Assembly: GCA_937873395.1 (NCBI GenBank)
Contig: CALMYH010000168.1
Span: 1-45,461 of the forward strand
Direction of reading: 5' to 3'
DNA length: 45,461 nucleotides
Source of the DNA: an uncultured Burkholderiales bacterium
GTDB taxonomy: Bacteria; Pseudomonadota; Gammaproteobacteria; Burkholderiales; Burkholderiaceae_C
Shown: piece by piece, positions 1-45,461 of the stretch
Layout: every line of letters starts with the position of its first letter
How positions within the stretch are numbered: position 1 is the first letter of the stretch
Program-made: the position numbers and the translations under genes
Notes under the pieces: generated by a model
The model's input: the letters and a program-made list of their open reading frames with translations, nothing else
Told to the model about the DNA's origin: nothing
The model's database searches: none

Positions 1-16
1 TTGCTGAAATCGTCAT
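1..16 (-). other. Possible start of a gene cassette ORF running off the left edge
   Basis: On the minus strand an ATG at 16-14 opens a frame (M-T-I-S-A) that leaves the window. It lies downstream, in minus-strand sense, of a GTTATGC sequence at 49-55 that could be a cassette insertion core. Only five codons are visible, so this may be chance. The position next to a divergent integron integrase is what makes it worth recording. Confidence 0.15.
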
Positions 17-41
17 ACTTTCGCTTCGCCAATAACCAGGC

Positions 42-113
42 TCACAGAGCATAACGTAATGTATCCCGCGAAGTCTGCGGGATAAGCTGGCTGCTGCCGG
101 ATATTCTGGTCAC
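42..113 (-). CDS. Possible 23-residue leader ORF in the attI-like region
   Basis: A GTG at 113-111 on the minus strand is preceded by GGGAGG with a 5-base gap, one of the strongest ribosome-binding sequences near this edge. The frame encodes 23 residues (starting MTRISGSSQ, ending TLRYAL) and stops at 42-44. Its end contains GTTATGC, one mismatch from the GTTRRRY recombination core. In class 1 integrons a small ORF in attI (ORF-11) is known to boost translation of the first cassette; a similar role here is inference. No similarity to a known protein is recognised, and it may be chance. Confidence 0.25.
49..55 (-). other. Candidate attI core site (GTTATGC)
   Basis: GTTATGC on the minus strand differs from the GTTRRRY integron core at one position (T for R at position 5). 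It lies about 135 bases upstream of the integrase start and is oriented as expected if cassettes extend leftward. No second integrase-binding repeat could be identified with confidence. Confidence 0.25.
62..84. repeat. Perfect 8-bp inverted repeat in the attI-like region
   Basis: TATCCCGC at 62-69 pairs with GCGGGATA at 77-84 across a 7-base loop. It sits between the candidate attI core and the integrase. It lacks the flanking RYYYAAC and GTTRRRY ends of an attC site, so it is not called one. No run of T follows on either strand. Function unknown. Confidence 0.4.
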
Positions 114-147
114 GTCTTCCTCCCCAAAACGTCTACGAAACATGGTC

Positions 148-175
148 TTGTGGGCTTTATCTGTATTTTTATACA
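148..175 (+). promoter_or_regulatory. Candidate sigma-70 promoter of the integron integrase
   Basis: TTGTGG (148-153) and TATACA (170-175) are separated by 16 bases. The -10 element lies inside the LexA box, so LexA binding would block it. Transcription would begin near 182, giving a leader of only about 8 bases. Neither hexamer is strong, so the exact promoter is uncertain. Confidence 0.35.
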
Positions 176-176
176 G
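161..176. promoter_or_regulatory. LexA (SOS) box at the integrase start
   Basis: The sequence CTGTATTTTTATACAG is a perfect CTGT-N8-ACAG LexA operator and a perfect 6-bp inverted repeat with a TTTT centre. It ends 13 bases before the chosen intI ATG. LexA control of integron integrases is established for class 1 and Vibrio integrons; its action here is inferred. The box is also the inner part of a longer hairpin: GGGCTTTAT at 152-160 pairs with ATAAAGCCC at 179-187, with only a GT bulge at 177-178. Confidence 0.85.
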
Positions 177-189
177 GTATAAAGCCCGC

Positions 190-1200
190 ATGAAAACCGG
201 CAACCCCTCTTTTCGTTCCACCCGGCTTCTGGACCAGGTTCGGGAGCGCATCCGGTACCTGCACTATAGCCTTCAGACTGAAAAAGCGTATCTGTATTGG
301 GTGCGCTTTTTCATACGATGGCACGGCCGCGGAGGTGTCATGCGGCATCCGCGCGACATGGGTGCCGCCGATCTTGAGGCCTTTCTGAACATGCTGGCCA
401 ACGAGCGGCAGGTTTCACCGTCCACCCACAACCAGGCGCTGAGCGCCCTGCTCTTTTTGTACCGCGAGGTGCTGGCCATCGACCTGCCGTGGCTGAATGG
501 CCTGAACCGGCCAGCCCAGAAGAAGCGCATTCCCAGCGTGTTGACCCGCGACGAGGTGGGCGCGCTGTTCCAGTTTCTTCAGGACGAGATGGCACTGCTG
601 GCCAAGCTGCTCTATGGCACCGGCATGCGCCTCATGGAAGGGCTGCGCCTGCGTGTCAAGGATGTGGACTTTGACCGCCGGGTCATCGTGGTGCGTGACG
701 GCAAGGGCGGCAAGGACCGCGTGGTGATGTTGCCGCAGTCGATATCGGCCGCGCTGCGACAGCAGGTCTTGCAGGCCCGTGCCACATGGGATGCCGACCT
801 CAGGGCCGGCCGGGGCGGGGTGGACGTGCCGCATGCCCTGGAGAACAAGTATCCCCGTGTCGGTCACAGCTGGGGCTGGTTCTGGGTGTTTCCCTCGCCC
901 ACGCTGTCGGTGGACCCGCGCACCGGGGTCGAGCGGCGTCACCACCTCTACGAAGAGCGCCTGCAGCGCGCCATGAAGAAAGCCGTCGCCCAGGCCGGCA
1001 TCGCCAAACCGGTGTCGGTGCACACGCTGCGACACTCATTTGCCACCCACCTGCTCCAGGCGGGCACCGATATCCGCACCGTGCAGGAGCTGCTGGGCCA
1101 TTCGGATGTGTCCACCACCATGATCTACACCCACGTGCTCAAGGTGGCGGCCGGCGGCACGGTCAGCCCGCTGGACGCGCTGGCCCCTACGGCCGCTTGA
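190..1200 (+). CDS. intI: Integron integrase, IntI family tyrosine recombinase
   Basis: This site-specific recombinase would insert and excise gene cassettes between attI and attC. With the ATG at 190 it has 336 residues, close to the 337 of IntI1. The N-terminal SAM-like domain covers about 11-105 ([20 protein letters not shown]). The catalytic set is visible: R147, H278 and R281 (HTLRH), H304 (LLGH) and nucleophile Y313 (IYTHVL). The IntI-specific patch at about 216-236 ([15 protein letters not shown]) separates it from XerC/D. An upstream ATG at 142 is in frame but would put the LexA box inside the coding region, so 190 is preferred; no good ribosome-binding site precedes either. The 3' end overlaps the convergent next gene by 14 bases, and no attC is seen downstream. 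Cassettes, if any, should lie left of the window. Confidence 0.93.
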
Positions 1201-1945
1201 GCAGCAGGGCGCGGGCCGCTTCGATGCGCTGCGCCAGCGGTGCGCCGGGGTGGTTCATGACGGCCTTGAGGAAATCGGCCGGGTCGTCGAACGGGCCGGC
1301 CAGGTCGGTCGGTGCGGGTTCGGTGGCGGGTTCGTTTGTCGCGGGTTCAGGCAGCGCCGCAGTGGGCGCTCGCTCACTCTTCAGCAGACTCTGGCAGGCC
1401 CGCGCCCAGGCCTGGGCATTGATGCAGCGGTGGCGTGCCAGCAGCTCGGCCTGCGCGTCGTCGCCGGGGTCGATGTCGAGCGCGGGTTCGTCGTTGAAAA
1501 CCGCGGCCAGGTCCGGCGCCACAAAGGCCGACCAGCGTGGCTCGGGGCCGGGCTGCCGGGCGGGCACCCGGGCGGCGTGTTGCCAGCCGCCGTCCGCCGC
1601 GCGTGGCCAGACCGACAGGCGCCGGGCCACGGCCTCGGCCGGCGCCCGCGGCAGCCAGCGTGCGGCCAGGGCGGCGGCCACTTGATGTGCAGCCTGCAAG
1701 GGCACGGGTTCGGCCAGCGGGAACCAGAGCTGAAAAGCCCCATGGCCGTCCACCGCGATCAGCGGCGCGGGCCACTCCAGCTCGGCCTGCACGGCCTGCC
1801 ACAGGGCCGCCAGGGTGGACCAGTCGGCCGGGCGGCCCCAACCCACCACCAGGCTGCGGGTGCGGCCCTGCGGGTCGATCAGGTCTGTGTGGTCGCTCGG
1901 GTCGGCGGCGAACAGGCGCGCCCATTCGGAATGCAGTCGGTTCAT
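1187..1945 (-). CDS. Conserved-looking protein of unknown function
   Basis: 252 residues, not recognised. The N-terminal two thirds look globular, with a stretch around [13 protein letters not shown] that faintly recalls archaeo-eukaryotic primase folds, but no catalytic Asp pair can be placed. A Pro/Ala/Thr-rich linker around residues 190-212 precedes a short helical tail. No signal peptide or membrane segment is seen. It starts 16 bases after the stop of the GT51/transpeptidase gene on the same strand, so the two are probably co-transcribed. The 3' end overlaps intI by 14 bases. The start ATG at 1945 has only a weak ribosome-binding site. Confidence 0.7.
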
Positions 1946-1961
1946 GCCGGCATGTTAAGGC

Positions 1962-4900
1962 TCACTGCCCGTTCGGGCAGCCCGCCTCCAGGGCCGGGTC
2001 GAGGTAGGGCATGAGCACCGGGCCCATGGAGCGCAGAATCTGCACCGGCAGGCCGGAGGTGAAGCGGTAGCGGGCAGCGTCGGGGCCGGTGACGTAGGCC
2101 GTCAGGCTGCCGAAGTAGCGGTCACCGAGGTTGAAGACGAAGGTGGCGGTGCGGTTGAGCGAGAGCACCGGCCGGCCCTGCACGACCACGCGGTTGTCGC
2201 CGGTGCCGGTCTTGCCGCCGGGCGAAAGGTCCTGGCCGTCGCGGGTCTGGAAGCTGCCGGCCAGGCGCCGGGCCGTGCCCTGCTCCACCACCTCGGCCAG
2301 CACGCGGCGAAGGGCCCGCGCCACTTCGGGCGGCATGACCTGTTCGGGCTGGGCGGGCGGCTGGGCCAGGGCGGTTTCCCAGGGGGTGTCGCTGGCAAAG
2401 CGCAGGTCGGTCAGGCGGCGGGTGGGCAGGCGCACGCCGTCGTTGACGATGATGCCCATCAGCTCGGCCAGCGCGGCCGGGCGGTCGCCCGAGCTGCCCA
2501 GGGCGGTCGCCAGCGAGGGCACCAGCTGGCCGAAGGGGTAGCCGTGGCGCACCCAGCGCTGGTGGATGTCCAGAAAGGCCTCCACCTCCAGCATGGTCTG
2601 GATGCGGCTGTCCTGCGCGCTGCGGGCCCGGGTGTTGAACAGCCAGCCATAGACCTGCTGGCGCACGCCATGGCTGTCGGCCAGGGCCTGGGCCAGCGTG
2701 GCCTCGGGCCGCTGCAGGCGGTAACCCACCACCCAGAGCTCCAGCGGGTGCACGCCGGCCACATGGCCGCGGTCGGTCAGGTCCATGGCGCTGGGGGCCA
2801 GTTGGTCGTACAGGCGGCGCAGCGTGTCGCGGCCGGGGGCGGCGTCGCCCAGGCGTGCGCCGACGAAACCCTGCAGCACGTCCAGCGAGGCGTCCGGCTC
2901 CAGGTAGCGGAACACGGCCACCAGGCGCTGCGGCGTGGGGCGCAGGCCCTCCAGCAGCAAGGCGCGCAGCTCGTCAGGCGTGCGGCCCTCGGTCTTGCGC
3001 CAGAAGCGCCGCACGAAGACCTGGCCTTCGCGGTCGGCGAAGCGGGCCAGGTACTCCAGCCGGCGCGGGTCGCGGGCGTCGTCGAACAGGCGCGCGCTGC
3101 CGCCAGGCATCTGGACGCTGGCGTGGTTGACCACCTCGCGCATCAGCCGCACGAAGGGCAGGTTGATGGAGGCCTGCATGGACTCGCGCAGCGTGGGGTT
3201 GCGGTTGTCGTCGCTGCGGTTGAAGTTGTTGAAGCGGTGCAGGCCACCGCCGGTGAAGAAGTTCTGGTCCGGGTTGGCCGAAAAACGCCGCTCCAGCGCA
3301 GCTTCGAGCATGGGCTCCAGGCTGGGGTCGGTGGTCGTGGCCAGGTGGTCCACAGCCCAGCGGGTGAGCGTGTCGCGCGGTTCGACATCGACCGGCTGGC
3401 CCAGGCGGTCGACCGCATCACCCGCCAGCCGGGCGTGCAGGTCGGCCACCATTTCGAGGTAGGTGGCCAGCACGCGCAGCTTGGCGGTGGAGCCCAGCTC
3501 CAGCTTGCTGCCTTCGTTGATGTCCAGCGCCTGCCCGGAGGTGTCGGTCTGCACGCGCACGCGGTTGCCCTGCGGTGTGCGCTCCATCAGGGTGAAGCTG
3601 TAGCGCACCTGGTCCAGCCCGGCCTCGGTCAGCAGGCGCTCGCCCATCAGCCCCTGGGCGCGGGCAAAGTCCGGTTCGGTCAGGCGCGCCAGGTAGGCGT
3701 CGACCGCATCCTGCAGCGGGCCGTGCAGCGTGGTGCCCAGCTCGGCGTCGAAACGATCCAGCTGGTAGAGCGACACGCCGAGCCAGCCGGCCAGGCGGGT
3801 GCGCGCGGCGGTGGTGCCCTTGCCGGGAGCGGCCTCGGGCCGGGGCGGGTTGGCGCGCATGTCCCGAAAGCGCAGGCGCTCGGCCAGCGCGGCGTCGCGC
3901 CACTCGCGCGAGATGATGCCGGCGCCGCGCAGCAGGCGCAGGTGGGCATCGGTGGCCTGGTCCAGGTCGTCGCGGCCCTGGAACAGGTACCAGGCCGGGC
4001 GCCGGTGGGCCACCATCAGGGCCACCGCCTGGCGCAGGACCTGCGCCTGACCGGGTTCGGGCGGCTGCGGGTCTCGCGCGCGCAGCAGCGCCTGCCAGGC
4101 ATCGGTGAAGTCGGTGCCGAACCAGACCCACAGACCGTCGCCCAGGCCATGTACCTCGCCATGGCGCGGCGCCGCGGCCAGCGGCACGGAGTTGAGGTAA
4201 TCGAGCACGATCTGCCGGCGCACCGGCAGGTTGTGCTCGCCCTGGCGGTAGGCGCGGATGGCGGCCGAGACCATCTGGCGCAGCTTCTCGCGCGGCTCGT
4301 GGGTGACGCCTCCCGGGGAATGGCGGTACTTCTCGATCTGGGTCGCCAGGGTGCTGCCGCCGGGGGTGTCCAGGTCCAGGTCGAGCCGGTTGCCCAGTTG
4401 CCCCAGGACGGCACGTGTGAAGCGCACCCAGTCGACCGCGGGGTTGAGCATGGGGCGCTCGGCATCGAGCAGGTCGCGGTTTTCGATGAACAGCAGGGCC
4501 TGCACCACCACCGGCGGAATGTCTTCAAAGCGCTGGAACTGCCGGTGCGGGTAGCGGAAGGCATAAACCGTCTCGCGCCGGCAGTCGTACACCGTCAGGC
4601 CGCTGTGCACTTTCTCCGGGAAGGGGTTGGACAGCCCGCGCTCGAAGTGGCGCCGCAGGGCCGGCTCGGGCGCGGCCTGCCGGGTGATCTCCAGCCCGCG
4701 GGCCTGCAGCCGCTCGGTGAACAGGGGCAGCTGGGTGTAGCCCAGGCGCTGGTTGAACGGCCCGTGGGTCGGCACCACAAAACCTTCGGCCGGTCCCGGG
4801 TGCAGGTTGTAGGTGAGGCTGCGGGCGTGCTGGGTGAGCCACCGGGCCTGCAGCTGCGAGCTGCGCAGCTCCCAGGCCAGCCAGGCGGCCAGGCCCAGCA

Positions 4901-5027
4901 GCAGAACCAGCGACAGCAACAACCGGCGCAGCCAGCGCGCCGACCGCCCGGTTCGCTGCGCAGGAAGCCGATCTTCTGCAATCCCGCCCTGCTGGCGGCC
5001 TGGGTCCATCGAGGTCAACGCAATCAC
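1962..5027 (-). CDS. Divergent bifunctional GT51 transglycosylase/transpeptidase
   Basis: A 1021-residue inner-membrane protein with the layout of class A penicillin-binding proteins but of a divergent subfamily. One membrane anchor lies at about 33-53. The GT51 domain shows ENRDLL at 182 (normally EDxxF), GGSTLATQIEK at 223-233 and VLDYLNSVPL at 274-283. In the motif that normally reads KxxE, KLRQM places Gln251 where the second catalytic Glu is expected. The transpeptidase domain has all three motifs: STAK (S513, K516), SIN (S620, N622) and KTG (K939). It would build or remodel peptidoglycan at the periplasmic face; whether the glycosyltransferase is active is open. The frame opens with GTG at 5027; an ATG at 5009 is an alternative. 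It is divergent from the PBP1A gene across about 110 bases. Confidence 0.85.
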   Translation of the reverse strand: MIALTSMDPGRQQGGIAEDRLPAQRTGRSARWLRRLLLSLVLLLGLAAWLAWELRSSQLQARWLTQHARSLTYNLHPGPAEGFVVPTHGPFNQRLGYTQLPLFTERLQARGLEITRQAAPEPALRRHFERGLSNPFPEKVHSGLTVYDCRRETVYAFRYPHRQFQRFEDIPPVVVQALLFIENRDLLDAERPMLNPAVDWVRFTRAVLGQLGNRLDLDLDTPGGSTLATQIEKYRHSPGGVTHEPREKLRQMVSAAIRAYRQGEHNLPVRRQIVLDYLNSVPLAAAPRHGEVHGLGDGLWVWFGTDFTDAWQALLRARDPQPPEPGQAQVLRQAVALMVAHRRPAWYLFQGRDDLDQATDAHLRLLRGAGIISREWRDAALAERLRFRDMRANPPRPEAAPGKGTTAARTRLAGWLGVSLYQLDRFDAELGTTLHGPLQDAVDAYLARLTEPDFARAQGLMGERLLTEAGLDQVRYSFTLMERTPQGNRVRVQTDTSGQALDINEGSKLELGSTAKLRVLATYLEMVADLHARLAGDAVDRLGQPVDVEPRDTLTRWAVDHLATTTDPSLEPMLEAALERRFSANPDQNFFTGGGLHRFNNFNRSDDNRNPTLRESMQASINLPFVRLMREVVNHASVQMPGGSARLFDDARDPRRLEYLARFADREGQVFVRRFWRKTEGRTPDELRALLLEGLRPTPQRLVAVFRYLEPDASLDVLQGFVGARLGDAAPGRDTLRRLYDQLAPSAMDLTDRGHVAGVHPLELWVVGYRLQRPEATLAQALADSHGVRQQVYGWLFNTRARSAQDSRIQTMLEVEAFLDIHQRWVRHGYPFGQLVPSLATALGSSGDRPAALAELMGIIVNDGVRLPTRRLTDLRFASDTPWETALAQPPAQPEQVMPPEVARALRRVLAEVVEQGTARRLAGSFQTRDGQDLSPGGKTGTGDNRVVVQGRPVLSLNRTATFVFNLGDRYFGSLTAYVTGPDAARYRFTSGLPVQILRSMGPVLMPYLDPALEAGCPNGQ

Positions 5028-5138
5028 TCCCTGCTTTTGCCGATCATATGCGCTGGCCTTGACCGTCCGGTTTTGCGGGTTGTTGGTCGAACAATCGGTT
5101 ACCGGGCCTTCACCGGGGCCACATGCTCGGACCCGATA

Positions 5139-7433
5139 ATGCGCGCCATGTTCCTGTTCACCCCGCGTCGCCGCGACCTGCTGGCGGGCCTGCTCGTGTT
5201 CGGCGCCTGCCTTGGGGCGACGCCGGGAGCCGCTGCGTCACCCTTCGAGCTGCCTCCCATCGACCGCATCGTGCAGTACCAGCCCAAGCTGCCGCTGCAG
5301 GTGTTCACCGCCGACGGGGTGGAGATTGCCCAGTTCGGCAGCGAGCGGCGCGAATATGTGCCGCTGGAGCGCATGCCGCGCCTGTTGCAGCAGGCGGTGC
5401 TGGCGGTCGAGGACACGCGCTTTCACGAACACGGCGGCGTGGACCCCAAGGGCATGGCGCGGGCCGCGCTGTCCATGCTGACCGGCGGCCGGCGCCAGGG
5501 GGCCTCGACCATCACGCAACAGCTGGTGCGCACCATGCTGCTGACGCACGAGTTCAGCGTCGAGCGCAAGGCCAAGGAGATCGTGCTGGCGCTCAGGGTC
5601 GAGGACGCCCTGCCCAAGGAACGCATCCTGGAGATCTACCTCAACGAGATCTACCTGGGCCAGCGGGCTTACGGCTTTGCCGCGGCCTCACGCATCTACT
5701 TCGGCAAGCCACTGGACGGGCTGAGCCTGGCCGAGACCGCCATGCTCGCCGGCCTGCCGCAGAACCCGCATTACGCCAACCCGGTCACCAACCTGGAGCG
5801 CGCCACGCGCCGCCAGCACATCGTGCTTGAGCGCATGCGCGCCACCGGGCTGATCGACGAGGCGCAGGTGAAGAAGGCCAAGGCCGAGAAGCTGGCCATT
5901 CGCCCGCCCGGCCAGCGCCCGGTGCAGGCCGCGCATGTGGCCGAGATGGCCCGGCGTGTGGTGGTCGAGCGTTTCGGCACCGAGGCCTACTCCAGCGGCA
6001 TCCGGGTCATCACCTCGCTGCAGGCGGCGCAGCAGCAGGCGGCCCACGAGGCCTTGCAACGCGGCGTGCTGGCCCAGGACCGGCGCGGTCCCTGGCGCGG
6101 ACCGGAGGCCCGGGTGGCGTTGCCGGCGGGCGATGGCCCCGCCGTGCAGGAAGCGGTGCTCGACGCCCTCAAGGGCCAGCGCGACGACGAGCAGTTGCGG
6201 CTGGCGGTGGTGCTGGAGGCAAACCCCAAAGGCGTCCGGGCCCAACTGGCCGGCGGTGAGAGCATCACCCTCCAGGGCGAAGGCCTGCGCTGGGCCCGCG
6301 CCGCGCTGGAGCCCAAGGCCCGCGCAGGGCTGAAGATCGAGCGGGGCTCGGTCATCCGCGTGGCCCGCCAGGGCCAGACCTGGGTCATCAGCCAGTGGCC
6401 TGAGGCCGAGGCGGCCCTGGTGGCGCTGGACCCTTCGACCGGCCGGGTTCGGGCGCTGGTGGGCAGTTTCGATTTCACGCGCCAGCCTTTCAACCACGCG
6501 ACCCAGGCCTGGCGGCAGCCCGGCTCGGCCATCAAGCCGCTGCTTTACTCGGCGGCCCTTGAATCACGCATCATGCCCGGCACCCGGGTGGATGACCGGC
6601 CCTTCACCGCGGCCAACGGCTGGAGCCCCGGCAACAGCGGCGGCCAGATGCAGGATGCCCCCATCAGTGTGCGCGAGGCGCTGGCGCGCTCGAGCAATCT
6701 GGTGAGCGTTCGCCTGCTGCAGGAGTCGGGCACGGGGCGCGGCCGCGAATGGCTGACCCGCTTCGGGCTGGAACCCCAGCGCCAGCCGGACAACCTGACG
6801 CTGGCCCTGGGCACTGGCCAGGTGACGCCGATGCAGATGGCACGCGCCTACGCCACCCTGTCCAACGGCGGCTGGCTGCCCGAGGTGGTGGTGGTGGAGA
6901 AGATCATCGGCGCGCAGGGCAAGGTCCTGTTCGAGGCCCCGCCGCCGGCCGAGCGGACCGAGGACAACCGCGCCATTCCGGCACGCAACGCCTGGCTGAG
7001 CACCGACCTGCTGGCCGAGGTCACGCGCAGCGGCACCGCGGCCAGCGTGCAGCAGCGGCTGGGCCGGTCCGACCTGTACGGCAAGACCGGCACCACCGAC
7101 AAGGCCTTCGACGCCTGGTTTGCGGGTTTCCATCCCTCGCTGGCCGCGGTGGTGTGGGTCGGCCATGGCTCGCCGCGCAGCCTGGGACCGCAGGAATCGG
7201 GCAGCCGCACCGCCCTGCCGATCTGGACCGACTTCATGGGCCGCGCGCTGCGGGGTGTGCCGGTGGCAGCGCCCGCCGCGGCTCCGCCAGGCCTGGGCCG
7301 CAGCGGCGACGACTGGATCTACAGCGAGTGGCAGGACGGCGGCTGGATCACCGAAATCACGGACGAAAAAGGCGTCCAGCTGGCCGGTCCCCCGACCCTG
7401 CTGGACGCCCTGAAAGAGCTGTTCAGGCCCTGA
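5139..7433 (+). CDS. mrcA: Penicillin-binding protein 1A, class A
   Basis: Peptidoglycan glycosyltransferase and DD-transpeptidase of the PBP1A type, 764 residues from ATG 5139 (a second in-frame ATG at 5148 gives 761). One N-terminal hydrophobic segment (about 14-35) serves as anchor or signal. The GT51 domain is canonical: EDTRFHEHGG with E91, GASTITQQLVR, KAKEIVLALRVED with E147, and ILEIYLNEIYLGQ. The transpeptidase domain has SAIK (S463), SSN and KTGTT. It is somewhat shorter than E. coli PBP1A (850). Unlike the divergent GT51 gene on the other strand, both glycosyltransferase glutamates are present. Upstream, GATAAT at 5135-5140 overlaps the start codon and is not a convincing -10. The open frame extends far upstream to 2544, but that part is antisense to the previous gene. 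Confidence 0.92.
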   Translation: MRAMFLFTPRRRDLLAGLLVFGACLGATPGAAASPFELPPIDRIVQYQPKLPLQVFTADGVEIAQFGSERREYVPLERMPRLLQQAVLAVEDTRFHEHGGVDPKGMARAALSMLTGGRRQGASTITQQLVRTMLLTHEFSVERKAKEIVLALRVEDALPKERILEIYLNEIYLGQRAYGFAAASRIYFGKPLDGLSLAETAMLAGLPQNPHYANPVTNLERATRRQHIVLERMRATGLIDEAQVKKAKAEKLAIRPPGQRPVQAAHVAEMARRVVVERFGTEAYSSGIRVITSLQAAQQQAAHEALQRGVLAQDRRGPWRGPEARVALPAGDGPAVQEAVLDALKGQRDDEQLRLAVVLEANPKGVRAQLAGGESITLQGEGLRWARAALEPKARAGLKIERGSVIRVARQGQTWVISQWPEAEAALVALDPSTGRVRALVGSFDFTRQPFNHATQAWRQPGSAIKPLLYSAALESRIMPGTRVDDRPFTAANGWSPGNSGGQMQDAPISVREALARSSNLVSVRLLQESGTGRGREWLTRFGLEPQRQPDNLTLALGTGQVTPMQMARAYATLSNGGWLPEVVVVEKIIGAQGKVLFEAPPPAERTEDNRAIPARNAWLSTDLLAEVTRSGTAASVQQRLGRSDLYGKTGTTDKAFDAWFAGFHPSLAAVVWVGHGSPRSLGPQESGSRTALPIWTDFMGRALRGVPVAAPAAAPPGLGRSGDDWIYSEWQDGGWITEITDEKGVQLAGPPTLLDALKELFRP

Positions 7434-7443
7434 ATCCCTGAAC
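7421..7443. terminator. Weak hairpin between convergent mrcA and dctP
   Basis: GTTCAGG (7421-7427) pairs with CCTGAAC (7437-7443) across a 9-base loop and spans the mrcA stop codon. There is no T run, so a terminator role for the two convergent genes is only plausible. Confidence 0.3.
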
Positions 7444-7451
7444 GCCGGTGC

Positions 7452-8465
7452 TCAGCGGCGCAGCTTCGCCAGTTCGGCCTGAACCTCGTTCCACAGGTCC
7501 ATGCCCACGTTGGTGGCGATGCTGGCATTCACGCGCGTGAGCCTGGACCGCATGGCGTCGGTGTCGGCCGGGCTGAAGGTGGTGACCTGCATGCCCTTGG
7601 CCTTGAGCTGCGCCAGGGCCTTGGCACCTTCTTCGCGGGTGTCCTTGCGCTCGAAATCGCGGCTCTTGACGGCGGCATCCGTCAGTATTTTCTTTTCGGC
7701 GGCCGACAGGCGATCCCAGTAGCGCTTGCTGACCAGCATGATCCAGGGGCTGTAGACGTGGTTGGTCACGGCCAGGTGAGGCTGGACCTCATAGAACTTG
7801 GACGACAGAATGGTGTTGAACGGGTTCTCCTGGCCATCGACCGCCTTGGTTTCGAGGGCGGTGAACAGTTCGGAGAAGGCCATCGGTACGGCGTCGGCAC
7901 CCAGGGTACGGAAGGTCTCGATGAACACCGGGTTCTGCATCACGCGCAGCTTGATGCCAGAGAAGTCGTCGACGCTGCGCACCGGCTTGCGGCTGTTGGT
8001 CAGGTTGCGGAAGCCGTTCTCCCAGTACACCAGCCCCACCAGGCCTTTTTCCTGCAGCTTGTCCATCACCTTCTGGCCGACCGGGCCGTCCAGAATGGCG
8101 TCGGCCTCCTTCTCGTTGTTGAACAGGAAGGGGGTGTCCCAGATGGCCATTTCCTTGGTGATGCCCACCAGCGTGGCGGTGGAGCCCACCATCATTTCCT
8201 GGGCGCCACCGATCAGTGCCTGCTGCATCTGAACGTCCGAGCCCAGTGCGGCCGCTCCGATGGCCCGAATCCGCATCTTGCCACCCGAGAGCCTCTCGAC
8301 CTCGTCGGCAAATACCTTGGCGGCGCGCCCCTGGTTCGACTGTTCGTTCAGGCCGTAGCCGAATCGGATGAGGCGGTTCTGGACATCTTGCTGCGCGTGG
8401 GCAAAACCGCCCACCAGCGTGGCAGCACCGACGCTCAGCGCGACCGCGAGGTGTTTGAGTTTCAT
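7452..8465 (-). CDS. dctP: TRAP transporter substrate-binding protein, DctP family
   Basis: Periplasmic solute receptor of a tripartite ATP-independent transporter, 337 residues. The signal peptide is MKLKHLAVALSVGAATLVGGFAHA with cleavage before Gln25. The DctP fold follows, with the family stretch around SGIKLRVMQNPVFIETF that carries the conserved Arg for a carboxylate. A strong AAGGAG ribosome-binding site precedes the ATG at 8465. It is the last gene of the gntK-dctQ-dctM-dctP operon, 53 bases after dctM. Linkage to gluconokinase and a GntR-like repressor suggests gluconate or a related sugar acid as substrate; this is inference from context. Confidence 0.92.
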   Translation of the reverse strand: MKLKHLAVALSVGAATLVGGFAHAQQDVQNRLIRFGYGLNEQSNQGRAAKVFADEVERLSGGKMRIRAIGAAALGSDVQMQQALIGGAQEMMVGSTATLVGITKEMAIWDTPFLFNNEKEADAILDGPVGQKVMDKLQEKGLVGLVYWENGFRNLTNSRKPVRSVDDFSGIKLRVMQNPVFIETFRTLGADAVPMAFSELFTALETKAVDGQENPFNTILSSKFYEVQPHLAVTNHVYSPWIMLVSKRYWDRLSAAEKKILTDAAVKSRDFERKDTREEGAKALAQLKAKGMQVTTFSPADTDAMRSRLTRVNASIATNVGMDLWNEVQAELAKLRR

Positions 8466-8518
8466 GGCTATCTCCTTGGGTTGTTGGCGGCCTGTGCCGC
8501 GCGGGTGGAAAGAACGCG

Positions 8519-9796
8519 CTAGAACATGAGCTTGAGCGGCCCCAGCACGATGGACGGGAACAGGATGAGCAGGACGAGCATGGAGAAGTAGATGGCCAGG
8601 AAGGGCAGGACCCCCTTGATGACCGGCTCCATGCGAAGCCGACCGACACCAGCCACCACGTTCAGCACCGTGCCGACCGGGGGCGTGAGCAGCCCCAGGC
8701 AACCGGTGAAGATGAAGACAAAGCCGAAATAGACGGGATCGAGCCCGGCCTTGGCGGCCAGCGGTGCCAGCACGGGCGCCAGGATCAGGATGGTGGGCGT
8801 CAGGTCCATCACCATGCCCACGGCCAGCAGGAAAACGCAGACCACGGCCATGAACAGCACCGGGTTGCTCAGCAGCGGACCCATCACGTCGGCGAGCTGA
8901 TTTGGCAGGTCCGCCAGCGTGATCATGTAGGAGGCCGCCATGGCCCCGCCACAGAGGAACATGACCACACCGGTCGTGCGGCTGGCGTCCACCAGCACCC
9001 GGTACAAGCCTTTCGGGGTCAGCTCGCGGTAGATGAACACGGCCACGAACAGGGCGTACACCGCCGCCACCGCAGCGGCCTCGGTCGGCGTGAAGAAGCC
9101 GAAGCGCAGCCCGCCGATGATGATGACCGGCATCATCAGGGCCCACAGGCTGCGCGCCAGCACCCGGCGCCGCTCGGGCCAGCCGACCTTCTCGGCGACC
9201 GGCAGGGTGTTGCTTCCGGCAATGCGTCGCCACACGAGCACCAGTGCCGTGGCCATCATGACGCCGGGCACGATGCCGGCCATGAACAGCTTGCTGATCG
9301 AGGTGTTGGTGGTGACGCCATAGATCACCATGGGCAATGAGGGCGGGATGATGGGAGCGATGATGCCGCCGGCGCCGATCAGGCCGGCGCTGTAGCCGTC
9401 CGGGTAGTTCTGCTTGCGCATCATGGGCAGCAGCAGGGTGGCGAGCGCGGCGGTGTCGGCAATGGCCGAACCGCTCATGGACGCCAGCAGCAGGGCCGCC
9501 GCAATCGCCACATAACCCAGCCCGCCCTGGACATGGCCCACAAAGGCACGTGCCAAGTCAATGATGCGCCGGCTGAGGCCGCCAGCATTCATCAGCTCAC
9601 CGGCCAGCACGAAGAAGGGTACGGCCAGCAGCGGGAAGTTGTCGAAGCCGGCCTGCACGTTCATGGCCAGCAACTGGGCATCGAAGAAGTCCAGCTGCAC
9701 CATCAGGGCCAGCGCGGTCAGCATGAGGGCAAACGCAATCGGCACCCCCAGGGTCATGGCGGCGAACAACACCGCCAGGAACAGAGCGATCGTCAT
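8519..9796 (-). CDS. dctM: TRAP transporter large permease, DctM family
   Basis: 425-residue inner-membrane protein of the TRAP large-subunit family with about 12 hydrophobic segments. It forms the sodium-coupled translocation path that takes substrate from DctP. Typical stretches are ASMSGSAIADTAALATLLLP and the IIPPSLPMVIYGV loop near residues 95-170, and the LLTPPVGTVLNVV loop near the C-terminus. Its ATG overlaps the dctQ stop by 4 bases (ATGA), which indicates translational coupling. The operon order kinase-Q-M-P suggests one substrate for all. Confidence 0.93.
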   Translation of the reverse strand: MTIALFLAVLFAAMTLGVPIAFALMLTALALMVQLDFFDAQLLAMNVQAGFDNFPLLAVPFFVLAGELMNAGGLSRRIIDLARAFVGHVQGGLGYVAIAAALLLASMSGSAIADTAALATLLLPMMRKQNYPDGYSAGLIGAGGIIAPIIPPSLPMVIYGVTTNTSISKLFMAGIVPGVMMATALVLVWRRIAGSNTLPVAEKVGWPERRRVLARSLWALMMPVIIIGGLRFGFFTPTEAAAVAAVYALFVAVFIYRELTPKGLYRVLVDASRTTGVVMFLCGGAMAASYMITLADLPNQLADVMGPLLSNPVLFMAVVCVFLLAVGMVMDLTPTILILAPVLAPLAAKAGLDPVYFGFVFIFTGCLGLLTPPVGTVLNVVAGVGRLRMEPVIKGVLPFLAIYFSMLVLLILFPSIVLGPLKLMF

Positions 9797-10311
9797 GTCC
9801 GCTCCTCCTGCGCCGCGTCGTGCAAGGGTGCTTCTGGTTTGGGCAAAGCTCCCCAACGCAGGGCGGACCAGGCCTGGCACGCCAGCAGCAAGGCCATGGA
9901 AACGCCCATGACAAAAATGCCACCGGCGGTCAGCGCCAGCGGATAACCCATGACCGGGCTTCGGCTGTTCAGCCCCATCAGCACCTGTTCCCAGGCGCCG
10001 GTGATCAGGTGGTACAGAACCAGGGCCGTCAGCCCCCGCGAGATCCACCACAGTGCCACGGCAGGGCGTCCCTGAAGGCGACTGGTGACCATGTCGAAAC
10101 CCAGGTGCTTGCCCTCGTGAAACGCAATGGCCGCCGAAAGGCTGACCAGCCAGACAAAGAGCAGTCGCGCCAGCTCTTCGGAAATCAGGATGCCCGTGCC
10201 CCAGCCATAACGCAGCACCACGTTGACGAAGATGACGACCAGCATCACCGACATGCACAGGGCCATGGCCAGCTCTGCGACACGCTTGAGAATACGTCCC
10301 GACAACTTCAC
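9793..10311 (-). CDS. dctQ: TRAP transporter small permease, DctQ family
   Basis: 172-residue membrane protein with four predicted transmembrane helices and the DctQ signature around NVVLRYGWGTGILISEELARLLFVW (residues about 30-54). It joins DctM to form the membrane complex. The start is GTG at 10311, overlapping the gntK stop as GTGA, so the kinase and transporter are translationally coupled. The tail (about 155-172) is polar and probably cytoplasmic. Confidence 0.9.
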   Translation of the reverse strand: MKLSGRILKRVAELAMALCMSVMLVVIFVNVVLRYGWGTGILISEELARLLFVWLVSLSAAIAFHEGKHLGFDMVTSRLQGRPAVALWWISRGLTALVLYHLITGAWEQVLMGLNSRSPVMGYPLALTAGGIFVMGVSMALLLACQAWSALRWGALPKPEAPLHDAAQEERT

Positions 10312-10853
10312 GGGCTGACCTCCCCGAATTGCGACTGGCCCTGCAGCCAGCGCGTGGTCGCCGCGGTCAGCTCATCAAGAGGGCCGGTGGCATCCAGCCT
10401 GAGCACTCCCGGCTCGGCACTGGGGTCTTCCAGCGCCTTGAACTGGCTGTCGACCAGGCTGACCGGGAACAGGTGGGCCGGGCGCGCAGCCACGCGCACC
10501 CGTGCCTGCTCGGGCGTCAGAGAAAGGAAGACAAAACGCAGGTTGGGGATGACCTCCCTCAGGCGATCACGGTAGCGCTGTCTGAGTGCGGAGCAGGTCA
10601 GCACTGCCCCCGTCTTCGCATGCAAATAGAGTTGCCCGGCGAGCATGTCGAGCCAGACAGCCCGGTCTTGGTCGGTCAGCGGAATCCCGTTTTGCATCTT
10701 GATGCGGTTCGATGTCGAGTGGAAATCGTCCCCTTCGATCAAGGGAAGACCGAGGGCCTGGGCGCAGGCCTGACCAAGGCTGGACTTGCCGCAACCGGCA
10801 ACCCCCATGATCACCACGCAGCCCGGGCTGTTCAAAGGCGAGACACTGAACAT
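10308..10853 (-). CDS. gntK: Gluconokinase, GntK family
   Basis: Phosphorylates D-gluconate to 6-phosphogluconate for the Entner-Doudoroff or pentose phosphate route. 181 residues, the usual size. The P-loop is at 17-24 (GVAGCGKS). GDDFHSTSNRIKMQNGIPLTDQDR (about 41-64) is the hallmark gluconate-kinase stretch, and LTCSALRQRYRDRLR follows. First gene of the gntK-dctQMP operon. The ATG at 10853 directly abuts a candidate operator (10856-10868) and has no clear ribosome-binding site. An internal ATG (Met16, just before the P-loop) is the alternative, but the preceding CVVI strand belongs to the fold, so 10853 is preferred. Confidence 0.93.
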   Translation of the reverse strand: MFSVSPLNSPGCVVIMGVAGCGKSSLGQACAQALGLPLIEGDDFHSTSNRIKMQNGIPLTDQDRAVWLDMLAGQLYLHAKTGAVLTCSALRQRYRDRLREVIPNLRFVFLSLTPEQARVRVAARPAHLFPVSLVDSQFKALEDPSAEPGVLRLDATGPLDELTAATTRWLQGQSQFGEVSP

Positions 10854-10855
10854 AT

Positions 10856-10868
10856 GGTAGCGCTATCC
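10856..10868. promoter_or_regulatory. Operator O1 for the GntR-like repressor
   Basis: GGTAGCGCTATCC is a near-palindrome centred on GC, the form bound by LacI-family dimers. It sits immediately upstream of the gntK start codon. An identical 13-mer lies at 10961-10973. The binding protein is inferred to be the adjacent LacI-family regulator. Confidence 0.75.
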
Positions 10869-10945
10869 AAAACAATCAAAAAAAACGGGTCGAGTGCGGA
10901 TCGATAAACCCTGGGCATCGGCTGAGTATGCCGTCTGTGCCAAAC

Positions 10946-10974
10946 TTGCCTCAGTCAACCGGTAGCGCTATCCT
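10946..10974 (+). promoter_or_regulatory. Candidate promoter of the LacI-family regulator gene
   Basis: TTGCCT (10946-10951) and TATCCT (10969-10974) are spaced by 17 bases. The -10 hexamer lies inside operator O2, so the regulator would repress its own gene. Transcription would start near 10981, 30 bases before the TTG start codon. Confidence 0.5.
10961..10973. promoter_or_regulatory. Operator O2 for the GntR-like repressor
   Basis: Identical to O1 (GGTAGCGCTATCC) and exactly 105 bases from it, close to ten turns of B-DNA. That phasing would allow one repressor tetramer or a pair of dimers to bridge both sites and silence both divergent transcripts. Confidence 0.75.
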
Positions 10975-11010
10975 ACGCCACCTCGAAACGGAAATCGTCA
11001 GGATTAACCC

Positions 11011-12036
11011 TTGTCCATTCCAGAACGACGACGACGCCCCAGCGGGCGCATCACCTTGCAGGATGTCGCCCGCCAGGCCGGGGTCAGCCCGATCACGGCG
11101 TCCCGGGCGCTGCGCGGCGAACGTGGCGTGGCACCGGAACTGGCCGAGCGGGTCAAACAGGCCTCCGCTGACCTGGGCTATGTGCCCGATCCTGCTGCCC
11201 GCGCGCTGGCGTCGCAGCGCGGCACCCAGGTGCCGGTGCTCATCCCCTCGCTGACCAACGCACTCTTTGTGGATCTGGTGGAGGCGGCCCATTCTGCCCT
11301 GGAACCCCACGGCTACCAGTTGCTGATCGGCGTCACCCATTACGACCCGCTGGAAGAAGAGCAACTGATCAAGGGCTTTCTGGCCCACCGGCCTGCCGGT
11401 CTGCTGGTGACCGGATTCGACCGGACGGAGGTCGCGCGGCGGCTGATCGAAACCAACCGGGTGCCCGTGGTGTACCTGATGGAGCTCAGCAGCGTGCCCG
11501 GCACTTACAGCGTGGGTTTCTCGCAGCGCGATGCCGGACAGGCCATCACGGCGCACCTGCTGTCCCGGGGCCGGCGCCGAATCGCCTTTGTGGCGGCCCA
11601 GCTGGATCCCCGAACCCTGCAGCGCGCCGAAGGCTATCGCCGTTGCCTGCGCCAGGCGGGCCTGTACGACCCCAAGCTGGAAGTGCTCAGTGCCCAGCCT
11701 TCATCGATGCGACTGGGGGGAGAGCTGCTGAAGGAACTGCTGGGACGTCACCCGGACGTGGATGCGGTCTTCTTCTGCAACGACGACCTGGCCCAGGGGG
11801 GCCTGCTGGAAGCCCTGCGCCTGGGCGTGGACGTGCCGGGACGGGTCGCGGTGGTCGGCTTCAACGATCTGGCGGGCAGCGACCAGATGCTGCCGCCCTT
11901 GACGACGGTGCGAACGCCCCGGCGAGAAATCGGCGCCGAGGCAGCCCAGATGCTGCTGGGTGTGATGCGCGGCGAGGCCATTGCCGACCCCTGCCGCGAT
12001 CTTGGCTTCGAGCTGGTGCTGCGCGGCAGCACCTGA
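11011..12036 (+). CDS. LacI-family regulator, GntR (gluconate repressor)-like
   Basis: 341 residues. The helix-turn-helix covers about 14-34 (ITLQDVARQAGVSPITASRAL) and is followed by a periplasmic-binding-protein-like effector domain. Stretches such as VLIPSLTNALF, VPVVYLMELSS, ARGHRR-like SRGRRRIAF and FCNDDLAQGGLLEALRLGV closely resemble E. coli GntR. It probably binds gluconate or 6-phosphogluconate and represses the divergent gntK-dctQMP operon and itself. The start codon is TTG at 11011, chosen because CAGGA sits 7 bases upstream and the helix-turn-helix begins shortly after. Convergent with the nitronate monooxygenase gene. Confidence 0.9.
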   Translation: MSIPERRRRPSGRITLQDVARQAGVSPITASRALRGERGVAPELAERVKQASADLGYVPDPAARALASQRGTQVPVLIPSLTNALFVDLVEAAHSALEPHGYQLLIGVTHYDPLEEEQLIKGFLAHRPAGLLVTGFDRTEVARRLIETNRVPVVYLMELSSVPGTYSVGFSQRDAGQAITAHLLSRGRRRIAFVAAQLDPRTLQRAEGYRRCLRQAGLYDPKLEVLSAQPSSMRLGGELLKELLGRHPDVDAVFFCNDDLAQGGLLEALRLGVDVPGRVAVVGFNDLAGSDQMLPPLTTVRTPRREIGAEAAQMLLGVMRGEAIADPCRDLGFELVLRGST

Positions 12037-12056
12037 GGAGCCCGAAGGCCGGCCGC

Positions 12057-13037
12057 TCAGCCGCCGCAGATGCGGGCTTTGGCCTCGGCGTATTCGCGCT
12101 TGAAGCGTGCCACCAGTTCGGCCGCCGGCACCACCTCACGGATGGCGCCGATGCCCTGGCCACAGCCCCAGATGTCCTTCCAGGCCTTGGCGGCATTGGC
12201 GCCTTCGCCGGTGGAGAAGTTCATCTTGCTCGGGTCGCTGACCGGCAGGTTTTCCGGGTCCATGCCGGCGTTGCGGATGCTGCCCTTGAGGTAGTTGCCG
12301 TGCACGCCGGTGTAGAAGTTGCTGTAGACGATGTCGTCCGAATTGGACTCGGTGATCATCTGCTTGTAACCGTCTACCGCGCGCGCCTCGTCGGTGGCGA
12401 TGAAGGCCGAGCCGATGTAGGCGAAGTCCGCGCCCATGGCCTGGGCGGCCAGGATGGCACCGCCCGAGGAGATGGAACCCGACAGCGCCACCGGGCCGTC
12501 GAACCACTCGCGGATTTCCTGGATCATGGCAAACGGGCTCTTGACGCTGGCATGACCGCCCGCACCGGCAGCCACCGGGATCAGGCCGTCGGCGCCCTTC
12601 TCGATCGCCTTGTGCGCGAAGACGTTGTTGATCACGTCGTGCATCACCACGCCGCCCCAGCCGTGCACCGCCTGGTTCACGTCTTCACGCGCACCGAGGC
12701 TGGTGATGATGATCGGCACCTTGTACTTGGCGCACAGCTGCAGGTCGTGCTCCAGCCGGTCGTTGCTCTTGTGCACGATCTGGTTGATGGCAAAGGGCGC
12801 AGCCTTGTTGTCCGGGTGGGCCTTGTCATGCGCCGCCAGCGCCTCGGTGATCTCGGCCAGCCATTCGTCCAGCTGCGAGGCCGGGCGGGCGTTGAGCGCC
12901 GGCATCGACCCGACCACCCCCGCCTTGCACTGGGCAATGACCAGCTTGGGGTTGCTGATGATGAACAGGGGCGAGCCGATCACCGGGAACGGCAGGTTCT
13001 GCAGCACCGGAGGCAGGGTGCGTTGGCGTGGGGTCAT
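12057..13037 (-). CDS. Nitronate monooxygenase (2-nitropropane dioxygenase family)
   Basis: FMN-dependent TIM-barrel enzyme of 326 residues that oxidises nitronates such as propionate-3-nitronate. Visible family stretches: PVIGSPLFIISNPKLVIAQC at the N-terminus, IPVAAGAGGHASVKSPFAMI (phosphate and nitronate site, with the active-site His in GGHAS) and ALSGSISSGGAILAAQAMGADFAYIGSAFIAT (FMN phosphate loop). Last gene after the acyl-CoA dehydrogenase, 33 bases away, so probably in the etf operon or read through from it. A GGAG ribosome-binding site precedes the ATG. Substrate is unknown; members often detoxify natural nitro compounds. Confidence 0.88.
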   Translation of the reverse strand: MTPRQRTLPPVLQNLPFPVIGSPLFIISNPKLVIAQCKAGVVGSMPALNARPASQLDEWLAEITEALAAHDKAHPDNKAAPFAINQIVHKSNDRLEHDLQLCAKYKVPIIITSLGAREDVNQAVHGWGGVVMHDVINNVFAHKAIEKGADGLIPVAAGAGGHASVKSPFAMIQEIREWFDGPVALSGSISSGGAILAAQAMGADFAYIGSAFIATDEARAVDGYKQMITESNSDDIVYSNFYTGVHGNYLKGSIRNAGMDPENLPVSDPSKMNFSTGEGANAAKAWKDIWGCGQGIGAIREVVPAAELVARFKREYAEAKARICGG

Positions 13038-13070
13038 GGGGTCTCCAGGGTCGGTCTTGTGGTGTGAAGC

Positions 13071-14861
13071 TCAGAACGCTTCAGCGGGCAGCGCGGTCAC
13101 GGCCTCGGCACCCTCCACGATCGCATCGCGCACGCCCGGTGCGCGGCTGAGGAGGTGGTCGGCGTAGAAGCGCGCGGTCGTGATCTTGGCCTGCATGAAG
13201 GGCAGATCCTGTCCCTTGGCGGACAGCACCTCGGCCACCAGCAGGGCGCGCGCCATCTGCCAGCCGGCCATCAGGTTGCCGGCCAGCATCAGGTAGGGCA
13301 CGCTGCCGGCGAAGGCGGCGTTCGGGTTGCTCTTGGTGTTGGCGGCGATGAAGTCCACCACGTCGACAAAGGCCTGGCGAGCGGCGCCCAGGCGCTTGGC
13401 CACGGCCAGCGCGTTGACACTGCCCCGTGCCTGGAGTTCGGCCTCGGTCTTCTCGATCTGGGCCGCAATGGCCTTGGCACTCTGACCACCGTCCCGGGCA
13501 GTCTTGCGGCCCACCAGGTCGTTGGCCTGGATGGCGGTCGTGCCTTCGTAGATGGTCAGGATCTTGGCGTCGCGGTAGTACTGGGCCGCGCCGGTCTCTT
13601 CGATGAAGCCCATGCCGCCGTGCACCTGCACGCCCAGCGAGGTGACTTCGAGACTCATCTCGGTGCTGTAGCCCTTGACCAGCGGCACCAGGAATTCGTA
13701 GAACAGAGCGTTCTGTTTGCGAATCTCAGAATCCGGGTGGTGGTGGGCGGCGTCATACGCGGCGGCGGCCACGCTGGCCATGGCGCGGCAGCCTTCGGTG
13801 GCCGCGCGCATGGTCATGAGCATGCGTTTGACGTCGGCGTGGTGGATGATGGGCGCAGCCGTGGTGAAACTGCCGTCCACCGGGCGGCTCTGCACGCGGT
13901 CCTTGGCATAGGTCACCGCCTTCTGGTAGGCGCGCTCGGAGATCGCAATGCCCTGCACACCCACGGCATAGCGGGCCGCGTTCATCATGATGAACATGTA
14001 CTCCAGGCCGCGGTTTTCCTCGCCCACCAGGTAGCCCACCGCGCCGCCGTGGTCACCATACTGCAGCACGGCGGTCGGGCTGGCCTTGATGCCCATCTTG
14101 TGCTCGATGCTCACGCAGTGCACGTCGTTGCGCGCGCCTGGCGAGCCGTCGGCATTGACCATGAACTTGGGCACCACGAACAGGCTGATGCCCTTGACGC
14201 CCTCGGGCGCACCGGTCACACGGGCCAGCACCAGGTGGACGATGTTCTCGGCCATGTCGTGCTCACCGTAGGTGATGAAGATCTTGGTGCCGAACACCTT
14301 GTAGGTGCCGTCGGGCTGAGGCTCGGCACGGCTGCGCACGGCGGCCAGGTCGGAGCCCGCCTGCGGCTCGGTCAGGTTCATGGTGCCGGTCCACTCGCCG
14401 CTGATGAGCTTTTCCAGGTAGGTGGCCTTGAGCTCGTCGCTGGCTGCGGTCAGCAGCGCTTCGATGGCGCCGTCGGTCAGCAGTGGGCACAGCGCAAAAC
14501 TCATGTTGGCGCTGTTGAGCATTTCGCCGCAGGCCGCACCGATGGTCTTGGGCAGGCCCTGGCCGCCGAAGTCGGCCGGGTGCTGCAGCCCCTGCCAGCC
14601 GCCCTCGGCGTATTGCTTGTAGGCGGCCTTGAAGCCGGGCGTGGTGGTGACCTTGCCATCGTGGAACGAGGACGGGTACTTGTCCCCCTCCCAGTTCAGC
14701 GGAGCGATCACGCCTTCATTGAGTTTGGCGCACTCCTCCAGCACCGCCTGGGCGGTTTCAAGACCCGCGTCTTCGAAGCCGGGCAGCTGCGCCACCTGGT
14801 CGATGCGCGCGATGTGCTCGATGTTGAACAGCATGTCCTTCAGGGGGGCGGTGTAGCTCAT
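13071..14861 (-). CDS. Acyl-CoA dehydrogenase, long form with C-terminal extension
   Basis: FAD-dependent dehydrogenase that introduces the alpha-beta double bond into acyl-CoA and passes electrons to ETF. 596 residues, about 200 more than short-chain members, matching the subfamily with an extra C-terminal helical domain. Central motifs: MNLTEPQAGSDLAAVRSRA (FAD/substrate), KIFITYGEHDMAENIVHLVLAR, and IYEGTTAIQANDLVGRK with E439 as the likely catalytic base. It lies 81 bases after etfA on the same strand, with a hairpin between them, so it may be expressed at a lower level than etfBA. GGAG precedes the ATG. Chain-length preference cannot be told from sequence. Confidence 0.92.
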   Translation of the reverse strand: MSYTAPLKDMLFNIEHIARIDQVAQLPGFEDAGLETAQAVLEECAKLNEGVIAPLNWEGDKYPSSFHDGKVTTTPGFKAAYKQYAEGGWQGLQHPADFGGQGLPKTIGAACGEMLNSANMSFALCPLLTDGAIEALLTAASDELKATYLEKLISGEWTGTMNLTEPQAGSDLAAVRSRAEPQPDGTYKVFGTKIFITYGEHDMAENIVHLVLARVTGAPEGVKGISLFVVPKFMVNADGSPGARNDVHCVSIEHKMGIKASPTAVLQYGDHGGAVGYLVGEENRGLEYMFIMMNAARYAVGVQGIAISERAYQKAVTYAKDRVQSRPVDGSFTTAAPIIHHADVKRMLMTMRAATEGCRAMASVAAAAYDAAHHHPDSEIRKQNALFYEFLVPLVKGYSTEMSLEVTSLGVQVHGGMGFIEETGAAQYYRDAKILTIYEGTTAIQANDLVGRKTARDGGQSAKAIAAQIEKTEAELQARGSVNALAVAKRLGAARQAFVDVVDFIAANTKSNPNAAFAGSVPYLMLAGNLMAGWQMARALLVAEVLSAKGQDLPFMQAKITTARFYADHLLSRAPGVRDAIVEGAEAVTALPAEAF

Positions 14862-14903
14862 GCGTGAGTCTCCGGAAGCGTCTTGGTGAGGTACAGATAC
14901 AAG

Positions 14904-14927
14904 AAGGGCATCGCGAACGATGCCCTT
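14904..14927 (-). terminator. Hairpin between etfA and the acyl-CoA dehydrogenase
   Basis: A perfect 10-bp stem, 14904-14913 with 14918-14927, closes a 4-base loop (TTCG on the minus strand). It is followed on the minus strand by CTTGTATCTGT, only moderately T-rich. It lies just after the etfA stop. It may be a partial terminator or an RNA-stabilising end that sets the etf:dehydrogenase ratio. Confidence 0.6.
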
Positions 14928-14942
14928 GTGGTCAGAATCGGC

Positions 14943-15872
14943 TTAAAGCTTGGAAACCAGCTCGGGCACGGCCGCGAACAGGTCGGCCTCCAGCCCGTAG
15001 TCGGCCACGGAGAAGATCGGGGCCTCGGGGTCCTTGTTGATCGCCACGATCACCTTCGAATCCTTCATGCCCGCCAGGTGCTGGATGGCCCCCGAGATGC
15101 CGGCGGCGATGTACAGCTGCGGGGCCACGATCTTGCCGGTCTGGCCGACCTGCAGGTCGTTCGGGGCGTAGCCGGCATCCACCGCGGCGCGGCTGGCGCC
15201 GATGGCGGCACCCAGCTTGTCCGCCAGCGGGGTCATGACTTCGTTGAATTTCTCGCTGCTGCCCAGCGCGCGGCCACCACTGACGATGACCTTGGCCGCC
15301 GTCAGCTCGGGGCGGTCGCTCTTGGCGATTTCGCTGCCGACGTAGCTGCTCTTGCCGTTGCCGCTGGCCGCAGCCACGGTCTCGACCACGGCACCGCCAC
15401 CCTGCCCGGCCGCATCGAAGCCAGTGGTGCGCACGGTCAGCACCTTGATGACGTCAGCGCTCTGCACAGTGGCCATGGCGTTGCCGGCGTAGATGGGGCG
15501 CTCGAAGGTGTCGGCGCTGATCACCTGGGTGACGTCGCTGATCTGTGCCACGTCCAGTTTCGCGGCCACGCGCGGGGCCACGTTCTTGCCTCCGGCGGTG
15601 GCCGGGAACAGGATGTGGCTGTAGTTGCCGGCGATGGCCAGCACCTGGGCGGCCACATTCTCGGCCAAGCCGTGGGCAAGGCCCTCGCCGTCGGCGTGGA
15701 TCACCTTGGACACACCGGCGATCTGGGCGGCAGCGGCCGCGGCGGCGCCGGCGTGGTGACCGGCCACCAGGACGTGCACATCACCACCACACTGGGCGGC
15801 GGCGGTCACGGTGTTGAGGGTGGCGCCCTTGACGGAGGCGTTGTCGTGTTCGGCAATGACGAGTGCGGTCAT
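14943..15872 (-). CDS. etfA: Electron transfer flavoprotein, alpha subunit
   Basis: 309 residues, the normal length. With EtfB it forms the soluble FAD/AMP heterodimer that shuttles electrons from acyl-CoA and other dehydrogenases to ETF:ubiquinone oxidoreductase. The C-terminal FAD-binding signature is intact: [20 protein letters not shown] followed by [20 protein letters not shown]. The N-terminal Rossmann-like domain starts [20 protein letters not shown]. It follows etfB by 37 bases on the same strand. Confidence 0.97.
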
Positions 15873-15909
15873 GACGTGAATTCCTTGATCGGTGTTCGGG
15901 GCGCGGTGA

Positions 15910-16659
15910 TCAGATCACCTTGGCTTCGTTCTTGAGCTTCTCGACCAGCGCCGCGACATCGGGCACCTTGATGCCGGCGCCGCGCTTGGGCGGTTCGCTG
16001 ACCTTCAGGGTCTTCAGGCGGGGCGTCACATCGACACCCAGGTCCTCGGGCTTGACGGTCTCCAGCGGCTTTTTCTTGGCCTTCATGATGTTGGGCAGCG
16101 TCACATAGCGTGGCTCGTTCAGGCGCAGGTCGGTGGTGACCACGGCCGGCAGGCTCACTTCCAGTGTCTCCAGGCCGCCGTCCACCTCGCGGGTCACCTT
16201 GGCCTTGTCGCCGCTCACTTCCACCTTGCTGGCGAAGGTGGCCTGCGGCAGGTCGGCCAGGGCCGCGAGCATCTGGCCGGTCTGGTTGGCGTCGTCGTCG
16301 ATGGCCTGCTTGCCCAGGATCACCAGGCCGGGCTGCTCCTTGTCAACCAGCGCCTTGAGCAGCTTGGCCACGGCCAGGGGCTGCAGCTCGGCGTCGGTCT
16401 CGACCAGGATGGCGCGGTCGGCACCGATGGCCATGGCCGTGCGCAGGGTCTCCTGGCACTGGGCCACGCCGCAGGAGACGGCAATGACTTCGGTGGCCAC
16501 GCCTTTTTCCTTCAGGCGCACGGCCTCTTCGACGGCGATCTCGTCGAACGGGTTCATGCTCATCTTGACGTTGGCGATGTCCACGCCCGTGCCGTCGCTC
16601 TTGACGCGCACCTTGACGTTGTAGTCCACCACACGTTTGACGGGGACGATGACCTTCAT
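15910..16659 (-). CDS. etfB: Electron transfer flavoprotein, beta subunit
   Basis: 249 residues from the ATG at 16659, with AGGAG 9 bases upstream. The start [20 protein letters not shown] and the internal [21 protein letters not shown] and [13 protein letters not shown] stretches are typical; the AMP-binding and partner-contact regions are all present. First gene of the operon etfB-etfA-acyl-CoA dehydrogenase-nitronate monooxygenase. The leader from the predicted start site is about 145 bases and carries a perfect 16-bp palindrome. Confidence 0.97.
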
Positions 16660-16696
16660 GCTGACTGGCTCCTGATGGTTGTGAAACGGTGTGCAA

Positions 16697-16712
16697 TTGA
16701 CGTGCACGTCAA
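16697..16712. promoter_or_regulatory. Perfect 16-bp palindrome in the etfB leader
   Basis: TTGACGTGCACGTCAA is fully self-complementary. It lies about 95 bases downstream of the predicted etfB transcription start and 38 bases before the start codon. The TTGACG/CGTCAA arms resemble sites of LiuR-type MerR-family regulators of branched-chain amino acid and acyl-CoA catabolism; the regulator assignment is inference. A downstream position would suit roadblock repression. Confidence 0.55.
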
Positions 16713-16714
16713 CT

Positions 16715-16731
16715 CGGGCATTGTATGCCCG
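16715..16731. repeat. Short hairpin in the etfB leader
   Basis: CGGGCA (16715-16720) pairs with TGCCCG (16726-16731) across TTGTA. It is adjacent to the 16-bp palindrome. Could be an RNA element or incidental. Confidence 0.3.
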
Positions 16732-16811
16732 GGCGCGACAGGCAGGTCTGAAACTTGGGTGGTGTGGCCGGAAATGGATCGCAAGAAAACGAACGATCGT
16801 GCTTTTTTCAG

Positions 16812-16840
16812 ATTATAGGCGCATTGCGAAGACCCGCCAA
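16812..16840 (-). promoter_or_regulatory. Strong sigma-70 promoter of the etfBA operon
   Basis: On the minus strand TTGGCG (16840-16835) and a perfect TATAAT (16817-16812) are separated by 17 bases. Predicted start near 16805. The strength fits a central electron carrier. Confidence 0.75.
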
Positions 16841-16875
16841 ACCGGGCCGGCCAATGTCCTCATGGCGACAATTAA

Positions 16876-16891
16876 CCAACCGATCGGTCGG
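16876..16891. promoter_or_regulatory. TetR-type palindrome between etfB and the second TRAP operon
   Basis: CCAACCGATCGGTCGG is a 14-of-16 palindrome with a perfect ACCGATCGGT core. It is 36 bases upstream of the etf -35 hexamer and 115 bases before dctP. It has the look of operators of TetR-family fatty-acid regulators described in betaproteobacteria (FadP-like). The rest of 16660-17006 holds nothing else I can name; no convincing promoter for dctP was found. Confidence 0.5.
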
Positions 16892-17006
16892 CGAATTCGG
16901 GTAAGTCTGGAGACGGCAAACCGGGGGAATCACCTGTAGTGGGGATAAGGGTTTTGATTATTAAATGTAACGACCCTTTGATCCACCCACCCCGGAGACC
17001 CCGACC

Positions 17007-18023
17007 ATGAAACTTCGTCACGCAGTTGCCGCCGCCCTGTCCACCACCTTTCTGGCTGCCGGCGCAGCGTCGGCCCAGACGGTGTTCAACACCTCCAGCT
17101 GGCTGCCGCCCACCCACGTCCTGTCCACGACCCAGGCCGCCTGGTGCGACCTGCTGGAGAAGGAGAGCAGCGGCCGCATGAAGTGCAACGCCTTGCCCCG
17201 CGCGGTGGTGGCCGCCCCAGGCACCTTCGATGCAGTGCGCGACGGCCTGGCCGACATCTCCTTCACCGTGGACGGCTACACCCCGGGCCGCTTCATCAAC
17301 ACCCAGGTGGCCGAGTTCCCCTTCCTGGGCGACAGCGCGGTGGCCACTTCGGTCGCTTACCAGCGCATCTACAACAAGTATTTCGCTCCGCTGAACGAGC
17401 ACCGCGGCGTCAAGGTGCTGGGCGTGTTCACGCACGGCCCCGGCATCATTTTCAACACCAAGCAGCCCGTGGCGTCCGCCGCAGATGCCGCACGCCTGAA
17501 GTTCCGCATCGGCGGCGGCAACATCAACGAGCTGTCCAAGGCCATGGGCTGGAACACCACGCTCAAGCCGGCTCCCGAGTCGTTTGAGCTGCTGTCGACC
17601 GGCGTGATGGATGGCGTCTTCTTTCCGGACGAGTCCATCGCTTCGTTCCGCCTGAGCATGATCAAACACGCCACGACCTTCCCGGGCGGCCTGTACAACA
17701 CCAGCTTCGTGTTCATGATGAACCCGGCCAAGTACAACGCCCTGTCGGCACAGGACAAGGCCGTGGTCGACAAGATCTCCGGCGAGACCGCGGCCCGCAT
17801 GTTCGGCGAAGGCTGGGATCGGGTGGATGCGGCCTCGCGCGAGGGTGCCCAGCGGACCCAGGGCGTGGCCCGCATCCAGGCCGACAAGGCCTTTGTGAAG
17901 GCCGTGGCTGACAAGCAGGACTACCTGGAAACCAAGTGGGCAGCCTCCGCGATGGTGAGGGGCTTGAAGGATCCGAAGAAGGTGCTGGCCGAGTTCCGGG
18001 CCGAAATCGCCAAGCTCAAGTGA
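17007..18023 (+). CDS. dctP: TRAP transporter substrate-binding protein, DctP family (second system)
   Basis: 338-residue periplasmic receptor. Signal peptide MKLRHAVAAALSTTFLAAGAASA, cleaved before Gln24. The mature part begins TVFNTSSWLPPTHVL, and the LKFRIGGGNINELSKAMG stretch holds the conserved Arg for a carboxylate. It is only distantly similar to the DctP at 7452-8465. First gene of dctP-dctQ-dctM. GGAG lies about 11 bases before the ATG. No catabolic gene is linked to it, so the substrate is unknown; divergence from the etf operon hints at an organic or fatty-acid-like acid but proves nothing. Confidence 0.9.
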   Translation: MKLRHAVAAALSTTFLAAGAASAQTVFNTSSWLPPTHVLSTTQAAWCDLLEKESSGRMKCNALPRAVVAAPGTFDAVRDGLADISFTVDGYTPGRFINTQVAEFPFLGDSAVATSVAYQRIYNKYFAPLNEHRGVKVLGVFTHGPGIIFNTKQPVASAADAARLKFRIGGGNINELSKAMGWNTTLKPAPESFELLSTGVMDGVFFPDESIASFRLSMIKHATTFPGGLYNTSFVFMMNPAKYNALSAQDKAVVDKISGETAARMFGEGWDRVDAASREGAQRTQGVARIQADKAFVKAVADKQDYLETKWAASAMVRGLKDPKKVLAEFRAEIAKLK

Positions 18024-18075
18024 TCGCCTGAATCCCTCCCTGGGCTGGCGGGGCAGCCACCGGTGCCTGAGCCGG

Positions 18076-18096
18076 GATCCGCGTGCGGCGCGGATC
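18076..18096 (+). terminator. Intercistronic hairpin between dctP and dctQ
   Basis: GATCCGCG (18076-18083) pairs with CGCGGATC (18089-18096) across TGCGG and is followed by TTGCTC. It lies in the 131-base gap between the receptor and membrane genes. It probably lowers downstream expression or protects the dctP message, so that receptor exceeds permease. Confidence 0.5.
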
Positions 18097-18154
18097 TTGC
18101 TCATGAACACCGGTGCGTTGCTGCCCCCCGGCCCTTTTTTTGCCCCCTCCCTTC

Positions 18155-18643
18155 ATGCACAAGATTCTGGATCGCCTGCTGTTCTGGTCCACCGGCCTGA
18201 TGGCCGCCATGGCCTTGTTCGGCATCATGTGGCTGACCGTGGTCGATGTGACCGGCCGCAAGTTCTTCAACAACTCCGTGCCTGGCGGCCTGGAGATCAC
18301 CGAGGTGCTGATGGTGGTGGTCATCTTCGGTGCGTTGCCCCTCGTGTCCTGGCGCAACGAGCACGTGGTATTCGACTCGCTGGACGCCCTCATCCCGGAC
18401 TGGTTCAAGGGCATCCAGGCACGCCTGATTCACCTGGTCTGCGCGGGCGTCTTTGCCTACCTGGCCCGGCTGCTGGTGCAGCGTGCCGAGCGCTTCGCCG
18501 AGTACGGTGACATCACCGCCTACCTGATGATGCCGGTGGCACCGGTGGCCTACCTGATGGCGGTGCTGCTGGGCGTGACGGCGCTGGCCCACCTGGTGCA
18601 GGTCCTGATCGGGCAGACCAACCCCAGGGAGCTGGCGCCATGA
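18155..18643 (+). CDS. dctQ: TRAP transporter small permease, DctQ family (second system)
   Basis: 162 residues with four predicted membrane helices. The DctQ signature covers DVTGRKFFNNSVPGGLEITEVLMVVV (about 31-56). The ATG at 18155 fits the family start (MHKILDRLLFW); the frame is open back to 18113 but those extra residues are Pro/Cys-rich and unlikely. No clear ribosome-binding site. Its stop overlaps the dctM start by 4 bases (ATGA). Confidence 0.88.
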   Translation: MHKILDRLLFWSTGLMAAMALFGIMWLTVVDVTGRKFFNNSVPGGLEITEVLMVVVIFGALPLVSWRNEHVVFDSLDALIPDWFKGIQARLIHLVCAGVFAYLARLLVQRAERFAEYGDITAYLMMPVAPVAYLMAVLLGVTALAHLVQVLIGQTNPRELAP

Positions 18644-19935
18644 CCGAAGCGATGCTGGGTTTTCTGGCCGTCTTCGGGCTGGCCTTTTTGCGCCTGCCGC
18701 TGGCGGTGTCCATGACCATCGTCGGCTTTGGTGGCCTGGCGCTGATGCGGGGCTGGCCTGCCGCCATGGCCAGCACCAGCCAGGTGGTGTTCGAAACCGG
18801 CTTTCACTACGTGCTGTCGGTCATTCCCCTGTTCGTGCTGATGGGCAACTTCGTGGCCCGCGCCGGCCTGGCACGCGAGCTGTTCACCGCCGCCAACGCC
18901 TTTGTCGGCCACCGGCGCGGCGGACTGGCCATGGCCAGCATCATTGCCTCGGGTGGCTTCGGATCCATCTGCGGCTCGTCGATTGCCACGGCGGCCACCA
19001 TGTCGCGCGTGGCCTACCCGCAGATGAAGGCGCACGGCTACAAGGACACCCTGGCCACCGGCTCGATCGCCTCGGGGGGTACGCTGGGCATCCTGATTCC
19101 GCCGTCGACCATTCTGGTGGTCTACGGCATCATCACCGAAACGGACATCGGCAAGCTCTTTGTCGCCGGCATCCTGCCCGGGCTGGTGGCCATCATCTGC
19201 CTGTGCCTGGCGGTGGTGTTCATCACCTGGCGCGACCCCGAGGCCGGGCCGCCGGCCGAGCGTTTCACCTGGGCCGAACGTCTGCGGGCCCTGCGGGGCA
19301 TCTGGGGTGTCGGTGTGCTGTTCCTGCTGGTGATCGGCGGCATTTACGGTGGCGTCTTCACCGCCACCGAGGGAGCCGGTGTCGGCGCGGCGGGCGCCTT
19401 CATGTTCGCCTTGCTGCGTCGGGCGCTGACGCCGCGGGTGCTGCTGGACATCCTGGTCGAGAGCGCACGCACAACCGCCATGCTGTTCGCCATCCTGATC
19501 GCGGCCATGGTGTTCACGAACTTCATCAACTTCACCAGCATGCCGGGCGATCTCAAGGAATTCATCCTTGAAGTGAGCCCCAGCCCGATCATGGTCGTGG
19601 TGGTGATGATGGGCATCTACCTGGCGCTGGGCATGGTGATGGAGGAGCTGGCCATCGTGCTGCTGACCATTCCGGTGTTCTTCCCGATCATCGTCGGCCT
19701 GGGCTTCGACCCGGTGTGGTTCGGCATCCTGATCGTGACCATCGTCGAGATCGGCCTGATTTCACCGCCAGTCGGACTGAACCTGTTCGTGCTCAACTCC
19801 CTGCTGCCCGACGTACGCCTGGGCACGATCTACCGCGGCATCTGGCCCTTCGTGGTGGCCGACATCGTGCGCCTGGGCATCCTGATTGCGGTGCCCGCCA
19901 TCGCGCTCTGGCTGCCCGGGATGATGGGACGCTGA
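18640..19935 (+). CDS. dctM: TRAP transporter large permease, DctM family (second system)
   Basis: 431-residue membrane protein with about 12 hydrophobic segments. Family stretches: GGFGSICGSSIATAATMSRVAYPQM, GTLGILIPPSTILVVYGIITETD and EIGLISPPVGLNLFVLN. Coupled to dctQ by an ATGA overlap. Ends 16 bases before the convergent MscS-type gene. Confidence 0.93.
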   Translation: MTEAMLGFLAVFGLAFLRLPLAVSMTIVGFGGLALMRGWPAAMASTSQVVFETGFHYVLSVIPLFVLMGNFVARAGLARELFTAANAFVGHRRGGLAMASIIASGGFGSICGSSIATAATMSRVAYPQMKAHGYKDTLATGSIASGGTLGILIPPSTILVVYGIITETDIGKLFVAGILPGLVAIICLCLAVVFITWRDPEAGPPAERFTWAERLRALRGIWGVGVLFLLVIGGIYGGVFTATEGAGVGAAGAFMFALLRRALTPRVLLDILVESARTTAMLFAILIAAMVFTNFINFTSMPGDLKEFILEVSPSPIMVVVVMMGIYLALGMVMEELAIVLLTIPVFFPIIVGLGFDPVWFGILIVTIVEIGLISPPVGLNLFVLNSLLPDVRLGTIYRGIWPFVVADIVRLGILIAVPAIALWLPGMMGR

Positions 19936-19951
19936 GCACTGCCCCGATGCC

Positions 19952-21229
19952 TCACGCGGCGGGTGGTTTCATGTGCACCACCCGCTGCGGGTACGGGATC
20001 TCGATGCCGTGCTCGCGCAGCGAGCGCAGGATGGCCAGGTTGATGTCCGAGCGCAGGCCCAGCTGTCCATTCTGGGGGTCGGCAATCCAGAAGCCCACCG
20101 TGAACTCGAGACCATCGGCACCGAAGGCCGACAGCGAGGCCGAGGGCCCGGGGTCCTTGAGCACGCGGGGCTGGGCCAGCGCAGCCTCGACCAGCAGGCC
20201 CCGCACCAGATCGACATCGCTGTCGTAGGCGACGGACACCACGGTGGACAGCCAGATCCGGGGATCGGCCAGCGACAGGTTCTCCACCCGGCTGGTCATC
20301 ATGGTCTCGTTGGGCACGATGGACTCGCGTCCGGCCGGTGAACGGATCAGGGTGTAGCGCGCGGTGATGTCGGTGATGCGCCCCTCGAAGTTGTCGACCC
20401 GCACGTTGTCGCCGATGCGCATGCTGCGCTCGGCCAGGATGACAAAACCGCTGACATAGTTGGCCGCCAGCTTCTGCAGGCCGAAACCAATGCCCACACC
20501 GATCGCGCCGCCGAGCACCGAGAACGCGGTCAGGTCGATGCCGACCGCCGTCATGGCCATCATGAGGCCGACGAACATCAGCAAGGCCCGGGCGGCGTTG
20601 CTGACGGCCTTGCGCAAGGACAGCTCACCGCCTTCGACCGAGCGCAGCAGCCGCGCCTCAATGGCCGACGACACCCACAGCGCCAGGATGAGCACCGCCC
20701 CGGCGGTGATGACCCCTTCGATGAGTGTTCGCAGGGACAGCTGGGCGTTGCCCACCTTCCAGCTGATCTGGTCCATCTCGTGCAGCACAACGGGCAGCAG
20801 CCCGCTGACCCACAGCACCATGGCTCCCCAGGCCACCCAGGATATGCTGCGCTCCAGCGGTCGCACCCAGGCGGCTCCCGGGAAGGTCACATCGAGCACC
20901 TTGACCCCGATGCGGATCACGACCAGCGCAATCAGCACCGGAATGGCTACCCGGAACACGGCCAAGGGAACATGGTTGAGCAGGATGGTGCGGGCCAGAT
21001 AGGCCAGAGCCAGCAGCAGGACCGGGAACAGCACACCGTCCAGAAGCCGCTGACCGAACATCACCGACTGCCCGCCCTGGGGACCGGCCAGTGCCCGCCG
21101 CAAGGCGCCGGAGATGCCCCAAGCCAGCGCCACGCAGGCCACGAGCGCACCCAACTCGGCAAGCACCCCCGGCTGCTGAAAGGCGGCCAGCCAGAGTCCG
21201 AAGTCATCGATGGGTTTGGGTTGGGCCAT
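19952..21229 (-). CDS. MscS-family mechanosensitive channel
   Basis: 425-residue inner-membrane channel that would release solutes on hypo-osmotic shock. Several N-terminal membrane helices precede the pore helix, whose AFSVLGGAIGVGIGFGLQKLAANYVSGF stretch has the small-residue packing and kink of MscS TM3. The beta domain follows (ERSMRIGDNVRVDNFEGRITDITARYTLI), then a C-terminal alpha/beta domain. Longer than E. coli MscS (286) because of extra N-terminal helices, so closer to the larger MscS-like proteins. The ATG at 21229 lies 57 bases after the crotonase gene on the same strand. Confidence 0.9.
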   Translation of the reverse strand: MAQPKPIDDFGLWLAAFQQPGVLAELGALVACVALAWGISGALRRALAGPQGGQSVMFGQRLLDGVLFPVLLLALAYLARTILLNHVPLAVFRVAIPVLIALVVIRIGVKVLDVTFPGAAWVRPLERSISWVAWGAMVLWVSGLLPVVLHEMDQISWKVGNAQLSLRTLIEGVITAGAVLILALWVSSAIEARLLRSVEGGELSLRKAVSNAARALLMFVGLMMAMTAVGIDLTAFSVLGGAIGVGIGFGLQKLAANYVSGFVILAERSMRIGDNVRVDNFEGRITDITARYTLIRSPAGRESIVPNETMMTSRVENLSLADPRIWLSTVVSVAYDSDVDLVRGLLVEAALAQPRVLKDPGPSASLSAFGADGLEFTVGFWIADPQNGQLGLRSDINLAILRSLREHGIEIPYPQRVVHMKPPAA

Positions 21230-21286
21230 GTCTGGGCAAAAAAGGAGAATGAACGGTGGGGCAAGCGCCGGCGCCTGACCGGGACC

Positions 21287-22090
21287 TCAGGGGTGGTCCG
21301 ACGCACGCCAGGTGGGCGGCCGCTTCTCGATGAAGGCCTGCACACCTTCCTGGGCCACCTCGTGCGCCATGTTGCAGGCCATGCTCTGGCCGGCGAGCTG
21401 GTAAGCCGCTTCCATGCCGGTTTCAAGCTGGCGGTAGAACAGCTGCTTGCCCATGGCCAGCGCCTCGCGCGGCTTGGCCAGCAGGCGTTGCAGCAGACGC
21501 TCGACTTCGGCGTCCAGCACATCGGCGGGCACCACCCGGTTGACCAGCCCGCGCTCGCACGCCTGTTGCGCCGAGATGAACTCCCCGGTCAGCAACATTT
21601 CCATCGCCTGCTTGGGCAGGATGTTGCGCGAGAGCGCCACACCGGGCGTGGCACAGAACAGGCCGACGTCGATGCCGTTGACACCAAAACTCGCCTCGTC
21701 CGAGGCCACCGCCAGGTCGCACTGGGCCACCAGCTGGCAACCGGCCGCCGTGGCCAGCCCTTGGACGCGGGCAATCACAGGCACCTCCAGGCGCCGCAGC
21801 GCCATCATCACGCGGGTACAGCGGGCGAACAGGCCACGGTAGTAGTCGATGTCGGGGTGGGCGCGCATCTGCTTGAGGTCGTGACCGGCGCAAAACGCCT
21901 TGCCCTCGGCTGCGATGACCACCGCCCGCGCCTGCGGATCGGCAGCCACCGCGTCGATGGCCGACTGCAATGCGGTCAGCATCTCTTCGCTCAGCGCATT
22001 GAAGCTGCGCGGCGCATGGAGGGTGAGGCGGTGCACACCGCGCTCGTCGCGGGCGTGCAGAAGCAGGTCGGCCGGGGGGATGGTGGTCAT
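21287..22090 (-). CDS. Enoyl-CoA hydratase/isomerase-family protein, ECHDC3-like
   Basis: 267-residue crotonase-fold protein. The oxyanion-hole stretches are present (GKAFCAGHDLKQM, about 63-75; VQGLATAAGCQLVAQCDLAVASD, 109-131). The two catalytic glutamates of true enoyl-CoA hydratases are not: Gln119 sits at the Glu144 position and the Glu164 region reads FGVNGIDVGLF. The sequence from 110 to 170, including GLFCATPGVALSRN, strongly resembles the ECHDC3 subgroup, which lacks hydratase residues. It probably binds acyl-CoA, but the reaction is unknown. The ATG at 22090 matches the family start. Confidence 0.85.
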   Translation of the reverse strand: MTTIPPADLLLHARDERGVHRLTLHAPRSFNALSEEMLTALQSAIDAVAADPQARAVVIAAEGKAFCAGHDLKQMRAHPDIDYYRGLFARCTRVMMALRRLEVPVIARVQGLATAAGCQLVAQCDLAVASDEASFGVNGIDVGLFCATPGVALSRNILPKQAMEMLLTGEFISAQQACERGLVNRVVPADVLDAEVERLLQRLLAKPREALAMGKQLFYRQLETGMEAAYQLAGQSMACNMAHEVAQEGVQAFIEKRPPTWRASDHP

Positions 22091-22153
22091 GGCAGCGGCT
22101 CGCAATGAATTCAGCCGCCATTGTCGGGCATGTGCGACCGCCGCGCTGCCCAT

Positions 22154-22186
22154 GAAAAAACCCGTCCAGGCCAGGCCAGGACGGGT
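22154..22186 (-). terminator. Rho-independent terminator of the histone-like gene
   Basis: On the minus strand ACCCGTCC and GGACGGGT (22186-22179 and 22167-22160) form an 8-bp stem around a GC-rich loop, followed by six T residues. It lies 22 bases after the stop of the gene at 22209, a textbook placement. Confidence 0.85.
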
Positions 22187-22208
22187 CCCTTCAGGCGGTG
22201 CGTCCGAC

Positions 22209-22904
22209 TCAGCGACCGGCGCGCTTGGCCTGGCCTTTGGCGTTGGCCGAGCGGGCGTGGGCGCCGATGTTCTTGCCACGCACCGACACGACCTTGGACA
22301 CGGCCGTGGCGGGGCGCTGGCTGCGCGCCACCGGAGCCTTGGCGACCGGCTTGACAGCGGCTTTTTTGGCCGCTGGCGCCTTGGCTACGGCTTTGGGCGC
22401 TGCCGCCTTGGCAACGGCCTTCCTGGCAACCGGTGCCGGCTTCTCGGCCCGAGCTGCGGCCTTGACGGCGGCTTTGCGGGCCACCGACTTCTTGGGCGCC
22501 GCAGGCTGGGCAGGGGCCTTGGCCACGGCGGCCTTGGTGGGGGATTTGCGAGCCACCGTGGCTTTGGCGACCGGCTTCGATTCGGCCTTGGCTGCCGCAG
22601 CCTCGACCTTGGCCAGGCGGGCTTCCAGGCGCTTGAGGGTCTCGTCAAACAGGCGGGCCTTCTGTTCGGTGCGCTGGTTGGCCACACCGGTGTTGCCACG
22701 CTTGGTGGTGGTGGCACTGCGGGTAGCCGTGGTCTGACGACGGAACAGATCGGTGTTCTTGTCACGCAGGGTACGGGCACGCGTGATCTTGCTGCGCAGC
22801 TGCGCCGCGGTGAGCTTGGTCACCTCGTCGGCCATCGAGGCCAACACGAGTTGCAGTTCCGATTCGTTGCACAGCTTCTGCGCCTGGGCCCGGTTGTATG
22901 CCAT
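22209..22904 (-). CDS. Lys/Ala-rich histone H1-like (AlgP-like) DNA-binding protein
   Basis: 231 residues in two parts. Residues 1-70 (MAYNRAQAQKLCNESELQLV onwards) look like a folded helical domain; 71-110 form a charged helix. From about 110 to the end the chain is low-complexity, rich in Lys, Ala, Pro and Val with irregular KAVAKAPA-type repeats, like bacterial histone H1-like and AlgP tails. It probably binds DNA and condenses or regulates the nucleoid. AAAGGA precedes the ATG, and a strong terminator follows. The tail could vary in length between strains by repeat slippage. Confidence 0.8.
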   Translation of the reverse strand: MAYNRAQAQKLCNESELQLVLASMADEVTKLTAAQLRSKITRARTLRDKNTDLFRRQTTATRSATTTKRGNTGVANQRTEQKARLFDETLKRLEARLAKVEAAAAKAESKPVAKATVARKSPTKAAVAKAPAQPAAPKKSVARKAAVKAAARAEKPAPVARKAVAKAAAPKAVAKAPAAKKAAVKPVAKAPVARSQRPATAVSKVVSVRGKNIGAHARSANAKGQAKRAGR

Positions 22905-22954
22905 GGGTAAGAGTCCTTTCAGGAGAGTCGTCAGAACTGCCGAGTGTAGCGGCC

Positions 22955-22981
22955 GTGCTGAGTGCGAGGCGAAGTCAGCAC
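22955..22981. repeat. Inverted repeat upstream of the histone-like gene
   Basis: GTGCTGA (22955-22961) and TCAGCAC (22975-22981) flank 13 bases. It lies in the 169-base gap between the deacetylase stop and the histone-like start. Could end the deacetylase transcript or bind a regulator; no T run follows. Confidence 0.35.
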
Positions 22982-23073
22982 TTGCACGGCATCGGCTGTG
23001 TGAACGTGGCGATGAATTTGTGGCGCACCTGCCACGTCCGGCACAACGGGTGCGGCGATGAGTGAAGCGTGAC

Positions 23074-24027
23074 TCAGACGCCCGCCAGCACCCGCAGATG
23101 GGCCTCGACACTGCGCGCCAGGGCACTGAGGTGGTAACCGCCTTCGAGGCAACTGACGATGCGGCCCTGCGCATGTCGTCGTGCCACCTCGACCAGGCGC
23201 TCGGTCATCCAGGCATAGTCGTTCTCGACCAGTCCGAGCTGGCCCATGTCGTCCTCGCGGTGACCGTCGAAACCCGCGCTGATGAAAATCATCTCGGGTC
23301 GGTGAGCCTCCAGGCGGGGCAGCCACATCATGTCGACCAGTTCGCGGATGTCCATGCCTCGCGTGTAGGCGGGCACGGGCAGATTGACCAGATTGGGGGC
23401 CTCGGCGTGGTTCCACGCCGGGTAGAACGGGTGCTGGTAGAAACTGCACATCAGGATGCGCTCGTCACCGGCCACGATGTCCTCGGTGCCGTTGCCATGG
23501 TGCACGTCAAAGTCGATGATGGCCACCCGCTTGAGACCATGGCGCTCCAGGGCGTACTTCGCCGCCACCGCCACGTTGTTGACAAAACAGAAACCCATGG
23601 CCTGATGGCGGGTGGCGTGGTGACCCGGCGGGCGCACCGCGCAGAAGGCGTTCTCCAGTTCGCCGGCCATGACGGCATCGGTGGCATCGATGGCCGCGCC
23701 AGCGGCCATGAGGATGGCCTCCCAGGAATGCACGTTGATCGAGGTGTCCGGATCGATCTGCGCGTGGGTGGGCCCACCGGCTGCGATCTCGTCGCGCAGG
23801 CCGTCGCTGAGACCGCGCAGGGCCGCCAGGTGCATGCGGCCATGCCCCAGCTCCAGGTCGGCCATGGAGGCCGGCGTGGCCTCGCGGCGCTGCAAGGCCA
23901 CGTCCAGGCCGGTGATGAGGAGGCGGTCCTCGATGGCGTCCAGCCGTTGCGGACACTCGGGGTGCCCCGCGCCCATTTCGTGCTTCCAGCAATCCCTGTG
24001 GGTGAAATATCCGGTGCCTTGGCTCAT
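23074..24027 (-). CDS. Histone deacetylase-family (acetylpolyamine/acuC-like) deacetylase
   Basis: 317-residue zinc-dependent deacetylase of the arginase/HDAC fold, class II-like. Visible motifs: RPPGHHATRHQAMGFCFVNNVAVAA (His pair and Zn region), IDFDVHHGNGTEDI (Zn ligands Asp and His), ISAGFDGHREDDMGQL (third Zn ligand Asp) and CLEGGYHLSAL. Bacterial members act on acetylpolyamines, acetoin-pathway enzymes or other acetyl-lysine; the substrate cannot be told. The ATG at 24027 has no ribosome-binding site and is only 14 bases from the divergent moxR start. The gene encoded next on the same strand is the Lys-rich histone-like protein. Confidence 0.9.
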   Translation of the reverse strand: MSQGTGYFTHRDCWKHEMGAGHPECPQRLDAIEDRLLITGLDVALQRREATPASMADLELGHGRMHLAALRGLSDGLRDEIAAGGPTHAQIDPDTSINVHSWEAILMAAGAAIDATDAVMAGELENAFCAVRPPGHHATRHQAMGFCFVNNVAVAAKYALERHGLKRVAIIDFDVHHGNGTEDIVAGDERILMCSFYQHPFYPAWNHAEAPNLVNLPVPAYTRGMDIRELVDMMWLPRLEAHRPEMIFISAGFDGHREDDMGQLGLVENDYAWMTERLVEVARRHAQGRIVSCLEGGYHLSALARSVEAHLRVLAGV

Positions 24028-24041
24028 GGTCGTTTTACGGT

Positions 24042-24977
24042 ATGGTTCGCGGGATGATGCAAACGGATACACAGCTTCAGCGTCTCCTCGATCAGCTTAA
24101 CACGGTGATCGTCGGCAAGACCGCCCAGGTGGCCGACTGCGTGGCCTGCCTGCTGGCCGGCGGACACCTGCTCATCGAGGATGTGCCCGGCGTGGGCAAG
24201 ACCACACTGGCCCATGCCCTGGCGCGCAGCTTCGGCCTGCAGTTCTCGCGCGTGCAGTTCACCGCCGACCTGATGCCCAGCGACCTGATCGGGGTGTCGA
24301 TCTATGAGCGCGGGCGCGAGGGCTTCGTGTTCCACCCCGGGCCGGTGTTCGCCCAGGTGCTGCTGGCCGATGAAATCAACCGCGCCAGCCCCAAGACCCA
24401 GAGTGCCCTGCTTGAAGCGATGGAAGAAAAGCAGGTCACTGTGGAAAGCGCCACACGCCCCCTGCCCGAGCCCTTCTTTGTCATTGCCACCCAGAACCCG
24501 ATGGACCAGTTGGGCACCTACGCGCTGCCGGAATCCCAGCTCGACCGCTTCCACATGCGGCTGTCGCTCGGTTATCCCGACCGCGCGGCCGAACGCGAGC
24601 TGCTGCGCGGCGAAGACCGGCGCGACATGCTGGAGAAGCTGCAGCCGGTGCTCAGCCCGGGCGATCTGGCGCGACTGCAGCAGGCGGTGGCCGCGGTGCA
24701 CACGGCCGACCCGCTGCTGGACTACCTGCAGGACCTGGTGCGGGCCACCCGCAGCGGTCGCTGGTTCGTGCAAGGCCTCTCCCCCCGCGCCGCCCTGGCC
24801 GTGGTGCGAGCGGCCAAGGCGCAGGCCTATCTCAGCGGACGCGACTATGTGGCACCCGACGATGTGGCGGCCATCCTGCCGCAGACCATTGCCCACCGCC
24901 TGGTGCCGGTGAGCGACGCGGGGCGCGGCAGTGCCGAGCAGGTGCGCGCCATGCTCGAGGCCACTCCCCTGCCCTGA
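24042..24977 (+). CDS. MoxR-family AAA+ ATPase
   Basis: 311-residue AAA+ chaperone-like ATPase. Walker A is at 49-55 (PGVGKTT), Walker B at 107-113 (LLADEIN with D110, E111), sensor 1 near FFVIATQNPMD, and the lid ends in RVRAMLE. MoxR proteins act with VWA- or DUF58-containing partners to mature or activate complexes; the DUF58 gene follows after 11 bases. Start: ATG at 24042; ATGs at 24054 and 24057 are alternatives. TTGGCT (24019-24024) and TATGGT (24041-24046), 16 bases apart, would give an almost leaderless message from 24054 or 24057. Confidence 0.92.
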   Translation: MVRGMMQTDTQLQRLLDQLNTVIVGKTAQVADCVACLLAGGHLLIEDVPGVGKTTLAHALARSFGLQFSRVQFTADLMPSDLIGVSIYERGREGFVFHPGPVFAQVLLADEINRASPKTQSALLEAMEEKQVTVESATRPLPEPFFVIATQNPMDQLGTYALPESQLDRFHMRLSLGYPDRAAERELLRGEDRRDMLEKLQPVLSPGDLARLQQAVAAVHTADPLLDYLQDLVRATRSGRWFVQGLSPRAALAVVRAAKAQAYLSGRDYVAPDDVAAILPQTIAHRLVPVSDAGRGSAEQVRAMLEATPLP

Positions 24978-24988
24978 CGTCCGGCTGC

Positions 24989-26020
24989 ATGTCCGCTCTG
25001 TCTGGAACCCCTTCGCCGACGACCGCACCGTCCATCCCGGACCGTTGGCGACCGGTCTCCCGTCTGCGCCAGCGTGCCAGGCGCTGGATCCAGTCGCGGC
25101 AGCCGCGCACCGACACCCTGCTGCTGACGCAGCGCAACGTCTACATCCTGCCGACGCGGCCCGGACTCATGCTGGCCCTGACCCTGATGCTGCTGCTGGT
25201 GGCCAGCATCAACTACCAGCTCAACCTGGGCTACCTGCTGACCTTTCTGCTGGCCGGCAGCGCGCTGGTGGGCATGCACAAGTGTCATGGCAATCTGCGG
25301 GGACTCAGCCTGCACCTGAGTCCGCCGGCCCCGGTGCATGCGGGCCAGGCGGTGTCGCTGGAGGTGCGCCTGAGCAACCCGGGACGACAGGAGCGATACG
25401 GCATCGCCATGCTGGTCGACGACGCACCACAGTCGGCCCCGGCCTGGACCGATGTGCCCGCGCAGGGCGATGCCCTCCTGCATCTGGCCTGGCGGGCGAG
25501 CCGGCGAGGCCGCCAGACCTTGCCGACCCTGCGCGCCCAGACCCTGTTTCCCCTCGGGGTTTTCCGCGTCTGGGCGCTGTGGCAACCCCGTGCCGATGTG
25601 CTGGTGTACCCGGCGCCTGAAAGCCACCCGCCGCCGCTGCCGCCGGGCGAACCCATGCCTGGCCATGGTGGCCATGCCCGGGCCAACAACAGCGGTGAGT
25701 TCGATGGCGTGCGCGCCTACCGCCGCGGTGATCCGATCCGAACCGTGGTGTGGCGCAAGGCAGCCAAGGCATTTGCCGCCGGGCGGGACGACCTGGTCAG
25801 CCGCGACCTGATGATCACCCAGCGCCAGCAGCTCTGGCTGGACCATGCCCGTTGTGGCGCCCCCGACCTCGAGTCGCGCCTTTCACGCCTGTGCGCCTGG
25901 GTGCTGCTGTGCGAGCGCCTGGGACTCGAATACGGCTTGCGTCTGCCAGGCACCGAAATCGCCCCCGACATCGGCCCGGCGCACCGCATGCGCTGCCTGG
26001 AGGCGATGGCACTGGCATGA
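24989..26020 (+). CDS. DUF58-domain membrane protein
   Basis: 343 residues. Two membrane helices lie at about 56-95 (LMLALTLMLLLVASINY and YLLTFLLAGSALVGM). A beta-rich domain follows, and the DUF58 core has RRGDPIRTVVWRKAAK at 245-260, the family hallmark. DUF58 proteins are predicted VWA-like partners of MoxR ATPases at the inner membrane. In the order moxR-DUF58-tgpA this is a widespread cluster; in Pseudomonas aeruginosa tgpA is essential. Confidence 0.9.
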   Translation: MSALSGTPSPTTAPSIPDRWRPVSRLRQRARRWIQSRQPRTDTLLLTQRNVYILPTRPGLMLALTLMLLLVASINYQLNLGYLLTFLLAGSALVGMHKCHGNLRGLSLHLSPPAPVHAGQAVSLEVRLSNPGRQERYGIAMLVDDAPQSAPAWTDVPAQGDALLHLAWRASRRGRQTLPTLRAQTLFPLGVFRVWALWQPRADVLVYPAPESHPPPLPPGEPMPGHGGHARANNSGEFDGVRAYRRGDPIRTVVWRKAAKAFAAGRDDLVSRDLMITQRQQLWLDHARCGAPDLESRLSRLCAWVLLCERLGLEYGLRLPGTEIAPDIGPAHRMRCLEAMALA

Positions 26021-26150
26021 AACACCCCCTGCGTCGCTTCGCGCCTACCCCCTTTCCTGCGGGAGGGGACGCAGCCTGTGGCCGGGCAGAGCCCGTTCCA
26101 CGGCTGCCTTGGCCTGCGCGCGCACTTGCACTTGCGCCACAGCTGCCTTG
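26021..26150. repeat. Candidate intergenic repetitive element before tgpA
   Basis: The 169-base gap between the DUF58 gene and tgpA begins with a nested hairpin. CTGCGTC (26029-26035) pairs with GACGCAG (26068-26074), enclosing CCCCT (26049-26053) with AGGGG (26064-26068). The C-rich, GCTTCGCG-containing head resembles short intergenic repeats common in Comamonadaceae genomes; this is from memory and not tested. It splits an otherwise tight operon. The frame is interrupted before the tgpA ATG. Confidence 0.35.
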
Positions 26151-26189
26151 GCAGGTGTACCCTCGCTCCACCATCGCCTCTGATCCGAT

Positions 26190-28205
26190 ATGGCTGCGAT
26201 GTCTCTGACCACCCTGCCTCGTGACACCCGCGACACGCTGTTCCTGCTGGCGGTGATCGCCTGGGTGGTCATGATGCAGATCGGACACATTCCATGGTGG
26301 TGCACGGCACTGGCCTTTGGCATCCTGGGCTGGCGCACCGTGCTGAGCTGGCGGGGCGCCGCCTTGCCTGGCTGGTTCCCCAGACTGGTGCTGCTGGCCC
26401 TGACCCTGGGCGCGACCTGGATGACCCACCGCACCATCCTGGGGCGAGATGCCGGGGTGACCCTGATTGTGGTGCTGCTGGCCCTCAAGACACTGGAGAT
26501 GCGCGCGCGCCGCGACGCCTTTGTGGTGTTCTTCCTGGCCTTCTTCACGCTGCTGACCCATTTCTTCTACTCCCAGTCGCTGCTGACCGCCGTGGGGATT
26601 CTGCTGGCCCTGCTGGGCCTGCTGACGGCCCTGGTGAATGCCCACATGCCGGTGGGGCGCCCGCCCCTGCGGCGGGTGGCCGGCATCGCCACCGGCATGG
26701 CGGCCCTGGGCCTGCCGGTGATGCTGGTGCTGTTCCTCCTGTTCCCGCGCATGGCACCGCTGTGGGGCGTGCCGGGCAGCGAAACCCTGGGGCGCAGCGG
26801 CCTGTCCGAGGAGATGCGGGTCGGGGAGATCGCCGAGCTGGTGCTCAACGAGGACATCGCTTTCCGGGTGAAATTCGATGGTGAGGTGCCGCCGCAGGGA
26901 GCGATGTATTTCCGCGGGCCGGTGCTGGGTGACTTCGACGGCGTGCGCTGGCGCCCGCAGCGATCGGCCTTCCCGCCCGCCATGGCCCTGCCTGTCGACC
27001 TGCGACTGGAAGGTGAGCCGGTGCGTTACGAAGTCACGCTCGAGCCCCAGCGACGACCCTGGCTGTTCGTGCTGGAGGCCACGGCGCAGGCACCCGATCT
27101 GCCGGGGCTGCAGCCGACGATGACGCGCGACCTGCAATGGAAGACGACCCGCCCGATCTTCGAGATGGTGCGCTACCGGGCCGAGAGCCACCCCCGCTTC
27201 AGCCATGGGCCGCGCGAGTCCATGCTGGGCCTGCAGGACTACCTGGAGCTGCCGCCGGGCTTCAACCCGCGCACCCTGGCGCTGGCGCAAGAGCTGCGAC
27301 GCCAGACCGGCGCCGGCCCGGACGCCGCGCCGGCGGCGCTGGCGGCTGTGATCGAGCGACTGCGCACCGGCGGCTACGCCTACACGCTGGAGCCGGGGGT
27401 GTTCGGTCAGCACGCGGCCGACGAATTCTGGTTCGACCGCCGCGAGGGCTTCTGCGAACACATCGCCTCCAGCTTCGTCATCCTGATGCGGGCCATGGAC
27501 ATCCCGGCCCGGGTGGTCACCGGCTACCAGGGGGGCGAGATCAACGCCATCGACGGCTACTGGGTGGTGCGCCAGCGCGATGCCCATGCCTGGGCCGAGA
27601 TCTGGCTGAGCGGTCAGGGCTGGGTGCGTGTCGATCCGACGGCTGCGGTGGCGCAGTGGCGCATCGGCTCGCTGGACCGACTGCGCCCGGCTCCGGGTGC
27701 ACTGGCCGGCCTGGTCGGCACCCTGGACCCGACCCTGCTGGCGCAGATGCGCGCGGTGTGGGACGCGGTCAACAACCGCTGGAATCAGTGGGTGCTCAAT
27801 TACACCCAGGGCCAGCAGCTGGACCTGCTGCGGCGGCTGGGACTCTCGTCCCCGCAATGGACCGACCTGCTGTACGCGCTGCTGGCGGTGCTGGTGCTGG
27901 CCAGCCTGACCGGCGCCGCCTGGCAACTCTGGGAGCGGCAACAGCATGACCCGTGGCTGCGCCTGCTCGACAAGGCGCGCCGCGAACTGGCCAGGCAGGG
28001 GCTGCAGGACAACGCGCAACTGCCTCCCCGGGCGCTGGCCGAAAAAGTATTGCGGCATTTTGGCGACACCCCCTTCGCCCGGGACGTGAAACAGTGGCTG
28101 TTGCGGCTCGAAAGGTGGCGCTACGGCAAGGAGCGCGAGAGCTCGCTCGCTACACTGCGGGAGGACTTCAGACGGCTGCCCTGGCGGGCCAAGGACCCCC
28201 GGTGA
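26190..28205 (+). CDS. tgpA: TgpA-type membrane transglutaminase (DUF3488-transglutaminase)
   Basis: 671-residue inner-membrane protein. About five or six N-terminal helices (residues 10-190, DUF3488) precede a periplasmic transglutaminase-like domain with its triad intact: C422 (REGFCEHIASSF), H466 (DAHAWAEIW) and D482 (VRVDPT). A last helix lies at about 555-577, then a cytoplasmic DUF4129-like tail. It may cross-link or cleave proteins in the envelope; the P. aeruginosa homologue is essential. ATG 26190 is the first in frame after a TGA; no strong ribosome-binding site. Its stop overlaps the mltB start by one base (TGATG). The cytosolic and membrane partners moxR and DUF58 lie upstream. 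Confidence 0.92.
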   Translation: MAAMSLTTLPRDTRDTLFLLAVIAWVVMMQIGHIPWWCTALAFGILGWRTVLSWRGAALPGWFPRLVLLALTLGATWMTHRTILGRDAGVTLIVVLLALKTLEMRARRDAFVVFFLAFFTLLTHFFYSQSLLTAVGILLALLGLLTALVNAHMPVGRPPLRRVAGIATGMAALGLPVMLVLFLLFPRMAPLWGVPGSETLGRSGLSEEMRVGEIAELVLNEDIAFRVKFDGEVPPQGAMYFRGPVLGDFDGVRWRPQRSAFPPAMALPVDLRLEGEPVRYEVTLEPQRRPWLFVLEATAQAPDLPGLQPTMTRDLQWKTTRPIFEMVRYRAESHPRFSHGPRESMLGLQDYLELPPGFNPRTLALAQELRRQTGAGPDAAPAALAAVIERLRTGGYAYTLEPGVFGQHAADEFWFDRREGFCEHIASSFVILMRAMDIPARVVTGYQGGEINAIDGYWVVRQRDAHAWAEIWLSGQGWVRVDPTAAVAQWRIGSLDRLRPAPGALAGLVGTLDPTLLAQMRAVWDAVNNRWNQWVLNYTQGQQLDLLRRLGLSSPQWTDLLYALLAVLVLASLTGAAWQLWERQQHDPWLRLLDKARRELARQGLQDNAQLPPRALAEKVLRHFGDTPFARDVKQWLLRLERWRYGKERESSLATLREDFRRLPWRAKDPR

Positions 28206-29305
28206 TGACGACCACTCCCACCTCGCTGCATGCCTTGCGCAAATTGACCACCCTGGGGCTGTGCCTGGTGGCCGGTGCCGCGCTGGCCACCACCACACCG
28301 CGACCGACCGCGGGCAAACAGCGCCCTCCCCCGGTGAACGAGGTACGCTACGACCAGCACGTCGAGGCCACGGCCTTTGCCCAGGAGGTGGCACAGCGCA
28401 ACGGCTGGGACCCGGTGTGGGTTCGCGAGCAGATCGGACAGGCGCGGCACCTGCCCAGCGTGGTCAGGCTGGTTCTGCCGGCCCCTGCCGGCACGCCCAA
28501 GAACTGGGGCGCCTACCGGGCCCGCTTCATCGAGCCCCGTCGCATCCAGGCGGGACTGCGCTACTGGCAAGCCCACCGCGACACGCTGGCGCGTGCCGAA
28601 GCCGAATTCGGCGTGCCGGCCAGCCTGATCGTCGGTGTCATCGGCGTCGAGACCCTGTACGGCCAGCATCTGGGACAGTTTCGCGTGCTCGATGCCCTGT
28701 CCACGCTGGCCTTCGACTTCCCGTCGGCCCACCCGCGCGCGCAGGCACGCCAGGCCCTGTTTCGCGACGAACTGGAACAGCTCCTGAAGCTTGCCCGGCA
28801 ATTGGGGCGCGATCCGGCAACGCTGCGCGGCAGCTTTGCCGGCGCCATGGGCTGGCCCCAGTTCCTGCCCAGCAGCTGGCTGCGTTACGCCATCGATTTC
28901 GACGACGACGGCCGGGTCGACCTGTTCGACAGCCAGGCCGATGTGATCGGGTCGGTGGCCAACTACTTCAAGGCCTTCGGCTGGCAGACCGGCATGCCCA
29001 CCCATTACCCGGTGCAGTTTGACCGCGCACGCCTTGACCTGCCCACCTTGCTGGCGCCCGACATCCGGCCCACGTTCGACGCCGACACCTTCGAAGCCCT
29101 GGGTGTCCGGCTGGAGGGTCAGGCCCGCCAGCACTCCGGACCGATGGCGCTGGTCGAACTGGAGAACGGCGAGGCGCCGCGCAGCTATGTCGCCGGCACG
29201 CAGAATTTCTACGTCGTCACCCGCTACAACTGGAGCAGCTACTACGCCCTGGCGGTGATCGAACTGGGCGAGACCATCGAAGTCCTGCTTGAACCCGGAC
29301 GATGA
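28205..29305 (+). CDS. mltB: Membrane-bound lytic murein transglycosylase B
   Basis: 366-residue lytic transglycosylase that cuts peptidoglycan glycan strands to 1,6-anhydro ends. An N-terminal signal (about 10-30, LTTLGLCLVAGAALA) directs export; LGLC is a poor lipobox, so lipidation is uncertain. The catalytic Glu is E149 in VIGVETLYGQ. GSFAGAMGWPQFLPSSW and IDFDDDGRVDLFDSQADVIGSVANYF are typical MltB stretches, the latter containing the EF-hand-like region. Coupled to tgpA by a one-base overlap, which hints that the transglutaminase cluster is linked to the cell wall. Convergent with the next gene. Confidence 0.94.
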   Translation: MTTTPTSLHALRKLTTLGLCLVAGAALATTTPRPTAGKQRPPPVNEVRYDQHVEATAFAQEVAQRNGWDPVWVREQIGQARHLPSVVRLVLPAPAGTPKNWGAYRARFIEPRRIQAGLRYWQAHRDTLARAEAEFGVPASLIVGVIGVETLYGQHLGQFRVLDALSTLAFDFPSAHPRAQARQALFRDELEQLLKLARQLGRDPATLRGSFAGAMGWPQFLPSSWLRYAIDFDDDGRVDLFDSQADVIGSVANYFKAFGWQTGMPTHYPVQFDRARLDLPTLLAPDIRPTFDADTFEALGVRLEGQARQHSGPMALVELENGEAPRSYVAGTQNFYVVTRYNWSSYYALAVIELGETIEVLLEPGR

Positions 29306-29323
29306 GACCCCTGTCCATACCGG

Positions 29324-30163
29324 TCAGGCAGACAAGGGTTCGATCCTGATCTCCACCTCGAGGCGCTCCCGACCACCGCCGCGCCGCAGCCCCTTGACCG
29401 GCAGGCAGGCCGCGTAATCGGTGGCCGCGGCGACCCGGATGTGGCGCTCGTCGGTCGGGCACCGATGGGTGACGTCCAGGCTGAGCCAACGCCGCTCGGC
29501 CACATCGATGCAGACATCGACCCAGGCGTGGCTGGCCAGTTCGGGTTCGTTGGCGGCGTAGAAATAGCCGCTGACGTAACGCGCTGGCCAGCCGATGCTG
29601 CGGCACACGGCCACCATCACATGGGCCTGGTCCTGGCACACGCCAAGCCCCCAGTCAAAGGCCTCCAGGGCCGTGGTCTCGACGCTGGTACTGCCCTTGC
29701 GATAGGCCACCTTGTCGGCCACTGCCGAAGCCAGCGCCACCAGTGAGGCGAGCGACGGCCCCTCGCCACCCTCCGGTTCCTCGGCCAGGCCGGGCACGTT
29801 CGCCCGGGCCCAGACGGCCATGCGCGGGTGTGGCTCGGCCAGGGGGGTCGAGCGCAGGTAGAACGCCGGTGGCGGTGTGCGCCCGGTGTCGGTGACCACA
29901 GCAACACCGAGCGTCTGCACCACGCCCCGCGCATCGATGACCTGCTCGCGCAAATCCTGTTCCGGACGGGCCACCAGGCTGTAGCTATGGACCCGGTTGC
30001 CCTGGCCGTCCGGCTGGGCATGGAGCGGCGCGGGCGTGCGCACATCCCATCCCTGCACGGTCTGCGCAGCACCGCTGACCGGCCACAGGTGCAGGGTCTG
30101 CACCGAATAGAGCAGCGGTTCGGTGTAGGTGTAGCGGGTGGTGTGGCGAACAGACAGTCTCAT
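29324..30163 (-). CDS. Transglutaminase-family protein (set 1)
   Basis: 279 residues, no signal peptide. An N-terminal beta-sandwich domain (MRLSVRHTTRYTYTEPLLYS) is followed by a transglutaminase core with an intact triad: C176 (GLGVCQDQAHVMV), H212 (SHAWVDV) and D230 (SLDVTH). Such soluble bacterial proteins are predicted amidases or transglutaminases acting on peptides. Third gene of the minus-strand set ATP-grasp-alpha-E-transglutaminase, 64 bases after alpha-E. The ATG at 30163 matches the usual family start; an upstream in-frame extension to 30271 is not homologous in look. Confidence 0.9.
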   Translation of the reverse strand: MRLSVRHTTRYTYTEPLLYSVQTLHLWPVSGAAQTVQGWDVRTPAPLHAQPDGQGNRVHSYSLVARPEQDLREQVIDARGVVQTLGVAVVTDTGRTPPPAFYLRSTPLAEPHPRMAVWARANVPGLAEEPEGGEGPSLASLVALASAVADKVAYRKGSTSVETTALEAFDWGLGVCQDQAHVMVAVCRSIGWPARYVSGYFYAANEPELASHAWVDVCIDVAERRWLSLDVTHRCPTDERHIRVAAATDYAACLPVKGLRRGGGRERLEVEIRIEPLSA

Positions 30164-30227
30164 CGGCAGGCAGGCTCCGGGACGTGCCGGACCCCTGCAT
30201 TGTGCCTGCTGCCGGCGCGGTGGCCAG

Positions 30228-31193
30228 TCAGTGGACCGAGGGCACCAGGAAGTCCTGGCTGATCCGGCCACCGAGCTCGTTGACCCGGTCCAGGAACTGC
30301 GTCAGGAAGGCGTGCAGTCCGGTGGACAGGATTTCGTCGATGCGCGCGTACTGCAGGTCCGCCCGCAACTTGCCGGCCCGGCGCAGGGTCTCCTGCGAAT
30401 GGTCGTTGGCCACCACATTGAGGTTGTTCACCACCTCGTTGAGGCTGGCGGCCAGGCTGCGCGGCATGTCGGCGCGCAGGATCAGCAGTTCGGCCACCCG
30501 CTCGGGCGTGATCACGTCGCGGTACACCTTGCGGTAGACCTCGAAGGCGGAGACCGAGCGCAGGATGGCGCTCCAGTGGTAGAAGTCGTACTCCTGGTCA
30601 AGCTCGCTGGCGGCGCCGAAGAAATCGCTCTGCACGGCGTGGAACTTCACATCCAGCAGACGCGCGGTGTTGTCGGCCCGCTCCAGGAAGGTGCCCATGC
30701 GGTAGAAATGGAAAGCTTCGTCCTGCAGCATGGTGCCGATGGCCACGCCCCGCGAGAGGTGTGAACGGTGCTTGACCCACTCGAAGAAGGCCCCCGGATC
30801 GCGCTCGAAGTCGCGCGTCTTGAGGTAGCCCATCAGCTTGAGCCAGGTGGCGTTCTGGGTTTCCCAGAATTCGGTCGTCAGCGTGCCCCGCACCGCGCGC
30901 GCGTTCTCCCGGGCCGCCCGCAGGCAGGAGACGATGCTGGACGGGTTGTTCTCGTCGCGCACCATGAAGTCCAGCACGTTGCGCTGCACGATGGCCCCGT
31001 CGCCATAGCGGGCCCGGAAGGTGGGCAGCAGTTCGCTGATGGACAACAGTCCCTCCCAGCCGAACTGGGCCACGGCGGCGGACTGCGGCAACAGCGCGGT
31101 CTGGTAATTGACATCGAGCATGCGCGCGGTGTTCTCGGCCCGCTCGGTATAGCGGGACATCCAGAAAAGGTGGTCGGCGGTACGGGATAGCAT
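30228..31193 (-). CDS. Alpha-E domain protein (DUF403, set 1)
   Basis: 321-residue all-helical protein of the alpha-E family (named for conserved Glu residues). The opening MLSRTADHLFWMSRYTERAEN is the family signature and is shared with the C-terminal domain of the fusion protein at 38824-41475. Further charged motifs are FHFYRMGTFLERADNTARLLDVK and AELLILRADMPRSLAASL. Function unknown; always found with circularly permuted ATP-grasp proteins, so a partner or scaffold role is inferred. It starts 4 bases after the stop of the ATP-grasp gene. Confidence 0.92.
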   Translation of the reverse strand: MLSRTADHLFWMSRYTERAENTARMLDVNYQTALLPQSAAVAQFGWEGLLSISELLPTFRARYGDGAIVQRNVLDFMVRDENNPSSIVSCLRAARENARAVRGTLTTEFWETQNATWLKLMGYLKTRDFERDPGAFFEWVKHRSHLSRGVAIGTMLQDEAFHFYRMGTFLERADNTARLLDVKFHAVQSDFFGAASELDQEYDFYHWSAILRSVSAFEVYRKVYRDVITPERVAELLILRADMPRSLAASLNEVVNNLNVVANDHSQETLRRAGKLRADLQYARIDEILSTGLHAFLTQFLDRVNELGGRISQDFLVPSVH

Positions 31194-31197
31194 GCTG

Positions 31198-32637
31198 TCA
31201 GTTCTCCAGAATCCAGGTGTCCTTGGTGCCACCGCCCTGTGACGAGTTCACGACCAGGGAGCCTTCCTTCAGCGCCACCCGGGTCAGGCCACCAGGCACC
31301 ATCTGCACCTCGGTGCCGCTGAGCACGAAGGGCCGCAGGTCGATGTGGCGCGGCGCAATGCCGCTGTCGACAAAGGTCGGGCAGGTGGACAGGCTCAGGG
31401 TCGGCTGGGCGATGTAGCCATCGGGCCGTGCAACAACGGCCTTGCGGAAATCTTCGATCTCCTGCGCCGTCGATGCCGGGCCGACCAGCATGCCGTAGCC
31501 GCCGGCACCATGCACCTCCTTGACCACCAGGTCCTTGAGGTTCGCCAGGATGTACTTCAGGTCTTCCGGGTCGCGTCCCATGAAGGTCGGCACGTTGCTC
31601 AGGATCGGTTTCTGTCCCAGGTAGAAGTCGATCATCTTGGGCACGTAGGGGTAGATCGACTTGTCGTCCGCCACGCCGGTGCCGACCGCATTGCAGATGG
31701 CCACGTTGCCGCTGCGGTAGACCCCCAGCAGACCGGCACAGCCCAGGGAGGAGTCGGGCCGGAACACCAGCGGGTCCAGGAAGTCGTCGTCCACGCGGCG
31801 GTAGATCACGTCCACGCGCCTGGGCCCCTTGGTGGTGCGCATGTAGACGAAGTTGTCCTTGACGAAGAGGTCCTGGCCTTCGACCAGCTCCACGCCCATC
31901 TGCTGGGCCAGGAAGGCATGCTCGAAGTAGGCGCTGTTGTACATGCCAGGTGTCAGCACCACCACGGTGGGCTCGGCCGTGGTGGCCGGGCTGACCGCAC
32001 GCAGGGTTTCCAGCAGCAGGTCGGGGTAATGGGCCACCGGCGCCACCCGGTTTTCGCTGAACAGGTCCGGGAACAGCCGCATCATCATCTTGCGGTCTTC
32101 CAGCATGTAGCTCACGCCACTGGGCACGCGCAGGTTGTCTTCCAGCACGTAGTACTCGCCCACCCCGTCGCTGTTGGGCGCGCGCACGATGTCGATGCCG
32201 GCGATGTGCGAGTAGACCCCGCAAGGCACGTCCACGCCCATCATCTCGGGGCGGAACTGGGCATTCTGGAAGATCTGGTCGGCCGGGACGATGCCGGCCT
32301 TGATGATCTCCTGGTCATGGTAGACGTCGTGAATGAAGCGGTTGAGGGCCGTCACCCGCTGCACCAGCCCCTCTTCCATGCGGTCCCATTCGGCGGCCGG
32401 AATGATGCGCGGGATCAGGTCGAAGGGAATCAGGCGCTCGGTGCCGGCACCGTCTTCGTCCTTGGCGCCATAGACGGCGAAGGTGATGCCGACCCGCCGG
32501 AAGATCATCTCCGCCTCTTCGCGCCGGGCCGCCATGACCTCCGGGGGCTGCTGGGAAAGCCAGCGCGCATAGCTTTCATAGTGGGCCCGCACCTCCCCTT
32601 CGGAGGCGTTCATCTCGTCAAACATCGGTCGGGTCAT
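31198..32637 (-). CDS. Circularly permuted ATP-grasp protein (set 1)
   Basis: 479 residues of the DUF404/DUF407 family, a circularly permuted ATP-grasp fold predicted to ligate a carboxylate to an amine. Expected ATP/metal residues are visible: E166-D167-N168 in VLEDNLRVPSG, K373 in VVKEVHGAGGYG with its glycine-rich loop, and the RMVPGG-like stretch VQMVPGGLTRVALKEGSLVV near the end. So it looks catalytically competent. AGGAG precedes the ATG at 32637. First gene of the minus-strand set. The substrate is unknown; comparative work proposes peptide or amino-acid tag synthesis. Confidence 0.92.
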   Translation of the reverse strand: MTRPMFDEMNASEGEVRAHYESYARWLSQQPPEVMAARREEAEMIFRRVGITFAVYGAKDEDGAGTERLIPFDLIPRIIPAAEWDRMEEGLVQRVTALNRFIHDVYHDQEIIKAGIVPADQIFQNAQFRPEMMGVDVPCGVYSHIAGIDIVRAPNSDGVGEYYVLEDNLRVPSGVSYMLEDRKMMMRLFPDLFSENRVAPVAHYPDLLLETLRAVSPATTAEPTVVVLTPGMYNSAYFEHAFLAQQMGVELVEGQDLFVKDNFVYMRTTKGPRRVDVIYRRVDDDFLDPLVFRPDSSLGCAGLLGVYRSGNVAICNAVGTGVADDKSIYPYVPKMIDFYLGQKPILSNVPTFMGRDPEDLKYILANLKDLVVKEVHGAGGYGMLVGPASTAQEIEDFRKAVVARPDGYIAQPTLSLSTCPTFVDSGIAPRHIDLRPFVLSGTEVQMVPGGLTRVALKEGSLVVNSSQGGGTKDTWILEN

Positions 32638-32732
32638 GATCGGTTCTCTCCTCACGACAGCATAGCAAGGACTGGGCCAGACAAACACGAGATGGCCCGA
32701 ATCCGGCCGATTTTGGCGTTCCTGTGGGCCGC

Positions 32733-35213
32733 TCAGGGCGCCATCAGGTCCGTCGGCGGCCCGTCCGATCCGCCCGGGTGGTGCCAGTAGCGACGCCGCT
32801 CCTGCCGATGGCAGCGCATGTGCCCCGGCTCGTCGCTGCGCCACACGGCGGCGCCACAAGCGCCGCTGGCCACCCAGGGAATGCCCCGTTGCCGATAGCG
32901 CTCCAGCACACGGGGTGACGGATGATTGAAGCGGTTGAGGTGTCCGGCCTGGACGACCACCCAGGTCGGCTGCAGGGTGTTGAGCAGGACCGGACTGGAC
33001 GAAGTGTGGCTGCCGTGGTGGGGCGCCAGCAGCACCGTGGCGCGCATCTGCGGCCGGTCCAGCGCCAGACGCACCTCGTTCGCCGCATCGATGTCGCCTC
33101 CCAGCCAGGCGCTGTGCTCGCCGGCCACCACGTGCAGGACACAGGACATGGCGTTGCTGGAGAGCATGCCCCGGCCGTCCGGCCCGTAATGGGCAGGCTG
33201 CGGATGCAGCACTTCAAAACGGACGCCATCCCACTCCCAGCGCTGGCCGGCCACGCAGCGCCTGTCCGCCCGTTCGTCAAAAGACGAGAGCCAGTGCGCC
33301 TGCGGGTGCGCCCGACGGACCGCTTCCATGCCACCCGAATGGTCGCTGTCGCTGTGACTGACGACCACCTTGTCCAGCCGTACCCCCAGCGCATGCAGCA
33401 GGGGCACCACCACCCGGTCGCCGGCATCGCTGTGGGCCGAGTAGCGTGGCCCCGTGTCGTACAGCAGACTGTGACGGGCGGTGCGCACCAGCACCGCGCT
33501 GCCCTGGCCGACATCGATGGCCATCATTTCGAACTGGCCGGAAGGTGGCCGCTCGGGCGTCCAGAACAGGACCGGCCAGACCATGAGACAGCCGGCGACC
33601 CTGAACACCGGTGGCAAGCGCAGCACCAGGACGATGCCACCCAGCATGGCCAGCACCGCCATGACCCAGGGCGTGATGGGCCGGTAGACCGCCGACCAGG
33701 GCCAGCCGGCCAGCCACTGCAGCCAAAGGCCCAACACCTGCACGGCCCAGGCGGCCAGATCCCACAGCGGGGACCAAATCACGCCCAGCATGGCCAGCGG
33801 CGTCACCAGCAGGGTCACCCAGGGAATCGCCACCAGGTTGGCCACCAGACCGACCACCGAGAACTGCCCGAACAGCATCAGGGTCAGCGGGGCCAGGGCC
33901 ACCGTCACCACTCCCTGCTCACGCAGCAGGCCCAACCCGCGCGCCACGGCCTGGCGCCAGCGCGGGGGCGCAGCCGTGCCATCGGCAGGAGCCCCGGGCA
34001 AGGACCGGCCCGGGTCGCTCGCAAACAGGATGCCCACGGCGACGAAGCTGAGCCAGAAACCCGGGTGCATGAGCGCCCACGGGTCCAGCCACAGGACCAC
34101 CACCATGGCCATCAGCCAGACCATGGGCCAGGGCCACTGGCGGGCGTGCAGCCGCAGGCCGACGACCACGGCCAGCATGACCACCGTCCGCTGCGACGGC
34201 ACCGCCCAGCCGGAGAACAGCGCGTACAACGTCGCCAGTGCAATCCCGCCCACACCCGCGGCCCAAGGGGTGGGCACCGCCAGCAAAGCGCCCGGCCAGA
34301 AGCGTGCCAGACGGCGCCAGAGCCAACCGACCACCGCCACCGCCAGCCAGGCGAACATGGTCACATGCAGGCCCGAAATCGCCATCAGGTGCGCCACCCC
34401 GGTGATGCGAAAGATGTCCCAGTCCTCGCGCTCGATGGCGCTCTGGTTGCCCACCACCAGGGCCGACAGCACCCCGGCGTTCCGGCTGTTGGCCACCCGA
34501 TCCGCAATGGCCTGGTCGACCCGCTGTCGGGCCCGCTCCAGCGGAAACCCGGCGGTGCTGGCCAGGTGACGGGGTGGCGGGTCGCGCTGGCCATGGCGCA
34601 CGCTGCCGGTGGCGCCCACACCCTGCTCCCAAAGCCAGCGCTCGCGGTCGAAGCCGTGCGGATTGGCCAGCCCGTGCGGGCGTTTCAGCCGCACCGTGAG
34701 CTGCCAGCGGTCACCGGCCACCAGGGCCGGCGGCCCGGCGCCGGCCTGTGCGGACGGTTCTCGGGCCGGGGACGGGAACCGGTACCAGCCGAGCAGCAGG
34801 CGGGGCGGCACCGGCACCACTCGCCCCTCGTGCTCAGCCCGCTCGACCTCGAACTCGAAACGCACGCCTTGGGCGGTCCGGACCGGCAACGCCGCCACCC
34901 GTCCGGTCACCTGCAGGTTCACGTTCTCCAGCTCGGTGTCCAGAGACTGTCCGGCGTGCAGGGCGGCCCGCCAGCCGGTCGATCCCCCGCCCGCGAGCAG
35001 GGCGGCCAGCAACCAGACCAGCGTCCGAGCCCTGCCATGGCGGCGGCCGCTGAGCGCCAGCAAGGTCAGGGAGGCGGACAGCAAAAGGCAGGCGGCATAG
35101 GCCGACCCGGTCCACAGCACCGTCTGCTGCAGTTGAAGCGCCACGCCGACCACCCACGCCAGCAAAACCCGCACCAGCGGCAATCCGGGCCGCCCCGCAG
35201 CCGACCGGGTCAA
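32733..35213 (-). CDS. comEC: ComEC/Rec2-family DNA uptake channel
   Basis: Inner-membrane channel for single-stranded DNA during natural transformation. About 826 residues from TTG 35213: an N-terminal membrane pair, an OB-like soluble domain (about 110-250), the competence domain with LMAISGLHVTMFAWLAV and multiple helices, and a C-terminal metallo-beta-lactamase-like domain (VGQGSAVLVRTARHSLLYDTGP, SHSDSDHSGG, LLAPHHGSHTSSS). The start is uncertain: an ATG at 35324 would overlap the divergent DUF2126 gene's start at 35317 and add about 37 non-typical residues. The gene lies between the two transglutaminase sets, 95 bases from the ATP-grasp start. Confidence 0.9.
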   Translation of the reverse strand: MTRSAAGRPGLPLVRVLLAWVVGVALQLQQTVLWTGSAYAACLLLSASLTLLALSGRRHGRARTLVWLLAALLAGGGSTGWRAALHAGQSLDTELENVNLQVTGRVAALPVRTAQGVRFEFEVERAEHEGRVVPVPPRLLLGWYRFPSPAREPSAQAGAGPPALVAGDRWQLTVRLKRPHGLANPHGFDRERWLWEQGVGATGSVRHGQRDPPPRHLASTAGFPLERARQRVDQAIADRVANSRNAGVLSALVVGNQSAIEREDWDIFRITGVAHLMAISGLHVTMFAWLAVAVVGWLWRRLARFWPGALLAVPTPWAAGVGGIALATLYALFSGWAVPSQRTVVMLAVVVGLRLHARQWPWPMVWLMAMVVVLWLDPWALMHPGFWLSFVAVGILFASDPGRSLPGAPADGTAAPPRWRQAVARGLGLLREQGVVTVALAPLTLMLFGQFSVVGLVANLVAIPWVTLLVTPLAMLGVIWSPLWDLAAWAVQVLGLWLQWLAGWPWSAVYRPITPWVMAVLAMLGGIVLVLRLPPVFRVAGCLMVWPVLFWTPERPPSGQFEMMAIDVGQGSAVLVRTARHSLLYDTGPRYSAHSDAGDRVVVPLLHALGVRLDKVVVSHSDSDHSGGMEAVRRAHPQAHWLSSFDERADRRCVAGQRWEWDGVRFEVLHPQPAHYGPDGRGMLSSNAMSCVLHVVAGEHSAWLGGDIDAANEVRLALDRPQMRATVLLAPHHGSHTSSSPVLLNTLQPTWVVVQAGHLNRFNHPSPRVLERYRQRGIPWVASGACGAAVWRSDEPGHMRCHRQERRRYWHHPGGSDGPPTDLMAP

Positions 35214-35316
35214 GCCGTCACCACAAATGGCGCGAGTCTTGCTAGTCTTGTGTGCCGGCACACTTGGGCTGCCAGGTCGTTCATCCAAAAACTCCCTCCC
35301 CTCGAAAGTCGTTCGC

Positions 35317-38300
35317 ATGGCCATTCACGTCGCACTGAGCCACATCACCCATTACCGGTATGACCGCCCGGTCCGGCTCGGACCCCAGGTGGTGCGTCTT
35401 CGACCGGCGCCGCACAGCCGCACACGGGTGCTGGCCTACTCGCAGAAAATCGAACCGGCCACCCACTTCATCAACTGGCAGCAGGACCCGTTCGCCAACT
35501 ACCAGGCCAGGCTGGTGTTTCCGGAGCCGACCACCGAATTCAAGCTGACCATCGACCTGGTGGTCGAAATGGCGGTATACAACCCGTTCGACTTCTTTCT
35601 CGAGCCACGGGCCGAGAACTTCCCCTTTCTTTATGAAGAAGCGCAGCGCCAGGAGCTCTCGCCCTACCTGGCGACCGAGCCGCTGACGCCGCTGCTGCGC
35701 CACTACCTCGGGCAGGTGGACCGCAGCGAGCGTCGCACCATCGACTTCCTGGTCGACATCAACCAGCGCCTGCACAAGGACATCGCCTACACCATCCGCA
35801 TGGAGCCGGGTGTGCAGACACCCGAGGAGACCCTCAAGCTCAAAAGCGGCTCCTGCCGCGACTCCGGCTGGCTGCTGGTGCAGCTGTTGCGCCACCTGGG
35901 CCTGGCGGCGCGTTTCGTCTCCGGCTACCTCATCCAGCTCACGCCCGACGTCAAGTCGGTCGACGGCCCCAGCGGCCCGGAAGCCGATTTCACCGATCTG
36001 CACGCCTGGTGCGAGGTCTTCCTGCCGGGCGCCGGCTGGATCGGCCTGGATCCGACCTCGGGTCTGCTGGCCGGCGAGGGACACATCCCCCTGGCCTGCA
36101 CCCCGCAACCCTCCAGCGCCGCGCCGGTGGAAGGCGCCGTCGACGAGTGTGAGGTCGAGTTCAGCCACCACATGCAGGTGACGCGTGTCCACGAGTCACC
36201 GCGGGTGACCAAACCCTATACCGATGACCAGTGGGCCGGCATCCTCGCCCTGGGTGAACAGGTCGATGCCGACCTGGAGCGCAACGACGTGCGCCTGACC
36301 ATGGGGGGCGAGCCCACCTTCGTCGGCATCGGCGACCGCGATGCGGCGGAGTGGAACACCGACGCCCTCGGGCCGACCAAACGGGGCTACGCCACCGAAC
36401 TGCTGGGCCGGCTGCGCGAGCAATACGGCAGCGGCGGCTTTGTCCACATGGGACAGGGCAAGTGGTATCCGGGCGAACAGTTGCCGCGCTGGGCCCTGTC
36501 GGTGTTCTGGCGCGCCGACGGGCAGCCCTGCTGGCACGACGCCTCCCTGCTGGCCGACGAGAGGGACGCCGCCCACTACACCCACGAAGACGCCCACCGC
36601 TTCACCGTGGCCCTGGCACGCCAGCTGGGCCTGAGTCCGAAGTTCATCACCCCGGGTCACGAGGACACCTGGTATTACCTGTGGCGCGAGCGCAAGCTGC
36701 CGGTCAATGTCGACCCGTTCGACAGCAAGCTGGACGACGAACTCGAGCGCGCCCGCCTGCGGCGCGTGTTCAGCCAGGGCCTGGATGCCACCGTGGGCTA
36801 TGTGCTGCCCTTGCAGGCCTCGGTGCACGGCAGCCTGGACGCACACCGGGTCGCCGGTACCGTCTGGTCCACCGGCCCCTGGTTCTTCCGCGACGAGCGC
36901 ATGTACCTGATCCCGGGCGACTCCCCCATGGGCTACCGTCTGCCGCTGGACTCGCTGCCCTGGGTCTCGGCCGGCGATTACCCCTACCACATCGAGCAGG
37001 ACCCGCACAGCCCGCGCGCGCCCTTGCCCGGCAGCACCCCGCTGCGGCACCAGGTCCATCCGCACACGGTGGGCGGCGGTTTTGCCGAAGGTGGTACGGT
37101 GTCCATGCAGGGCAGCGACTACGAGGCCGTGGAGGGGGATGACGGCACGGCCAGCGGTGGCGAAAGCGGAGCCCAGGCAGTCCCGCATCCGCTCAGCGCA
37201 CGTCTGCCCCAGCGCGGCGAATCGGCGGCCTGGCTGACCCGCACCGCGCTGTGCGTGGAAGCGCGCGACCCGCAGCGCGCCAACGGACCGAAAGCCGAGA
37301 AGGAAAAAGGCGGGCGCAGCCAGCACCTGTACGTGTTCATGCCGCCCTTGCAGCAGCTGGAAGACTATCTCGACCTGCTGTCCGCGGTGGAAGCCACGGC
37401 GGCGGCCCTGGGCATGAAGATCGTGCTGGAAGGTTACCCGCCCCCGCGCGACCCGCGCCTGAAGACGCTGCAGGTCACCCCCGACCCCGGTGTCATCGAG
37501 GTCAACATCCACCCGGCGCACAACTGGGCCGAACTGGTCGAGCACACCGAGTTTCTCTACGAGGCCGCGCACCAGACGCGCCTGTGCGCCGAGAAGTTCA
37601 TGACCGACGGGCGGCACACCGGCACCGGGGGGGGCAACCACTTCGTGCTCGGCGGCGCCACCCCTGCGGATTCCCCCTTCCTGCGCCGCCCCGAACTGCT
37701 GGGCAGCCTGGTGGCCTACTGGCACAACCACCCGTCGCTGTCCTACCTGTTCTCCGGCCTGTTCATCGGACCGACCAGCCAGGCGCCGCGGGTCGACGAG
37801 GCCCGCAACGACCAGCTCTACGAGCTGGAAATCGCGCTTCAGCAGATCGAGAAAAACCGCCGGACCCATGGTCAACAGATGCCGCCCTGGCTGGTCGACC
37901 GAACGCTGCGCAACATCCTGATCGACGTCACCGGCAACACCCACCGCAGCGAGTTCTGCATCGACAAGCTTTACTCGCCCGACGGTCCCACCGGCCGTCT
38001 GGGGCTGCTGGAGCTGCGTGCCTTCGAGATGCCGCCACATGCCCGCATGAGCGTGGCCCAGCAGCTGCTGCTGCGTGCTCTGGTGGCGCGTTTCTGGCAG
38101 CAACCCTACACCGCCCGCCTGACCCGCTGGGGCACCGAGCTGCACGACCGCTTCCTCCTGCCCACTTTCGTGCGCATGGACTTCGAAGACGTCATCGCCG
38201 ACCTCAAGCGCTGCGGTTATGCCTTCGACATGGCCTGGTTCGAGCCCCACTTCGAGTTCCGCTTCCCGCTCGTGGGCGAAGTGGCGGCGCGCGGCATCGA

Positions 38301-38805
38301 GCTGACGCTGCGCAACGCGCTGGAGCCCTGGCACGTGATGGGCGAGGAAGGCGCGCCGGGAGGCACGGTGCGATATGTCGATTCGTCGCTGGAGCGGCTG
38401 GAGGTCAAGGTCAGCGGCTACAACGACAGCCGCTACGTCATCACCTGCAACGGCCATGCCTTGCCCCTGCAAAGCACCGGTCGCGCCGGCGAGTACGTGG
38501 CCAGCGTGCGCTACAAGGCCTGGAGCCCGCCATCGGCGCTGCACCCCTCGATACCCGCACACGCCCCCCTGACGTTCGACATCGTCGACAACTGGATGGA
38601 GCGCTCGCTCGGCGGCTGCCAGTACCACGTCTCGCACCCGGGCGGCCGCAACTACGACAGCTTCCCGGTCAATGCCTACGAAGCCGAGAGCCGCCGTCTG
38701 TCGCGCTTCTTCCAGATGGGCCACAGCACCGGCCGCCTGGTGGCCAGGCCGGCGCGGCCCAGCCGCGAATTCCCGTTCACGCTGGATCTGCGGCAGGCGG
38801 AATGA
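35317..38805 (+). CDS. Transglutaminase-DUF2126 fusion protein (set 2)
   Basis: 1162 residues from ATG 35317. Residues 1-290 are a transglutaminase-type unit (start MAIHVALSHITHYRYDRPVR) with triad C180 (SGSCRDSGW), H229 (DLHAWCEVF) and D245 (GLDPTSG). From about 330 to the end is DUF2126, beginning MGGEPTFVGIGDRDAAEWNT, with GQGKWYPGEQLPRWAL and EVNIHPAHNWAELVEHTEFLYE; it has been proposed as an amide-bond-forming ligase domain. A Gly/Ser/Glu-rich low-complexity insert lies at about 590-640. The fusion implies that the two activities act on one substrate. First gene of the plus-strand set; the next gene begins 18 bases later. Confidence 0.92.
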   Translation: MAIHVALSHITHYRYDRPVRLGPQVVRLRPAPHSRTRVLAYSQKIEPATHFINWQQDPFANYQARLVFPEPTTEFKLTIDLVVEMAVYNPFDFFLEPRAENFPFLYEEAQRQELSPYLATEPLTPLLRHYLGQVDRSERRTIDFLVDINQRLHKDIAYTIRMEPGVQTPEETLKLKSGSCRDSGWLLVQLLRHLGLAARFVSGYLIQLTPDVKSVDGPSGPEADFTDLHAWCEVFLPGAGWIGLDPTSGLLAGEGHIPLACTPQPSSAAPVEGAVDECEVEFSHHMQVTRVHESPRVTKPYTDDQWAGILALGEQVDADLERNDVRLTMGGEPTFVGIGDRDAAEWNTDALGPTKRGYATELLGRLREQYGSGGFVHMGQGKWYPGEQLPRWALSVFWRADGQPCWHDASLLADERDAAHYTHEDAHRFTVALARQLGLSPKFITPGHEDTWYYLWRERKLPVNVDPFDSKLDDELERARLRRVFSQGLDATVGYVLPLQASVHGSLDAHRVAGTVWSTGPWFFRDERMYLIPGDSPMGYRLPLDSLPWVSAGDYPYHIEQDPHSPRAPLPGSTPLRHQVHPHTVGGGFAEGGTVSMQGSDYEAVEGDDGTASGGESGAQAVPHPLSARLPQRGESAAWLTRTALCVEARDPQRANGPKAEKEKGGRSQHLYVFMPPLQQLEDYLDLLSAVEATAAALGMKIVLEGYPPPRDPRLKTLQVTPDPGVIEVNIHPAHNWAELVEHTEFLYEAAHQTRLCAEKFMTDGRHTGTGGGNHFVLGGATPADSPFLRRPELLGSLVAYWHNHPSLSYLFSGLFIGPTSQAPRVDEARNDQLYELEIALQQIEKNRRTHGQQMPPWLVDRTLRNILIDVTGNTHRSEFCIDKLYSPDGPTGRLGLLELRAFEMPPHARMSVAQQLLLRALVARFWQQPYTARLTRWGTELHDRFLLPTFVRMDFEDVIADLKRCGYAFDMAWFEPHFEFRFPLVGEVAARGIELTLRNALEPWHVMGEEGAPGGTVRYVDSSLERLEVKVSGYNDSRYVITCNGHALPLQSTGRAGEYVASVRYKAWSPPSALHPSIPAHAPLTFDIVDNWMERSLGGCQYHVSHPGGRNYDSFPVNAYEAESRRLSRFFQMGHSTGRLVARPARPSREFPFTLDLRQAE

Positions 38806-38823
38806 GCGGCGGTGATGTGACAG

Positions 38824-41475
38824 ATGACGCGCAGACCCGAGGCCGGGCCCGACCGGGCTGAGCTGCAACAGGCATACTCAGGTCCGGTGAACACCCCGTT
38901 TTCCGATTCGCTGTTTGATCTGGGCCCCGACTCGGCCTCGCCGGGCGACTGCGCACTGTCCCTGTCGATACCGGCGGACGCCGGCCACCTGGACGAACTG
39001 AGAGACGCCCAGGGCACGGGACTGGCACCGGCCTGGAACCGATTCTTCGATCACATCGGTCACGACGGCCTGGCCGACCTCGACCGCCGCCACCGCAACC
39101 TGCAGCGGCAGATCCGCGACAACGGCGTCACCTACAACGTCTATGCCGACGCTGCGGCCGGGCTGCAGCGCCCCTGGGCGCTGGATCTGTTCCCCATGAT
39201 CGTCGACACCGACGACTGGGCACACATCGAAGCCGGCGTGCTGCAGCGGGCACGGCTGCTCAACGCCATGATGGCCGACCTCTACGGTCCCGGCGAGCTG
39301 CTGCGGCGCGCATTGCTGCCGGCCGCGCTGGTGCAGGGACATCCGGGCTATCTGCGGGGCATGCAGGGTGTTCGACCGGCCGAAGATCACTGGCTGCACA
39401 TCATGGCCTTCGACCTGGCCCACGGGCCCGACGGCCGCTGGTCGGTGGTCGGTCAACGCACCGAAGCCCCGTCCGGCCTGGGCTACCTGCTGGAGAACCG
39501 CATCGCGGTCTCGCGCCAGTTCCCCAAAGCCTTTGCCGGGCTGCGGGTGCAGCGCCTGGCCGCCAGCTACCGCGCCCTGGTGGACAGCATCCGGCGCCTG
39601 GCCCCGCAAGGCGAACAGGCCCGCATCGCCCTGCTCACCCCGGGCCCCTACAACGAGACCTATTTCGAGCACGCCTACCTGGCGCGCTACCTGGGCATCG
39701 CCCTGGTCGAGGGCAACGACCTGACGGTACGCGACGAGCGGCTGTACCTCAAGACCTTGCGCGGGCTGGAACCGGTCCACGCGCTGATCAAACGCCTGGA
39801 CGACGAATGGCTCGACCCGCTGGAGCTGCGTCCCGACTCCACCCTGGGCGTGCCCGGCCTGCTGCAGGTCATCCGGGCCGGCAACGTCCTGCTGGCCAAC
39901 ACGCCCGGCTCGGCTCCTCTGGAATCCAGCGCCTTGCTCGGTTTTCTGCCGGCCATTGCCCAACACCTGCTCGGCGAGGCACTGACGCTGCCGTCGCTGC
40001 CCACCTGGTGGTGCGGCGAAGACGCGGCCCTGCGCGATGCCCTGCCCCTGCTGGGGCAAAGCGTGATCCGCCCGACCTACCCGCGCTCGGGCACCCGAAC
40101 CGTCATCGGCCAGGGCCTGCACGACCAGGCCATCGACGAATGGTCGGGCCGCCTGGTGCGCCACCCCGAGGAACACACCGTCCAGGCCTGGCAGCCCCTG
40201 TCCCAGACCCCAACCTGGGATGGCCAGCGCCTGCTGCCGCGTTCGGCCATGTTGCGCGTTTTCGCGCTGGCCGACGGGCCCCGCAGCTGGCGTGTGCTGC
40301 CGGGCGGACTGGTGCGCCTGGCACCACGCGGCCAGCTGGTGGCGGCGATGCAGCGCGGTGGCAGCAGCGCCGACTGCTGGGTGCTGACCCGGGGCGAGGT
40401 CGACAGTACCACCCTGCTGCAATCCCAGCCCAGTTCGCTCGCCATTGCCCAGCAGAAACAACCGGTCACCAGCCGCGCCGCCGAAAACCTGTTCTGGCTC
40501 GGCCGCTACACCGAACGCGCCGAAAACAGCGTGCGTCTGGCCCAGATCGCGCTCGACCACCTGGGCGGCGAAGAGCCCGGCTCCGGGCCGCTGCTGCAAT
40601 GGCTCTCGGCCGTGTCGCGCGAGAACGCCCTGGTGCTGCCCGACGTGCCCGATGCCCAGGTGGCCGCGCGCGTCTTCGCCCGCAGCCTGATCGCCAATCT
40701 CTGCCCGCGCCCGGACGACCCCATGGCCAGCCAGTCCTGCAGCGTGGGGTTCAACCTGCGGGCCATCAAATCGGCCGCCTCGCAGGTGCGCGAGCGCCTG
40801 TCGCAGGAACACTGGAACCTCATCGAACGCACCGAGGCCCAGTTCCGGCACGACTGCGACCGGCTGGCCAGCGGCGCCGAGTACGCCCAGGCGGAGGCCC
40901 TGACCGCCCTGCTGAACGCCAGCGAAATGCTGGCGGCCATCACCGGCTCCCAGACCGACCGCATGGTGCGCGACGACGGCTGGCGCATGCTGTCGGTGGG
41001 CCGGCACATCGAGCGCCTGGTCACCCTCGGCCGCGCGCTCGCGCTGGCGCTGGAACACGAGGCGGTGCACGACCCGGCTGGCTTTGAAGGCGTCATCGCC
41101 CTGTTCGACAGCACCATCACCTTCCATGCCCAGTACCAGCAGCGCCGCGACATGGTGGCGCTGGCCGATCTTCTGGTGATGGACCGGGACAACCCGCGCT
41201 CGATGGCCTGGGTGGTCCGGACCCTGCGATCGCGGCTGGCCAGGTTGTCGCAAAGCGCCACACCGCAGGATGCCGTGCTGGCCATGGGCCTGCCCGACCC
41301 CGACACCTGGGTGCTGACCGAGCTGAGCCACTGGCAGCGCGACCCACAGGGTCAGCGCCGCTGGTCCGCCTTGGCAGACCTGCTGGACGAATGCGAAGCC
41401 AGCGCAGTCGAGCTGTCCGACGAGATCACGCGGCTGCATTTCAGCCACGCCGACCAGCGCAAGCAGAGCATCTGA
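38824..41475 (+). CDS. Circularly permuted ATP-grasp/alpha-E fusion protein (set 2)
   Basis: 883 residues joining the two activities that are separate genes in the minus-strand set. The ATP-grasp-like part covers about 85-540 (QIRDNGVTYNVYAD onwards) and the alpha-E part about 550-870, opening SRAAENLFWLGRYTERAENS. Motifs differ from the stand-alone paralogue: VLEDNLRVPSG is replaced by VVGQRTEAPSG (G210 to G219 region), and the Lys/Gly-rich loop by VIRPTYPRSGTR (R416). The LENRIAVSRQFP and GPYNETYFEHAYLARYLGI stretches are kept. It may have altered or lost ligase chemistry, or the changes are subfamily-typical. GTG at 38887 is an alternative start; no strong ribosome-binding site supports either. 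Confidence 0.9.
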   Translation: MTRRPEAGPDRAELQQAYSGPVNTPFSDSLFDLGPDSASPGDCALSLSIPADAGHLDELRDAQGTGLAPAWNRFFDHIGHDGLADLDRRHRNLQRQIRDNGVTYNVYADAAAGLQRPWALDLFPMIVDTDDWAHIEAGVLQRARLLNAMMADLYGPGELLRRALLPAALVQGHPGYLRGMQGVRPAEDHWLHIMAFDLAHGPDGRWSVVGQRTEAPSGLGYLLENRIAVSRQFPKAFAGLRVQRLAASYRALVDSIRRLAPQGEQARIALLTPGPYNETYFEHAYLARYLGIALVEGNDLTVRDERLYLKTLRGLEPVHALIKRLDDEWLDPLELRPDSTLGVPGLLQVIRAGNVLLANTPGSAPLESSALLGFLPAIAQHLLGEALTLPSLPTWWCGEDAALRDALPLLGQSVIRPTYPRSGTRTVIGQGLHDQAIDEWSGRLVRHPEEHTVQAWQPLSQTPTWDGQRLLPRSAMLRVFALADGPRSWRVLPGGLVRLAPRGQLVAAMQRGGSSADCWVLTRGEVDSTTLLQSQPSSLAIAQQKQPVTSRAAENLFWLGRYTERAENSVRLAQIALDHLGGEEPGSGPLLQWLSAVSRENALVLPDVPDAQVAARVFARSLIANLCPRPDDPMASQSCSVGFNLRAIKSAASQVRERLSQEHWNLIERTEAQFRHDCDRLASGAEYAQAEALTALLNASEMLAAITGSQTDRMVRDDGWRMLSVGRHIERLVTLGRALALALEHEAVHDPAGFEGVIALFDSTITFHAQYQQRRDMVALADLLVMDRDNPRSMAWVVRTLRSRLARLSQSATPQDAVLAMGLPDPDTWVLTELSHWQRDPQGQRRWSALADLLDECEASAVELSDEITRLHFSHADQRKQSI

Positions 41476-41501
41476 GCCCGCTCCGATACCCCCCAAATCC
41501 C

Positions 41502-42485
41502 ATGCTGCTGCGCGTCGTCCACCAGACCCTCTACCGCTACCACGGCGCGGTTGACCTGGCCCAGCACATGACCTGCCTGTCGCCACGGGACATGCCCGGC
41601 CAGACCGTGCGGTCGCACCGGCTGACCGTGTCCCCCGAACCGGCCACCCGGCGGGGGCGCACCGATGCCTTCGGCAACCCCAGGGCTTTTTTTGCGCTGC
41701 AGGCGCCCCACGAACAGCTGGCGGTCCTGGCCGACTCGCTGATCGAGACGCGGCCCACGGCACCGCCTCCGGGGCCGCCCGGCTGGCACGACACGCCCTG
41801 GGAGGAGGTGCGCGAGCATTTCCGCTACCGGGTGCAGGCCCCCTACGACGCCGCTGGCGAGTTCCTGTTTCCTTCGCCCATGGCCCCCCGCGACGACGCC
41901 TTCGCCAGCTTCGCCCGCCGCTGTTTCACGCCGGGGCTGTCCCTGATCGCCGCCGCCCGGAACCTGTCGGGCCACATTCACCGCACGCTGCGTTACCAGG
42001 CGGCCAGCACCGAAGTGCACACCCCGCCCCTGCAGGCGTTGCGCCAGGGCAGCGGGGTCTGCCAGGACTTCGCCCACATCCTGATCGCCAGCCTGCGCAG
42101 CCTGGGCCTGCCGGCCCGCTACGTGAGCGGCTACCTGCTGACCCGACCACCGCCGGGTCAGGCACGCCTGATCGGCGCCGATGCATCCCACGCCTGGGCC
42201 TCCGTCTACCTGCCGCGCGTGGGGACGGACGCCGACGGGCCCTCGGGGGCCTGGTTCGACCTGGACCCCACCAACGACCGCAGCGGCTGGGACAGCCCCG
42301 GCGAAGACTACGTGACCCTGGCCATCGGCCGCGACTACACCGACGTCTCTCCCATGCGCGGCGTCATCCAGGGCAGCGCCCAGCACCGGCTGGAGGTGGC
42401 GGTGACCGTCGCGCCCCCCAGCGACCTGGACGAAGCCGCCTGGTACCCGCATGGCGCGCCGCTGCCCCCTCATGAAAACGCCTGA
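41502..42485 (+). CDS. Transglutaminase-family protein (set 2)
   Basis: 327 residues, soluble. N-terminal beta domain (MLLRVVHQTLYRYHGAVDLAQ) and transglutaminase core with triad C187 (GSGVCQDFAHIL), H230 (SHAWASVY) and D255 (FDLDPTND). It is a paralogue of the protein at 29324-30163; both cores carry the GVCQD and ARYVSGY motifs. Third gene of the plus-strand set, 26 bases after the fusion gene. Its partner paralogue keeps the same relative position, so the two sets look like an ancient duplication. Confidence 0.91.
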   Translation: MLLRVVHQTLYRYHGAVDLAQHMTCLSPRDMPGQTVRSHRLTVSPEPATRRGRTDAFGNPRAFFALQAPHEQLAVLADSLIETRPTAPPPGPPGWHDTPWEEVREHFRYRVQAPYDAAGEFLFPSPMAPRDDAFASFARRCFTPGLSLIAAARNLSGHIHRTLRYQAASTEVHTPPLQALRQGSGVCQDFAHILIASLRSLGLPARYVSGYLLTRPPPGQARLIGADASHAWASVYLPRVGTDADGPSGAWFDLDPTNDRSGWDSPGEDYVTLAIGRDYTDVSPMRGVIQGSAQHRLEVAVTVAPPSDLDEAAWYPHGAPLPPHENA

Positions 42486-42560
42486 ACGACTGCCGGCCGA
42501 GGCAACACTCATCGATAGAATGGCCGGATTCGTTCCACGAGCCCGCCTTCAGGAGACCCC

Positions 42561-43031
42561 ATGAGTGCCTACGACCAGCTTGCCCGCCTCGGCATCACCC
42601 TGCCGCCCATCGCCGTCCCCGCCGCCGCCTACGTTCCCTTCGTGCAGACCGGCAAGCTGGTGTTCCTCAGCGGTCACATCGCCCGCCAGGACGGCAAACC
42701 CTGGGTCGGCCAGCTGGGTCTGACCATGGGCACCGAAGACGGCAAGGCCGCGGCACGCGCCATCGCCATCGACCTCATGGGCACGCTGGACGCCGCCTGC
42801 AAGGCCGCCGGCACCGACCTCAACGGCGTCAAGCGCATCGTCAAGCTCATGAGCCTGGTCAACAGCACGCCCACCTTCACTGAACAGCACCTGGTCACCA
42901 ACGGGGCCAGCGAGCTGTTCGGCGAAGTCTTCGGCCCGCAGGTGGGCGCCCATGCCCGCAGCGCTTTTGGCGTCGCCCAGATTCCGCTGGGCGCCTGCGT
43001 CGAGATCGAACTGATCGCCGAGCTGGCGTAA
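42561..43031 (+). CDS. RidA/YjgF-family protein
   Basis: 156 residues, slightly longer than RidA (about 130). Trimeric enamine/imine deaminase fold: GKLVFLSGHIARQDGKPWVGQLG at the N-terminal side and GAHARSAFGVAQIPLGACVEIELIAEL at the end, with the Arg that in RidA binds the 2-iminoacid carboxylate (HARSAFGV). It may hydrolyse reactive enamines from PLP enzymes. AGGAG lies 5 bases before the ATG. It is 75 bases after the transglutaminase and 27 before the flavin reductase gene. Confidence 0.88.
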   Translation: MSAYDQLARLGITLPPIAVPAAAYVPFVQTGKLVFLSGHIARQDGKPWVGQLGLTMGTEDGKAAARAIAIDLMGTLDAACKAAGTDLNGVKRIVKLMSLVNSTPTFTEQHLVTNGASELFGEVFGPQVGAHARSAFGVAQIPLGACVEIELIAELA

Positions 43032-43058
43032 ATCACCACCTCAGGGAGGAGCGAGGAC

Positions 43059-43631
43059 ATGGCCACGATGCAAGCCGTCCCGCTCGACAAGGCCAGCCGC
43101 CTGCTGAATCACGGTCCCACCGTGCTGGTGGGCAGCGCGCATGGCGGGCGTGTCAACGTGATGGCGGCAGCCTGGGCCATGCCGCTGGACTTCACCCCGC
43201 CCAAGGTGGCGGTGGTCATCGACAAGGGCACCCTCACGCGCAAACTCGTGGACGCCAGCGGCGTGCTCAGCGTCTGCGTGCCCTGCGTGGCCCAGGCCGG
43301 CCTCACCCGAGCGGTCGGCAGCGAAAGCGGCAAGGACCACCCCGACAAGCTGCAACGCTGCGGTGTCTCCTGCGAGCCCGGGCCCCTGACCGGCAGTCCG
43401 ATGGTGCAAGGCGCCATCGCCTGGATGGAATGCCGTGTGCTGCCGGCCACCGCCCATGTGGCGGGCCCGCACGACCTGATCCTGGCCGAGGTGGTCAGCG
43501 CCTGGGCGGATGGGCGGGTTTTTTCAGGGGGACGCTGGCACTTCGAAGACGCACCCGACGAGCTGCGCAGCCTGCACCATGTCGCGGGGGGCATGTTCTA
43601 TGCCGTGGGCTCGGCCATCATGTCCGGGTGA
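43059..43631 (+). CDS. Flavin reductase-like FMN-binding protein
   Basis: 190 residues of the split-barrel flavin reductase family. The FMN-binding stretch is around GGRVNVMAAAWAMPLDFTPPKVAVVIDKGTLTRKLVDASGVLSV, with the substrate loop VSAWADGRVF near 150. It may be an NAD(P)H:flavin oxidoreductase or an FMN-binding domain of unknown partner. GGGAGGAG precedes the ATG. It ends at a stem-loop shared with the convergent phasin gene. Confidence 0.85.
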   Translation: MATMQAVPLDKASRLLNHGPTVLVGSAHGGRVNVMAAAWAMPLDFTPPKVAVVIDKGTLTRKLVDASGVLSVCVPCVAQAGLTRAVGSESGKDHPDKLQRCGVSCEPGPLTGSPMVQGAIAWMECRVLPATAHVAGPHDLILAEVVSAWADGRVFSGGRWHFEDAPDELRSLHHVAGGMFYAVGSAIMSG

Positions 43632-43641
43632 CAAGAATACG

Positions 43642-43663
43642 AGAGGCTCCCGAAGGAGCCTCT
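43642..43663 (-). terminator. Terminator hairpin between flavin reductase and phasin genes
   Basis: AGAGGCTCC (43642-43650) and GGAGCCTCT (43655-43663) form a perfect 9-bp stem. On the minus strand the loop is C(TTCG)G, the extra-stable tetraloop, followed by CGTATTCTTGTC. It therefore fits best as the phasin terminator, while also lying 10 bases after the convergent stop. Confidence 0.75.
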
Positions 43664-43712
43664 GTCGAACCGTGTGTGCGGCGACCCGAAGGCCGCCCGC
43701 ATCAGCGAAGAC

Positions 43713-44255
43713 TCAGACCTTGGCGGCCTTCTTGGCCAGTTCGGTGGCCTGCTTGGACGCAGCAGCGAAGTTGGCCTGTGCCTGCTCGGTGGCCTTCTTG
43801 ATGGCGGCCTGGGTCTGCTCGACGGCTTTCTGGCCGTTGCTCAGGGCGCTCTGGAAGGCGGCCACGGCGGCTTCGGAGCCGGCGGGGGCGTTCTTGACCA
43901 TCTGGTCAACGGAAGCGCCCATGGCCTTCTGGGCGCCGGCCAGGGTGGCTTCCATCTGCTTGACGAATTCGGCGTTGCCTTCGGTGGCGATGCTCTGCAC
44001 GTGCTGGAAGTAGGCGGCGGACTTTTCGGCCATGGGCTGGAAGAAGCCGGTCTGCACGGTCAGCAGTTCCTGCGGGCTCTTGGCGGCCATCACGGCCTGA
44101 GCAAAACCAAAGGACTCGCCCAGCGCGGCCTTGGAGGCGGCCAGGTTGAGCTCGACCAGCTTCTCCACACCGGCAAAGGCCTTGGTGGTGGCGACTTCGA
44201 GGGCGTCCAGGTTGGCCTTGTTGGCGGCGAAGATTTGTTCGGCGGCGTTGTTCAT
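43713..44255 (-). CDS. phaP: Phasin, polyhydroxyalkanoate granule-associated protein
   Basis: 180-residue amphipathic helical protein of the Phasin_2 type. It coats polyhydroxybutyrate granules and controls their size and number. [37 protein letters not shown] and [21 protein letters not shown] match betaproteobacterial PhaP. The C-terminal 60 residues are Ala/Lys/Gln-rich helix ([20 protein letters not shown]). AAAGGA precedes the ATG at 44255. The promoter between two PhaR-like palindromes lies upstream. Presence implies that the host makes PHA. Confidence 0.94.
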
Positions 44256-44324
44256 GTCGGGTTCCTTTCGGGTGGTGGAGTGGGAAGGGCTACCCCATGA
44301 ACATGCCTCGGATCGCGAGAAATG

Positions 44325-44338
44325 TTGCAGTGCAGCAA
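44325..44338. promoter_or_regulatory. PhaR-like operator, promoter-proximal
   Basis: TTGC-AGTGCA-GCAA matches a TTGC-N6-GCAA palindrome. It lies at the predicted transcription start of phaP. PhaR represses phaP in related bacteria until granules form and titrate it; identity of the protein here is inferred. Confidence 0.6.
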
Positions 44339-44343
44339 AATCA

Positions 44344-44371
44344 ATTGTAGGGGAACCAAGCCCGGATGCAA
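44344..44371 (-). promoter_or_regulatory. Promoter of phaP
   Basis: On the minus strand TTGCAT (44371-44366) and TACAAT (44349-44344) are separated by 16 bases; predicted start near 44337. It is bracketed by the two TTGC-N6-GCAA palindromes. Confidence 0.55.
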
Positions 44372-44378
44372 GCCTTTT

Positions 44379-44392
44379 TTGCTGCATCGCAA
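44379..44392. promoter_or_regulatory. PhaR-like operator, upstream
   Basis: TTGC-TGCATC-GCAA has the same TTGC-N6-GCAA form. The surrounding 17 bases (44377-44393) are the reverse complement of 44324-44340 except at two positions. It lies 8 bases upstream of the -35 hexamer. Confidence 0.6.
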
Positions 44393-44436
44393 CATGATTA
44401 GGGTGAACTCTCCAGTTCTGGCCCCGGCCGGACCGT

Positions 44437-45461
44437 TCAGAACCAGGTCGTGATGGCGTCGACGACGCGATAGTCGTCGTCGACCACCGGCATCCAGCGC
44501 CACTTGTCGAAAGTGGTGCAGGGGTGGGATATGCCCACACCAACGGTCTGGCCGACCCGGGGACGCTCTGCCTCGGGTGCCTGCGGATCGTGCCTCAGGT
44601 AGGCATGCTGGTCGTTGAGGGCATCGACGTGCCAGTGTGCGGGCACAGGCACGGGGATACCGCCCACATCGGCCTGCCAGATGGGCACCGGCAGGTCCAT
44701 GTCCTGCCCGACGTCGCGCTTGCCCAGGGTCAGCAGCGCCAGCCCGGGCTCGGGGCAGGACTGCACACAGGCCAGCAGTTCCAATGCGGGCTTCAGCGTC
44801 TCACGCAGGTTCAGGCGCTCACCGACGCAGCACAGGTAGCGCTGGTAACGCCTGTGGTCATGGGTGATGTAGCAACCGGATCGCAGCACCCCGCGCACCG
44901 GCACCCCCAGATCGGGCAACAGGCGCTCGGCCACCAGGTCGAAGATGGCCGATCCGCCGGCGCTCAGGATCAGGGCACCGCCATCGGCAGCGGTCACGTC
45001 GAACAAGGATTCGGCCACGGCCGCGCGGGCCAGACCCTCGACGCGATCCATCAATTCGCGGACCCCGGCACGGTCCTTGTCGTGGTCGCAGCTGGCCAGC
45101 GGTCCTTCATAGCACTCGACGCCCACCAGCCGCAGGCTGGAGCTGGCGTGGATACGCCGAGCCAGAGCCAGGGCCTGATCGGCCGACCGGCAACCGGTGC
45201 GCTGCCCGGGAATGCCGATTTCCAGCAACACCGGCCAGCGTCCCGGCCACTGCCGATCCCGGACCCAGGCCTCGATCTGCGTCACCTGGGCTTCCGAGTC
45301 AACGAGGAAACAGACCCACCAACCGGGCGCCTCGTCCTGCAGATGCACCAGGGCGTCCAGCTCGGCCCATTGCAGCACCTGGTTGGGAATGAGCACCCGG
45401 CGTACCCCATGCCGCGCGGCCACCGAGGCCTGGAACACGGTGGCCAGGCTGATGGCCCAGG
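44437..45461 (-). CDS. D-threonine aldolase/D-serine dehydratase-like PLP enzyme, 5' end cut off
   Basis: Partial gene: the frame is open through the right edge ([22 protein letters not shown] is legible), so the N-terminus with the PLP lysine lies outside. Fold-type III PLP enzyme of the alanine-racemase-like group. The C-terminal [22 protein letters not shown] has the His-x-Cys zinc ligands of D-serine dehydratase (DSD1) and D-threonine aldolase. SAGGSAIFD is the PLP-phosphate region. It would act on a D-amino acid; aldolase versus dehydratase cannot be told. A GTG at 45438 is in frame but too late for the family. Confidence 0.85.

Follow-up and report, generated by a model that had tools for sequence, protein, structure and literature searches.

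A conserved ATP-grasp/alpha-E fusion with a degenerate ATP-grasp part accompanies a split ATP-grasp in a transglutaminase/DUF2126 locus of an uncultured Burkholderiales bacterium

The window analysed here is the whole stretch of 45,461 nucleotides of contig CALMYH010000168.1, from an uncultured Burkholderiales bacterium. It contains two gene sets on opposite strands, with comEC between them, in which the same protein families are found in split and in fused forms:

29324..30163, minus strand, transglutaminase-like protein of the split set (279 aa; Pfam Transglut_core and Bact_transglu_N)
30228..31193, minus strand, alpha-E protein, split form (321 aa; Pfam Alpha-E, 338 bits)
31198..32637, minus strand, circularly permuted ATP-grasp, split form (479 aa; Pfam CP_ATPgrasp_2, 547 bits)
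32733..35324, minus strand, comEC, between both sets (open reading frame, exact start uncertain; NCBIfam ComEC_Rec2)
35317..38805, plus strand, transglutaminase-DUF2126 fusion, a putative amidoligase (1162 aa; Pfam DUF2126, 1355 bits)
38824..41475, plus strand, ATP-grasp/alpha-E fusion with a degenerate ATP-grasp part (883 aa; Pfam CP_ATPgrasp_2, 460 bits, and Alpha-E, 180 bits)
41502..42485, plus strand, second stand-alone transglutaminase, after the fused gene (327 aa; Pfam Bact_transglu_N and Transglut_core)

The six genes around comEC lie where an earlier note, made from the sequence alone, had placed them, and their lengths agree once likely start codons are taken. All of their domains are confirmed by Pfam with scores far over the cut-off, Bact_transglu_N and Transglut_core being matched in three proteins of the window. 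In the whole genome there are only two matches to CP_ATPgrasp_2, which are the split and the fused genes of the locus. The stop of comEC is located approximately 95 bases upstream of the start of the split ATP-grasp, on the same strand, and a scan for promoters and terminators gave no signal exceeding that of shuffled sequences. The locus is a member of the known class formed by circularly permuted ATP-grasp, alpha-E, transglutaminase and DUF2126 genes.

A system for peptide synthesis and modification, made up of a circularly permuted ATP-grasp, alpha-E, a transglutaminase and Anbu, and with the DUF2126 ligase included, is said to have been predicted by Iyer et al. in 2009. The locus shares with that system its families and its neighbourhood, since ATP-grasp, alpha-E and transglutaminase are found together here and a predicted DUF2126 ligase domain is fused to a transglutaminase; the difference is that Anbu is located outside the locus, beside mutS on another contig. 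A transglutaminase-ligase fusion of such a type has been noted in Rv2566 of M. tuberculosis (PMC2588565). The Anbu operon is reported to have ATP-grasp, alpha-E and transglutaminase genes in a row (PMC5666114; PMC6376114), and the split set is of that type; here, in contrast, there is no Anbu in the operon, and DUF2126 and the fused gene are added. In the Yersinia Anbu operon the ATP-grasp releases phosphate from ATP, and pull-downs with Anbu as bait reportedly showed none of the operon's proteins binding one another specifically (PMC6376114).

The lack of Anbu in the window, which had been pointed out earlier, fits a genome search with PF00227, in which two places were matched, both on contigs other than that of the window. 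The idea that Anbu is absent from the organism is not borne out, given that an Anbu-like gene adjoins mutS on another contig (L015:4935-5765, minus strand). Anbu is also unlinked in one genome of the same genus (G049) and in one of the same family (G093).

The proposal of three triad-bearing thiol enzymes agrees with the alignments, in which all three window proteins have the Cys-His-Asp triad predicted for such enzymes. Counting the window in every case, the triad is found in 27 of 27 aligned rows of the transglutaminase-DUF2126 protein; among 19 rows of the 327-aa transglutaminase, Cys is present in 19, His in 18 and Asp in 19; and among nine rows of the 279-aa protein, whose window copy has the three residues, Cys is present in nine and His and Asp in eight each, one row being gapped. 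The model of the DUF2126 protein is poor (pLDDT 66.6), and its significant structural matches are confined to the transglutaminase part; hits of the glutamine-synthetase type to DUF2126 had E values above 0.5 with this low-confidence model. For alpha-E, no relative was found by sequence among solved structures up to an E value of 1, and the alpha-E part of the fused model had no Foldseek hit among the matches listed (50 of 312).

The two forms of the ATP-grasp differ in their core residues. In the split form the D...E-x-N residues, the Lys and the glycine-rich loop are all present, and 121 of 122 split ATP-grasps have the six core residues; judged by these, the split protein would be equipped as an active ligase. 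In the fused copy of the window the D is retained, with G at the E, R at the N, R at the Lys and a changed loop. This trend is also observed across 150 fused sequences, where none of the six core residues is kept in 134 proteins, one is kept in 15 and two in a single protein. Two is thus the maximum retained by any fused protein. Among the six core residues, two form an ExN pair, which resembles that of Cp1B. The degenerate pattern is found in Pseudomonadota and, beyond that phylum, in a single protein of Actinomycetota and a single one of Acidobacteriota; one of the core-residue comparisons omitted eight short loci, which were re-fetched at full length, and the sequences outside the length limits. 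No printed statement that the fused ATP-grasp is degenerate was found in the literature. Since the fused ATP-grasp is without the residues expected for catalysis, the three potential ligase modules of the earlier note are unsupported, and the fused protein would have lost its activity.

In its central region the fused form retains 23 of the 36 positions that are invariant in the split form. The predicted model of the fused protein keeps a glutathione-synthetase-like fold, in the class of the glutathione and homoglutathione synthetases and of Cp1B (9CJN; Foldseek E 1e-11 to 3e-9); the linker between ATP-grasp and alpha-E has a pLDDT of about 45, and their interface is not firmly placed. Its best structural match, among the matches listed (50 of 312), is 3N6X of Methylobacillus flagellatus, a glutathionylspermidine synthase whose function is called putative in its PDB name. 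The split ATP-grasp is closely related to 3N6X (734 bits), whereas the fused form, without the core residues, is more distant from it (253 bits).

The link between E358 and N360 and known metal ligands is based on the motif pattern and on a forced, non-significant profile alignment. Both profile alignments of E. coli GspS with the split family were non-significant (probabilities 0.2 and 0.1 of 100): the first covered 11 unrelated columns, and the second, which was forced to span the whole length, placed D318, E330, N332 and K533 of GspS, which we take to be its ligands, on D341, E358, N360 and K565. The R-x-D...E-x-N residues of Cp1B also resemble the D...E-x-N residues of the split form. In Cp1B, R139, D141, E163 and N165 are reported to lie around the adenosine, and alanine at each of these positions abolished or significantly attenuated activity (PMC12568646).

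The two sets had been described as duplicated. Two sets are indeed present, but the term is misleading, because the tree indicates that the split and fused ATP-grasps are old paralogues: a branch with a support of 1.0 parts the 150 fused from the 122 split sequences, and none of the 272 is misplaced. A recent local duplication is ruled out by these two separate clades. The fused gene is under purifying selection, with a dN/dS of 0.22-0.31 in three comparisons (the comEC row, out of frame, was left out), and its reading frames are open in relatives. Both facts rule out a decaying pseudogene, and in this sense the fused gene is not non-functional in most relatives, an outcome for one of the sets that the earlier note had named as refuting its view.

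Of 249 Pseudomonadota genomes sampled, 133 have a CP_ATPgrasp_2 match over the cut-off. The gene set is widespread in bacteria and has been proposed to join small molecules or peptides. Across two Pseudomonadota samples, in whose profile searches the genomes without a match are listed in part, 96 genomes have a fused gene that is confirmed, and 95 of these have the split gene as well. In the order sample, where the fused genes are spread over 16 families, it is found in all 27 genomes carrying the fused gene, and in the phylum sample in 71 of 72 confirmed genomes (73 of 74 including two probable fragments). Contig-end ATP-grasp fragments beside DUF2126 were counted as probable fused genes only (G232, G297), and genomes with nothing but ATP-grasp fragments were counted as split (G113, G114). 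One genome, 74% complete and with an assembly that ends near the locus (G294), has the fused gene but gave no match to a split ATP-grasp; the contig that carries its fused gene ends in a fragment of a stand-alone alpha-E gene. Independence of the two forms is rejected in both samples (Fisher's test, kinship uncorrected).

The association is nevertheless one-way. Among the carriers of a split ATP-grasp, 53 of 80 in the order sample and 59 of 133 in the phylum sample have no fused gene, so that the sets, which had been proposed to be linked, are independent in one direction and linked in the other; independent occurrence is what the earlier note had named as refuting its view. DUF2126 accompanies the fused gene in 26 of 27 genomes (order) and in 65 of 74 (phylum); its match is absent from the other nine of the 74, which makes it a non-obligate partner of the fused gene. 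The neighbourhood was evaluated in the best 80 of 589 relatives, nearly all titled Burkholderiales. In 55 of them the sequence reaches 9 kb or more upstream of the fused gene, and the same stretch then includes the split ATP-grasp in 46 and DUF2126 in 52. A similar transglutaminase comes next after the fused gene in 73 of the 75 relatives having at least 1.5 kb downstream.

The explanation preferred here, with slightly better than even prospects, is that the locus encodes one amide-ligase system, in which two ligase modules are likely to be active and the fused ATP-grasp is a conserved pseudo-ATP-grasp partner. The split ATP-grasp, with a glutathione-synthetase-like fold and alpha-E as its partner, would use ATP to convert a carboxylate into an acyl phosphate, which would then be joined to an amine, while the DUF2126 part of the 1162-aa protein may be another ligase, of a glutamine-synthetase-like kind. 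The ATP-grasp/alpha-E fusion would be an old pseudo-ATP-grasp that kept its fold and lost the expected metal- and ATP-binding residues; most likely it would be a non-catalytic partner of the split ligase and, in most cases, of DUF2126, holding either the substrate or the active ligase. The transglutaminase-like thiol enzymes, with their triads kept, would cut or transfer the product, for which no name was found in the literature on these operons. Because the residues for catalysis are lost and yet the gene is kept by evolution, the probable role of the fused ATP-grasp is that of a helper, not of a third enzyme. The residue loss, the tree, the selection on the fused gene, the co-occurrence, the neighbourhood and the phosphate release by the Yersinia ATP-grasp speak for this explanation. 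The Anbu pull-downs, the nine genomes without a DUF2126 match, G294, the weakly based link of E358 and N360 to metal ligands and the low-confidence models of the linker and of DUF2126 speak against it. A broader version is more tentative: the fusion proteins could form an entire family of conserved pseudo-ligases, each dependent on a live split paralogue, and such a pair would make a peptide or amide tag, usually with DUF2126.

A rather unlikely alternative is that the fused ATP-grasp has been re-tooled, its conserved DRTQ-like pattern being a new active site for other chemistry or nucleotide binding. The R that stands in place of N360 in 128 of 150 fused proteins, the Q in place of R362 in 135, the purifying selection described above and an ATP-site Lys retained in 96 of 150 (it is absent from the window copy) would be expected under such a change, and the conserved R/Q pattern at the core site, read as a changed active site, speaks against a pseudo-enzyme. 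However, the fused form has jointly lost the glycine-rich loop, the two residues of ExN, the D in HxDLR and the N in VVNSSQ. In the region of the hinge, the Lys and the loop, 21 positions are invariant in the split form, and only 3 of these persist in 80% or more of the fused sequences.

Somewhat more doubtful is the notion of two separate pathways that merely travel together, their co-occurrence arising from shared descent or joint transfer. The frequency of the split set without the fused one is in line with it, as are some genomes (G125, G099, G025) whose split and fused genes lie on separate contigs or about 100 kb apart, but it is hard to reconcile with a split gene that is nearly always present beside confirmed fused genes, across as many families as the order sample includes. 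The view of the earlier note, three active ligases and three thiol enzymes in one amide-building pathway, is very improbable: correlated presence, neighbourhood and intact triads agree with it, but four or more of the six core residues are missing from every one of the 150 fused sequences. If the split ATP-grasp can be a canonical enzyme and the fused one its preserved non-canonical partner, this would guide the choice of the protein, the pair and the residues to test.

As for comEC, it is located between the two sets in 29 of the 80 relatives' loci (best 80 of 589), many of which are incomplete, and within the same stretch in 32 of the 55 whose sequence reaches 9 kb or more upstream of that gene set's fused member. 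Given this recurrence, its position between the sets is unlikely to be due to chance, and a functional link to the locus is left unclaimed. In Tsukamurella, comEC is also found near the split set.

The earlier note had described two sets of genes on either side of comEC, and its six genes and their lengths were borne out, every domain scoring far above its Pfam cut-off, as was the identity of ComEC for the gene between the sets. The features of the window are:

142-1200, phage-type integrase gene, at the window edge
23074-24072, gene of a histone-deacetylase-family protein
29324-30163, minus strand, transglutaminase (split set)
30228-31193, minus strand, alpha-E (split set)
31198-32637, minus strand, ATP-grasp, 479 aa (split set)
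32733-35324, comEC
35317-38805, plus strand, transglutaminase-DUF2126 (fused set)
38824-41475, plus strand, ATP-grasp/alpha-E fusion, 883 aa (fused set)
41502-42485, plus strand, transglutaminase (fused set)

TgpA, a fourth transglutaminase-fold protein, and the lytic transglycosylase MltB adjoin the split set (26190-29305). The whole genome (3.70 Mb, 183 contigs) holds exactly two CP_ATPgrasp_2 matches, both inside the window. The ATP-grasp, alpha-E, transglutaminase and DUF2126 system is already known in outline.

The two ATP-grasp forms were compared in an alignment that began with 35 split and 20 fused sequences and was later extended to 122 and 150 distinct rows, respectively; residues are numbered by the 671-aa open frame of the window (minus 192 for the 479-aa protein). 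In the motif LEDNLRxPSGVSY, E358 is present in 122/122 split but 1/150 fused sequences, and N360 in 122/122 but 0/150. The same holds for D625 (121/122 versus 0/150), N656 (122/122 versus 0/150) and the loop glycines G571 (122/122 versus 4/150) and G574 (121/122 versus 12/150). All six residues occur together in 121 of the 122 split sequences, the remaining one (L215) having four, while 134 of the 150 fused sequences have none, 15 have one and a single sequence has two. K565 is retained in 96 of the 150 and is Arg in the window fusion. D341, E431, R473, R627 and D665 are each found in at least 142 of the 150. A column invariant in the split form counted as retained when at least 80% of the fused sequences share its residue; this is so for 23 of the 36 such columns of the central region but for only 3 of the 21 in the region of hinge, Lys and loop, and the nucleotide half shows the heaviest losses. 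Within the fusion the alpha-E portion, too, has lost residues that 33 rows of split alpha-E share without exception: R196 is retained in 2 of 20 fusions and the E129 position is R in 13 of 20, the second ER motif being present in all 20. By these alignments, the fused ATP-grasp is degenerate. The literature searched contained no statement that it is inactive; the system's key 2009 paper, outside that search, may have one.

The fusion was modelled from 36 sequences (mean pLDDT 84.2); the model matched 3N6X, a putative glutathionylspermidine synthase, as well as Cp1B, E. coli GspS and the synthetases of glutathione and homoglutathione. In Cp1B the adenosine is surrounded by R139, D141, E163 and N165, and changing each of them to alanine abolished or significantly attenuated activity (PMC12568646). 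The split family's D...E-x-N residues follow the same pattern, and a forced profile alignment with GspS, which was not significant, brought the same residues together. A catalytic meaning for the residues lost from the fused form is therefore strongly inferred, short of proof.

The notion that the fusion is a pseudogene is ruled out by its dN/dS of 0.22–0.31, measured against relatives in three records (L016, L057, L058; some genes compared in only part of them). The other genes gave 0.12–0.15 (split ATP-grasp), 0.15–0.20 (alpha-E), 0.18–0.20 (transglutaminase-DUF2126), 0.33 (first transglutaminase, one comparison) and 0.37–0.42 (last transglutaminase). A recent duplication of the ATP-grasp is ruled out as well: a single branch of a 272-sequence tree, supported at 1.0, parts fused from split forms, and the division holds for plasmid-borne sequences of Tsukamurella, Granulicella and Enterobacter too. 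The paralogues are therefore old, or have spread as already distinct forms.

In the favoured reading, ligase activity would lie with the split ATP-grasp and DUF2126, alpha-E would help, and the fusion would act as a non-catalytic partner. The ATP-grasp of a Yersinia Anbu operon released phosphate from ATP (PMC6376114), which is in keeping with this reading. With Anbu as bait, the same paper reports no specific interaction between the operon proteins; unlike the window locus, the operon as described there is without a fused protein. The ligase assignment for the transglutaminase-DUF2126 type originates in sequence comparison (PMC2588565). PMC7764037 tabulates marine bacteria active against nematodes; among its entries is a metagenomic clone that carries genes for ATP-grasp, alpha-E, transglutaminase and protease, which may point to a phenotype for such operons.

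In both genome samples the fused gene (both domains within one open frame) is almost always accompanied by the split gene. Among 150 genomes of the order, CP_ATPgrasp_2 was above cut-off in 80 and alpha-E in 81; 50 had DUF2126 matches and 27 the fused gene, including one fragment (G144). All 27 carry the split gene and 26 a DUF2126 match, the exception being G144 (84% complete, contig broken at the gene). The 24 genomes with DUF2126 and no fused gene have an ATP-grasp match in 23 cases, the other being G073 (87% complete); in one of the 24, G136, DUF2126 is only a remnant with stops. Of the 80 carriers, 53 have the split gene but no fused gene.

In the phylum sample (249 genomes), CP_ATPgrasp_2 was above cut-off in 133 and DUF2126 in 71; comparison of the two lists placed all 71 among the genomes with a CP_ATPgrasp_2 match. 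The fused gene was confirmed in 72 genomes (50 from fetched DNA, 18 from the alpha-E search, G294, and three shared with the order sample), besides probable fragments at contig ends in G232 and G297. All but one of the 72, and both probable cases, carry the split gene (71 of 72); in the exception, G294 (74% complete), the contig bearing the fused gene ends in a fragment of a stand-alone alpha-E gene, as if its split set had been truncated away there. DUF2126 accompanies the fused gene in 65 of 74 genomes, probable fragments counted (absent from G172, G259, G271, G294, G337, G339, G363, G369 and G381), and 59 of the 133 carriers have split without fused. Both samples combined give 96 distinct confirmed fused genomes, 95 with the split gene. 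Fisher tests, which ignore the kinship of the genomes, rejected independence of the two forms (p 6e-9, order; about 1e-24, phylum). Genome G028 (L033) contains four ATP-grasp matches, of which three are split and one is fused.

Gene neighbourhoods were scanned in the best 80 of 589 relatives, among which the closest named ones are Hydrogenophaga flava and H. pseudoflava (77–78% identity to the fusion); a Burkholderiales MAG has 75%. In 55 loci the sequence reaches 9 kb or more beyond the fused gene on its upstream side; among these, the stretch included DUF2126 in 52, the split ATP-grasp in 46, comEC in 32 (with the split gene in 31) and Anbu in 5. Of 75 relatives with 1.5 kb or more of downstream sequence, 73 have a second transglutaminase after the fused gene. 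The window order is the commonest among those scanned, the first transglutaminase often being absent from the stretch. Of the 80 loci, many of which are truncated, 29 have comEC placed between the fused set and the split ATP-grasp, and four (L124, L129, L131, L135) have it on the upstream side of the split set. In L046, L047 and L051, ATP-grasp, alpha-E, Anbu and DUF2126 form a row without the fused gene. On a Granulicella (Acidobacteriota) plasmid, DUF2126, fusion and transglutaminase are consecutive. On a 90.7-kb IncFII plasmid of Enterobacter roggenkampii (L233) the consecutive genes are those for split ATP-grasp, alpha-E, DUF2126, the fusion and a transglutaminase; the system can therefore be plasmid-borne. 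In Tsukamurella (Actinomycetota) the fused gene adjoins a transglutaminase and has no DUF2126 neighbour. In Burkholderiales comEC often neighbours the split set; Tsukamurella, which belongs to a different phylum, has that set a few genes away from comEA and comEC (L231). A record titled Akkermansia muciniphila (L098) contains a Burkholderiales-like copy of the locus; the assembly may be mixed or carry the wrong label.

A proteasome-family search of the window's own genome led to two places, one of them taken to be hslV from its score and the other being:

L015, 4935-5765, minus strand, Anbu-like ORF of 276 aa, on another contig, away from the ATP-grasp genes

It is called Anbu-like because of a Pfam match just at the cut-off (22.4 bits), its likeness to genes located within split sets of other genomes, and features known from Anbu. 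Its neighbours are mutS on one side and an alpha/beta-hydrolase-like gene on the other; this trio, likewise separate from the ATP-grasp genes, is also present in a genome of the same genus (G049, L017) and one of the same family (G093, L019).
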